From positions 1 through 37,954 of IMG/VR virus record IMGVR_UViG_3300025325_000080: a DNA stretch of 37,954 nucleotides. The stretch is one strand, 5' to 3'. Numbering within the stretch: position 1 is the stretch's first letter; every line of letters starts with the position of its first letter. Both the position numbers and the translations under genes were made by a program. Of this stretch, positions 1-37,954 are shown piece after piece. The notes under the pieces are model-generated. The model was not told the DNA's origin, did not search any database, and was given only the letters and a program-made list of their open reading frames with translations. This stretch comes from a virus.

Positions 1-40
1 TTCTAATCCCTCCGCTCGAAACTTTCTTTGACGGGGGGTA

Positions 41-388
41 TCAATCACTTGAATGCCAAACTTCATTCGCGGTTTTTGTCGAGTGATGCGGCTTGCACAG
101 ACTCCCCAAATTAGATTCATCGAAGAACAGAGTCGGGTCACCATTGTGCGGCGAGACGTGATCCACTTCGGTAGCGAACACGTGCTCGCCCTGCTTCAAG
201 CAATCCGCACACCAAGGATCCCTGGCCAGTTGAGCTGCACGCATCGACTGCCAGCGCGGACTGTTGTACAGCCGCTTGACATCCGGATCGCGAATGATCC
301 GCTTCGTGGAATGTGCCGCGCATCTCCCGCTCTTGACCAGGACGTTGCACCCTGGATAAGTGCACTTGCGCACCGACGCGTATGGCAT
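41..388 (-). CDS. HNH endonuclease of the phage packaging module
   Basis: This is a 115-residue HNH nuclease of the type found directly upstream of terminase genes in HK97-like phages, where it assists genome cleavage during packaging. Visible motifs are a C60-x2-C63 pair, the V-D-H core at residues 76-78, N93, and a closing C98-x2-H101-H102. An N-terminal Cys pair (Y-P-G-C near residue 14 and C23) is also typical. An in-frame ATG at 451 would overlap the upstream gene by 59 bases. I prefer ATG at 388 because the protein then begins M-P-Y, as in the family, and sits 4 bases after the upstream stop. The next leftward gene is at the other end of the window (terminase small subunit), which supports a circular map. 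Confidence 0.85.
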   Translation of the reverse strand: MPYASVRKCTYPGCNVLVKSGRCAAHSTKRIIRDPDVKRLYNSPRWQSMRAAQLARDPWCADCLKQGEHVFATEVDHVSPHNGDPTLFFDESNLGSLCKPHHSTKTANEVWHSSD

Positions 389-392
389 CGCT

Positions 393-710
393 CTAACGTA
401 GACTTCGATAGCCAGGCGTGCGCATTCTGTTGAGTGCCAACGCCGCGCCATAGCCAGTAACTGCCAATACGATCAAATGAATGATCGTCGTAAGGATCTC
501 ATCCGGGACGAAGACAAGCGTCTTCAACAGGAACTCAAACACAGTAACCACAATGGCCGCAAGGGTCGCAGACAATCCAGTGATATAGCCTCTCAGATCA
601 AGACCCCATCTCATAAACAGGAAACCGAAGAGCGCAGTCAGCAGTGATGTGATCAAGCCAAGGATCAAGATCTTGGCATCATCCGGTAGAGTAACGAAAT
701 AAGCAAGCAT
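393..710 (-). CDS. small three-helix membrane protein (holin-like candidate)
   Basis: The 105-residue product has about three hydrophobic helices (roughly residues 10-33, 40-63 and 72-95) and a short basic C-terminus (N-R-M-R-T-P-G-Y-R). The longer open frame to 839 is rejected because ATG at 710 has a good ribosome site (AGGAG, 7-8 bases upstream). The gene starts 2 bases past the stop of the preceding gene and ends just before the HNH start. Size and topology resemble small phage holins, but no lysin gene lies next to it, so a lysis role is only a guess. Confidence 0.6.
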   Translation of the reverse strand: MLAYFVTLPDDAKILILGLITSLLTALFGFLFMRWGLDLRGYITGLSATLAAIVVTVFEFLLKTLVFVPDEILTTIIHLIVLAVTGYGAALALNRMRTPGYRSLR

Positions 711-711
711 T

Positions 712-1131
712 TTATTCTCCTTTGAAATAGACTTCGTATCGTCGCAACAATTGCAGGAAGGCCAGCCTTCCAATCTCCCAGCGCTTGATGAAATGTTTGC
801 AGTATGAAACTGTACATTGAATCCTGCGCGCATCACCAATAACTTCCACGCGGATCCTGGTCTCGCTGGCTGGGACGATAGAGGATGGCAAAGAAGTTTC
901 GTACACTGCCAAGGCAGTCACCCTTTGCCCCTCATCCAGCACATAGTGTACTTCACCAATAATATGACTGCTCGGATAATTGCCGAGCTCACCTTCCGGC
1001 ACGCACTGACCCGTACATAAAAAAAACTTCCGTGTTGAGCTCAACGTACGCATCAGGTTTTCTTCGTGATCAGGCTGCGTACTATGAAAGAGCTCACTTC
1101 TGAGCATCCTGACGGTGTCGAGTATCGGCAT
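712..1131 (-). CDS. hypothetical protein, first gene of the HNH-proximal operon
   Basis: This 139-residue protein has no family I recognise. The first 27 residues look unlike the rest, and a second ATG at 1053 is possible. ATG at 1131 has AGGAG about 10 bases upstream, so I keep it. The middle contains a run suggesting a small beta-rich fold (E-V-H-Y-V-L-D-E-G-Q-R-V, then I-R-V-E-V-I-G-D). The C-terminus is aromatic and basic. No signal peptide or membrane segment is seen. It opens a leftward run of three tightly packed genes ending with the HNH nuclease. Confidence 0.55.
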   Translation of the reverse strand: MPILDTVRMLRSELFHSTQPDHEENLMRTLSSTRKFFLCTGQCVPEGELGNYPSSHIIGEVHYVLDEGQRVTALAVYETSLPSSIVPASETRIRVEVIGDARRIQCTVSYCKHFIKRWEIGRLAFLQLLRRYEVYFKGE

Positions 1132-1133
1132 GG

Positions 1134-1139
1134 TATAAT
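1134..1139 (+). promoter_or_regulatory. possible rightward -10 box (TATAAT) upstream of the GIY-YIG gene
   Basis: A perfect TATAAT lies 109 bases upstream of the rightward endonuclease ATG. A partial -35 (CTGACG at 1109-1114) is 19 bases away, which is longer than ideal. This is a weak call, made because the gene is the only rightward one nearby and needs its own promoter. Confidence 0.3.
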
Positions 1140-1159
1140 GCTCCTGTATATGTGTGCCT

Positions 1160-1214
1160 GGGCTAGCGGGCGCACCATGTTAGAATGACCCTGCCTTTCG
1201 TGTCGCGCTAGCCC
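1160..1214. repeat. 9-bp inverted repeat upstream of the GIY-YIG gene
   Basis: GGGCTAGCG at 1160-1168 is the exact reverse complement of CGCTAGCCC at 1206-1214, with 37 bases between. No T-run follows on either strand, so it is not a standard terminator. It could be an operator, or it could mark the boundary of the endonuclease insertion. Confidence 0.45.
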
Positions 1215-1247
1215 GCGATGCGAAGGGCCTTTTCTTTTGGAGGACTC

Positions 1248-1853
1248 ATGGCGAGCGGGATCTACGAAATCGTCAATCTGGTGAACGGGCATAGGTACGT
1301 CGGCAGCGCGGTCAATGTCGAAGCCCGTTGGCGGGTTCACAGAAGCGACTTGAACGGAAATAAGCATCATAGCCAGCACCTGCAAAACTCTTGGAATAAA
1401 TACGGCTCCTGCGGATTTGAATTTAGAGTTGTCGAGCACTGCTTTATCTTCGCCTTGATCTGGCGGGAGCAGTTTTGGATAGACGCCCTAAAGCCGGAGT
1501 ACAACGTTGCGCCTACGGCTGGCAGCCCTTTGGGGAGGAAACACTCGCCCGAAACTCGAGCAAAGCTGTCGGCAGCTCGTAAAAAGCGGGTTACCACATA
1601 TGAGACAAGAGCTAAAATGTCGGCTTCGATGATTGGCAAGAAGCACTTTGGGCGTAAACACACCGCCGAAAGTAAAGCGAAGATCGGAGCCTTTTGGAAG
1701 GGCAAGAAACGCTCTCCCGAAACGCGTACAAAGATGTCCGCCGCACAGAAGGGCAACAAACACAGCCTGGGGCATAAGCATACCGACGAAGCAAAGGCCA
1801 AGATCTCGGCCAGCATGATGGGGAATAAGAAAGGTAAGCGCAAACCGAAGTGA
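1248..1853 (+). CDS. GIY-YIG endonuclease with NUMOD3 repeats
   Basis: This 201-residue protein resembles free-standing homing endonucleases. The GIY-YIG nuclease domain covers residues 1-88: G-I-Y at 4-6, Y-V-G at 17-19, the conserved Arg27, Glu74 and Asn86. The rest is a lysine-rich tail of four to five NUMOD3-type DNA-binding repeats carrying the H-[ST]-x-E-[TSA]-[RK]-x-K motif. I choose ATG at 1248 because GGAGG lies 4 bases upstream; the open frame extends to 1218 without support. The gene points against all its neighbours and is flanked by an inverted repeat. This is typical of a selfish element that cuts and spreads between related phages. Confidence 0.88.
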   Translation: MASGIYEIVNLVNGHRYVGSAVNVEARWRVHRSDLNGNKHHSQHLQNSWNKYGSCGFEFRVVEHCFIFALIWREQFWIDALKPEYNVAPTAGSPLGRKHSPETRAKLSAARKKRVTTYETRAKMSASMIGKKHFGRKHTAESKAKIGAFWKGKKRSPETRTKMSAAQKGNKHSLGHKHTDEAKAKISASMMGNKKGKRKPK

Positions 1854-1854
1854 T

Positions 1855-2379
1855 TCATGCCTTCACCGCCAGGTTGCGATTACTCTCCATCAGCGCGCTG
1901 ATCGCTTTGTCTCTCTCTCGTAAAACTTCTTGAAGTTGTGCCTGTGCCGTCTGTAAATTGGCAACGATCACATTCATCGATAAAAGTTGATCTCTGAGGG
2001 TGTCGCTGATCGGCACGGATTTAGCCAAGTCCCGCAGAAGCTCCAGTTGCTTGTTCGCCTGCATAAGTTGGGCGTCGCGGTCTGACAGCCGTAGCTGTAA
2101 CTGCTCAATTGTTCGATTTCGTTCTGTCGCGGCTACTTCCAGGGCGACGTTTTCACCATAAAGCGTATCATTCCGATCCTGTAGTTTTTTCAGTAGGTCC
2201 GAGAACTTATCGAACGCATCCACATCCGTCGATGCCGCGCCGGACCGGACAGATTCTGCCTCGGCCAGCAGCTTCTCGCGCTCGGCCAGCAGCTTCCGGC
2301 GTCCGAAGATCAGGGTAATGATCGTGCTCACGAACCCAAGCACACCCACAGACAAGGCGATGATCTCTCCACCGGTCAT
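1855..2379 (-). CDS. membrane-anchored coiled-coil protein
   Basis: One N-terminal membrane helix (about residues 5-25, followed by positively charged R-R-K) is joined to a long coiled coil rich in Leu, Gln, Glu and Arg (about 28-170). It has no lipobox or catalytic motif. It begins within the last bases of the HD-GYP gene (4-base ATGA overlap) and has GGAGG 7 bases upstream, so the two are translationally coupled. It may tether or scaffold its partner at the membrane. Spanin-like and chemoreceptor-like roles were considered, but neither has support. Confidence 0.7.
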   Translation of the reverse strand: MTGGEIIALSVGVLGFVSTIITLIFGRRKLLAEREKLLAEAESVRSGAASTDVDAFDKFSDLLKKLQDRNDTLYGENVALEVAATERNRTIEQLQLRLSDRDAQLMQANKQLELLRDLAKSVPISDTLRDQLLSMNVIVANLQTAQAQLQEVLRERDKAISALMESNRNLAVKA

Positions 2380-3332
2380 CTGCTGCCTCCGTTATTCACC
2401 ATTCGAACAAACTCGTCTACAATCGCCGGATCGAAATGCCTGCCAGCCTGGAATTGGATAGTTTCCAGCGCCACGCGTGAACTCACCCAGAGGTGGTATG
2501 GCCGGTTGGATGTCAGCGCATCGAAGACATCCACGATCGCGAATATGCGCGCGGAAAGTGGAATCTCACTGCCCTTCAAGCCGCGCGGATAGCCGGAGCC
2601 GTCGAACTTCTCGTGATGACAATAGGGGATATCCAATGATTTCCGTAGGAATCGGATCGGTTGCAGCAGATCGTAGGCAATCTGCGGATGTTCTTTGATT
2701 TTAGCGAATTCGTCTTCGGTCAGTCTGTCGGGCTTGAGCAGGATCGCATCCGGGATAGCCATCTTGCCGATATCGTGCAGCAGCGCGCCGCGCTTGTAAT
2801 GGATGATCTCGGTTTCGTCAACACCGATCTTATGCGCTAATCGGACCGTCAATCCGACGACACGTTCCGAATGGCCTTTCGTTTCCCGGTCACGAAGTTC
2901 CAGCGCGTTCGCCCAGCTCTGCAAGGTTTGATCATAAGCAGCCGATAGCCTCAATTCACGCTGGACGATTGAGCGTAGCCGTGTCAGTCTGTCCTTGCTG
3001 ACAAAGTCAGATACGCCTTTCGTGAAAAAGGCTTTATCCTTTTCTTCTTCGGAAAACTTTCCGGATACCAGGATAAAAGGCGTATCCAGATCAAGGGCTT
3101 CTAGAATCATCAATGCCGCGCCGCCATTAAACGTCGGCAGGTGGTAATCGCAGACAATAATATCGAATGTACTTTCCTTCAATGCCAGCCTGAACTGTTC
3201 CTCTGTTTCCACGCGCTGCGAGACAACATCAAAGCCGTTCGTTTTTTGTAGCTCTCGGAGGATAAGCTCGGCATCATTTTCATTGTCTTCGACCAGAAGT
3301 ACCCGTAAAAGCTGTCTCTCATTGTTCGGCAT
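2376..3332 (-). CDS. response regulator with HD-GYP domain (cyclic-di-GMP phosphodiesterase type)
   Basis: This 318-residue two-domain protein begins with a receiver domain (about 8-125) that has acidic residues E15/D16, phospho-acceptor Asp62 in C-D-Y-H-L-P, and Lys113. An HD-GYP domain follows (about 135-318). Its metal and substrate motifs are intact: H154, H186-D187 with K190 in H-D-I-G-K, H215, H239-H240-E241, and G247-Y248-P249 within the D-G-S-G-Y-P signature. The family hydrolyses cyclic-di-GMP, and phosphorylation of the receiver usually controls it. No histidine kinase is seen, so the signal would come from a host kinase. A GAAGGA ribosome site precedes ATG 3332. Such a complete protein is rare in a phage. 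Confidence 0.92.
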   Translation of the reverse strand: MPNNERQLLRVLLVEDNENDAELILRELQKTNGFDVVSQRVETEEQFRLALKESTFDIIVCDYHLPTFNGGAALMILEALDLDTPFILVSGKFSEEEKDKAFFTKGVSDFVSKDRLTRLRSIVQRELRLSAAYDQTLQSWANALELRDRETKGHSERVVGLTVRLAHKIGVDETEIIHYKRGALLHDIGKMAIPDAILLKPDRLTEDEFAKIKEHPQIAYDLLQPIRFLRKSLDIPYCHHEKFDGSGYPRGLKGSEIPLSARIFAIVDVFDALTSNRPYHLWVSSRVALETIQFQAGRHFDPAIVDEFVRMVNNGGSR

Positions 3333-3394
3333 TATGAATCCTTCAGGATTTATATAAAGTTGTGCGTCACGAATTGGCTGGCAAAACTTTCAAA

Positions 3395-3450
3395 TGACAG
3401 ACCCACCCAGGTTAAAGGGGACAGACCCATTAAGGGGAGTGGGTCTGTCC
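3395..3450. repeat. three copies of GACAGACCCA, two forming a perfect hairpin
   Basis: GACAGACCCA occurs at 3396-3405 and 3420-3429, and inverted at 3440-3449. The last two form an 11-bp perfect stem (3419-3429 with 3440-3450) and a 10-base loop. No T-run follows on either strand. It lies in the 197-base gap upstream of the HD-GYP gene. It may be an operator or a REP-like element. Confidence 0.6.
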
Positions 3451-3529
3451 GGTTGCATTCTAATGGCATTATCTTGACGATGCAATAGGCGATTAGGTTA
3501 CAGGTTCTCCTGTGGAAATTGCCTTCAAT

Positions 3530-3844
3530 TCACTTCTTAGCTATTTTCATGCCCTCATCATATGCGCTTCGAAGCCGTTTAAAATCATTCTCATCGCCAC
3601 CAACATCCGGATGATCGAGCTGCTTCAGCTTTTTCGGCTCTATGCGTTTGAGCTTGACCCAGGCTTTCTTCTCTGCTTCTCCGGTGTTGTGATTTCTTGT
3701 GATCGTGGTGAACAACTCACCATCCCGATCTCGATAGAAATAATGACATCGATGATACCCGTCTTCACCGACCACTTCAGTGCTCCAGCTTCTGCCAGGA
3801 CGCAGTTTATCGGGCTTGAATTTTTCGAGATCCTTTTTAGACAT
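3530..3844 (-). CDS. small protein with C-terminal J-domain-like HPD segment
   Basis: The product has 104 residues. The N-terminal two thirds are charged and unrecognised. The C-terminus (about 70-100) carries H78-P79-D80 followed by V-G-G-D-E-N-D-F and an alpha-helical A-Y motif, as in helices II-III of DnaJ J-domains. The HPD tripeptide is what stimulates Hsp70/DnaK. The preceding helices are short, so this is a partial or minimal J-like domain. GGAGG lies a few bases upstream of ATG 3844, and the gene overlaps the HTH gene by 8 bases. It may recruit host DnaK, as phages do for replication or assembly, but this is inference. Confidence 0.6.
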   Translation of the reverse strand: MSKKDLEKFKPDKLRPGRSWSTEVVGEDGYHRCHYFYRDRDGELFTTITRNHNTGEAEKKAWVKLKRIEPKKLKQLDHPDVGGDENDFKRLRSAYDEGMKIAKK

Positions 3845-4154
3845 TGTTCCTCCATCGTTTCAAAGCATTGCGCGTCGTTCTTGCGCGCATTAACCTGATA
3901 ATCTTCTTGATCCGCTTTTGTCCGGGAAACTCATCCAGTTTCTGCTCACGATGTTTGATCCGCTTGGCCGGAAGAAATAATTTCACACGGATCTCCGGAT
4001 TACCTGGCTCAATCCCGCGGTGCAGTAACTGAGAAACATATGATTGATTTATTCCGCACTCGCGTGCAAACTTCCGCTCGCTGCCTGCCTTCTGAACTGC
4101 GGCTATCAAACGTTTTGGCGCATCCTCATGAAATCCATTCGTATGGTTCGTCAT
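3837..4154 (-). CDS. Cro/CI-type helix-turn-helix regulator
   Basis: The 105-residue protein has a central HTH at about residues 20-45 (S-E-R-K-F-A-R-E-C-G-I-N-Q-S-Y-V-S-Q-L-L) and a basic C-terminal tail. The helix pattern resembles short phage Cro-like or YdaS-like regulators. There is no peptidase domain, so it is not a LexA/CI-type cleavable repressor. No clear Shine-Dalgarno sequence precedes ATG 4154. A 38-bp perfect palindrome lies 87 bases upstream and is a natural candidate operator. Confidence 0.75.
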   Translation of the reverse strand: MTNHTNGFHEDAPKRLIAAVQKAGSERKFARECGINQSYVSQLLHRGIEPGNPEIRVKLFLPAKRIKHREQKLDEFPGQKRIKKIIRLMRARTTRNALKRWRNNV

Positions 4155-4240
4155 TTGATCGATCTTGTTTTTCGAATTTGCACCAGAGAGCGTCTATGTA
4201 AGAACAACGCATCTTTCATCGAATTTCAACGTTGCGTTTA

Positions 4241-4278
4241 CTGGAAGGGGTGATAAATCGATTTATCACCCCTTCCAG
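4241..4278. promoter_or_regulatory. 38-bp perfect palindrome
   Basis: The half-site CTGGAAGGGGTGATAAATC is followed directly by its exact reverse complement. The element sits alone in the gap between the unknown gene ending at 4292 and the HTH gene beginning at 4154. No T-tract follows on either strand, so it is not a classic terminator. The likeliest reading is a dimer-of-dimers operator or a cruciform-forming site. Confidence 0.8.
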
Positions 4279-4291
4279 GCCCATCCCACGG

Positions 4292-4672
4292 TCAAGAATC
4301 TGCCGCCAGATCATCCAGGTCAGAATCCCACTCATTATCCATGAGTGAAAGGAATAAACTCTGATCAGTCGAGCTCACAATCACATCATCCGCCAGAATG
4401 GGAACGCCGCGCACTAGATCGCTTCGAACCTCCTCCACAGATAGGGCGAAAAGTTCCACGATCATATTGATCAATTTCCCCCTCTGCTCATCCGATATTG
4501 CATCCAGATCCAGCATGTACACCTCCGCATCCCGGTGCCCTGGAAGATCTGCCTTGGATGGAATGATCGATTCAATTGGCACTCTCGCATCCGGGAAGAT
4601 CGATCCCCATACAGCGCGCCGGTGCTCATCGTGAATCGTTGCAGTGATTTCCCATTTATCCTTCGTGTTCAT
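4292..4672 (-). CDS. hypothetical acidic protein
   Basis: The product has 126 residues and is strongly acidic, ending in a D-S-D-L-D-D-L-type tail. I recognise no family and see no membrane or metal motif. The open frame extends to 4714, but that would run through a TCTTGT-N24-ACAAGA element. ATG 4672 has AAGAAAGG 6-7 bases upstream, which decides the start. It lies in the early operon between the HTH gene and a small membrane protein. The acidic character is common in small phage proteins that mimic DNA or inhibit host enzymes, but nothing specific supports that here. Confidence 0.65.
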   Translation of the reverse strand: MNTKDKWEITATIHDEHRRAVWGSIFPDARVPIESIIPSKADLPGHRDAEVYMLDLDAISDEQRGKLINMIVELFALSVEEVRSDLVRGVPILADDVIVSSTDQSLFLSLMDNEWDSDLDDLAADS

Positions 4673-4682
4673 AAGCATCCTT

Positions 4683-4718
4683 TCTTGTTTCGAGATCTGG
4701 CCACCGGTGAACACAAGA
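4683..4718. repeat. TCTTGT-N24-ACAAGA element, copy 1
   Basis: A 36-bp unit with exact 6-bp inverted ends. The interior begins TTCGAG and ends GTGAAC, so pairing extends partly inward. It lies 11 bases upstream of the unknown gene starting at 4672. Confidence 0.85.
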
Positions 4719-4721
4719 TAG

Positions 4722-4757
4722 TCTTGTCCTCAGGACCCGGGCACCAGGCATACAAGA
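4722..4757. repeat. TCTTGT-N24-ACAAGA element, copy 2
   Basis: A second exact 36-bp unit, 3 bases after copy 1. Its interior ends CACCAGGCAT, which nearly matches the interior end of the copy at 15093 (GCCAGGCAT). Confidence 0.85.
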
Positions 4758-4764
4758 CGCACGT

Positions 4765-4950
4765 TCATTTATCCCATCTAATCGGCAAGCCAAGCATATT
4801 GCAAAACGCAAAGCACCACAGCATGGTGACCAAACAACCTGCCGCAATCGCCAGCATTTTGCCAACCAGATCAAGCAAAGCTGCATAGGTCAGCATTGCA
4901 AGCAATATGGGAACGATGAAATATATAAGCACAACAAATTTGAAGCTCAT
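4765..4950 (-). CDS. small two-helix membrane protein
   Basis: The product has 61 residues and consists almost wholly of two hydrophobic helices (about 4-25 and 30-52). GGGAG lies 8 bases upstream of ATG 4950, and the start overlaps the stop of the Cys-rich gene by 4 bases, which indicates coupling. It could be a holin, a superinfection-exclusion protein or another inner-membrane peptide. The sequence does not distinguish these. Confidence 0.65.
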   Translation of the reverse strand: MSFKFVVLIYFIVPILLAMLTYAALLDLVGKMLAIAAGCLVTMLWCFAFCNMLGLPIRWDK

Positions 4951-5321
4951 GATTTACTCCCATTGAATTCAGCAAGCCCAATGTCTTGCAAATCTCCCGG
5001 GTCGACGCGCTCCCCTGCTTCAAGCGCGCGCAGGCTTCGCAGTTGTCGATCCGCCCAGGAATATTGCTTATAAAGGTTGTCGCGTTGCTTTTCGATATCC
5101 GCACGGATTCTTTTGATCTTCGGCTTGCTCGCTTTGAGCAATTCAATATGCTTCGTCACATGCTCAGGCAGCTGGATCCCAACATACTTCGCTGCGCTAT
5201 TGCCATCGTACCCATACCAGTAGGGACCGTGCCCCTCGCCGGTCGCACACTTGCAGCCTGGCTTTCCACACTTGCGATACTGCTGGCGATATTGCACGCC
5301 ATTGACTTTCAGTTCATTCAT
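4947..5321 (-). CDS. Cys-rich G-K-P-G-C-K-C protein, paralogue A (DUF6788-like)
   Basis: This 124-residue protein carries the signature C-G-K-P-G-C-K-C...G-H-G-P-Y-W-Y (residues 18-36). I associate that signature with small DUF6788-like proteins of unknown function found near mobile-element replication or recombinase genes. The Cys cluster may bind zinc. The second half is a charged coiled-coil helix. The first 58 residues differ from the copy at 6037-6408 at only two positions, while the second half has diverged. AAGGAG lies about 10 bases before ATG 5321. Confidence 0.75.
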   Translation of the reverse strand: MNELKVNGVQYRQQYRKCGKPGCKCATGEGHGPYWYGYDGNSAAKYVGIQLPEHVTKHIELLKASKPKIKRIRADIEKQRDNLYKQYSWADRQLRSLRALEAGERVDPGDLQDIGLAEFNGSKS

Positions 5322-5340
5322 GGCCGTAGGTCTCCTTTGA

Positions 5341-5982
5341 TTAGTTTGCCGCGTTCAGGCGCGGGGCCTTTTGATAATTTTGGATTGCCCACATTTCAGG
5401 CTCGACCACGGTCTGCACTGGCGTAATGCTGAGCTGCGCTTGATCAGCAGGCTTGATAAAACCGCGTGTGAACTTCGGTGCAGGTTGCAGATAGGTTGGA
5501 GCATCATAAGTTTGCATAAGTTCTGCGTTGACCATCACAAAAAGAGTCTCGCCCTTTTCCTTCGCGGTTTCAATCGCCATCTCCATCACATCTGAGAGCT
5601 CACACTTGATGCTCCACGATCCACACATCAGATATGAGCCACACTCGCGCTGGATGATCGTTCCGCCGCCCGATCCTGGCTCATGATATTCGGCGAGTCC
5701 CTGCTCTTTTAACTTATCGCCTACGACCTTGGCAATCTGATGATCGAGCGTGATACCAACGATCTGCGCTTCAGCGAATGCAGAGACCACATCCTTTTTG
5801 TGATAGCGCAAGAACACAAGCCGATCACCGAACTGCATGCCGCGGACCTGTTGAGCAGGAGCGCGCCGCGAGATGCGTTGAAGCTTGGCTTCATTGATAA
5901 ATTTATCGGTGCTCTTGTAGTACCCACCGATGAAGTGCATCCATGTGTTTTTCTGATGAATGAGAGATAGTTGTGTATTCAT
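5341..5982 (-). CDS. hypothetical protein between the two Cys-rich paralogues
   Basis: The product has 213 residues and I recognise no family. It contains a glycine-rich turn (E-P-G-S-G-G-G-T-I-I) and later two Cys residues near S-Y-L-M-C-G-S-W, in a mixed alpha/beta pattern with no membrane helix. The track frame reaches 6030, but ATG 5982 is preceded by AGAAGGATG at a workable distance, and the extra N-terminus would cross a TCTTGT-N24-ACAAGA element. Being enclosed by two duplicated genes suggests it was captured or retained during the duplication. Confidence 0.65.
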   Translation of the reverse strand: MNTQLSLIHQKNTWMHFIGGYYKSTDKFINEAKLQRISRRAPAQQVRGMQFGDRLVFLRYHKKDVVSAFAEAQIVGITLDHQIAKVVGDKLKEQGLAEYHEPGSGGGTIIQRECGSYLMCGSWSIKCELSDVMEMAIETAKEKGETLFVMVNAELMQTYDAPTYLQPAPKFTRGFIKPADQAQLSITPVQTVVEPEMWAIQNYQKAPRLNAAN

Positions 5983-5996
5983 AATAATTTCATCCT

Positions 5997-6032
5997 TCTT
6001 GTTTATGGCCAGATGATCACCGGCGCACAAGA
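5997..6032. repeat. TCTTGT-N24-ACAAGA element, copy 3
   Basis: An exact 36-bp unit in the 54-base gap between genes starting at 5982 and ending at 6037. Its interior ends CACCGGCGC, like the copies at 15170 and 15980. Confidence 0.85.
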
Positions 6033-6036
6033 CTGC

Positions 6037-6408
6037 TCACTGCTTCCCGTTGAATTGAGCAAGCCCCAAAGACTTCAGCATCCGCGAATCAACCCGCTCC
6101 CCTGCCTCGAGCGCCCGCACCGCACTCAGCTCACGATCAGCCTTGCGATAAGATTCATACAGATCATCACGTCGCTTCGAGATCTTCTCTTTGATGGCCT
6201 TCAGCTTTTCCCTGCTCGCCTTGAGCAGCGCTAAGTGCTTCGTGACATGCTCAGGCAACTGGATGCCCACGTACTTCGCCGCGCTGTTGCCATCATAGCC
6301 ATACCAGTAGGGACCGTGTCCCTCGCCGGTGTTGCACTTGCAACCTGGCTTTCCACATTTGCGATATTGCTGGCGATATTGCACGCCGTTGACTTTCAAT
6401 TCGTCCAT
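6037..6408 (-). CDS. Cys-rich G-K-P-G-C-K-C protein, paralogue B (DUF6788-like)
   Basis: This is a 123-residue paralogue of the protein at 4947-5321, with the same C-G-K-P-G-C-K-C and G-H-G-P-Y-W-Y signature and an almost identical first half. The C-terminal helix differs strongly (R-E-K-L-K-A-I-K-E-K against P-K-I-K-R-I-R-A-D-I) but keeps the R-A-L-E-A-G-E-R-V-D segment and a G-L-A-x-F-N-G end. AGGAGG lies 6 bases before ATG 6408, the best ribosome site in this stretch. Confidence 0.78.
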   Translation of the reverse strand: MDELKVNGVQYRQQYRKCGKPGCKCNTGEGHGPYWYGYDGNSAAKYVGIQLPEHVTKHLALLKASREKLKAIKEKISKRRDDLYESYRKADRELSAVRALEAGERVDSRMLKSLGLAQFNGKQ

Positions 6409-6418
6409 GATAGACCTC

Positions 6419-6724
6419 CTAAAAAAATTTCATCTGCACAGTGCGTGCCAAAGCAAAGCGCGCACTGATGCTGTAGCGGCCACCGCTGCGGTCCGACGTG
6501 GGTTCGACTTTCGGGACCTGGTAGGGGAAGTTGTTGGTCACCGTTTCCCATTCCTTGAGGCTCGGGAAGGTATCGTCCCGAGTGATAGCCAGCCAGACGT
6601 TGCTGTTGACACAGATTATCTCGATCCGCAGACCTCTGCCAAGTTTTCGGACGACCTTCTGCCCGGCCTTCGCCTTCGCTTCGGCGAACATGTCTTCTAA
6701 GATTTCTTGCAACTTGCTTTTCAT
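6419..6724 (-). CDS. hypothetical protein, paralogue of the protein at 35165-35473
   Basis: The 101-residue protein begins with a helix (K-L-Q-E-I-L-E-D) and continues with alternating beta strands. It aligns over its length with the protein encoded at 35165-35473: shared K-L-x-E-I-L-x-D, E-A-K, R-G-L, E-W-x-T-V, P-x-Q and a closing G-x-R-Y-x-[LI]-[TS]-A-x-F. No function is known to me. AAGGAG lies before ATG 6724, and its start overlaps the next gene's stop by 4 bases. Confidence 0.7.
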   Translation of the reverse strand: MKSKLQEILEDMFAEAKAKAGQKVVRKLGRGLRIEIICVNSNVWLAITRDDTFPSLKEWETVTNNFPYQVPKVEPTSDRSGGRYSISARFALARTVQMKFF

Positions 6725-7047
6725 GGTTGATCTCCTTTTTCCTGCTTGCTCACATCCACATCGTATGATTTGCTAAGCAAATCATCAAGCCAGCCGCGCC
6801 GGATGACCTCGATGATATGCGGGACTCCATATTGGAGAAACTGAGATTGCATCTGGTCCGCAATCCGCCTGGCGATGAGCCGCGAAGATCCCGCATTGAA
6901 CGGGTTCTGGTTTGCGAGCTGCACCGCACTGATCAACGACATCGCCTGGTCCGGTGTCAAACTCAAGCGAACGACCATCCCCTGCTGCCCAAGCTGCGTC
7001 ATCTCGCGTGTAAATTGCCTGACAAGCTCTTTGTTGCTTACGTCCAT
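6721..7047 (-). CDS. hypothetical helical protein
   Basis: This protein of about 108 residues is mainly helical, rich in Gln, Arg and Ser, with a central segment S-L-T-P-D-Q-A-M-S-L-I-S-A-V-Q-L. Two adjacent ATGs exist (7050 and 7047). GGAGG is too close to the first, so the second is preferred. It overlaps the stop of the initiator-like gene upstream. No motif gives a function. Its position directly after a putative replication initiator suggests a replication or regulatory accessory. Confidence 0.6.
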   Translation of the reverse strand: MDVSNKELVRQFTREMTQLGQQGMVVRLSLTPDQAMSLISAVQLANQNPFNAGSSRLIARRIADQMQSQFLQYGVPHIIEVIRRGWLDDLLSKSYDVDVSKQEKGDQP

Positions 7048-7913
7048 CATTCCTCCTTACTTTCGTCATACGTCGCAGTCCCGATCTCATAATGTTCTTC
7101 GCACCACCTTGAGGATCCCTGCTTGCATGGTTTCATGCACATGGGCGTCTTCTTCTTCGTCTTATCCCCCACACGATTCGGGTGAAGCAGTTCATCTGTC
7201 TCATCCTGCCACACACAACCAACACCGGTCATGTCCAATTCTTCGTCATCATCAATCAGTTCACTCGCTTCTTCCCGCCTGGATATTTCCTTGATTTCGT
7301 CCAACCAGGCCTGCGGCATTTCATTGGCCTCGATCCGTCGGATGGCCAGTCCGATCCTATCCGTAGTCCGCAGCCCCTTGACATGGGCATCGATCAACTC
7401 GGGCGAGACATGTTCGAGCCGTGAGATCGTGGAAGCTTTTGGTTCTCCGATGCCAGAATTTCGACACGCAGCAAGGTTTGCTTCGAAGGTCACTCCATGG
7501 GTCAGATACACCACAGATGGCCCTGACTCCGATTTAATCGGATTCAGGGCCTCTACTACTACTGAGTCTTTAACTATTTTTAATACATTAATGTCTACAG
7601 TAGTAGTAGTAGCTCCGACTCCGATTAAATCGGAGTCTCCCCCAGTAAGTTGCTCGACCTTCTCAAGCATCTCCATTAAGGGCAGTTGTCTTCCTTCAAC
7701 CAAACACCACGGACCACGCGACCCGCGCGCTGCTAACCAACCAAGATTCACCAGCAACCTTACAGCCACGGTGATGTTATCTCCCTTATAGCCAGTCCAC
7801 TCTTGGAGCTCAAGCGCGGTCATGACGCGACGCGTGAAAGCGAAGGCCCATAAGATCGATGCTGGAGCGCCTTTGATTGATCTAACAAAGGTTAGTGGGT
7901 TTTCGAATCGCAT
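7047..7913 (-). CDS. winged-helix protein, probable replication initiator
   Basis: In this 288-residue protein the N-terminus (about 10-75) looks like a winged helix used by phage replisome organisers: A-S-I-L-W-A-F...T-A-L-E-L-Q-E-W-T-G, then a second helix V-A-V-R-L-L-V-N-L-G-W-L and a wing with R-G-S-R-G-P-W. The middle is a low-complexity stretch (T-T-T-T and V-V-V) encoded by a large DNA inverted repeat that looks like an origin. The C-terminus has a Cys/His-rich end (C-M-K-P-C and C-E-E-H). As in lambda O, origin and initiator would coincide. AGGT lies before ATG 7913. Confidence 0.6.
   Translation of the reverse strand: MRFENPLTFVRSIKGAPASILWAFAFTRRVMTALELQEWTGYKGDNITVAVRLLVNLGWLAARGSRGPWCLVEGRQLPLMEMLEKVEQLTGGDSDLIGVGATTTTVDINVLKIVKDSVVVEALNPIKSESGPSVVYLTHGVTFEANLAACRNSGIGEPKASTISRLEHVSPELIDAHVKGLRTTDRIGLAIRRIEANEMPQAWLDEIKEISRREEASELIDDDEELDMTGVGCVWQDETDELLHPNRVGDKTKKKTPMCMKPCKQGSSRWCEEHYEIGTATYDESKEE
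7519..7643. other. candidate replication origin: large inverted repeat with AT-rich loop
   Basis: The two arms (7519-7566 and 7595-7643) are imperfect inverted copies. Each contains its own palindrome, GACTCCGATT followed by AATCGGA-type sequence: 7521-7549 with one mismatch and 7618-7638 perfect. Each also carries a CTACTACTACTG triplet tract (7552-7563 against its complement 7599-7610). The 28-base loop (7567-7594) has only four G/C bases. Iterated binding sites plus an AT-rich unwinding region inside an initiator gene is the lambda-type origin layout. The origin call is inference; the repeat is directly seen. Confidence 0.6.
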
Positions 7914-7914
7914 A

Positions 7915-8193
7915 TCAACCTAGCCCCGCATATATTATGGAAGCCCAGCGGCCATCGGTAAGCGGCTGGATAAAATTATCATCTTCTAGTAGTTTCACAC
8001 CATATTCCACCGCCTCCCGCGGGTAGCTTGTATTCTCCTGAAGATCTTCGATGTTCAACCCATTGGAATGACCAGGCATATTTAGTACAAGCAAGATCAT
8101 TGCTGGCGATCCATGCATGCCAACAGTGAAGTTCCCTTGTTCATCGACAAGATGATGATTGATATGTTTATGAGGCTTTATTTTATAGTTCAT
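7915..8193 (-). CDS. small winged-helix-like protein
   Basis: The product has 92 residues. The N-terminus is His-rich (K-P-H-K-H-I-N-H-H). The C-terminal half has a helix-turn-helix feel: I-E-D-L-Q-E-N-T...E-A-V-E-Y-G-V-K-L-L, then D-D-N-F-I-Q-P-L, then a wing G-R-W-A. ATG 8193 is chosen over the upstream ATG 8214 because AAGGAG lies 9-10 bases before it, inside the longer frame. It ends 2 bases before the initiator-like gene, so it may regulate or assist it. Confidence in the fold is moderate. Confidence 0.6.
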   Translation of the reverse strand: MNYKIKPHKHINHHLVDEQGNFTVGMHGSPAMILLVLNMPGHSNGLNIEDLQENTSYPREAVEYGVKLLEDDNFIQPLTDGRWASIIYAGLG

Positions 8194-8221
8194 TTCTGAT
8201 GTCTCCTTTGTCAATTCACGT

Positions 8222-9013
8222 TCACTGCTTGCTTTCCACTGGTGTGAACAATGCAGCCGCCAGGCTTGTCTTCGGCTTGCACAACTCCGGATGATGTTTC
8301 TTCATGTGCGCACCAACCGAATTCGCACTGCGAAGCATCTGCGTGCAGTGCTCGCACTTGCGCGGATAAGTCCGTCGCACTGCGACAGAGTCCGTCGCAC
8401 TCTTTGCACTGTCCGGCTTCTTCGTCGCAGTCTGCGTTGCACTCTTTGCACTGTGCGCCGCACGTCCGTTTCCTGCAGGCGCAGATAATTGCACTCCATA
8501 CACCAAAGCAATCGCAGCCAGTGCCAGGTCCGCAGCTACAATCCGACCAACGGACCAGAGCCACGCCCAAACGATCCCCAACACGGTGTAAAGATTTTCT
8601 TCACCCGAGATCGTCATAAAGACATAAGGTGCCAGCAGCGCAGGCGAGATGATGAGCAGCAAAATGATCGCTGACCAGGCTGTATAGAAACGCACGTTCG
8701 GGATCGATCGATATTTATCCTTCTTCCCGCGGATCTTCTGCTCAATGCGCGGCTTGAGCTTGCCCAGCCGCGCCAGCACATACACCAATCCGGCGGCGAC
8801 CGTGATCCCCATTGATAGACCAGAAATCCCTCCCAGCACTGGCAGAAGAAACTCTCGCACCCATGTGCTCACCAATCCCTGGATCTCCGTAGACACGAAG
8901 GCGCCAATCCAGATCGTCACATTTGCGAGCGCGCCGGTGATCAGTAACAACCTGCCGAAATCGAAGCTGGATTTCTTCTTTCCTTGTTTAGCCTGCTTTG
9001 TTTGCGTCTTCAT
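8222..9013 (-). CDS. four-helix membrane protein with C-terminal C2H2 zinc finger
   Basis: The product has 263 residues. Four hydrophobic segments (about 21-41, 56-83, 110-135 and 143-173) are followed by a Ser/Ala/Lys/Thr-rich linker with a repeated S-A-K-S-A-T, then a C2H2-type finger (C220-x2-C223, H236-x3-H240). ATG 9013 has AAGGAG upstream; the longer frame to 9058 overlaps the ATPase stop. The gene follows an FtsK/HerA-type ATPase. That pairing suggests an inner-membrane complex that handles DNA, with the finger contacting DNA or a partner at the cytoplasmic face. I do not recognise a named family. Confidence 0.72.
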   Translation of the reverse strand: MKTQTKQAKQGKKKSSFDFGRLLLITGALANVTIWIGAFVSTEIQGLVSTWVREFLLPVLGGISGLSMGITVAAGLVYVLARLGKLKPRIEQKIRGKKDKYRSIPNVRFYTAWSAIILLLIISPALLAPYVFMTISGEENLYTVLGIVWAWLWSVGRIVAADLALAAIALVYGVQLSAPAGNGRAAHSAKSATQTATKKPDSAKSATDSVAVRRTYPRKCEHCTQMLRSANSVGAHMKKHHPELCKPKTSLAAALFTPVESKQ

Positions 9014-9038
9014 CGCTTCATCTCCTTCACTGCTACTA

Positions 9039-10298
9039 CTACCCCGCCACCGCCCCATTTAGGGGCAAATCGGGACTGCCAGTAGTAGCAGTAGCAGTAG
9101 TAGCACTCAAATATTCGATAATTTTGTTGATCGTGGCATTCCAGGAGCCGCCGTTCGGCTTACCCAACAACCGGCCCACAGCTCTGCCGCTCATGCCTGG
9201 GGTCCACTGTGAGCGGATCGATTCAGCCAGCTTCACGATCTCATCCTGCTCAGCGGGTTCGCTCTGTGCTTCAGCCCCTTCAATCATCAACTGGCGGGCC
9301 TCCTCCGAGATCGGGGGGTACGTCACCGTGAAAGATTGGAACTCGACCAGCCTGCCCCTCCAGATGATCAACCCGCGCCCGCATACATCCGGCAGGGTTT
9401 CGGCGCCCTTGCTGCCCAGCATGGTGATCGAGTCGTTGTGGTGAGGCACACGGAACGCCACCCGGGTGGACAGGTTCGTCTTGGCGAACATCTCAGCCTG
9501 CGTGGGCTGATTGGTCGCAATGATCGGATACAGACCCACATAGCGATAGATGCGGATCATCTGCTTCAGCAGCAGCTTGGCCGAATCAGGCAGGTCCGCA
9601 GCTTCATCTACAAAGAGCGCGATCGGCAGAATGGGATCCTCGGGATGCGCATCGTTGTGCATCAGGATGTTCACGCATCCACTCTTCACCAGCTTTTGCT
9701 CGCGCTCACGGAACAAAGCCTGCAGCTGCTCCAGTTCGCCCGCTTGAAAGATCAGGTGGAAGTTGGGCTGATCTGCATAGCGGATGAACTCAACGCTGTG
9801 CTTACCATCCCAGGCATAGACCAGTGTCTTGCCTCCGTGCAGCAGAGCCTGGATCCACGCATGCTCCTCGCCCGTCTTGCCCATCCCTGTCGAGCCACCC
9901 AACAGGAACGAGATGCCACCCATCAGCGGGATCCACAATGGACCATTCTTCGTCATCCCCACCGGCAGATCCCAGGGATGCGGCTGCTTTGTCAGGTCCA
10001 GGGGCATGGCTTCATCGAGTGAAACCGATGCGCTCGGAATCTCCAGGCCCACCTGCAGAAAGAGACCCCGCGTATTTGTGCGGATCACACGCCGTCCCTC
10101 GAGTCGAGTGGAAAGGTCGTGGACAAAATGATCGTTAACGCGCTCGAGCCGGATCGCAGACGGGTCAAAGGCCACGATGATGCGCTCATCTCTCTGCCAC
10201 AGATAGAATGCCACCCCGGATGAGTAATGCAACACCTTGTTCTGGATCAGCAGGCTGAGCGTTTTATATGCCACCCGCTGAACTAAATTTGTGTTCAT
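9039..10298 (-). CDS. FtsK/HerA-like P-loop ATPase (DNA translocase type)
   Basis: This 419-residue protein has a Walker A at 134-142 (G-G-S-T-G-M-G-K-T) and a Walker B at about 226-236 (A-L-F-V-D-E-A-A-D-L). Between and after them are the FtsK-style segments Y-A-W-D-G-K and I-I-A-T-N-Q-P-T, the latter resembling the sensor region. No membrane helix is present, so any anchoring comes from its neighbours. Such ATPases pump double-stranded DNA in cell division, conjugation and some mobile elements. It is not the packaging ATPase, since a terminase is present. AAGGA and GGAGG sites precede ATG 10298, and the start overlaps the lipoprotein stop by 4 bases. Confidence 0.82.
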   Translation of the reverse strand: MNTNLVQRVAYKTLSLLIQNKVLHYSSGVAFYLWQRDERIIVAFDPSAIRLERVNDHFVHDLSTRLEGRRVIRTNTRGLFLQVGLEIPSASVSLDEAMPLDLTKQPHPWDLPVGMTKNGPLWIPLMGGISFLLGGSTGMGKTGEEHAWIQALLHGGKTLVYAWDGKHSVEFIRYADQPNFHLIFQAGELEQLQALFREREQKLVKSGCVNILMHNDAHPEDPILPIALFVDEAADLPDSAKLLLKQMIRIYRYVGLYPIIATNQPTQAEMFAKTNLSTRVAFRVPHHNDSITMLGSKGAETLPDVCGRGLIIWRGRLVEFQSFTVTYPPISEEARQLMIEGAEAQSEPAEQDEIVKLAESIRSQWTPGMSGRAVGRLLGKPNGGSWNATINKIIEYLSATTATATTGSPDLPLNGAVAG

Positions 10299-11230
10299 TC
10301 CTTCTTTGCCTCCTTCCAGGAACTATCCAGCTCCTGGACAATCACACCATCGATCACTTCAAGATGGTTCGTCGCACCATCCAATATTTTGAAGCGACTC
10401 TCTAGGTTGGAATCGGAAAGCTGTTTGATCATCTCCTGGCCGGCCAGTTGCTTCCTGGCTTCCGACTTCTGCTCGCCGGGTAATCCCCTCGTAGCCAGAT
10501 CGATCATCTGATCGCGTTCGGTCACTGCGTCCTGGCGTTCTGCAGTAATGGCAGGCAGTAAAGGCGGCAGGTTCAACTTTGTCTCAGCCCAGCGGTTGAT
10601 CAATCCAGCTTTCAACTGGCCTTGAAAATTCGGACTGCGATCTATATCGGTGTATGTGCCGTCGACGATATTGAGCACTGGCAAAATATTCCCTCGTGCA
10701 TCCACCTGCGGCGCTTGAAAACTCCAGCGACGGACGATCAGCATCACGAAGATGATCAGCACCAGCACCACGACTACAAAACTATACACAGGCAGCTTGC
10801 CCTTGAAGTCGTTGATATCCTGCTGTCGTTGGAGCTCCAAATTGTCACGGATCGCATTATTTGCCATCTGCGTGCCCTGTGCATTCAACAAACCAAACAC
10901 AGCGGTCTGGGTGGCGTCCGGTGTCGGAGTCCAGGCCATGGCAGTCTGGGTCATGGCGGAGATCTGCGTCTCCTGTATGCTCTGTGCAGTGACCGTCCAC
11001 ATCTGCTGCTGGAAGACCATCCCCGCCGCGGTCTCAGTGATCCGGATGATCGGGGCCTCGGCAGTCGCGGTCAGGAACTGGCTCTGGTAATACGCCTGTT
11101 GCAGCGCCGCATCTGAGGTCGCCTTGCTGTTCTGCACATTTGCATACAGATCTGGCGAACCGGCTGGAGGCGTTACACACCCCGCCAGGGCCAGGACCAC
11201 AAGGAACATTAAGAACGGTTTCTTGTTCAT
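10295..11230 (-). CDS. lipoprotein with a second transmembrane segment
   Basis: The 311-residue protein begins M-N-K-K and a hydrophobic core ending in lipobox L-A-G-C18, so it should be lipidated at Cys18. A Thr/Ala/Gln-rich extracytoplasmic stretch (about 20-140, including T-P-T-P-D-A-T-Q-T-A) leads to one strong membrane helix at about 148-166 and a soluble domain with a C-terminal helix-rich end. ATG 11230 is chosen because AAAGGG is 9 bases upstream; the ATG at 11239 abuts it. An outside stretch tethered at both ends plus a cytoplasmic domain beside an FtsK-type ATPase suggests a membrane complex. The T-P-T-P style linker resembles Chloroflexota lipoproteins. Confidence 0.78.
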   Translation of the reverse strand: MNKKPFLMFLVVLALAGCVTPPAGSPDLYANVQNSKATSDAALQQAYYQSQFLTATAEAPIIRITETAAGMVFQQQMWTVTAQSIQETQISAMTQTAMAWTPTPDATQTAVFGLLNAQGTQMANNAIRDNLELQRQQDINDFKGKLPVYSFVVVVLVLIIFVMLIVRRWSFQAPQVDARGNILPVLNIVDGTYTDIDRSPNFQGQLKAGLINRWAETKLNLPPLLPAITAERQDAVTERDQMIDLATRGLPGEQKSEARKQLAGQEMIKQLSDSNLESRFKILDGATNHLEVIDGVIVQELDSSWKEAKKE

Positions 11231-11232
11231 GG

Positions 11233-11403
11233 TCACCATCCCTTTCCTGGGTCATCTTTTCTGAGCTGCTCCACGACCTCACCCCATCCCCAGGGATCGT
11301 TTGGCTTCCGCACGAATAGAATCGCGTAGATGCCAATGCAGATCCCGATGCCCAGCAGACCAACCGCCAGCCCCATTAGAATTGTGAAAATTATGTTCAA
11401 CAT
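11233..11403 (-). CDS. small single-helix membrane protein
   Basis: The product has 56 residues, with a hydrophobic stretch (about 2-31) and a charged tail (W-G-E-V-V-E-Q-L-R-K-D-D). AAGAAGG precedes ATG 11403, whereas the open frame to 11463 lacks support. It lies between two other membrane-protein genes with little spacing, so it is probably a subunit of the same complex as the lipoprotein and ATPase. Confidence 0.65.
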   Translation of the reverse strand: MLNIIFTILMGLAVGLLGIGICIGIYAILFVRKPNDPWGWGEVVEQLRKDDPGKGW

Positions 11404-11413
11404 ATCCACCTTC

Positions 11414-11872
11414 TTACCTGAGCCATTGAAGTGGCTCATCATCGTCGTGCGGACCATTGCCATTCCCAGACGGGAGAGAAGCAGGTGGAGCGGGTGAACG
11501 CATCGACCGCAGCATATCCAGCATCATCAGCTGCGTGAGCTCGTTCATCGAGATCTGACTCTGCGGCCTGCCATCTGCCATCTGCCCTCTGCCCCCTGTC
11601 CCCGGTCCCCCGTCTCCGGTCCCCTGCCCCCTGATCCCTGCCCGCTTCCACATCGCCCACAAGATCACAGCGACCAGCGCCACAAAGATGACCACGAATA
11701 GAGCGATCGTCAGGATTGTGACCAGGTTGCCCCAGGCATTGATCTGGCCGAGCTGGGCGACTTCAATCGTCGCCTGTGCCTGCTGTGCAGTGGAATAGGA
11801 TTGCATCCCCGAAGAGACTCCGAAGATGATCACGATCAGCAATAAGATGGCGATCAGGATAAGGATATACAT
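11414..11872 (-). CDS. two-helix membrane protein with repeat-encoded Gly-rich linker
   Basis: The product has 152 residues. Membrane helices are at about 1-20 and 48-72. Next comes a low-complexity linker (G-Q-G-T-G-D-G-G-P-G-T-G-G-R-G) encoded by a run of short C/T-rich tandem units at about 11565-11645, then a helix with M-N-E-L-T-Q-L-M-M-L and an acidic tail. ATG 11872 is fixed by GGAGG 7 bases upstream; the open frame to 12058 covers another gene. Neither helix pair matches a family I know. It sits in the same membrane-protein cluster as its neighbours. Confidence 0.68.
   Translation of the reverse strand: MYILILIAILLLIVIIFGVSSGMQSYSTAQQAQATIEVAQLGQINAWGNLVTILTIALFVVIFVALVAVILWAMWKRAGIRGQGTGDGGPGTGGRGQMADGRPQSQISMNELTQLMMLDMLRSMRSPAPPASLPSGNGNGPHDDDEPLQWLR
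11565..11645. repeat. short C/T-rich tandem repeat inside a coding region
   Basis: Degenerate units of about 7 bases (TCTGCCC, CCTGTCC, CGGTCCC types) run in frame through the gene at 11414-11872 and encode its glycine-rich linker. Length variation here would change the linker, or its reading frame unless units change in threes. Confidence 0.6.
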
Positions 11873-11873
11873 C

Positions 11874-12170
11874 TCAAGCCTCCATCTGAAAGTCAGACTC
11901 GAAGACAAGTGTGTCGATTGGTCGATACGCTTTCCACGCGCCATTCCCTGGGAATGGATCCTGGCGGGCCAGCCCGTTCTCCCGCAATTGTTTTTGCGCA
12001 GCATGGATGTCTCCCTCGAAATATTTATCCGCGAGCCCATGCAGGCCAAGATGACCAAGGAAGCTGTGCCATGACCGTCCGCTCATCGACGCCTCGCACC
12101 GCGGACAAACTTCCGGTGCGCTCTTGCCAATGACTGCTTTACCACCTAAGGATTGAAAATTTGTTTTCAT
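11874..12170 (-). CDS. small zinc-binding-like protein
   Basis: The product has 98 residues. A C-P-R-C pair at about residues 22-25 is followed by W-H, G-H-L-G-L-H spacing that resembles a C2H2 or treble-clef-like zinc site (H35, H40, H44). The rest is a basic and aromatic tail. GAGGAG lies upstream of ATG 12170. It precedes the two-helix membrane gene by 1 base and is probably co-translated. DNA or protein binding is plausible but unproven. Confidence 0.65.
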   Translation of the reverse strand: MKTNFQSLGGKAVIGKSAPEVCPRCEASMSGRSWHSFLGHLGLHGLADKYFEGDIHAAQKQLRENGLARQDPFPGNGAWKAYRPIDTLVFESDFQMEA

Positions 12171-12200
12171 GTGGCTGATCTCCTCTTGATTGTTAGCCCG

Positions 12201-12389
12201 TTAGTTGTCCCGCTGGGTTGACACAATGACGCCGCCTTTTATGGAATCATTGCCAAACGTGGTCACTTTCCATTTATCGCCAGTTTGAGCATTCGGGAAA
12301 TGCTCTTTGCCGGATGTGCCTTTGTTGGTTGTTACCGTGTCGCTGCCAACCTTCTTGACTGTGACGATTTCTGTTTTTTTGTCGGACAT
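12201..12389 (-). CDS. hypothetical small basic protein
   Basis: The product has 62 residues, rich in Thr, Lys and Val with an alternating pattern (E-I-V-T-V-K-K-V-G-S-D-T-V-T-T), so probably a small beta barrel. A GAGAGAGG ribosome site precedes ATG 12389. The family is unknown. It lies between the GGDEF-like gene and the zinc-binding-like gene in the leftward operon. Confidence 0.55.
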   Translation of the reverse strand: MSDKKTEIVTVKKVGSDTVTTNKGTSGKEHFPNAQTGDKWKVTTFGNDSIKGGVIVSTQRDN

Positions 12390-12441
12390 TTCAGACCTCT
12401 CTCTCCGTTACAAAGCCATCGGGAGCGGGCTAACCAGTCGT

Positions 12442-12963
12442 TTAGCGCGGATCGCCGGGTGCAATGCGGATGACACCGCGCTTGTTTTCCATCTTCGCGA
12501 GCTCCACTAGCTTTACGGCTGGTTCGACATTCGCCGTCAGATCATCTGAGATGACAGGCGCAATGGCAAAGGTGGCCGATAAGCCGTTCTCGCGCAGAGA
12601 TTCTGCCAGGCGTGCGCATAATTCGATGGGGTTCGATTCGCGGCGGCCCGGATCGTCGTCCGTAATGACGACGATGAATTCATCCCCTGAATAACGTTGG
12701 CCTATCCTGTAATCTGATGCGCGCATTGCCAGGCTTTTCTTGATCCGGGTGTTGACACCCGCATGAGTATGGACTTCATTGAGATGCCCCATTTCGTCAA
12801 TGTCGAAAAATATGACCCATCTAGCGATGGCTGCGATCCCCGGCCATATCAGCTCCTGAAAACCCGCGCGCGAATAGCAATCGTACTCATCATTCCACGC
12901 CAGGGCTTGGATCAATTGTTCGAGCTGGCTTCGATTTAATTCGTCTAATTGTTTTTTGTTCAT
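12442..12963 (-). CDS. stand-alone GGDEF-like domain protein (diguanylate cyclase type)
   Basis: This 173-residue protein is essentially one GGDEF domain. Visible are the first metal motif D54-I-D56, Asn62 in the N-E pair that contacts GTP, and the signature S-G-D-E-F at 92-96, a variant found in active enzymes. Lys of the usual D-x-D-x-F-K motif is replaced by Gly58. An R-x-x-D inhibitory-site-like motif (81-84) lies two residues further from the signature than usual. No sensory domain is fused. The family makes cyclic-di-GMP from two GTP. With the HD-GYP protein at 2376-3332, this phage carries a possible synthase and hydrolase. ATG 12963 has GGAG 8-9 bases upstream. Confidence 0.8.
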   Translation of the reverse strand: MNKKQLDELNRSQLEQLIQALAWNDEYDCYSRAGFQELIWPGIAAIARWVIFFDIDEMGHLNEVHTHAGVNTRIKKSLAMRASDYRIGQRYSGDEFIVVITDDDPGRRESNPIELCARLAESLRENGLSATFAIAPVISDDLTANVEPAVKLVELAKMENKRGVIRIAPGDPR

Positions 12964-13169
12964 GGTCGATCTCCGTTCGTCTCGATTTGTTGCGCCAATG
13001 CCGTGGATCGGGACGCATTGAAGATGGTGCCTTTGCAAAACATCTCGCACATGAAGAGCGGACCCTTGAACTCTTCCACAGTCCCGCCGTTATAAGTGAC
13101 CGTATAGTTTGCCGTCAGGGGCAGCATATCTTTGACGTTCATTGCGCAATTCAAATGTGTTGTTGACAT
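12960..13169 (-). CDS. hypothetical small protein, first gene of the early leftward operon
   Basis: The product has 69 residues with three Cys and a predicted beta hairpin (Y-T-V-T-Y-N-G-G). TAGGAG precedes ATG 13169. Its stop overlaps the GGDEF-like start by 4 bases, so the two are coupled. It is the first leftward gene after the divergent integrase promoter region. No family is recognised. Confidence 0.6.
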   Translation of the reverse strand: MSTTHLNCAMNVKDMLPLTANYTVTYNGGTVEEFKGPLFMCEMFCKGTIFNASRSTALAQQIETNGDRP

Positions 13170-13226
13170 TGTGGTTAATCTCCTATCGTGCTGCATTCAA
13201 GCAGCGGTGGTGTAAAATCGGATTTG

Positions 13227-13276
13227 CAACTGTCTGCTGGTAGTCTTCGTGGTTGATCTCGACCAGCAGGCAGTTG
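13227..13276. promoter_or_regulatory. 15-bp inverted repeat in the divergent int/operon region
   Basis: CAACTGTCTGCTGGT (13227-13241) matches the reverse complement of 13262-13276 at 14 of 15 positions, with a 20-base loop. It ends 8 bases before the integrase ATG and lies between the divergent leftward operon and int. It is a candidate operator, or a control hairpin for integrase expression. Confidence 0.6.
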
Positions 13277-13284
13277 TATAAAAA

Positions 13285-14145
13285 ATGAATGACGATCTTT
13301 CGAACTTCCTTGCGTCCTTCCCCTATGCCGAATCTACTCGGCGGACCTACTTGGACATTCTGAGCCGCATATTCGCGATGAGCCAAGATATCGCGAATAT
13401 GTCGGCTCCCAATTTATTGAAAATTTTGAATGAGAGCGGGTGGGGGAATTCTCGTCAGTGCGTCGCACTGGCAGCCATTCAAAAATTTCTTACCTGGAAA
13501 TATGGTCAGGCGCATCCTGCGCTCGCTGCAAAGATCAAGCGATTTCGTGGAAAACCGCAGCGTGCTCTTACCCCCGAAGTTGCCCTGAAGCTGCTTGCCT
13601 CATTCGACCCCTACACTTCCAAAGGCGCTCGCGACCTGGCGATCTGTACGCTTGCTCTGGATACCGGCCTGCGCGCTTCTGAGCTTTGCAGGCTCCAGCT
13701 TTCCGACACAGATCTGGATCGTCGTGTCCTGCAGGTCGTTGTCAAAGGCGGTCAGTGGGCTGCCGCTGTCTTCAGTGCTCAGACCGCAGAACATATCCGG
13801 CGCTGGCTGAACTATCGCAAGCCTACTAAAGGCCAGGGATTTTTATTCGCCAACACCTTTACCGGGAAAGGTCTCACCCCGGAGGGTCTCAATCAAATTG
13901 TCAGGCAGTGGGGTTTGCATATCGGTATCAAACTTTCCCCGCATGATCTGCGTCGTTCCTTCGCCATGCTTGCCACCGAGCTCATGGGCGCTCCTGAGCG
14001 TATCCTGATGGAGGGCGGTCGCTGGTCCAATTCCGACATGATCCAGCGCTACACCCGAACCCTCAAACTGGAAGCCATGCGAAAGTATTTGCCGGTGTCC
14101 GGCCTTCTGGGAGATGGTGATCCAGATGATATAATCAAGCCGTAA
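13285..14145 (+). CDS. int: tyrosine recombinase (phage integrase)
   Basis: This 286-residue site-specific recombinase has an N-terminal SAM-like core-binding domain (about 1-88) and a catalytic domain (about 95-275). All active residues are visible: Arg130 in T-G-L-R-A-S-E-L, Lys154, His220 and Arg223 in S-P-H-D-L-R-R, Trp247 at the H/W position, and nucleophile Tyr256 in I-Q-R-Y-T-R. There is no arm-type DNA-binding domain before residue 5, so it is a short, XerD-like form. No Shine-Dalgarno is seen upstream of the ATG (TATAAAAA immediately precedes it), so leaderless or weak translation is possible. It reads into the tRNA-Gly fragment that serves as attP. Confidence 0.95.
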   Translation: MNDDLSNFLASFPYAESTRRTYLDILSRIFAMSQDIANMSAPNLLKILNESGWGNSRQCVALAAIQKFLTWKYGQAHPALAAKIKRFRGKPQRALTPEVALKLLASFDPYTSKGARDLAICTLALDTGLRASELCRLQLSDTDLDRRVLQVVVKGGQWAAAVFSAQTAEHIRRWLNYRKPTKGQGFLFANTFTGKGLTPEGLNQIVRQWGLHIGIKLSPHDLRRSFAMLATELMGAPERILMEGGRWSNSDMIQRYTRTLKLEAMRKYLPVSGLLGDGDPDDIIKP

Positions 14146-14166
14146 CTTGATTGTGGAACTAGTTGT

Positions 14167-14198
14167 TCCCAAGCAAGAGCGCTTGCTTCCCAAGCAAG
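14167..14198. repeat. duplicated CCCAAGCAAG and inverted AAGCAAG at attP
   Basis: TTCCCAAGCAAG occurs at 14166-14177 and again at 14187-14198. AAGCAAG at 14171-14177 also pairs with CTTGCTT at 14182-14188 across AGCG. The upstream copy may be an integrase binding arm or a remnant of earlier recombination in the tRNA. Confidence 0.55.
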
Positions 14199-14228
14199 AT
14201 ATCGTGGGTTCGAGTCCCATCACCCGCT
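14182..14228 (+). other. attP core: 3' half of tRNA-Gly(CCC)
   Basis: The sequence reads as anticodon stem CTTGC/GCAAG around loop TTCCCAA (anticodon CCC at 14189-14191), a five-base variable loop, T-arm GTGGG-TTCGAGT-CCCAT, then CACCCGC and discriminator T, as in bacterial tRNA-Gly. No matching acceptor 5' strand or normal D-arm lies upstream, so the tRNA is incomplete. It lies 36 bases downstream of int with phage genes on both sides, as expected for attP. Integration would restore the host tRNA gene. Confidence 0.82.
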
Positions 14229-14295
14229 TTAAGTCTATTCGGTTGTTAAGGTGCTGCTCTTTTACTGGACCTTAGCCCCGATGGGCTTGAAGCTG

Positions 14296-14332
14296 GGTCG
14301 CCTGCCTGTCCCGGTAGGCGACCTGCTTTTTA
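14296..14332 (+). terminator. Rho-independent terminator after int/attP
   Basis: GGTCGCCTGCC pairs with GGTAGGCGACC (11 bp with one G-T pair) around TGTCCC, followed by TGCTTTTT. The T-run is on the plus strand only, so it ends integrase transcripts just before the convergent HTH gene. Confidence 0.85.
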
Positions 14333-14333
14333 A

Positions 14334-14552
14334 CTAGGATTGATCAGAGAGACCCTGCTCGTTTTCAGCCATGAGCTTTAGCACGCGCTCGAGCTCGCTG
14401 ACCGGAATAAAAACGGGTGAGGTCCTGCCGTTGAAAGGATCCTTCTTGAATCCCTTCACCTTGCCGGACTGCACCCATCGGCTAACTGTATTGCGGGCGA
14501 CACCAATCTTGGCTGCGAATTGTGAAACTGTCATCAGGTCTGTTTTAGTCAT
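14334..14552 (-). CDS. helix-turn-helix DNA-binding protein (excisionase type)
   Basis: This 72-residue MerR/HTH_17-like domain reads M-T-V-S-Q-F-A-A-K-I-G-V-A-R-N-T-V-S-R-W-V, then S-G-K-V-K-G-F-K-K wing and a short C-terminal helix. The size and position next to int and attP fit an excisionase (recombination directionality factor). It converges on int across the terminator. A second protein of the same type is at 15215-15427, so which is the excisionase is open. Confidence 0.75.
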   Translation of the reverse strand: MTKTDLMTVSQFAAKIGVARNTVSRWVQSGKVKGFKKDPFNGRTSPVFIPVSELERVLKLMAENEQGLSDQS

Positions 14553-14605
14553 ACGGACATCTTATCCTGCTTGTCCCTTGCCGTCAAGGGTTGCGGGCCT
14601 ATCAA

Positions 14606-14648
14606 TCTTGTATATCTGAGACGGCGATCCGGCTAAGAAGATACAAGA
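14606..14648. repeat. TCTTGT-N31-ACAAGA element, long variant
   Basis: Exact 6-bp ends as in the 36-bp family but 31 bases between, giving 43. It lies between the HTH gene (start 14552) and the rightward gene at 14687. Confidence 0.6.
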
Positions 14649-14686
14649 ATCGTTTTCGCACTGCGAAGCGTCCAATTGGAGAAAGC

Positions 14687-15070
14687 ATGATTAATTTTGG
14701 AGAGATCTTCTTTTGCGAAAAAGTAATTCATAACCCCGATGGCTCGCCATTCTCATTTGTCAACCGGTTTAGCAGCGTGAAAGTGGAGATTTATCCATAT
14801 CTTTTTGGGTGTACCATCGTCATTGACAAAATCATCCACAGTGAACCGCTTCACCACTTGATTTCCATCCGCATCAGGAACCCCGACGGAGAGAATATAT
14901 TCGAGAGCGCGCCGCGGCCCCTCATCTCCGACTCGCCCACTGGATCCTCCCGCGAATTTGGGTTCTTTAGTCAGCTTCCAGAAATTGAAATTCCGGAACC
15001 GGGCCGCTACACGGTGGAAATACTTTTGAATGATGTTGTTCGCCATAGAGAATTCCTTTCTTTCACCTGA
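14687..15070 (+). CDS. rightward accessory protein of unknown function
   Basis: The product has 127 residues and is mainly beta (alternating I-V-I-D-K-I-I and I-S-I-R-I-R), ending E-P-G-R-Y-T-V-E-I-L-L-N-D, which resembles small DUF6941-like beta-sandwich proteins. ATG 14687 has TTGGAG 7 bases upstream; the open frame back to 14591 crosses a repeat and lacks a ribosome site. It is one of only three confident rightward genes, beside the lysogeny region, so it may be expressed from the prophage. A role in immunity or superinfection exclusion is only a guess. Confidence 0.65.
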   Translation: MINFGEIFFCEKVIHNPDGSPFSFVNRFSSVKVEIYPYLFGCTIVIDKIIHSEPLHHLISIRIRNPDGENIFESAPRPLISDSPTGSSREFGFFSQLPEIEIPEPGRYTVEILLNDVVRHREFLSFT

Positions 15071-15092
15071 TCATATTTTAGCGCATCGCAAA

Positions 15093-15128
15093 TCTTGTCC
15101 CCGAGCTGCGGGCGCCAGGCATACAAGA
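15093..15128. repeat. TCTTGT-N24-ACAAGA element, copy 4
   Basis: An exact 36-bp unit in the gap after the rightward gene. Its interior is very like copy 2 (both end CCAGGCAT). Confidence 0.85.
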
Positions 15129-15134
15129 TAAGAC

Positions 15135-15166
15135 ATCGCGCGATCCCGACGTCGGGATCGCGCGAT
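15135..15166. repeat. 32-bp perfect palindrome
   Basis: Half-site ATCGCGCGATCCCGAC is followed at once by its reverse complement. It lies exactly between element copies 4 and 5, 6 and 3 bases from each. No T-tract follows, so it is an operator or structural site rather than a clear terminator. Confidence 0.8.
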
Positions 15167-15169
15167 TGA

Positions 15170-15205
15170 TCTTGTTTCCACCGCTGGCCACGCCGGCGCA
15201 CAAGA
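15170..15205. repeat. TCTTGT-N24-ACAAGA element, copy 5
   Basis: An exact 36-bp unit with GC-rich interior ending CGCCGGCGC, close to copy 11. Confidence 0.85.
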
Positions 15206-15214
15206 CATTGAGCA

Positions 15215-15427
15215 TCAATTCACGGTATAAAAAAAGCCGCGCTGTTGGCGGCGTTTCTCGATAAATGCATCCACGTCGCTTTTTGGGATTCGCCAGGGGG
15301 ATTTCGGTTTTGGACTGAGCTTGAACGCGTTGGGAAAGAAACCCGAATTAATCCATACGCTGATGGTTGTTTGTGTCACGTTCAACTTCCTCGCGACCTC
15401 GGCAGTGGTCATAATTATTTCTTCCAT
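15215..15427 (-). CDS. second small helix-turn-helix protein (excisionase/MerR type)
   Basis: The product has about 70 residues. The HTH reads T-T-A-E-V-A-R-K-L-N-V-T-Q-T-T-I-S-V-W-I-N, followed by a wing with S-P-W-R-I-P and a helix D-V-D-A-F-I-E-K. Several starts are possible (15451, 15427 and 15412); none has a strong ribosome site. It is the same fold type as the protein at 14334-14552. Element copies lie on both sides of the gene, making it one candidate to bind them. Confidence 0.7.
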   Translation of the reverse strand: MEEIIMTTAEVARKLNVTQTTISVWINSGFFPNAFKLSPKPKSPWRIPKSDVDAFIEKRRQQRGFFYTVN

Positions 15428-15671
15428 CAGCAGTTCCAGTTGCAGTACCATGCGCTCATTATATCAAACACTGATTATATGTTCTAGTACCTCGATTCGA
15501 GCGCGTGTAGTCACTCAGCACGCGCGCCGGGGGGATCGGAGCCTCGCGTCTTCCGGGTGGGCGCAGCCCCCTCCCGCCCCAACCAGCCACACAAATGCCC
15601 TCAGGTTCGGAGAGGGCTATAGTGGCTACGCGATATAACTGCTCAGCTCAAAATCCCCGGAGGGGCAGGGG

Positions 15672-15707
15672 TCTTGTTCTGCTCAGCTGCGGATCCACGA
15701 AACAAGA
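15672..15707. repeat. TCTTGT-N24-ACAAGA element, copy 6
   Basis: First exact 36-bp unit of the gene-free island. The interior carries CAGCTG and GGATCC, which are short palindromes. Confidence 0.85.
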
Positions 15708-15717
15708 AACAAGATTA

Positions 15718-15753
15718 TCTTGTAATTCCTGGAACGGCATGCAGCGCACAAGA
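15718..15753. repeat. TCTTGT-N24-ACAAGA element, copy 7
   Basis: Exact 36-bp unit, 10 bases after copy 6. The linker between them itself contains ACAAGATTATCTTGT, so facing ends form a further inverted pair. Confidence 0.85.
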
Positions 15754-15760
15754 AAGCCAA

Positions 15761-15803
15761 TCTTTCCTGAAACGGCACATTGGCCAATTAATTCCACACA
15801 AGA
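15761..15803. repeat. degenerate 43-bp variant of the element
   Basis: The left end is TCTTTC rather than TCTTGT, the right end is exact ACAAGA, and 31 bases lie between, the same spacing as the variant at 14606. Confidence 0.4.
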
Positions 15804-15902
15804 CTTGTCCTGAGCGAAGCGAAGGATCTCGGATTCTTGGGGGTGCTGCGATATGGCCCGACTCCACTGCGTGCGTCCTGGAGCTTCCTGTGGTCACGAA
15901 AT

Positions 15903-15938
15903 TCTTGTTTCTGGCCACAGCTCCCAGGGAACACAAGA
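15903..15938. repeat. TCTTGT-N24-ACAAGA element, copy 8
   Basis: Exact unit whose interior begins TTCTGG and ends CCAGGGAAC, so pairing continues inward. It is separated by only 2 bases from copy 9. Confidence 0.85.
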
Positions 15939-15940
15939 AT

Positions 15941-15976
15941 TCTTGTTTGCGATCGCTCGGGCCTGGCTACACAAGA
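15941..15976. repeat. TCTTGT-N24-ACAAGA element, copy 9
   Basis: Exact 36-bp unit between copies 8 and 10, making a tandem triplet with 2- and 3-base linkers. Confidence 0.85.
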
Positions 15977-15979
15977 CGA

Positions 15980-16015
15980 TCTTGTTTCGCCGGCGGGCCA
16001 GGCCGGCGCACAAGA
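15980..16015. repeat. TCTTGT-N24-ACAAGA element, copy 10
   Basis: Exact unit with the clearest hairpin: CGCCGGC pairs with GCCGGCG inside the 6-bp ends. It ends 7 bases before the stop of the gene at 16023. Confidence 0.85.
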
Positions 16016-16022
16016 TATGATC

Positions 16023-16514
16023 TTACTGCTTACTGATCACTGGATGCTGATCACTGATTGCTTTTGCAATCTCCCACGCCTGCACATAAGCCAGACACGC
16101 AAACCCCATCTTCCTTCCCTCGAAGATCGTCAACGGCATCGAGACACTGACCCCTTTTCCATTCGGCCTGACCGCACCCTCTCCAAGTTCCTGCCCTGGC
16201 CCATTCCGCACCTCGATCCAAACCTTATCCTGCTTCGTCTCGATCTTCAACACGCGCGAGACCAGAAAATTATTCGAGCCTCTACCGCCTTTGAAATCAA
16301 TGAATTCCACTGGCTTTCCCCAGCTCAGATCCGAAAGCACCACCCGTGCATCATCCACATCCAGGAACGCATACGCCGTCGAGTTCGAACCTCTCCCTTT
16401 CTCGAACGATCCAATAAAAAATCGCAGCTTCCCGCGCTCCAGGGCGTCCTCGATATGTAGAAAACGTGTTCTAGTCAGGTGCGAAAAAAGCCGTGGCCGT
16501 TCTGGTGCGTTCAT
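16023..16514 (-). CDS. hypothetical beta-rich protein, end of the leftward structural operon
   Basis: The product has 163 residues. Two copies of a G-R-G-S-N turn (about residues 40 and 76) sit in a beta-strand-rich body (L-R-F-F-I-G-S-F-E-K; A-Y-A-F-L-D-V-D-D-A-R-V-V). This could be an OB-like or other nucleic-acid-binding fold, but I recognise no family. ATG 16514 is preferred over GTG 16535; neither has a strong ribosome site. The last ten codons are encoded by short repeats (CTGATCACTG type), so the C-terminus is probably repeat-derived. It stands apart from the fibre genes and could belong to the early set. Confidence 0.6.
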   Translation of the reverse strand: MNAPERPRLFSHLTRTRFLHIEDALERGKLRFFIGSFEKGRGSNSTAYAFLDVDDARVVLSDLSWGKPVEFIDFKGGRGSNNFLVSRVLKIETKQDKVWIEVRNGPGQELGEGAVRPNGKGVSVSMPLTIFEGRKMGFACLAYVQAWEIAKAISDQHPVISKQ

Positions 16515-16551
16515 ACTGCTTATTCTAATCCCCACTTACCACTCACTGCTG

Positions 16552-16587
16552 TCTTGTTTATGATATCGCCCTTCACGAAGGACAAGA
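16552..16587. repeat. TCTTGT-N24-ACAAGA element, copy 11
   Basis: Exact 36-bp unit in the gap upstream of the gene starting at 16514. The interior holds GATATC and CCTTCACGAAGG, the latter a short hairpin. Confidence 0.85.
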
Positions 16588-16607
16588 CATAAAGATACAA
16601 TGCCCCG

Positions 16608-16706
16608 GTGTTCAAACGCCTGATCTCCGCCATTCGCAAATTCCTGGACGATCTCAAAGACCTGCTCGAAGAGTTCTCAGGACGCAGCCATGATGGAAAG
16701 TTTTAA
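16608..16706 (+). CDS. possible 32-residue rightward peptide
   Basis: A GTG-started frame encodes an amphipathic helix (F-K-R-L-I-S-A-I-R-K-F-L-D-D-L-K-D-L-L-E-E-F) with a short polar tail and ends 3 bases before the convergent gene's stop. No clear ribosome site is present. The regular heptad pattern argues for coding, the lack of initiation signals against. Confidence 0.3.
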   Translation: MFKRLISAIRKFLDDLKDLLEEFSGRSHDGKF

Positions 16707-16709
16707 GTC

Positions 16710-16925
16710 CTACTCCCTGAGATTCTGCATTTGATCCCGCAAGACAATCAGCATCCGTACCACAAGTTTCAATGCTTCTTTGGCTGTTGCTAGATTGATT
16801 ACATTCGCCTCGATGTAATTCACGGCCTGTTGGGGGGTCGCTGTTCGAAGCGCTCCGGTCAGAGCAAGTTCTGCTTTATCCGCCGCACGCTTGGCTTCAA
16901 TCTGATCAATATTAGCATCTGGCAT
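16710..16925 (-). CDS. small helical protein after the tail-fibre genes
   Basis: The 71-residue protein is entirely helical and Ala-rich, with segments A-K-R-A-A-D-K-A-E-L-A-L and A-K-E-A-L-K-L-V-V-R-M-L. It follows the fibre gene stop by 1 base and is probably translated with it. Similar short helical proteins at this place can be fibre-assembly chaperones, but there is no family match. Confidence 0.6.
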   Translation of the reverse strand: MPDANIDQIEAKRAADKAELALTGALRTATPQQAVNYIEANVINLATAKEALKLVVRMLIVLRDQMQNLRE

Positions 16926-16926
16926 T

Positions 16927-17724
16927 TTAGCCCGTCACTTCCAGGTTTGGCCCCCCCAGGTACAAGGGGCCAGGACTGCCGGTTTTGGAACACTCGATAA
17001 ATAGCATTATGTCTGATATACCTGAACTGGCCGAATCAAAGGTGGTCGCTTGATTGAGCGTCCATGTGTTCACCGCTCCCGCCGATGTGTTGAACGACTT
17101 AATAGTCGTCGGGCCGGTTTCGTCCTTGAGTGTGATCGTCCAGTAGTTCGAACCATCGTTTGTTGTTGCCACGTGCCACGCCTGCGACCAGCGCACAAAG
17201 GTAAGAGTCCGGTCGATGCTTGCCGCGAAAGGATATGAGGGAGTAGCGGTCAGCGGAAGGGTGTTTGTGTAGATTCCGAAAGGCAAGAACTCATGGTGCA
17301 AAGCATTATCTGCATGTACATGATCCCGTCTTGCGGCGTAAGTGCTGGTCCCGTCTGCAGCAGTTCCAATATCTGCTGGATTACCTTCCGCATCCGAAAA
17401 CATATCCGCGCGCTCATCCACCTCGTGGGTGTGAGTTGCATCCAGATCAATCGTCCCGTCGCCATCCTGGTAAATGGCGGTGATCCCTACCTCCGTATTG
17501 CCCGAGAACATCGCGCCGACGATGTCTTGAATCGCTTCAACTCCGCCGCCTCCTACCTCCAACCATACTGCCGCCCCATCTGTTACATCCAATGCTTGAT
17601 AAGAAGCATAACCCGTTTCGTCAATCCAAATATCACCAACCTCATAGCCAAGACTGATATCGTCATTGACAGTCGGCGCGGATGTCTTGCCAGAAAAAAG
17701 ACGGGTGTAAGGATGGATGGTCAC
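16927..17724 (-). CDS. tail fibre or appendage protein with D-H-V-H motif
   Basis: The product has 265 residues. The N-terminus (I-H-P-Y-T-R...D-I-W-I-D) and the V-G-D-I-W-I-D-E-T pattern are typical of phage fibre or appendage proteins. H-T-H-E-V-D-E and S-T-Y-A-A-R-R-D-H-V-H-A-D carry H-x-H pairs that in trimeric fibres often bind a metal ion on the axis. The C-terminal 140 residues are beta-rich and probably form the tip. It is the third adhesin in a row and the last of the tail module. Confidence 0.7.
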   Translation of the reverse strand: MTIHPYTRLFSGKTSAPTVNDDISLGYEVGDIWIDETGYASYQALDVTDGAAVWLEVGGGGVEAIQDIVGAMFSGNTEVGITAIYQDGDGTIDLDATHTHEVDERADMFSDAEGNPADIGTAADGTSTYAARRDHVHADNALHHEFLPFGIYTNTLPLTATPSYPFAASIDRTLTFVRWSQAWHVATTNDGSNYWTITLKDETGPTTIKSFNTSAGAVNTWTLNQATTFDSASSGISDIMLFIECSKTGSPGPLYLGGPNLEVTG

Positions 17725-17731
17725 AATAGCC

Positions 17732-18604
17732 TTATGCGGGTAAAGTCAAATTCCAGGCCTTGATGTTCCGGAACCAAACTTCCGCCTGATAAGCCAGTAA
17801 GCCAATATAGAGGGCGCTGTCAGACCCCTGCACATTGTTGCCAGACGAAAAGATCAGCGTGCCATCCAGATAAACAGATACCGAATGACCTGTGCACACA
17901 GCCCTGAGTTTGTACCACGTGTCAACATTGATCGTCACGGAATGGTTATATTTGTTGACTACTCCATCGACTTCCACTTGAACTGTGTTGTTCTCACTGA
18001 TAAAAACAGCACAGCCATATCCACTCGTGCCGTCGAATCCGATGATGAACCCACCACGATTGTCACTCCCCGAAGTTTTGAGTTGGATCTCCGCTTCCAC
18101 AACCGCAAAGCTCGTGACGATTTTCGTGGTGTGATAACACCTGAACCGTGTTGCAGCTGTGTTTGTTTGCTTGATGACGGTCCCGTCCGATGACCAGGTT
18201 CCTCCTCCTGTGCCCGTAAAATTAGTGAAGGACGTGCCGCTCTCGTTGACAACCTGCGACCAGCTGATGCCGCCACCACCTCCCGGCAGATTCCCGATCT
18301 GCGCCTTCTTTTTGGCATAAGAGGCCGCGCTGTCCTCGATGACGACAAGATCTGCTGAAACCGGACTAACCTTCTCTGTTAGAGCGTTGATCTCGCCACT
18401 TTCGTTGTCATGAATCGCGCTCGTATCCGAACCTGCCCCACCGCCTTCAATGATGGTCACAGCCCCAGCCGAATTTACGCGCTTGAGCTTGTTGTCTGCA
18501 CTGTCGATAAACAGCTTTTGATCCCCAGCAGGCGGGTTGCTGGGCGTGCTGGCTTGCTCAGTCAAAACAATTTTGGGAAATTGATTGTCACTCGCTTTTG
18601 CCAT
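17732..18604 (-). CDS. tail fibre with C-terminal LamG/concanavalin-like lectin domain
   Basis: The product has 290 residues. The N-terminus has the fibre repeat S-N-P-P-A-G-D-Q-K-L-F-I-D-S-A-D-N-K-L-K. A poly-Gly hinge follows at about 105-112. The C-terminal 180 residues form a jelly-roll pattern: F-R-C-Y-H-T, G-F-I-I-G-F-D-G, V-Q-V-E-V-D-G-V-V, then W-Y-K-L-R-A-V and V-S-V-Y-L-D-G-T-L-I-F, the last two being classic LamG strands. It probably binds host-surface sugars. It lies between the tail spike and the smaller fibre gene. Confidence 0.78.
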   Translation of the reverse strand: MAKASDNQFPKIVLTEQASTPSNPPAGDQKLFIDSADNKLKRVNSAGAVTIIEGGGAGSDTSAIHDNESGEINALTEKVSPVSADLVVIEDSAASYAKKKAQIGNLPGGGGGISWSQVVNESGTSFTNFTGTGGGTWSSDGTVIKQTNTAATRFRCYHTTKIVTSFAVVEAEIQLKTSGSDNRGGFIIGFDGTSGYGCAVFISENNTVQVEVDGVVNKYNHSVTINVDTWYKLRAVCTGHSVSVYLDGTLIFSSGNNVQGSDSALYIGLLAYQAEVWFRNIKAWNLTLPA

Positions 18605-18613
18605 GTTTCACCT

Positions 18614-20185
18614 TTAATCTCGATACAGCCAATCGTCTCGCGCTTCCGTCTCCACGGGGATGGGCGGCGCGGTCACGCCATCCTGCATGAGCAGCTCACT
18701 GCCACTGGCAGTCGAGGCGATCTGCAAATCATTCCCACTGGGGGTGATGGTGATATTTGCCCCTGCGGAAACGGTCACATCACCATACAAAGCGGATCCT
18801 CCTGATTTTGCTAAGGAGTGAACACCCTCATGAACATGATCACTCTTGCTGGGTGTACTACCACTTCCAGCACCTCCACTCGACCCCACATCTTGCGGCG
18901 TGGCTGCAGAGAGTGCTGGCGTCCCGTGGGTGTGATCCTCTCTGGCATACAGGGTAGATGCACCAGCTGATGATGCTTGCCCGTAGCTTGTTTCACTCGT
19001 TACCGCTGCTGCAGGCTCGATAATGACCACGCCTGAACAGCCCGATTGTGTGACCAGGCTGGAAAACGTGGTATTGATATTCCCAACGATCCTTGCACCA
19101 TTCACACTGGTGAGCGAGATGGCAGCAGGGGTTGAGCCCCCATTGAACAGACAGCTGGAGATAATTACACCGTTGATGCCTGTGATGTTGATGGCATTCC
19201 CTGTGTTGTTTCCCGTTGTTACAGATAAGCCAAATTGGACTGCATCCACGGTGATGTAGACCCAGGCCCCTGCTGCTCGAATCCCGTGACCACGAATATT
19301 TCCAATCAGGCAATCGGATACTGTCAAAAAACCCGTGAGGATGGCACTGTTGATATCGATTCCATGCTCAAAAGTGAACGAGTCGGCTCCCCATTCAATG
19401 TCGCAGCTCGTAATTTTCCCTCCGCCCCCCGATTCGATCCGGATCGCCGCTGCCGAATTGTGCGCCCCCGCATGAAAAATGCAGTCAGTGATCAACCAGT
19501 TCCCAATCCCTGGAATCACTGTGTTCCGGATTTTAACCGCGTATAAGACGGGCGCTTGTAAAACACAATTCTTCATGATCCAACCAACGCCGGTCTGTAT
19601 ATCAATATTGATATAAAAACCATACACCCGCAGGCTGTCAAAATCAACCTTTTGATAGGCACTGGAGCCAGATACCTGGATCCCAGCTCCACTCACCGGA
19701 GCACTGGCTGTATTGGACAGCTCCAGGTTCGAGAATTGCGCATACAGCGCGGTGACGGTGAACAGAACCGCTGTGCTAGATGTGCAAATCACTTTGCTGA
19801 CCTGCTTGGTATCGTCAAAGCTTCCGGCGCCTACACCCATGATCAAGGCATCGGCTGTGATCGTGGTCAATCCCGCGCTGCATATGTATTTCCCGGGCGG
19901 GAAATACAGCACGCCTTTGCCATCCAGGTTCAGCTTTGCGATCGCATTGTTGATCGCTTGCCTGTCGTCACTTGCCCCATCCCCCACAGCCCCGTGGTCT
20001 TTTACGTTGATCCATCCCAGGTCAAAGTCCTTCTCGGACGACAATGGCGGATACAGTCCGGGGTTCGTGTTGACAATCTCGGTTGGCGGCGGTCGCAGCG
20101 AACCCGCCAGCTGCCGTCTCAACTGTTGGATGATATTGCGCAGCTCTGCCGGATCTGTGTTGTTGAGAATGTCTTCAGCCTTCAC
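18614..20185 (-). CDS. tail spike with pectate-lyase-type beta helix
   Basis: The product has 523 residues. After a helix-rich N-terminus (Q-Q-L-R-R-Q-L) comes the pectate-lyase-superfamily opening V-K-D-H-G-A-V-G-D-G-A-S-D-D (about residues 56-70) and F-P-P-G-K-Y, followed by right-handed beta-helix rungs to about 400. The C-terminal part has two D-H-[TV]-H motifs (Y-A-R-E-D-H-T-H-G-T and S-K-S-D-H-V-H-E-G) and a small beta end. Such spikes bind and often degrade surface polysaccharide. Active residues cannot be assigned by eye. The start overlaps the upstream stop by 4 bases. Confidence 0.85.
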   Translation of the reverse strand: MKAEDILNNTDPAELRNIIQQLRRQLAGSLRPPPTEIVNTNPGLYPPLSSEKDFDLGWINVKDHGAVGDGASDDRQAINNAIAKLNLDGKGVLYFPPGKYICSAGLTTITADALIMGVGAGSFDDTKQVSKVICTSSTAVLFTVTALYAQFSNLELSNTASAPVSGAGIQVSGSSAYQKVDFDSLRVYGFYINIDIQTGVGWIMKNCVLQAPVLYAVKIRNTVIPGIGNWLITDCIFHAGAHNSAAAIRIESGGGGKITSCDIEWGADSFTFEHGIDINSAILTGFLTVSDCLIGNIRGHGIRAAGAWVYITVDAVQFGLSVTTGNNTGNAINITGINGVIISSCLFNGGSTPAAISLTSVNGARIVGNINTTFSSLVTQSGCSGVVIIEPAAAVTSETSYGQASSAGASTLYAREDHTHGTPALSAATPQDVGSSGGAGSGSTPSKSDHVHEGVHSLAKSGGSALYGDVTVSAGANITITPSGNDLQIASTASGSELLMQDGVTAPPIPVETEARDDWLYRD

Positions 20186-21255
20186 AGGAGACCTCGCACT
20201 TTCGTCTGCACCACGTTCTGATCCTCGTCATACACCATTGCCAGCACCCGCACGCTGCCCGTCCAGCCGCGCACACCGCCCGGCAGGTACACATTGGACG
20301 AGCGCAGCAGCAGCCGGCTGCCTGGCCGCAGATGAAGGAATGTATCGCCCACATCCATACAAGCCAGGGTCAGATCCAGGTAAGGCTCTTGGGCAGAAGC
20401 CAGATAAGCCTGCGTATATGCCTCGAGCGTTGAAAGCTGCACGATATTTTGGAACTGCACGATCTCGCTCCGTGTCCGATAGATATTCTGCGACGCCTGC
20501 TCTTCGAAGACTTGCGTCTGCAACTGTTCCTCCGTCGTGCTTTGCCCGCTCACGCCCATCACGCGGTTAACGATCCTCTCACTCACACTGGCATCTACCA
20601 CCGTCATGTTTTTACCCTGCTCGCTGTCCTGCAGCAGGAAACCCGTATCCGTCCCCAGACTCTGGCCCACGTCCACATAGATCTGCAATTGCTGCCCCGG
20701 CCCGCGCTCCGGACGCAGGATCATCTCGAAACCAGATCTCTCCAGCAGCGGCACAAGCTGATCCCACATCGTTCGCTGGTCCAGAGTCTCTTTGTGGATC
20801 GTGGTGTCGCCGCTCGCATTCCCCAGCGATAGATACATCTGCTCCTGCTCGTTCATGAGCCGCATCATTTCACTCACGATAAACGGCACGGAACCTGCGA
20901 ACCCCTTGGCCTGCTCCGGGCTTCGCAAACTAAACAAATATTCGGCGTTGTAGAGCGTCACTTCCACCGGAAGGGTGGCCTTCCAGGGAGTATCGATCAC
21001 CCCTGCCCAGGCTGGCAGCTTAGGATGCTGCACCAGCACCATCCTGCCCAACTGCAGCCAGTTTTGCGCAGCCACGTCGTCAGGGACGATCACACTCGTC
21101 TCTCCCGCGCCGCTCACGCCCGGATTCCCATACACCATCCAGCCGCGGTTGCAAGTGGCCGCAAACTCCCCCACACCATAATTATTCAGATCAAACACCA
21201 CGATCCTGCTCAATCTCCACTCTCCACTCTCCACTTTCCACTTTCCACTTTCCAC
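20182..21255 (-). CDS. tail-associated protein (Gp37/Tal-like baseplate protein)
   Basis: The product has about 357 residues. The body resembles siphovirus tail proteins of the ReqiPepy6 Gp37 type: V-S-E-M-M-R-L-M-N, then a mid-protein L-L-E-R-S-G-F-E-M-I-L, then G-V-R-G-W-T-G-S-V-R-V-L-A-M. It follows the distal tail protein and precedes the fibres, as expected for the tail hub. The N-terminal 14-15 residues (M-E-S-G-K-W-K-V) are encoded by a 7-bp tandem repeat, so the real start may be the TTG near residue 15; the repeat itself supplies GGAGA-type ribosome sites. Confidence 0.72.
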   Translation of the reverse strand: MESGKWKVESGEWRLSRIVVFDLNNYGVGEFAATCNRGWMVYGNPGVSGAGETSVIVPDDVAAQNWLQLGRMVLVQHPKLPAWAGVIDTPWKATLPVEVTLYNAEYLFSLRSPEQAKGFAGSVPFIVSEMMRLMNEQEQMYLSLGNASGDTTIHKETLDQRTMWDQLVPLLERSGFEMILRPERGPGQQLQIYVDVGQSLGTDTGFLLQDSEQGKNMTVVDASVSERIVNRVMGVSGQSTTEEQLQTQVFEEQASQNIYRTRSEIVQFQNIVQLSTLEAYTQAYLASAQEPYLDLTLACMDVGDTFLHLRPGSRLLLRSSNVYLPGGVRGWTGSVRVLAMVYDEDQNVVQTKVRGLL

Positions 21256-21263
21256 TTTCCAAT
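21215..21263. repeat. 7-bp tandem repeat, seven units
   Basis: Three CTCCACT, three TTCCACT and one TTCCAAT unit. It covers the junction of the two tail genes, encodes the first residues of the downstream frame, and gives several Shine-Dalgarno-like motifs on the coding strand. Confidence 0.85.
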
Positions 21264-23218
21264 CACAACCGCCTCCGGTACCAGCTCAGATCAATACTCA
21301 ACTGACCAAGATCATCCCCGCTGATCCGGATCGTGTTCGTGACGCCGCCCTGCAACCGCAGATAGGCCGCGCGTCCCTCGTCATCCATTGTCACCGCGCC
21401 AAAGGCATTCACCCCGTTATATTGCACAATCTGATTCTCTCCATCAAGAGAAAAGGTCGAGCCGATCAGCATTACATAATTCAGCGTGATCGCATCGCCG
21501 GTCGTCTCATTCTCGAGCGTCACCTCGAGTGGATAACTACCCACCTCGCCCAGGAAGGTGCCTGTCGGAATATACGTCGAATCAAAGACCACCGTGCAGG
21601 TCAACATCTCGCTCGCCGCGTATGCGTTTTCAGCGCCGGCATAACCGCCCCAGAACCAGAACTCAAGAGACTGCAGCGTGTAGGGCGTCACAGTAACGCT
21701 GTTATGCGTCCAGGCGGTCCATGTGTCCTCGCTTGCCGGTGTGGCTTCAGCCCACAGCGGAACAAGATACCGTTTCGTGAGCATTCCCCCAACATTCGAA
21801 AACGCAAAAAGAGAGTTCCCGATCCAGTTATCATTGCTCCTGTATTTATCCCCTGTCATCGAAACAGATGTGAAACCTGTCGCCCGATAGAGCACGCCCT
21901 TGAAGACCACATTTTCATCCTTCCAGAGCGACCCGCTTTGGAAACTGGCGATCTTGAATCCAAGCGCCGCATCGCCGCTGGCTGCATTCTGTTTGACAAA
22001 AAAAACATCGCTTTCCGGACCCAGCGTCTGCTTGATAAACGTCCAGCCCCCCGTCCGGTTCGGATGCGCCGGGTCATAGAACAGATCACTGGCCGTCCAT
22101 ATCCAGGAGGTATTGCTCGAGCTTGCCAGGTTGAATAACGGCTTCGTGTCATCATAATTCGCATCCGTCGCAGAAGGAGCTGCCGCGCTCGCGTTCCCGT
22201 ATTTCATCAGCAGAGGATACTGGATGAAATAAAAAACATCACTCGCCGCGTGCGCCTGCAGGGTCGTGCCGAACACACCGCGCGTGGCAATGTACAGCCT
22301 GCAGTTTGCCGGGTCCGTGCTGTTATAAGCAAACCATTCCGTGCCGTGGTAGACGATGCCGCTGGGAGGCAGCTTATTGATATAACCGAAGGAAACAGGA
22401 TCGAACTGCAAATATTCGATATCTCCGCTCGATGCGACCGCATCCAGCAAGACAAACTGACCAAGGTGGCTCAGATTCAGATTGACCCAGACTTTGGTGG
22501 ACGCATTGTTTGGATTGGCGATCCAGCGCTTCAGCTCCTGCCCGGTGTTGAGATCCACGATCCGCAGATCATCACAATCCGCCTGCATCTTGCCCGCGGT
22601 CACCAGCGCAGCCGTATTCACGGTGATGCACCAGGGGATCAGTCCATGCGTCAGCAGCACCGTGTTCGGCAGCCGGTAAAGATTCTGATACAGGTACCCG
22701 CTCGCCGGACCTGCGACCACCGTAATATCCGCGCTCAAAAAAGTTTCATCCTTCCCGCCCACGCTGATGTTTTGAGTTTCAGTGGCGCCGGTCGCGGTCC
22801 ATGTCGCTTGCGTCGTCTCTATCGCTGCCCGCCATGCAGACACACCGGTTTGCAGGACCGCCGTGAACCGGTCCGAATACTCCGTCTCCTGCACCAGGTT
22901 CACTGCCCGGCAGCTCATCTGGTAATCTACCCCCTCGTCGGCAAACGTCACAACCAGGACTCCCTCTGTGCCTCGCTTGAACCGGGTCTTGAGCTGCGAG
23001 ATCAACGAATAGCGGTTGGCATAGTTCAGGACCTTGATGCTCAGCACCCTGTTCTGCACGCCCACCGCATACCGTCCCGCGTCGATCGCGTCCGCGTTCG
23101 TCTGCTCGATGAAGACAGGCGTCGCATCCGGCATCCCGTATGGGTTCTGCAGCACGGCCCGGTAATTGGACCCGTCATTGATGTTGTGCCCGTTGAACGT
23201 CTTGACCGTGATCAGCAT
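21263..23218 (-). CDS. distal tail protein (Dit-like), long form
   Basis: The product has 651 residues. The first 150 residues look like a distal tail or tail-adaptor protein (Y-R-A-V-L-Q-N-P, S-I-K-V-L-N-Y-A-N-R, R-F-T-A-V-L-Q-T). The middle has an inserted carbohydrate-binding-like beta domain (about 190-300, with D-L-R-I-V-D-L-N-T-G-Q-E-L) and another beta region to about 580, ending in a short strand-rich tail. The unusual length suggests extra host-binding domains. It directly follows the tape measure gene. The exact family is uncertain, but the position is strong support. Confidence 0.72.
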   Translation of the reverse strand: MLITVKTFNGHNINDGSNYRAVLQNPYGMPDATPVFIEQTNADAIDAGRYAVGVQNRVLSIKVLNYANRYSLISQLKTRFKRGTEGVLVVTFADEGVDYQMSCRAVNLVQETEYSDRFTAVLQTGVSAWRAAIETTQATWTATGATETQNISVGGKDETFLSADITVVAGPASGYLYQNLYRLPNTVLLTHGLIPWCITVNTAALVTAGKMQADCDDLRIVDLNTGQELKRWIANPNNASTKVWVNLNLSHLGQFVLLDAVASSGDIEYLQFDPVSFGYINKLPPSGIVYHGTEWFAYNSTDPANCRLYIATRGVFGTTLQAHAASDVFYFIQYPLLMKYGNASAAAPSATDANYDDTKPLFNLASSSNTSWIWTASDLFYDPAHPNRTGGWTFIKQTLGPESDVFFVKQNAASGDAALGFKIASFQSGSLWKDENVVFKGVLYRATGFTSVSMTGDKYRSNDNWIGNSLFAFSNVGGMLTKRYLVPLWAEATPASEDTWTAWTHNSVTVTPYTLQSLEFWFWGGYAGAENAYAASEMLTCTVVFDSTYIPTGTFLGEVGSYPLEVTLENETTGDAITLNYVMLIGSTFSLDGENQIVQYNGVNAFGAVTMDDEGRAAYLRLQGGVTNTIRISGDDLGQLSIDLSWYRRRL

Positions 23219-23221
23219 TAA

Positions 23222-25645
23222 TTAGTACCTGCGGCCCTTCAGCCTGGCGCCCAGACTTTGCGGCGGTGTGGACCCCTGCACGATCACCGGTGCGTAAAAA
23301 GCGAAATTATCATTCTGCGTGGATGCGTTCGAGATCTGCGACGGACCGCCCGCGCCCGAAGCGCCCGCGAAGGCCACCTGGTTCAGCCCCATCGCCATCA
23401 CAGGCAATTGGCTGTTAAGCTCACGCATGGCGTCGTTGATCCCGATCAGCCCGATTTCCCACGGTGTAGGCGATCTCGGGGTCAGCCAGGTCGGTAGCTT
23501 CAGGCTATTGAGTCTTTCCGCCATCCCCTGCAGAAATCTAATCACGGACTCAATCGCTCTCGCAATCCCTTCGAAGGCAGGGGTAAGGCTGCTCCTCAGA
23601 AAGCCAGCCAATGTAGAAAAAATGGGTTGCAGCTTTCCGGAAATATAATCGCCGATCGCCCGGAAGATCGGGAACACATTCGCGTCCAGGAAGCCCCAGG
23701 CCGCTTGCAGCGCCGGCAGCAGTACGTTTTGCCACAACCCGGCCATCACACGCACATACAGATTGAACACCGCGCCGATGAACTCGCCGATTGCCCGGAG
23801 CAGGGGAAAGATGCTGCCATTCAGAAAACTCCATACCGCCTGGATCGCAGGCAGTAATGTCCCCGTCCACATACTGCTGAGTGCCCTGAGCACTGCCGGG
23901 ATCGTCACGGAAAGCCAGTTCCTGAGAGTCTCGAACGTTGGCTTCAGAAAACCTTCCCAGATCTTCGTCAGCGTGTCCCGGATCCCGAACCAGTTGCCGG
24001 CCCAGGCAGCCGCCAATAATGCTATGGCAGCGGCAACTGCGGCAACGACCAGTGTCACCGGGCCGCCCAGGATGGCAATGATCCCGGCGATCCCTCCCCC
24101 TGCCGCAACAAACGCACCTGATAATGCCGTGATCGTGGCGATCAGACCGGTGATCCAGCCAACGACGGTGCCGATGATCGCAAAGGCAGCCAGGCCCGCC
24201 ACGATCGCGATCAAGATCGATTTGATCGCCTCCCCATGCGTGTTGATAAATGGGATCAGCGTGTCGAAAATAAAGCTCCGCACCGCATTGAACAGATTCA
24301 GCAGCTGGTCTGCCCGATCAGCGCCAAACATCGTGGTCAACGCGCCCTTGATATCGCCGCTCAGGATCTGCTTCAGCACGACCCCCATCACCTCGACAAA
24401 GCCCTTCAGGAGCTGAGAAAACTCCTGTATTCTGCGCTTGAAGTCTTCTGACTTGAATAAATCCTTCAGCCCACCCGCCACTTGTTTGAAGATCGGCAGG
24501 AATTCGGTAGCCAGCGAACCCAGCATCCCCTTGATCCCTGCCTTCACGCTTGCCATCGTATCGTCGAACTCTTCCAGCGCGGCCACGTCCTCCTCGGACA
24601 TCACCGCGCCGACATCGTGCGCCTCCTTGGCCAACCGCGCCATCTCATCCGATCCGGCCTTGATCAGCGGGTTCAGTTCCTGTGCGCTCTTCCCAAAGAT
24701 CTGCATGGCCAGCGCGTCCCGCTCGGTGGGATTCTGGATCTTTCCGAGTGCGTCGATCACATCATCGAATACGGCCTGGCTGTCGCGCAGTTCGCCGTTG
24801 GCATCCATAGTGCTCACACGCAACGTGTTGAATGCCACAGCCAGATCGCCGATCGGAATCTCGTCTTCTGACTTCCCTTCGGCAAGCGCCTCATCGAACT
24901 TCTGCTGCTGCTCCGTGGCCGAGAACATCGACCGCACCAGCCGCGCCTGCGCGCCCGTGATCGTATCCAGACTCGTCCCCACCTGCTCGCCGATAAAAGA
25001 TAATTCCTGTAAGCGTGTCGTCGAGATCCCCGTCTTGGCACTCATGTCCACCAGCTCTGCCGCAGCCTCCGACGCCTTGAAGACCAGCGCGCTGATCCCA
25101 GCCACCGCAGCCAGGGCAGCCGCACCCACCGCAGCAACTGCTGTCACCACGCCTGCCGCCACCACACCCATACCGGCCAGAACGCCCTTGAACCCTTCGA
25201 CCTTCGCGCCGCTCTCATCCACCTGCTCCCCCATATCTTCCGCGGCATCGCCGGCTTCCTCCTCGCCGCTCTCCATCTCCTGCAGGGCTTCTTCGGTACC
25301 ATTCAGCTCCACCTGCATCTTACCCAGCGTCTCGGTCTCTTTGTTGAGCTTGATCTCCGCATCCTGCGCGGCCCGGCTGTTGGCGCCATTGGCCTCCACC
25401 AGCCGTTCATGTTCCGCCCGCAGAGCATCCACCTTCGACTTCTGGATATCGATCTGCCCCGTCAGGCTCTTGACGCGGCTCTCCAGGCCCGTGGCATCCT
25501 TGGTCCAATCCCCCAGCGCGGCCGCGGATGCCTTGAATCCACTCTCCAGGACACGCAGCTCCCGGTTGGCAGCCCCCAGCGCAACCTTAAAATCCGTGGT
25601 ATCGAGTCCGAGTTTGCCTGAAAGTCGTTCTACTTCACCGGCCAT
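23222..25645 (-). CDS. tail tape measure protein (TP901-type)
   Basis: The product has about 807 residues. The N-terminus is a long coiled coil (about 10-140). TP901-core sequence (A-A-E-L-V-D-M-S-A-K-T-G-I-S, then D-A-L-A-M-Q-I-F-G-K-S-A) follows. Hydrophobic segments near 160-190 and 480-565 are usual for membrane passage of DNA. Three repeats of a W-x-x-x-L-L-P-A-[IL]-Q-A-x-W type occupy about 600-710. ATG 25645 is chosen over TTG 25654, which sits on the ribosome site GAGG. Tape measure length sets tail length; at roughly 0.15 nm per residue this gives about 120 nm. Confidence 0.93.
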   Translation of the reverse strand: MAGEVERLSGKLGLDTTDFKVALGAANRELRVLESGFKASAAALGDWTKDATGLESRVKSLTGQIDIQKSKVDALRAEHERLVEANGANSRAAQDAEIKLNKETETLGKMQVELNGTEEALQEMESGEEEAGDAAEDMGEQVDESGAKVEGFKGVLAGMGVVAAGVVTAVAAVGAAALAAVAGISALVFKASEAAAELVDMSAKTGISTTRLQELSFIGEQVGTSLDTITGAQARLVRSMFSATEQQQKFDEALAEGKSEDEIPIGDLAVAFNTLRVSTMDANGELRDSQAVFDDVIDALGKIQNPTERDALAMQIFGKSAQELNPLIKAGSDEMARLAKEAHDVGAVMSEEDVAALEEFDDTMASVKAGIKGMLGSLATEFLPIFKQVAGGLKDLFKSEDFKRRIQEFSQLLKGFVEVMGVVLKQILSGDIKGALTTMFGADRADQLLNLFNAVRSFIFDTLIPFINTHGEAIKSILIAIVAGLAAFAIIGTVVGWITGLIATITALSGAFVAAGGGIAGIIAILGGPVTLVVAAVAAAIALLAAAWAGNWFGIRDTLTKIWEGFLKPTFETLRNWLSVTIPAVLRALSSMWTGTLLPAIQAVWSFLNGSIFPLLRAIGEFIGAVFNLYVRVMAGLWQNVLLPALQAAWGFLDANVFPIFRAIGDYISGKLQPIFSTLAGFLRSSLTPAFEGIARAIESVIRFLQGMAERLNSLKLPTWLTPRSPTPWEIGLIGINDAMRELNSQLPVMAMGLNQVAFAGASGAGGPSQISNASTQNDNFAFYAPVIVQGSTPPQSLGARLKGRRY

Positions 25646-25649
25646 AATC

Positions 25650-25690
25650 GCCAATCCTCAATCGAAAATCAAAAATCCTAAATCGCAAAT
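25650..25690. repeat. short A/T-rich tandem repeat upstream of the tape measure gene
   Basis: Repeated units of the AATCGAAA / AATCCTAA / AATCGCAA type fill the 47-base gap between the chaperone and the tape measure gene and contain the GAGG ribosome site on the coding strand. Confidence 0.6.
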
Positions 25691-25692
25691 CG

Positions 25693-26225
25693 TCAGAGCC
25701 AATCTACCTGGTCCGCATAGACGCGCCCATTCCCACGGCGCACACCGCCGCGCGCCTCCTTCCACTGCAGATAATGAAACACAAACGGGATCAGGCTTTC
25801 GATGTCCGTGAGATCGATCTCGCGCAGGCTCCAGTGGAACATCTCCACCAGGCTGCATTTGAGATCCCAGAACCATTTCCCATCTCCGTCTATTTCTTCT
25901 TCGGAGATGGGACCGGAGGGTTTGCCTTGGCGAACTCCAGCGTGAGCGCGCTGGCCCGGGCAATGATGGATCGCACCACGCTCACGCATTCGATCAAATC
26001 GGTCTTTTGCTTCAGTTCATCGCGTGTGAACTTGCCGCCGTAAAACTCCACGATGAAATCGAAGAGCGCGTCCGTGTTCTGCTTGCCATTGTCATCTGCT
26101 GTGAATTGAGATTGCAGGTCGATGGCCATATCCAGCAGATAGGACGGGATCCGGTTGCGTGAGTGCGTGGCGACGATCTGATCGTCTTCGTCATAGAAGT
26201 GCAGCTCGATCGGTGCTGAAACCAT
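25693..26225 (-). CDS. tail assembly chaperone fusion by programmed -1 frameshift (G-T-type)
   Basis: A -1 slip at AAACCCT (plus-strand 25917-25923) would join the first 103 residues of the chaperone to 74 more from the overlapping frame, ending at 25693, for about 177 residues. The second part (E-E-E-I-D-G-D-G-K-W-F-W-D-L, E-I-D-L-T-D-I-E-S-L-I-P-F-V-F-H-Y) has no good start of its own and overlaps the first frame by 97-100 bases. This is the arrangement of lambda G/GT and many siphoviruses. The heptamer fits X-XXY-YYZ, though CCC in the second slot is less usual than AAA or TTT. Confidence 0.62.
25890..26225 (-). CDS. tail assembly chaperone (G-type, unshifted product)
   Basis: This 111-residue protein lies between the major tail and tape measure genes. 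It is mainly helical with E-V/I-type patterns (S-Y-L-L-D-M-A-I-D-L-Q-S-Q-F; A-L-F-D-F-I-V-E-F-Y-G-G-K-F-T-R-D-E), as in siphovirus chaperones. It ends with P-V-P-S-P-K-K-K. The sequence A-AAC-CCT, codons 102-103, is a slippery heptamer 10 codons before the stop. It should coat the tape measure protein during tail building. Confidence 0.82.
   Translation of the reverse strand: MVSAPIELHFYDEDDQIVATHSRNRIPSYLLDMAIDLQSQFTADDNGKQNTDALFDFIVEFYGGKFTRDELKQKTDLIECVSVVRSIIARASALTLEFAKANPPVPSPKKK
25917..25923 (-). promoter_or_regulatory. putative -1 frameshift slippery heptamer
   Basis: The coding strand reads A-AAC-CCT in the chaperone frame, matching X-XXY-YYZ. It lies where the two overlapping chaperone frames meet, 24 bases before the zero-frame stop codon. 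Confidence 0.55.
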
Positions 26226-26243
26226 GCCTGATGCCTTTCGGGG

Positions 26244-27161
26244 TTATGTCGTCGTGAAATCGTAGACGGTATTGGCCAGCGCCTGGCCATAGATATCGGT
26301 CACACCCGGCACGATGATCAGGTACTGCGTCGTCCCGCTCAAGTTCGAATCCGGGTTGAGCGTCACGATCGTGCGAGCTGCATTGATCGTGCGGGCCAGA
26401 CCCACCGGCACACCGGCCACAGACGTAATGATGATCCCGTTTTCGGCATTGCCCGCCAGGGGATTGCTGAAGGTCAGCGTCGGGCTCACACTTATAGCCA
26501 CACCGGTCGCAGCGTCAGCAGGCGATGGCGTGCACGTGAATGAAGCGGGAGAACCAGCCACAGGCACCTGGACCGAAGCGAACCACGTGGTTCCACTGAA
26601 GCCGCTTGCATCTTCATCCCCAACCACGCGCTTGACGCCGTCCATCAGGGACGCATCTCCGATCAAATCAAACTGGTAGGTCGTCTTGACCGCCGTGAAG
26701 GTGATCTTTGCCGTCTTCGGTTCCGGCGTGTCGGTCTTGGTGCTCTGCTCTTCCGAAGGCGCGGAGAATTTGCCTTTCAAGTATTGGAAATAACGATAAC
26801 TTCCATTGGATTTGATCGCGCGGAATGACAAGGCTACATCCGGAGGCGTGGCCCCAAAATCGAACATGCGGCCCGTGGCCGCATCGTAGGTCTTGCCCAG
26901 CAGCGCGGCCAGGATCTGCACGGGAATCCCGGTGGTTTCGAGATCGATCTTCGTCTCGCCTTCGGAGGTCATCACATCATACGGACCATCGTCCGCGTAT
27001 TGGGTTTGACTATTGCTGGCCGGTGCATGGCTCGCCGTGATCAGTGGCGCCACATACACGGGCGTGCCAGCCGCATACGCGTTCGCATCGTCCTGGGTCA
27101 CCAGCGCATAATAGAGGTCACGCAGACCTAGTGTGCTTTTGTATTCACCTGATGCAGTCAT
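26244..27161 (-). CDS. major tail protein with C-terminal Ig-like (Big_5) domain
   Basis: The product has 305 residues. The first 200 match a siphovirus tail-tube protein (D-L-Y-Y-A-L-V-T-Q-D, Y-D-V-M-T-S-E-G-E-T-K-I-D-L, K-G-K-F-S-A-P-S-E). Residues 205-305 form a bacterial Ig-like domain with A-S-F-T-C-T-P-S-P-A-D-A-A-T-G-V and F-S-N-P-L, ending V-Y-D-F-T-T-T. Such additions decorate the tube surface. It lies just upstream of the chaperone frames, the normal place for the tube gene. Confidence 0.87.
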   Translation of the reverse strand: MTASGEYKSTLGLRDLYYALVTQDDANAYAAGTPVYVAPLITASHAPASNSQTQYADDGPYDVMTSEGETKIDLETTGIPVQILAALLGKTYDAATGRMFDFGATPPDVALSFRAIKSNGSYRYFQYLKGKFSAPSEEQSTKTDTPEPKTAKITFTAVKTTYQFDLIGDASLMDGVKRVVGDEDASGFSGTTWFASVQVPVAGSPASFTCTPSPADAATGVAISVSPTLTFSNPLAGNAENGIIITSVAGVPVGLARTINAARTIVTLNPDSNLSGTTQYLIIVPGVTDIYGQALANTVYDFTTT

Positions 27162-27227
27162 AGCTTGTTACTCCTTTGCCCCGGCAAGTAATTGACCATT
27201 CGTCAATTCTTGCCGGGGTTGCTATTG

Positions 27228-27563
27228 CTATACAAATATGTATTCTTTCGCCAGGCCATAGTGACCGGTTTCCGGGTCCTGGGGAAGCTGGCGTTCACGA
27301 CCTTTTTCAAAACCGGCAGCAAGCATGACCGTATCCACATCCGGGAGCGAGACCAGGCCCGCCTTGCTGTAAACGGATACCTGGATCAGATGCGATCTCT
27401 CGATCTCCGCATCATCCGCATTCTGCTCGGGCACGCTCACGATCAACTGGTAAGCCAAAAACGTATCAGGCAGCGTGCCGGCTTTGTAGGGCGCCAATGA
27501 GAAGGGCACTGCGGGACTGATGGTGGTCAGGGCGGTCTTCACACGCTCGAAGATCGTGGTCAT
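27228..27563 (-). CDS. tail terminator/completion protein
   Basis: The 111-residue protein resembles tail completion proteins: N-terminal helix with T-T-I-F-E-R-V-K-T-A-L, then Y-Q-L-I-V-S-V-P-E-Q-N-A-D-D-A-E-I-E-R-S-H-L-I-Q-V-S-V-Y, the two-strand core of the fold. It lies between gp10-like and major tail genes and overlaps the gp10-like stop by 4 bases. Confidence 0.75.
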   Translation of the reverse strand: MTTIFERVKTALTTISPAVPFSLAPYKAGTLPDTFLAYQLIVSVPEQNADDAEIERSHLIQVSVYSKAGLVSLPDVDTVMLAAGFEKGRERQLPQDPETGHYGLAKEYIFV

Positions 27564-27952
27564 ACCAGGCCTTCAGACTTCAAGGATTCCTTCATCGCTC
27601 GCATCGCCCTGGCCTTCCTGCTCTTCAGCGCAGGCCGGATGTAGGGTTGGGCGGCGACAGACGATGAGCCATACTCCTGCACGTTGCCATAAATGGCAGT
27701 CTCTTTGTCTGCCGTGATGATGCCAATATCCACATAAGAGAAATTGCCGTCCTGGTGAGGTCCTTCGATGCTCAGATGGGCTTCCAGGTTGTGAGTGTCC
27801 TTGGGCACCAGGGTCTTCATTTCAGGCAGGATCTCATTAGCGCCTTTCGCGAGAGCACGCTGCGCAGCTGCATCCACATCCTTGCCGGCTCGAGCAAGAT
27901 CTTCGAGATAATTAGCCAGACCATTTAAGGAGAGTTTTCCACTCGTTGCCAT
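27560..27952 (-). CDS. HK97 gp10-like head-tail joining protein
   Basis: The product has 130 residues. N-terminal helices L-A-N-Y-L-E-D-L and A-A-A-Q-R-A-L-A-K-G, a V-P-K-D-T-H-N-L-E-A-H-L-S motif, then the hallmark Y-G-N-V-Q-E-Y-G-S and A-A-Q-P-Y-I-R-P-A-L. The family forms part of the neck between head and tail. AGGTG before ATG 27952 lies inside a short tandem repeat. Confidence 0.88.
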   Translation of the reverse strand: MATSGKLSLNGLANYLEDLARAGKDVDAAAQRALAKGANEILPEMKTLVPKDTHNLEAHLSIEGPHQDGNFSYVDIGIITADKETAIYGNVQEYGSSSVAAQPYIRPALKSRKARAMRAMKESLKSEGLV

Positions 27953-27956
27953 TCAT

Positions 27957-28000
27957 TCACCTGATACCTGACACCTGATACTTGATACCTGACACCGTCT
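27957..28000. repeat. tandem repeat CCTGATA/CCTGACA upstream of the gp10-like gene
   Basis: Units of about 7-8 bases (CCTGATAC, CCTGACAC, CTTGATAC) fill the whole gap before the gp10-like start. On the coding strand they read TATCAGG, so the last one forms the ribosome site. Confidence 0.75.
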
Positions 28001-28350
28001 CACACACTGCCTTTCGCGCGCTCAACGACCAGCTCCACATAGCGCCGCTGATCGCGCACAGGATCAACAGAGATGATCTGCCACGCTTCACTGCTCTTGA
28101 GCACTCGCCAGGTCGTGTTGATATCAGTGCGGTGCCGGATCGTAACCGTGGCTCGCTGCACAGTTTTCAAAGCCTCGCTCGTCACAACTTCCTGACCATG
28201 TGCGTTGATCCACCGAGCCCACACGGTCGGGTTTGGGGACACATTCGCAAACGTGGTCACCTGCGCGGCGCCGGGGTCCTGTGTGACCGTCGGACTCTGC
28301 AAAGTGATCTGCGTCCGCATCTCGCCAGGGTTGATGGTATAGACTGGCAT
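28000..28350 (-). CDS. head closure protein (head-tail adaptor)
   Basis: The product has 116 residues. M-R-T-Q-I-T-L-Q-S-P-T-V-T-Q-D-P-G and the later W-A-R-W-I-N, Q-E-V-V-T-S-E, T-V-T-I-R-H-R-T-D-I, W-R-V-L, W-Q-I-I-S-V-D-P strands follow the SPP1 gp16/HK97 adaptor pattern. It overlaps the connector gene by one base, so the two are co-translated. Confidence 0.86.
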   Translation of the reverse strand: MPVYTINPGEMRTQITLQSPTVTQDPGAAQVTTFANVSPNPTVWARWINAHGQEVVTSEALKTVQRATVTIRHRTDINTTWRVLKSSEAWQIISVDPVRDQRRYVELVVERAKGSV

Positions 28351-28877
28351 TACGCGCTCACATCGTCTGCGGGTGACTTCAGGATCACCACATACAAATT
28401 CCCAGAGAGATTGCTCGCGGAGCTCTGCTGGAGCTGCCCAGCCACGGTGATTTTGCTTTCGAAGCTCGAGACCTGGCTGCCACTCGAACCATACACACCG
28501 ATCAACTTGATCACATCATCGCCGATACGCGCGCCAGGGATGGCAACACCACCTGCACCATTCGAACCATAGAACTGAGTCGTGCGGTACTTCAGCGCCT
28601 CCGCTTCGAGCTGGCTCAAAACATTGGTCACGCCAAAAGTAAGCGGAGCATCCGTGATGAGGGAGCCACTCTGCGACGGGATGTCATACCACGAAACAAG
28701 CAGCATGCCCGCTGCGGCCTTGGCCACATCGTTGATCGTTGAATCTGCCGTCCAATCCCGCCCCGTTGCGCGCTGGATGAACTTATCCACCAACGGCAGC
28801 AGCATCAGCATCGTGGCGTCAGCCGTATCCGTTCGAACGAAATTCGCAGCTTCAGCAGCGGTCAGAATGTTGGCCAT
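28350..28877 (-). CDS. head-tail connector (gp6/gp15-like)
   Basis: The product has 175 residues. The N-terminal helical bundle with T-A-A-E-A-A-N-F-V-R-T-D, D-K-F-I-Q-R-A-T-G-R-D-W and V-A-K-A-A-A-G-M-L-L-V-S-W-Y matches phage connector proteins that add to the portal ring. The C-terminal third is extended and Ser/Gly-rich. It precedes the closure gene as expected. Confidence 0.82.
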   Translation of the reverse strand: MANILTAAEAANFVRTDTADATMLMLLPLVDKFIQRATGRDWTADSTINDVAKAAAGMLLVSWYDIPSQSGSLITDAPLTFGVTNVLSQLEAEALKYRTTQFYGSNGAGGVAIPGARIGDDVIKLIGVYGSSGSQVSSFESKITVAGQLQQSSASNLSGNLYVVILKSPADDVSA

Positions 28878-28905
28878 CTACCAATTACCAATCACTGATC
28901 ACTGA

Positions 28906-29307
28906 TCACTTCTTCGCAGCCGCTTTCTTCCTGGCAGCTTCAGCCTCAGCAGCTGCAGCATCCGCTTCGGCTTTCTTGCGGGCCACCGCGGCCGCAGCTT
29001 CGGCTCTCCTCTGGGCAGCCAGGGCTTCAGGGTTCGACTTCACCGCAGCAGCCTTTGCGTCCGCTTCCGCTTTTGCAATGACAGCCTTATTCTCCGCCGC
29101 GGCTTTCTCTTGAGCAGCTACGGCATCTGCGGCGGCCTTCTCTTCAGCCGCGATCGCATCCGCAGTTTGGGCATCATGTGTGTCTTCATCGAAGAGCACC
29201 CAGCCCAGCCGCTGATGATCTGCCAGCGCCAGTGGGCTGATCTCGATAGTCTCACCATCCTTGGTGACCTTGATGAAATCGCTATCGTTCGAACTTTTCT
29301 TGTCCAT
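28906..29307 (-). CDS. Ala/Lys/Glu-rich helical protein
   Basis: The product has 133 residues. The first 50 form a small folded part (V-T-K-D-G-E-T-I-E-I-S-P-L-A-L-A-D-H). The rest is a long repeated A-A-A-E/K pattern predicting a single helix or coiled coil. It lies between the decoration-type gene and the connector. It may be a head fibre or scaffold part; composition alone does not say. Confidence 0.65.
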   Translation of the reverse strand: MDKKSSNDSDFIKVTKDGETIEISPLALADHQRLGWVLFDEDTHDAQTADAIAAEEKAAADAVAAQEKAAAENKAVIAKAEADAKAAAVKSNPEALAAQRRAEAAAAVARKKAEADAAAAEAEAARKKAAAKK

Positions 29308-29325
29308 GATCGTTCTCCTTTTGAA

Positions 29326-30426
29326 CTAGGCTAGGTAATACAGGTCGAGCACTTTTGCGCCATCCGGCGTGCCGTTCAATGAGAATAGATTCTTCTCGAG
29401 CTCATCGGCATCCACAGCCAGTGTGCCGCTATCGTCTGACCCGTCGAATATTTTCTCCTCGAGCAGGCTGGCATTTTCCACAATATGCGGGACGCCGAAT
29501 TTCTTTCCGACTCCCATGCTCACAGTGTCATACGGCACGCCCGCGGTAGTGTCCGCAGAAGTAGCCGCGGTCGTGAGACCCGTGCAGGTCCCATTATCGA
29601 TGGACATGTTCAGCGTCGCATCATTGGCAGCTGGTGCCAGTCTGGTGAGAATAACCTTATCCGTGGCCCCGCTGACTGCAAACCTGGCAATCACATCGGC
29701 ATCTAATCCCAGCGCGGTGCGGATCTTGCCAGCCACATCACTGGCGGTATCGTTTTCCAGCACAGCCACGCTTTTCGTCTTCGGGCTGCCGGTCATCCCG
29801 GCCGCGGTCACAACTACAGACGCATTGCCATCGCCTGTCACAGTTCCAACGACCGTAGCTGTTTCAACCTGTTCCACTGGCGTATGTGACTCGGCTGGCA
29901 GATCAACTTGCGTCACGGTCTTGAATGCCGCAACGCCTTCCACCTCAGCAGTGCCATTCAACGCGATGGTGTCCTCGATGGCCCCATTGCTGATATTCGT
30001 GCCGGTCACGACCACGTCGCCTGTGATCCCCGAAAGATTCCCCTTGACCGTCACTGTGCGCGGCACATCCGGGTTCGTCAGTCCTGTCGTCTTCACTTGC
30101 GCGTCGCCGCTCAGGTTCTGCGCAGCCATTACCGACACCGCGCTTTCCGCATCCGGCGTGATCGTGTAATGGACCATCTGCCGCAGGTCTTCATTCAGGT
30201 CGAGCGAATTAAGTTCCGCCGCGGAGGAGACCATCTGCACGCCATCCAGCTTCAGCGCGCCTGATTGGATATCAATATAGGTCCCGTGGGGAACCACCAA
30301 AGACTGACCGTCCGCGCTGATCTCGATCCTGGCGCGGCGCCAGCCTAAAGCCTCATGCGGAGTCACGTTGGTCGAATCAACAAGAATATCAGCCTCTCCA
30401 GCTTTCTGCATCAACACAGTTGTCAT
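29326..30426 (-). CDS. capsid decoration or head-fibre-like protein
   Basis: The 366-residue protein lies next to the capsid gene and is almost all beta: repeated V-V-V-T-G-T-N, T-V-V-G-T-V-T-G-D-G-N-A-S-V-V-V-T-A-A-G-M and D-K-V-I-L-T-R-L-type strands suggest two or three Ig-like domains. It ends with Y-D-T-V-S-M-G-V-G-K-K-F-G and E-K-N-L-F-S-L. I infer an outer decoration protein from place and fold; no motif is unique. Confidence 0.6.
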   Translation of the reverse strand: MTTVLMQKAGEADILVDSTNVTPHEALGWRRARIEISADGQSLVVPHGTYIDIQSGALKLDGVQMVSSAAELNSLDLNEDLRQMVHYTITPDAESAVSVMAAQNLSGDAQVKTTGLTNPDVPRTVTVKGNLSGITGDVVVTGTNISNGAIEDTIALNGTAEVEGVAAFKTVTQVDLPAESHTPVEQVETATVVGTVTGDGNASVVVTAAGMTGSPKTKSVAVLENDTASDVAGKIRTALGLDADVIARFAVSGATDKVILTRLAPAANDATLNMSIDNGTCTGLTTAATSADTTAGVPYDTVSMGVGKKFGVPHIVENASLLEEKIFDGSDDSGTLAVDADELEKNLFSLNGTPDGAKVLDLYYLA

Positions 30427-30442
30427 AGTTTCTCCTCTTACC

Positions 30443-30467
30443 CCCCTCTCCCATTTTGGGGGAGGGG
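30443..30467. repeat. REP-like hairpin between capsid and decoration genes
   Basis: CCCCTCTCCC pairs imperfectly with GGGGGAGGGG around ATTTT in the 72-base gap before the decoration gene. This type of C/T-rich stem is widespread in bacterial genomes. It may slow or process the transcript. Confidence 0.6.
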
Positions 30468-30498
30468 TCGGGGGTGGGGTCAGACAGAGGGAGTCAGA

Positions 30499-31644
30499 CT
30501 ATCCAAGCAGGGTTGCGATCGCGTCGCTCTTGACTGCCTTCACACCCCAGGCCAGTGAGACTTCCACAATCACTTCGTGATACGCCGGATACATAGACAC
30601 CAGGAACGAGATGCCGCTGAACGGATCGGTGATGATCTCATGCTCGCCCAGAGCGCCTTCTATCGGCAGTTTGGGAACGCGAGTGAGCAGGTGGATGGCA
30701 TTCCGCTCGAACGCAAAGTTGCCCAGGTAATTTGCGCCGATCGTGATGGTCTTGCTATCGGTCTGCAGCTGGCGCAAGCCGGGACTGCCAAGGACTATGG
30801 ATCCAGGCGCGGCAATACCGGTGTTGACCACGTACTTGTTGGTCGTGTCATCCTCGAGCGCCAGCACATCCCCATACAGGACGGTCCCTGAGCCGGTCTT
30901 CGCCACCAGGGTAGTCGCACCCACAGCATGCGAACCGTTGACCACATAACTCGTGCCCGTGCCTTTCACGTGGCTGACAATGGCAGCGGATTCGTGCATA
31001 TCAAAACCTTCCAGCCTGCCGAGACTACCATCGCGCAGAAGCTCAGCACTTCCCGCTTCGTTCACTTTAAACAGGCTGGACTGTGTGCCGCGGATTTTCG
31101 ATCCCGTCGTACTGTTTAGCACCATGTGCATGTCGCTCGTCCAGGCGGCATTGTCAACCAGGATCTTTCGGGTTTCAGCGACATCGGTCAGCACGCCGGC
31201 AGTTGCAAATGGCGTGGCGCCAGCCGTCCCGTAGGCGCGCGAGGCGGTGCGCTTTGCAGCCAGGAATAGATCCAACTCGACCTCGTTCACAAGCACACGG
31301 AATGCCTGTGCAAATTGGCTTTCTTTGACCTTCTCGTAGTTGGCGCCAATGGAAAACTGCTCTTCGCCCTTCCACACAAATGGAGCCTTTTTAACCTTGC
31401 TGATGGTCATCGTGCCGGTACCAAGCGCTGCGCCGGCCGGCTCGGTGGGGACCGCTGCGGGAGCAACGTCCGTTGCGGCGATCGTTGGCACGATTGGGTA
31501 CGTGATGTTCTGGTCTTTGGCGACCATCTCGCCAGACGGGTCCATGTAGACCGCACCAAGGAAGCCGGTCTGCTCGCGCAAAACGATGTCAGCGGCTACG
31601 TAGATGGTGGGGATCAACCCCGTGAGTGTATTTTCGTTTGCCAT
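30499..31644 (-). CDS. major capsid protein (P22 coat/HK97-fold type)
   Basis: The 381-residue protein has an N-arm (T-I-Y-V-A-A-D-I-V-L-R-E-Q-T), a glycine- and alanine-rich core, a G-E-E-Q-F-S-I-G-A-N-Y segment and a C-terminal A-F-E-R-N-A-I-H-L-L-T-R-V-P as in P22-type coat proteins. It is the middle of the head block, between scaffold-like and decoration genes. A GGAA ribosome site precedes ATG 31644, next to two hairpins. Confidence 0.88.
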   Translation of the reverse strand: MANENTLTGLIPTIYVAADIVLREQTGFLGAVYMDPSGEMVAKDQNITYPIVPTIAATDVAPAAVPTEPAGAALGTGTMTISKVKKAPFVWKGEEQFSIGANYEKVKESQFAQAFRVLVNEVELDLFLAAKRTASRAYGTAGATPFATAGVLTDVAETRKILVDNAAWTSDMHMVLNSTTGSKIRGTQSSLFKVNEAGSAELLRDGSLGRLEGFDMHESAAIVSHVKGTGTSYVVNGSHAVGATTLVAKTGSGTVLYGDVLALEDDTTNKYVVNTGIAAPGSIVLGSPGLRQLQTDSKTITIGANYLGNFAFERNAIHLLTRVPKLPIEGALGEHEIITDPFSGISFLVSMYPAYHEVIVEVSLAWGVKAVKSDAIATLLG

Positions 31645-31675
31645 GATATTTTTTCCTTATGTGATGACTACTCCC

Positions 31676-31724
31676 CTCCCCTAAATCCGCGAAGCGTATT
31701 TGGGGGAGATGTCACGAAGTGACA
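31676..31724. repeat. two hairpins upstream of the capsid gene
   Basis: CTCCCCTAAAT (31676-31686) pairs with ATTTGGGGGAG (31698-31708), and TGTCAC pairs with GTGACA around GAA (31710-31724). They lie 32-80 bases before the capsid start and could protect or process the capsid message. Confidence 0.7.
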
Positions 31725-31731
31725 GAGGGGG

Positions 31732-32100
31732 TCAGTCTTCGAGTTTCCCGCCAGCTTTCGAGAAAGCCAGTCGGTCTTTGGGGGAAAGCGCATTGAAATC
31801 ATGCAGCTTCATGACCTTGGGATTCTCATCCGTCTGGTCGTCTTTGGCGGGATCGGGGGGCGTGGTGAAGAGTGCAGCCATGCTGTCGTTCACCAGCGAT
31901 GCGTCCCGCATGCTGGCATACAACTTGTTGGCTTCCTCGGCTTTGATCTTCGCCTCATCCAGCGTGGGGCGCAGAGCAAGTGCCTTCTCTTTGCCTTCGT
32001 CCGTTCCCTCGTTGAAAGCAGCATCCATCTCGTTCAGGATGCGCTTCACCTCTGCATCCGCAGCAAGTGCGGCATCGTAATAGGGCTTTAGGTTCGGCAT
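31732..32100 (-). CDS. scaffold-like protein
   Basis: The product has 122 residues, strongly helical and acidic (Y-Y-D-A-A-L-A-A-D-A-E-V-K-R-I-L-N-E-M; K-A-E-E-A-N-K-L-Y-A-S-M-R). The helical part resembles the N-terminal delta domain that HK97-type capsids carry, here as a separate gene, and it lies between protease and capsid. The end (D-F-N-A-L-S-P-K-D-R-L-A-F) would be the capsid-binding part. Role inferred from position and composition. Confidence 0.65.
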   Translation of the reverse strand: MPNLKPYYDAALAADAEVKRILNEMDAAFNEGTDEGKEKALALRPTLDEAKIKAEEANKLYASMRDASLVNDSMAALFTTPPDPAKDDQTDENPKVMKLHDFNALSPKDRLAFSKAGGKLED

Positions 32101-32111
32101 GTAGATTCTCC

Positions 32112-33041
32112 TTACTTGAAAATTTGGACATAGTCACGCAGGCTCTGCGCCTCGCGCTCCGTATCATCCGTCAGCAGCGACCTGCTGGATGCCGCTCCAG
32201 ACGGGATATTCCCATTGTTGAACAAACGAGAAATGGTTTCTTCCAATGTACCCACTCGATCAGCCATCCCCAACTCCAGGGCCTGGCGGGCGCCAACCAC
32301 GCGCCCCTCACCGAAACCGTTTCGCACATCGGCTGCCTTTACTCCCCGGTTGCGGGCAACGGAATTAATAAACGCATCATAAGCATCACTGACCCTCACA
32401 CCGATGGCAGCCCGCGCTTCCTCAGCCAGTGGCTCATACGGATTCCCCTCCACTTTGTATTTTCCCCTGCTGATCAGCGACACCTTGATGCCTACCTGCT
32501 CGAGCGACCCACTGATGTCCTTATGCACTGCGAACACACCGATCGAACCCACCTCGCCAGATGGACTGATAACCACCTCGTCCGCAGCGGTCCCGATCCA
32601 ATAGGCCGCTGACGCCATGGTGTGATTAGCCACAGCCACGATTGGTTTCTTCCCGCGCGCCTCGAAGATCCGTGTGGAAAGCTCATCGATCCCGTTTACC
32701 TGTCCGCCCGGGCTGTCCACATCCAGGACGATTGCGTTGATCTCCGGATCGTTGACCAGATCTGAAAAGGTGGCGCCAAAACGCTCTGCACTCGTCGCGC
32801 CTGAAATATCGGTCATCATGTTCGCCCTCGGGAAGATGGTCCCGAAGAGCGGCAATATCGCCACGCTTTGCACTTTGCGGTCTTGTGGGCGAGTCGCCCC
32901 ATGGATACGAGCCTGGATTTCTTCCGCATCCAACTTTTCGCCAGACACATGCCGGATCACGATCTCTTCCAACACAGCCAGCTTATAGGGCAGGATCGCC
33001 CAGGGAGTCTCAACAAAAGATTGCAAGACATAAGATTGCTT
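32112..33041 (-). CDS. S49-family head maturation protease
   Basis: The product has 309 residues. The ClpP/SppA-fold motifs are D-S-P-G-G and the nucleophile Ser in T-M-A-S-A-A-Y-W, with G-E-V-G-S-I-G-V and the Lys region S-R-G-K-Y-K-V-E-G providing the Ser-Lys dyad. These cut the scaffold and capsid during head maturation. ATG 33041 is chosen because AGAGGG lies 8-9 bases before it; the open frame to 33182 has 47 extra residues encoded by short repeats and covering the portal stop. Confidence 0.92.
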   Translation of the reverse strand, partial: KQSYVLQSFVETPWAILPYKLAVLEEIVIRHVSGEKLDAEEIQARIHGATRPQDRKVQSVAILPLFGTIFPRANMMTDISGATSAERFGATFSDLVNDPEINAIVLDVDSPGGQVNGIDELSTRIFEARGKKPIVAVANHTMASAAYWIGTAADEVVISPSGEVGSIGVFAVHKDISGSLEQVGIKVSLISRGKYKVEGNPYEPLAEEARAAIGVRVSDAYDAFINSVARNRGVKAADVRNGFGEGRVVGARQALELGMADRVGTLEETISRLFNNGNIPSGAASSRSLLTDDTEREAQSLRDYVQIFK

Positions 33042-33144
33042 CATCGGCTGCCCTCTGCTTTCTGCGTTCTGCTCGCTGTCCAGAAACATCTCCAACCTGG
33101 AATCTGAACCCATCTCACTGATCACTGATAACTGATCACTGCCT
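33042..33144. repeat. short repeats filling the portal-protease gap
   Basis: CTGATCACTGATAACTGATCACTG-type units (about 33117-33140) and a CTGCCCTCTGCTTTCTGCG-type stretch (33050-33070) fill the 103-base gap. They are open in the protease frame but lack a ribosome site of their own. Confidence 0.6.
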
Positions 33145-34371
33145 TTACGCTTTGGCATTTTCAGGAACTCCAATCTCGCCATTGTTCCGCGTCATCCAGA
33201 ACTTATCGCCATCCGGATAACTGTTACGGTCCTCGATCCCGCGGCTTTCATTGGCCGTCAACATACCGGAAGCGATCTGAATCGCATGCAGCTCCGCGCG
33301 GCTCTTGGCATTCGTGCGCAGGATCGACTCACGGATGAATTTGAAATAACCGCTCTGCTGATCAGCCTCGGCCAGCCAGCGCAAACGCGCCGCCTGCTCC
33401 CACTGCACCAGGTGCGGGTCGAGCGTTGACTTCAGGTAATCCAGGTCCTGCTGTTCATTGCTCTCATACGACTGCTTCCCCATGTTGAGCTTATAAGCCG
33501 GGTACTTGAAAAAATTCGCCAGATCGAGATCTGAGTGATCGATGCTCTCCAAAAACTGCGCTTCGGTCAGCTTCATCGTGATTGGCTCGAATTTCGTCAC
33601 CTTGTTATCGAAGACCACCAGGTTGCCCGCGTTCTCAGAACCCGAGATCAGCTCGCTGTAGGCTTCTCGATATTTCTCCCGGCCCGCTTTATCGAGCGAT
33701 GCGTTGACCTGCACATAGGCGGATGGGTTCAAGCCTTTCCCCTGAATGCTGCTCTGCGTTTCAGACATCCCCAACCGCAGGCCCACCGTCTCGCGCGCGT
33801 ACTCCAGTACAGATCTGCCCCAGATCCCATTTGTCGAATTGATCATCACGTGCATCACCTCGACCGCAGGGATCATCTTTTTGTCACCGTTGGGGAAGCG
33901 CACCTCGTACCACAAATATCCATTCTGATCGAGCTTGGGCGTCGTCATGTTCGTGGGCAGGACGAACAACTCGCGCTGCGCGGGCGGCGCTGGCTGCCAG
34001 ATCAAAGCATTGCCCCAGAAGAGCAGCCACATCATCGCGGTCTTCTTCAGGATGAATGGCGTTATCCAACGGTTCGGCTGCACCTCGAGCAGGTAGGCCA
34101 TATTGCGCAGGTTCACATCCGGTGGGATCTGTTCGGTCTTATTGTTCGTGCGGCGATATAGCTGAAGCGGCATATTGGCGATATCGTCACTGATGCCATT
34201 CGCACAGCGAAAGACCACCGCCACGCGTTTCGACAGCTCCGGACCCACAGGCTGCCTGGCCTTCGTTTGCACGCGGCCCGTGTAGATGCTCCCGCCCTGG
34301 TCCGGCACCGACTCGAGCTTGCCTGGCTGCTCGGCTGGCTTCGCAGGTGTTAACGCACCGGTAACAATCAT
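33145..34371 (-). CDS. portal protein (HK97 family)
   Basis: The product has 408 residues. Core portal features are D-D-I-A-N-M-P-L-Q-L-Y-R-R, P-N-R-W-I-T-P-F-I, M-M-W-L-L-F-W-G-N-A-L-I and Y-P-A-Y-K-L-N-M-G-K-Q-S-Y-E-S-N-E-Q. It forms the ring through which DNA enters and leaves the head. The start overlaps the upstream small gene stop by 4 bases, and the C-terminus carries a D-G-D-K-F-W-M-T-R-N-N end. Confidence 0.93.
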   Translation of the reverse strand: MIVTGALTPAKPAEQPGKLESVPDQGGSIYTGRVQTKARQPVGPELSKRVAVVFRCANGISDDIANMPLQLYRRTNNKTEQIPPDVNLRNMAYLLEVQPNRWITPFILKKTAMMWLLFWGNALIWQPAPPAQRELFVLPTNMTTPKLDQNGYLWYEVRFPNGDKKMIPAVEVMHVMINSTNGIWGRSVLEYARETVGLRLGMSETQSSIQGKGLNPSAYVQVNASLDKAGREKYREAYSELISGSENAGNLVVFDNKVTKFEPITMKLTEAQFLESIDHSDLDLANFFKYPAYKLNMGKQSYESNEQQDLDYLKSTLDPHLVQWEQAARLRWLAEADQQSGYFKFIRESILRTNAKSRAELHAIQIASGMLTANESRGIEDRNSYPDGDKFWMTRNNGEIGVPENAKA

Positions 34372-34526
34372 GACTGATTCGCCTTAGCCTTTCCGATCAG
34401 GTAGCCAAAGAACAAACAAAAAATGCCGGCTGAAAAAAGGGCGGCCACAGGAAAAATGAAGTATGCGCCCGTGGTGATCAACGCAGCTCCAAGCCAATAA
34501 AAAATATCGTCAAGATAATTTCTCAT
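34368..34526 (-). CDS. small two-helix membrane protein upstream of the portal
   Basis: The product has 52 residues, with helices at about 6-24 and 27-46 and a basic end (K-A-K-A-N-Q-S). ATG 34526 is inside the preceding 48-residue gene (17-base overlap) and its stop overlaps the portal ATG by 4 bases, so it is tightly coupled. The longer frame to 34637 lacks a ribosome site. Perhaps holin-like; unproven. Confidence 0.6.
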   Translation of the reverse strand: MRNYLDDIFYWLGAALITTGAYFIFPVAALFSAGIFCLFFGYLIGKAKANQS

Positions 34527-34656
34527 GGATAACGGGCACATCCTCTTCCGCACAATCCGTCGGACCCGAAAACAACACGCGCCTTTCGTGAACAAGCAAC
34601 CTGATCCAGGTGGGAACGAAAAGCAGCCCGAGCACAAAATAAAAAATTCGTCTCAT
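34510..34656 (-). CDS. 48-residue membrane peptide
   Basis: M-R-R-I-F-Y-F-V-L-G-L-L-F-V-P-T-W-I-R-L-L is a single N-terminal membrane helix followed by a polar acidic tail (T-D-C-A-E-E-D-V-P). The ATG shares a base with the upstream stop (TGATG), the stop lies inside the next gene, and the frame is between two coupled genes; this argues strongly for coding despite its size. Confidence 0.6.
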   Translation of the reverse strand: MRRIFYFVLGLLFVPTWIRLLVHERRVLFSGPTDCAEEDVPVIHEKLS

Positions 34657-35015
34657 CACTTCCTGGCCCATTCCCGAACGCCCGTAGCCAGCAGCGTGAT
34701 CGAATTCGCCAGCATCGTCACCGACTCGGACAGCGCCTCCGTATTGTCTTTTTCTCCAAGCTCGATGACATCCACATACTCACTGCTGCCATCTGCTTCC
34801 GCGACCCGGATCCACTCCGGTCGCTGTGGGTTCAGTGGCACAAGCCGTGCATACGGCACGTTCTGAACATAATGGATCCCATACGCATACAGCTGCGCTC
34901 CCACTGGCACACTGCGCAAGGCTTTTCCTCCCTGCGATTCAGGTCTGGGTGTGTCGCGCACCACCATGCCCTTCGATACTTTCACGATCAAAAGAAGCTT
35001 CGGCTGCTCTTCCAT
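34656..35015 (-). CDS. SH3-like beta protein
   Basis: The product has 119 residues. L-L-L-I-V-K-V-S-K-G-M-V-V-R-D-T-P then L-R-S-V-P-V-G-A-Q-L-Y-A-Y-G and W-I-R-V-A-E-A-D-G-S resembles bacterial SH3 (SH3b) repeats, which usually bind peptidoglycan or protein. A short helix ends it. GGAGG 4 bases before ATG 35015 fixes the start; the longer frame to 35096 covers a palindrome. Confidence 0.65.
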   Translation of the reverse strand: MEEQPKLLLIVKVSKGMVVRDTPRPESQGGKALRSVPVGAQLYAYGIHYVQNVPYARLVPLNPQRPEWIRVAEADGSSEYVDVIELGEKDNTEALSESVTMLANSITLLATGVREWARK

Positions 35016-35034
35016 CTGCCTCCAGAAATGCAAA

Positions 35035-35064
35035 CGCCCGATATGGATATATCCATATCGGGCG
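35035..35064. promoter_or_regulatory. 30-bp perfect palindrome
   Basis: Half-site CGCCCGATATGGATA and its exact reverse complement lie 20 bases before the SH3-like gene start. On the leftward strand the stem is followed by TTTGCATTTC, a poor T-run, so it may be a weak terminator or an operator near the possible promoter at 35128. Confidence 0.7.
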
Positions 35065-35127
35065 CGTCCTCCGACTGAGTGTGTCCCGGACTGCACCAGG
35101 ACCGCAACAGGTTATTCAGTTGCTGCG

Positions 35128-35133
35128 ATTATA
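35128..35133 (-). promoter_or_regulatory. possible leftward -10 box (TATAAT) in the gap before the SH3-like gene
   Basis: The leftward strand reads GTGTATAATCGC. The -35 region is poor (GTTTCA with a 16-base spacer). It lies in the 149-base gap between the genes at 35165 and 35015, with the palindrome downstream. Confidence 0.3.
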
Positions 35134-35164
35134 CACAATTTTCAACCGCTGAAACCTTGCAAAT

Positions 35165-35473
35165 CTATTCCGCAAAAAATTCACGCGAAATTTCGTGTTG
35201 AATCTCGAAGCAAGCTGTCAGAGTGTATCGGTTTCCCAGCCGTCCGGCGTTGGGCTCTTCATATGCCGCCTGAAACGGAAGATATTTATAAACCGTCTTC
35301 CATTCCTGCTCAGAGGGACACACGCGATCGCGCATGATCGACAAGAGAACATAGTCCAATGCGCAGCACATCTCCACCATCAACCCGCGCGGTAAGATCC
35401 GTATGACGTTTTTGCCCGGTGAGCCTTTGGCTTCGCTGTATTGATCATCAAGGATTTCGTTTAATTTTTTCAT
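35165..35473 (-). CDS. hypothetical protein, paralogue of the protein at 6419-6724
   Basis: The product has 102 residues. It opens K-K-L-N-E-I-L-D-D-Q-Y-S-E-A-K and ends G-N-R-Y-T-L-T-A-C-F, matching the protein at 6419-6724 over most of the length. Two copies in distant parts of one genome indicate duplication and then reuse in early and late regions. Function unknown. The stretch before ATG 35473 reads AGAAAGA, a modest ribosome site. Confidence 0.65.
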   Translation of the reverse strand: MKKLNEILDDQYSEAKGSPGKNVIRILPRGLMVEMCCALDYVLLSIMRDRVCPSEQEWKTVYKYLPFQAAYEEPNAGRLGNRYTLTACFEIQHEISREFFAE

Positions 35474-35492
35474 TCTTTCTGCCTTCTGCGTT

Positions 35493-37421
35493 TCACAACC
35501 CAAACTCATCCGAATTAACGTATTCCTGGTAACTAGTCATCTCGCGCAATGGCTGGATCCGGAACAAACCATCGATCCCGGCAGCCAGCAGGTCGACGCG
35601 CTTCGTGTCGCCTGCATTTTTCTTCGAGATCATAATGTTCTCCTTTGTGTCGATGATCTCCTGCGCGTTGCCCACGCACCAGGTCAGCAGAGGCGATCCA
35701 TCATGCACGAGCTTGCCACTGGCGACCGCCTCTCGAAATAATTTCGTTGGCTCATTTAGATTCGGCATCGTCTGCCGCACTTCGATGGTGGTATAGCCCA
35801 GATCATCCAGTTCGTTTTTTAGATGCGTCGCATTGTATGGATCATAGCAGAATTCATGCACCTGCCAGCCATTCAGCGCCGCGTAATGATACTTCAACAG
35901 CCTGGTCATTGTCCGTTTTTTTTCTTTTTCATCATCAGAAGCCAATTCTTCGGCGAGCAATTTTCCGTTGATCGCCTCGATCTGATCGATCAACGTTTGA
36001 TAATCGGTCACATCCCCCTGGGTGATCGTCAGCCATCCGGCCTTCGCCCAATCGCGGTACGGGATTTTGTCAGTCTTCCGATGTTTATCCACCGCGCCCT
36101 CCGGCATGAATCCATGAGCCGATATCCCAATGCAATCATTTGGCAAGGCAAAAAGATACGCGAGGGCGGTGAGATCGATCTTCTTCGAAAGATCCCCGCC
36201 CACGATGCACAACAAGCCGCGCGTCATCTCCAGGAACGTTTGCCGTGACACCGCGCATTTGTCCCACTGCGATTGCTGGCTGCCCTCACCCACCATGTAA
36301 TCGCCCATATAACTATGCTCATTCCCATGCTGCCATTTGTTTAAGTTCTTGATCCGGAACGAACGGATCTTCTCCGGGATCTTCGAGCCAAACGCGGTAT
36401 CGTGCTGTTGTTTCAATTTTTCCAGCCCTTTCGGTGTGGATGCCCGCAGCGGGTTTGATTTGATCCAGTTGCGAGGATCGTGCTCATCGTCGCGTTCATC
36501 CATTTCACGGATGATGACAAAATAACGTTCGTTCTTTGTCGCATCCGCCTTATCGCTCACGGACCCTTCCAGGATCAACTTGCAATATTCATATTCCTGG
36601 TGACATGGACTCTCCACATCATCCCCTGCAGTGGTGATCGTGAAGATCAATGGCTGCGCGCGCTGGCCCTGCGCACTGGACATCACATCGAACAACTTGC
36701 TCGTCGGATGCGCATGATACTCATCGATGAACGCGCACGATGGATTGAATGAATCTTTGTTCTTGATCTCTCCGGAGAACGCCTTCATTTCCCCGCCGCG
36801 CGTCCGATGACTTATCTCATATTTTGCAATCCGCAGGCGTTTGCGCAGGTCCCGGCTTTTATCTGCCATCGTCTTTGAATAGTTGTACAGCACCCGTGCC
36901 TGGTTGCGGTCCACCGCAGTGCAATACACTGACGGACTCATTTCGGTATCTCCCAGCATCATATAGAGACCGATGCCCGCGCCGCGCGTGGTCTTTGCAT
37001 TCTTGCGTGCCTCGGTCACGAATGCCATATTGAATCTGCGCAGGCCCGTCTCACGTCCATTCGCGCGCGTGATCTTTTCTGATCGGGAAACCCAGCCGAA
37101 GATGCAGCTCAGCTCGAACACATGTGCTGGAATTAATTCAATCGGCTGCCCTGCTAATTGTCCCTCCACATGGACCAGTTGCTTAAACCATTCTATCGAA
37201 ACAAAGGTTGCCTGCTCTGGATCGAAGGTCCACAGCCACTCCGGATCGCGCGGCGGGACGGGTCTGGCCGTTGCCTTCTCGATCCGCTTTGCAATCAACG
37301 CCGGCAGCTGCCCAGCGCGCGCTAGATCACACAGGTGACGCAGACATGCGAGCCGTTCCCATCTCCCGGTAACGATGGTTTGCTCGACCGCGTTGACCGC
37401 GTATTGCGTGGCTGGGTGCAT
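35493..37421 (-). CDS. terL: terminase large subunit
   Basis: The product has 642 residues. The N-terminal ATPase has a Walker A-like E-A-R-K-N-A-K-T-T (about residues 137-145) and a Walker B F-I-D-E-Y-H (about 231-236). The C-terminal nuclease has the acidic motif V-G-G-D-L-S-K-K-I-D (metal Asp), C-Y-D-P-Y-N-A-T and later Asp. It pumps DNA into the head and cuts the concatemer. ATG 37421 shares a base with the terS stop (TGATG); TTG 37424 is less likely. Confidence 0.96.
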   Translation of the reverse strand: MHPATQYAVNAVEQTIVTGRWERLACLRHLCDLARAGQLPALIAKRIEKATARPVPPRDPEWLWTFDPEQATFVSIEWFKQLVHVEGQLAGQPIELIPAHVFELSCIFGWVSRSEKITRANGRETGLRRFNMAFVTEARKNAKTTRGAGIGLYMMLGDTEMSPSVYCTAVDRNQARVLYNYSKTMADKSRDLRKRLRIAKYEISHRTRGGEMKAFSGEIKNKDSFNPSCAFIDEYHAHPTSKLFDVMSSAQGQRAQPLIFTITTAGDDVESPCHQEYEYCKLILEGSVSDKADATKNERYFVIIREMDERDDEHDPRNWIKSNPLRASTPKGLEKLKQQHDTAFGSKIPEKIRSFRIKNLNKWQHGNEHSYMGDYMVGEGSQQSQWDKCAVSRQTFLEMTRGLLCIVGGDLSKKIDLTALAYLFALPNDCIGISAHGFMPEGAVDKHRKTDKIPYRDWAKAGWLTITQGDVTDYQTLIDQIEAINGKLLAEELASDDEKEKKRTMTRLLKYHYAALNGWQVHEFCYDPYNATHLKNELDDLGYTTIEVRQTMPNLNEPTKLFREAVASGKLVHDGSPLLTWCVGNAQEIIDTKENIMISKKNAGDTKRVDLLAAGIDGLFRIQPLREMTSYQEYVNSDEFGL

Positions 37422-37882
37422 CAATCAAACTTCTCCCCGAATTCATCCCTGGGTATTTCATCCGCGCGCTTCTTGATCAGTCGCGTGCGTGCATCTGGAG
37501 TGAAACCTAACCGTTCCGAATATTCCAGGATCCGCCGCATATACGTTTGCAGGATCCGATGATCATCCTTTGTTAGTCGTGCTTTATCGGCGATCTTCTT
37601 GTATTTTGACACCCCCTCGCAGAACAAGGCAAGGATCTCACTGTCCAGCGCGTCGAGCATATCCTTTCCACCGGTCAGCCCGGCGATCTCAGTGATTTTC
37701 TTGTCCCAGATCTCGCGCGCTGACCTGCTCAGCCAGATCGGAGGGGCAATGCTCGCCTTATCCGCGCGCTCGAAGGCCCGCGCGCTTTCCTCGCGCGCTT
37801 GGATCTCTTTCGCTGTCCAGTGTTTTCTTCCATTTTTCTTCCCCACATCCATGGTTTTCGCAGCAACGGTTCTGGCTGGCAT
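37421..37882 (-). CDS. terS: terminase small subunit (P27 family)
   Basis: The product has 153 residues. R-A-F-E-R-A-D-K-A-S-I-A-P-P-I-W-L-S-R-S-A-R-E-I-W-D-K and L-D-A-L-D-S-E-I-L-A-L-F-C are the typical P27 helices, and the end contains L-G-F-T-P-D-A-R-T-R-L. It recognises the packaging site and loads the large subunit. The start has only a weak ribosome site. The sequence from its start to the window edge and on to the HNH stop at 41 would be about 112 bases if circular. Confidence 0.92.
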   Translation of the reverse strand: MPARTVAAKTMDVGKKNGRKHWTAKEIQAREESARAFERADKASIAPPIWLSRSAREIWDKKITEIAGLTGGKDMLDALDSEILALFCEGVSKYKKIADKARLTKDDHRILQTYMRRILEYSERLGFTPDARTRLIKKRADEIPRDEFGEKFD

Positions 37883-37954
37883 CGCGGCTCACAATCTTAT
37901 GTTGTCCCTAAAAATAACAGAAAGCGCATTGGGGACTCTTTCGCGCGTCTGCCA

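Follow-up and report, generated by a model that had tools for sequence, protein, structure and literature searches.

Eleven intergenic elements and their neighbouring genes

The window analysed here covers the 37,954 bases of an IMG/VR virus record, in which the pattern TCTTGT-N24-ACAAGA occurs eleven times as an exact match. Dinucleotide shuffling gives an expectation of 0.02 copies, and none of 100 shuffles reaches eleven, which places the count far above chance as originally predicted, although the 0.002 copies then expected were somewhat low. The eleven coordinates of that prediction are exact and its intergenic placement holds, with none of the eleven overlapping a gene called by codon usage. 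Elements 1 and 2 (4683..4718 and 4722..4757) stand in tandem, and interiors homologous to that of the second are found in two relatives, at 12476 and 13191 in G010 and at 31151 in G007. Element 3 (5997..6032) starts 4 nt past a DUF6788 stop codon and directly borders the Shine-Dalgarno region of the gene that follows; Shine-Dalgarno sequences are abutted by two of the elements in the window. Elements 4 to 7 (15093..15128, 15170..15205, 15672..15707 and 15718..15753) are exact matches to the pattern, as is element 11 (16552..16587), while elements 8 and 9 (15903..15938 and 15941..15976) belong to a tandem array of three, and element 10 (15980..16015) lies 7 nt past the stop codon of the gene at 16023-16514. 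No strand is assigned to any of them. Of two 43-bp variants claimed earlier, the one at 14606..14648, also without assigned strand, is real and lies upstream of a Cox-like gene, but the one at 15761 is inexact, its left end reading TCTTTC. The former has counterparts in G004 (24922) and G010 (14069), which take the form TCTTGTA-TCTTGT-N24-ACAAGA, and a related N31 form is present in G007. Unpaired boxes number 19 in the window compared with 23 in a composition control, hence the box is not avoided outside the elements.

Several minus-strand genes adjoin these sites. DUF6788 is encoded twice, by copy 1 at 6037..6408 (Pfam PF20586, E=2.9e-11), whose product is the putative box-binding protein, and by copy 2 at 4947..5321 (E=2e-11), which is 76% identical to copy 1. 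An excisionase-like HTH_17 protein is encoded at 15215..15451 (Pfam HTH_17, 1.8e-13), and an HTH_17/Cox-like protein at 14334..14552 (5.5e-07). Finally, the gene at 16023..16514 encodes an unknown protein, and a cluster of elements is located 3' of this gene in the window as well as in G003, G004, G007 and G010.

The element family and its linkage to DUF6788

A scan for two elements in tandem returned 20 stretches on about 15 viral contigs, and only two loci in 84,980 bacterial and archaeal genomes, both in Chloroflexi MAGs; further relatives were added through terminase and integrase searches. The near full-length relatives G003, G004, G007 and G010 each have between 8 and 15 copies, and their terminases share 27 to 92% identity with the terminase of the window, so that the suggested search in related phages did recover the family, down to 27% terminase identity. 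The search proposed for host genomes gave the opposite outcome, as single matches in 400 Chloroflexota genomes stay around the level of a reversed control, save for one pair beside DUF6788, and a host-wide repeat family is rejected. With exact duplicates removed, 108 distinct interiors remain, of which 88 are N24, 15 N23 and 5 N30, the gaps of 23 and 30 being found in relatives. Across all contigs 134 of 139 elements are clear of genes, and the remaining ones overlap gene ends. Tandem arrays often leave just 2 or 3 bases between units, and in about a dozen cases an element starts 0 to 15 nt past a stop codon. Only 2 of 58 lie between divergent genes, where ordinary operators would be expected, and this scarcity counts against operators. 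In two other contigs a TTGACA...TATAAT promoter follows 10 or 11 nt downstream of an element. Variable small genes are bracketed by elements, and similarity between phages often breaks off close to one. Some elements are related by descent, yet they do not match the miniature mobile element once considered, as constancy is limited to the boxes and their spacing; a MITE or other element copied as a whole fits no better, as interiors differ between copies and only some share ancestry.

One gene, DUF6788, accompanies the elements. Of the records that reach 20 kb, 7 of the 8 with elements contain it and 0 of the 10 element-free relatives do (P=2.5e-4, uncorrected for relatedness). These relatives were chosen by similar integrase or terminase, and their lack of elements was established by a pattern search with gap 23, with gaps of 24 and others checked on fetched loci. 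The element-bearing fragment G428 (21 kb) is without DUF6788. At both MAG loci, which came from a scan on DNA only, a DUF6788 gene directly adjoins the elements, and when 2.9 million viral contigs were scanned for the DUF6788 family, all 8 matches at E<=2e-30 were element-bearing phages. Furthermore, the DUF6788 stop codon is followed within 0-6 nt by the start of an element in the window, G003, G007 and G010. In the phages boxes are absent from the promoter of DUF6788 itself. A reverse search with the isolated inverted pair TCTTRTGTAA...TTACAYAAGA was unspecific, with 4 of 42 matches beside DUF6788 and mostly due to chance. No paper on DUF6788 was found in the literature collection searched.

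Outside these phages, the next-best DUF6788 matches are on contigs with archaeal-type promoters. In these archaeal-virus contigs CTTAC-NN-AAGAC (or its complement) is confined to the DUF6788 gene and about 300 bp around it, where it occurs 12-17 times, both before and after the TATA box of this gene and even within its coding region; the C-terminal segment of this archaeal-type DUF6788 looks like a winged helix, judging by its sequence. On plasmids of Alicyclobacillus (three) and Leptolyngbya (three), the boxes ACAAGA or A(C/T)AAGA are densest at the DUF6788 gene, whose promoter there has inverted or direct box pairs, e.g. TCTTGTGTAA...TTACACAAGA in Leptolyngbya. The core common to phages, archaeal viruses and these plasmids is TCTT(A/G)T. 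That the box flanks the DUF6788 promoter in the archaeal viruses and in the Alicyclobacillus and Leptolyngbya plasmids points to autoregulation. Plasmids of Methanothermobacter, Chlorohelix and Rhodothermus have weak or no boxes around DUF6788. In other DUF6788 clades, either linked to transposons or N-terminal in long open frames of Chloroflexota, such boxes were not found; the boxes are therefore not a property of any gene neighbourhood.

What might a protein of this family look like? The AlphaFold2 model of a window DUF6788 protein (copy 1, pLDDT 91) consists of a small sheet followed by a long helix (residues 66-101), and a loop of the sheet bears the invariant residues Cys18, Cys23, Cys25 and His31. 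A structural search of the PDB with this model gave no significant neighbour and matched no known DNA-binding fold.

Palindromes in the interiors

The interiors are indeed self-complementary, as had been noticed at the outset, but in the form of several short local dyads, and the outer stem is not extended. In a sample of 70 elements that differ pairwise by more than 5 bases, 59% of the interior belongs to palindromes at least six bases long; the share is 21% in shuffled interiors and 17% in 24-mers drawn at random from the genomes. Dyad centres are located about 6.5 bases from either box and at a central position of 12.5 (z up to 15 against column shuffles), and in N30 elements the six extra bases usually amount to one more central palindrome. 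Pairing between the two halves of the interior is avoided, and its predicted folding is 0.9 kcal/mol weaker than that of interior shuffles. The dyads therefore belong to double-stranded DNA, and the same two results speak against the structured hairpin of the original prediction. In related pairs of elements (2 to 8 differences), palindromes cover 0.56 of the partner compared with 0.24 after equal random substitutions; these pairs are not independent and, since the partners are themselves family members, this test shows that palindromes are maintained and not what maintains them.

Certain words are strongly enriched in the interiors, namely CCWGG (42 compared with 6.7 expected) and GATC (41 compared with 8), and CCSGG is not. 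All 12 occurrences of ATAT are part of GATATC, and 15 of 22 GGCC are part of TGGCCA; CCGG and AGCT are also frequent, and CTAG and GTAC nearly absent. This vocabulary may stem from shared ancestry as well as from function. Elsewhere in the genomes the frequency of these palindromes is neither raised nor lowered, for which reason restriction-site avoidance is rejected. The interiors have a GC content of 62%, and a promoter motif was not found in them. DUF6788 alone leaves the palindromic interiors unaccounted for. Their likeliest reader is a second, dimeric protein that binds or modifies DNA, and the fixed spacing together with the local dyads suggests a symmetric protein fitting between the boxes. 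Whether the palindromes are the sites of such a dimeric protein is, in our judgement, about an even call.

A similar design may exist with a different box. In G010 and L048, GTGAC...GTCAC boxes with a spacing of 27 flank a gene that was named a C5 DNA methyltransferase from its sequence motifs, and which occupies the same place in opposite orientation in the two contigs. The boxes overlap a putative promoter of this gene (TTGACAAGTCAC), and palindromes cover 0.36 of the interiors compared with 0.16, in a sample that is small and partly overlapping. As a guess, GTGAC and GTCAC, which combine to GTSAC, could be the methyltransferase's own site.

Proposed function, alternatives and known parallels

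Three functions had been put forward for the elements, and binding sites of a phage regulator are the best supported, given the linkage to DUF6788 and the box shared with its distant homologues. This regulator was sought among the HTH proteins at 3837, 14334 and 15215, but DUF6788 (4947-5321 and 6037-6408) is the better candidate. From the comparisons above we infer that DUF6788 of the element-bearing clade is a site-specific DNA-binding protein; that it binds the box we regard as highly probable, and it is probable that the elements serve the phage's own DUF6788 protein as operator pairs, arranged much like stoperators. Each 36-bp element would then comprise two inverted DUF6788 binding sites with the core TCTTGT. 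The small beta-sheet domain with its conserved Cys and His residues may read the box, and the long helix could hold or bridge the two boxes, which are about 30 bp apart. Because the 8 to 15 copies are mostly found just past stop codons, in tandem arrays and in strips between genes, DUF6788 would affect many transcription units together, controlling or insulating several. In the simplest mode it would block or bridge transcribed DNA, like a stoperator-binding repressor, and the plasmid and archaeal versions would regulate their own gene. That the outcome is repression or a roadblock, and not genome organisation or partition, has in our estimation slightly less than an even chance. Several observations speak against the operator reading, namely the lack of a structural match to a DNA-binding fold, of boxes at the DUF6788 promoter of the phages and of DUF6788 in G428, the weak or missing boxes on the Methanothermobacter, Chlorohelix and Rhodothermus plasmids, the unspecific reverse search and the rarity of elements between divergent genes. 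More tentatively, the element could be a two-layer DNA site without known parallel, in which exactly spaced DUF6788 boxes surround two to three local palindromes that are selected for palindromicity and not for sequence, so that the sequence turns over and the symmetry is kept. A partner, e.g. dimeric host proteins or DNA methyltransferases, would read these palindromes, and the boxes around the methyltransferase gene would follow the same design.

The boxes could instead be operators of an HTH_17/Cox-type protein (15215 or 14334), with DUF6788 merely a neighbour. HTH_17 genes do adjoin elements in the window and its relatives, an HTH_17-like reading frame (judged by eye) does so in MAG contig L035, and the Cox gene is preceded by the 43-bp variant in the window, G004 and G010. 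However, HTH_17 homologues are present in the element-free relatives L059 and L061 too, and it is DUF6788 that the box accompanies into archaeal viruses and other plasmids, which leaves this reading unlikely. The integrase is rejected as ligand, since element-free relatives share it. We also consider it unlikely that the elements are sets of restriction or methylation sites that serve as decoys or sense DNA modification by host or phage enzymes. Their vocabulary does resemble Type II sites of 4, 5 and 6 bp (CCWGG, GATC, GATATC, TGGCCA), and the second boxed family flanks a C5 methyltransferase, but the neutral frequency of the same palindromes elsewhere and the possibility that shared words are partly due to descent weaken this argument, and the boxes would be left unaccounted for.

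Somewhat less credit still can be given to the elements as borders of mobile gene cassettes, with cutting or recombination at boxes or palindromes. The bracketing of variable small genes, the inverted methyltransferase with its GTGAC boxes in G010 and L048, the frequent end of similarity between phages near an element and the palindromic words, which are compatible with orientation-free joining, would all fit. On the other hand, a recombinase that tracks the elements was not found, the integrase being common to many element-free relatives, and elements also occur between tail genes in the structural operon of G003 (24386-24503). That the elements act as RNA, as hairpins or leaders that control translation or stability from beside ribosome-binding sites, is very improbable, for while their outer ends pair as a 6-bp stem and two in the window abut Shine-Dalgarno sequences, interior folding is weaker than in shuffles, pairs between halves are avoided, loopless local dyads cannot form hairpins, and an Rfam search gave no match to the elements.

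If operator pairs for DUF6788 are the correct reading, this Pfam family without known function, which is present in viruses and plasmids of bacteria and archaea, gains a testable function and a predicted recognition box. Furthermore, the elements are a rare case of sequence change that leaves self-complementarity intact, here in short double-stranded sites unable to form hairpins. Once found, the reader of the palindromes would lead to a new regulatory code of phages, or to a new link between regulation and DNA modification.

How do the elements compare with dispersed repeats already described? REP and REPIN sequences are linked to a single gene family, the RAYT transposases. Like these, the present elements are small, palindromic, extragenic and tied to one gene family. 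REP/REPINs are, however, GTAG- or CGTC-tagged palindromic repeats that are copied as sequence (PMC3733652, PMC3116915). The present elements have no hairpin and no such tag, and their linked gene is not a transposase; with interiors less foldable than shuffles and conservation limited to the 6-bp ends, they do not fit REP/REPIN. Halovirus HF2 likewise has several short repeats between viral genes, but those contain AT-rich promoter motifs (PMC8707807), unlike the GC-rich, promoter-less interiors found here. The stoperators of mycobacteriophage L5, for their part, are asymmetric and share a one-way orientation. They resemble our elements in that many copies of a short site occupy short intergenic intervals of a siphophage-like genome, with a phage protein as the proposed ligand. 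L5 stoperators are 13 bp long and act in transcription regulation (PMC3203893), whereas here inverted pairs of 6-bp boxes stand 24 bp apart around a palindromic interior, with DUF6788 as the candidate ligand. Intergenic inverted repeats are also known from Cluster K mycobacteriophages as extended start-associated sequences (ESAS), which accompany about half of the 11 to 19 associated sites per genome, with function unknown; these are imperfect repeats of 17 bp with a variable spacer, tied to and upstream of a 13-bp start-associated sequence at translation starts (PMC3203893). The elements described here differ from these in their 6-bp ends, the N24 spacing of 88 out of 108 distinct copies, and the many copies past stop codons. 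Stoperators and ESAS are thus the nearest parallels in layout, both being without the fixed 24-base spacing, the palindromic interiors and DUF6788, and we infer that the elements represent dispersed phage operator sites of a new variety.

Window genes and a probable attachment site

Among the other genes of the window are those for a GIY-YIG endonuclease of the homing type (1218-1853), which is free-standing and carries NUMOD3 motifs, and for a phage-encoded response regulator with an HD-type (HD_5) output domain (2376-3332). At 14160-14230, a tRNA-like 3' end (GTGGGTTCGAGTCCCATCACCCGCT) adjoins the integrase gene; this stretch is likely attP. The protein encoded at 16023-16514 contains AYAFLDVDDARVVLSDLSWGKPVEFIDFKGG and is kept in relatives with 49-69% identity, and in five phages its gene is followed by a cluster of the TCTTGT-N24-ACAAGA elements.

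Terminase-portal interval

Between the terminase and portal genes lies a conserved non-coding stretch (L039 2480-2680, L041 6180-6400, L045 2640-2840 and L048 2300-2480), which is preceded by a TTGACA...TATAAT promoter and holds inverted GC-rich segments (CTGGGCGCCCCCCTCGCTCCGGGCGTTTGTC). An Rfam search with this stretch gave no match; possibly, it is a structured RNA.

DUF6788 elsewhere, and a second boxed family

DUF6788, the proposed element-binding protein, is also encoded by virus contigs (L102-L106) with promoters of archaeal type, where 12-17 copies of CTTAC-NN-AAGAC lie in and around its gene. Some of these copies belong to the coding sequence itself and lie between two domains; there their reading frames differ. 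Chloroflexota genomes (L081-L092) carry long open frames of about 900-1550 codons, with a DUF6788-like motif near the N-terminus.

Boxes of a distinct family, GTGAC-N27-GTCAC, flank a C5 DNA methyltransferase gene in two related phages (L031 11434-12468 and L048 1178-2205), between which the orientation of this gene is inverted. The probable promoter of the gene is overlapped by the boxes.
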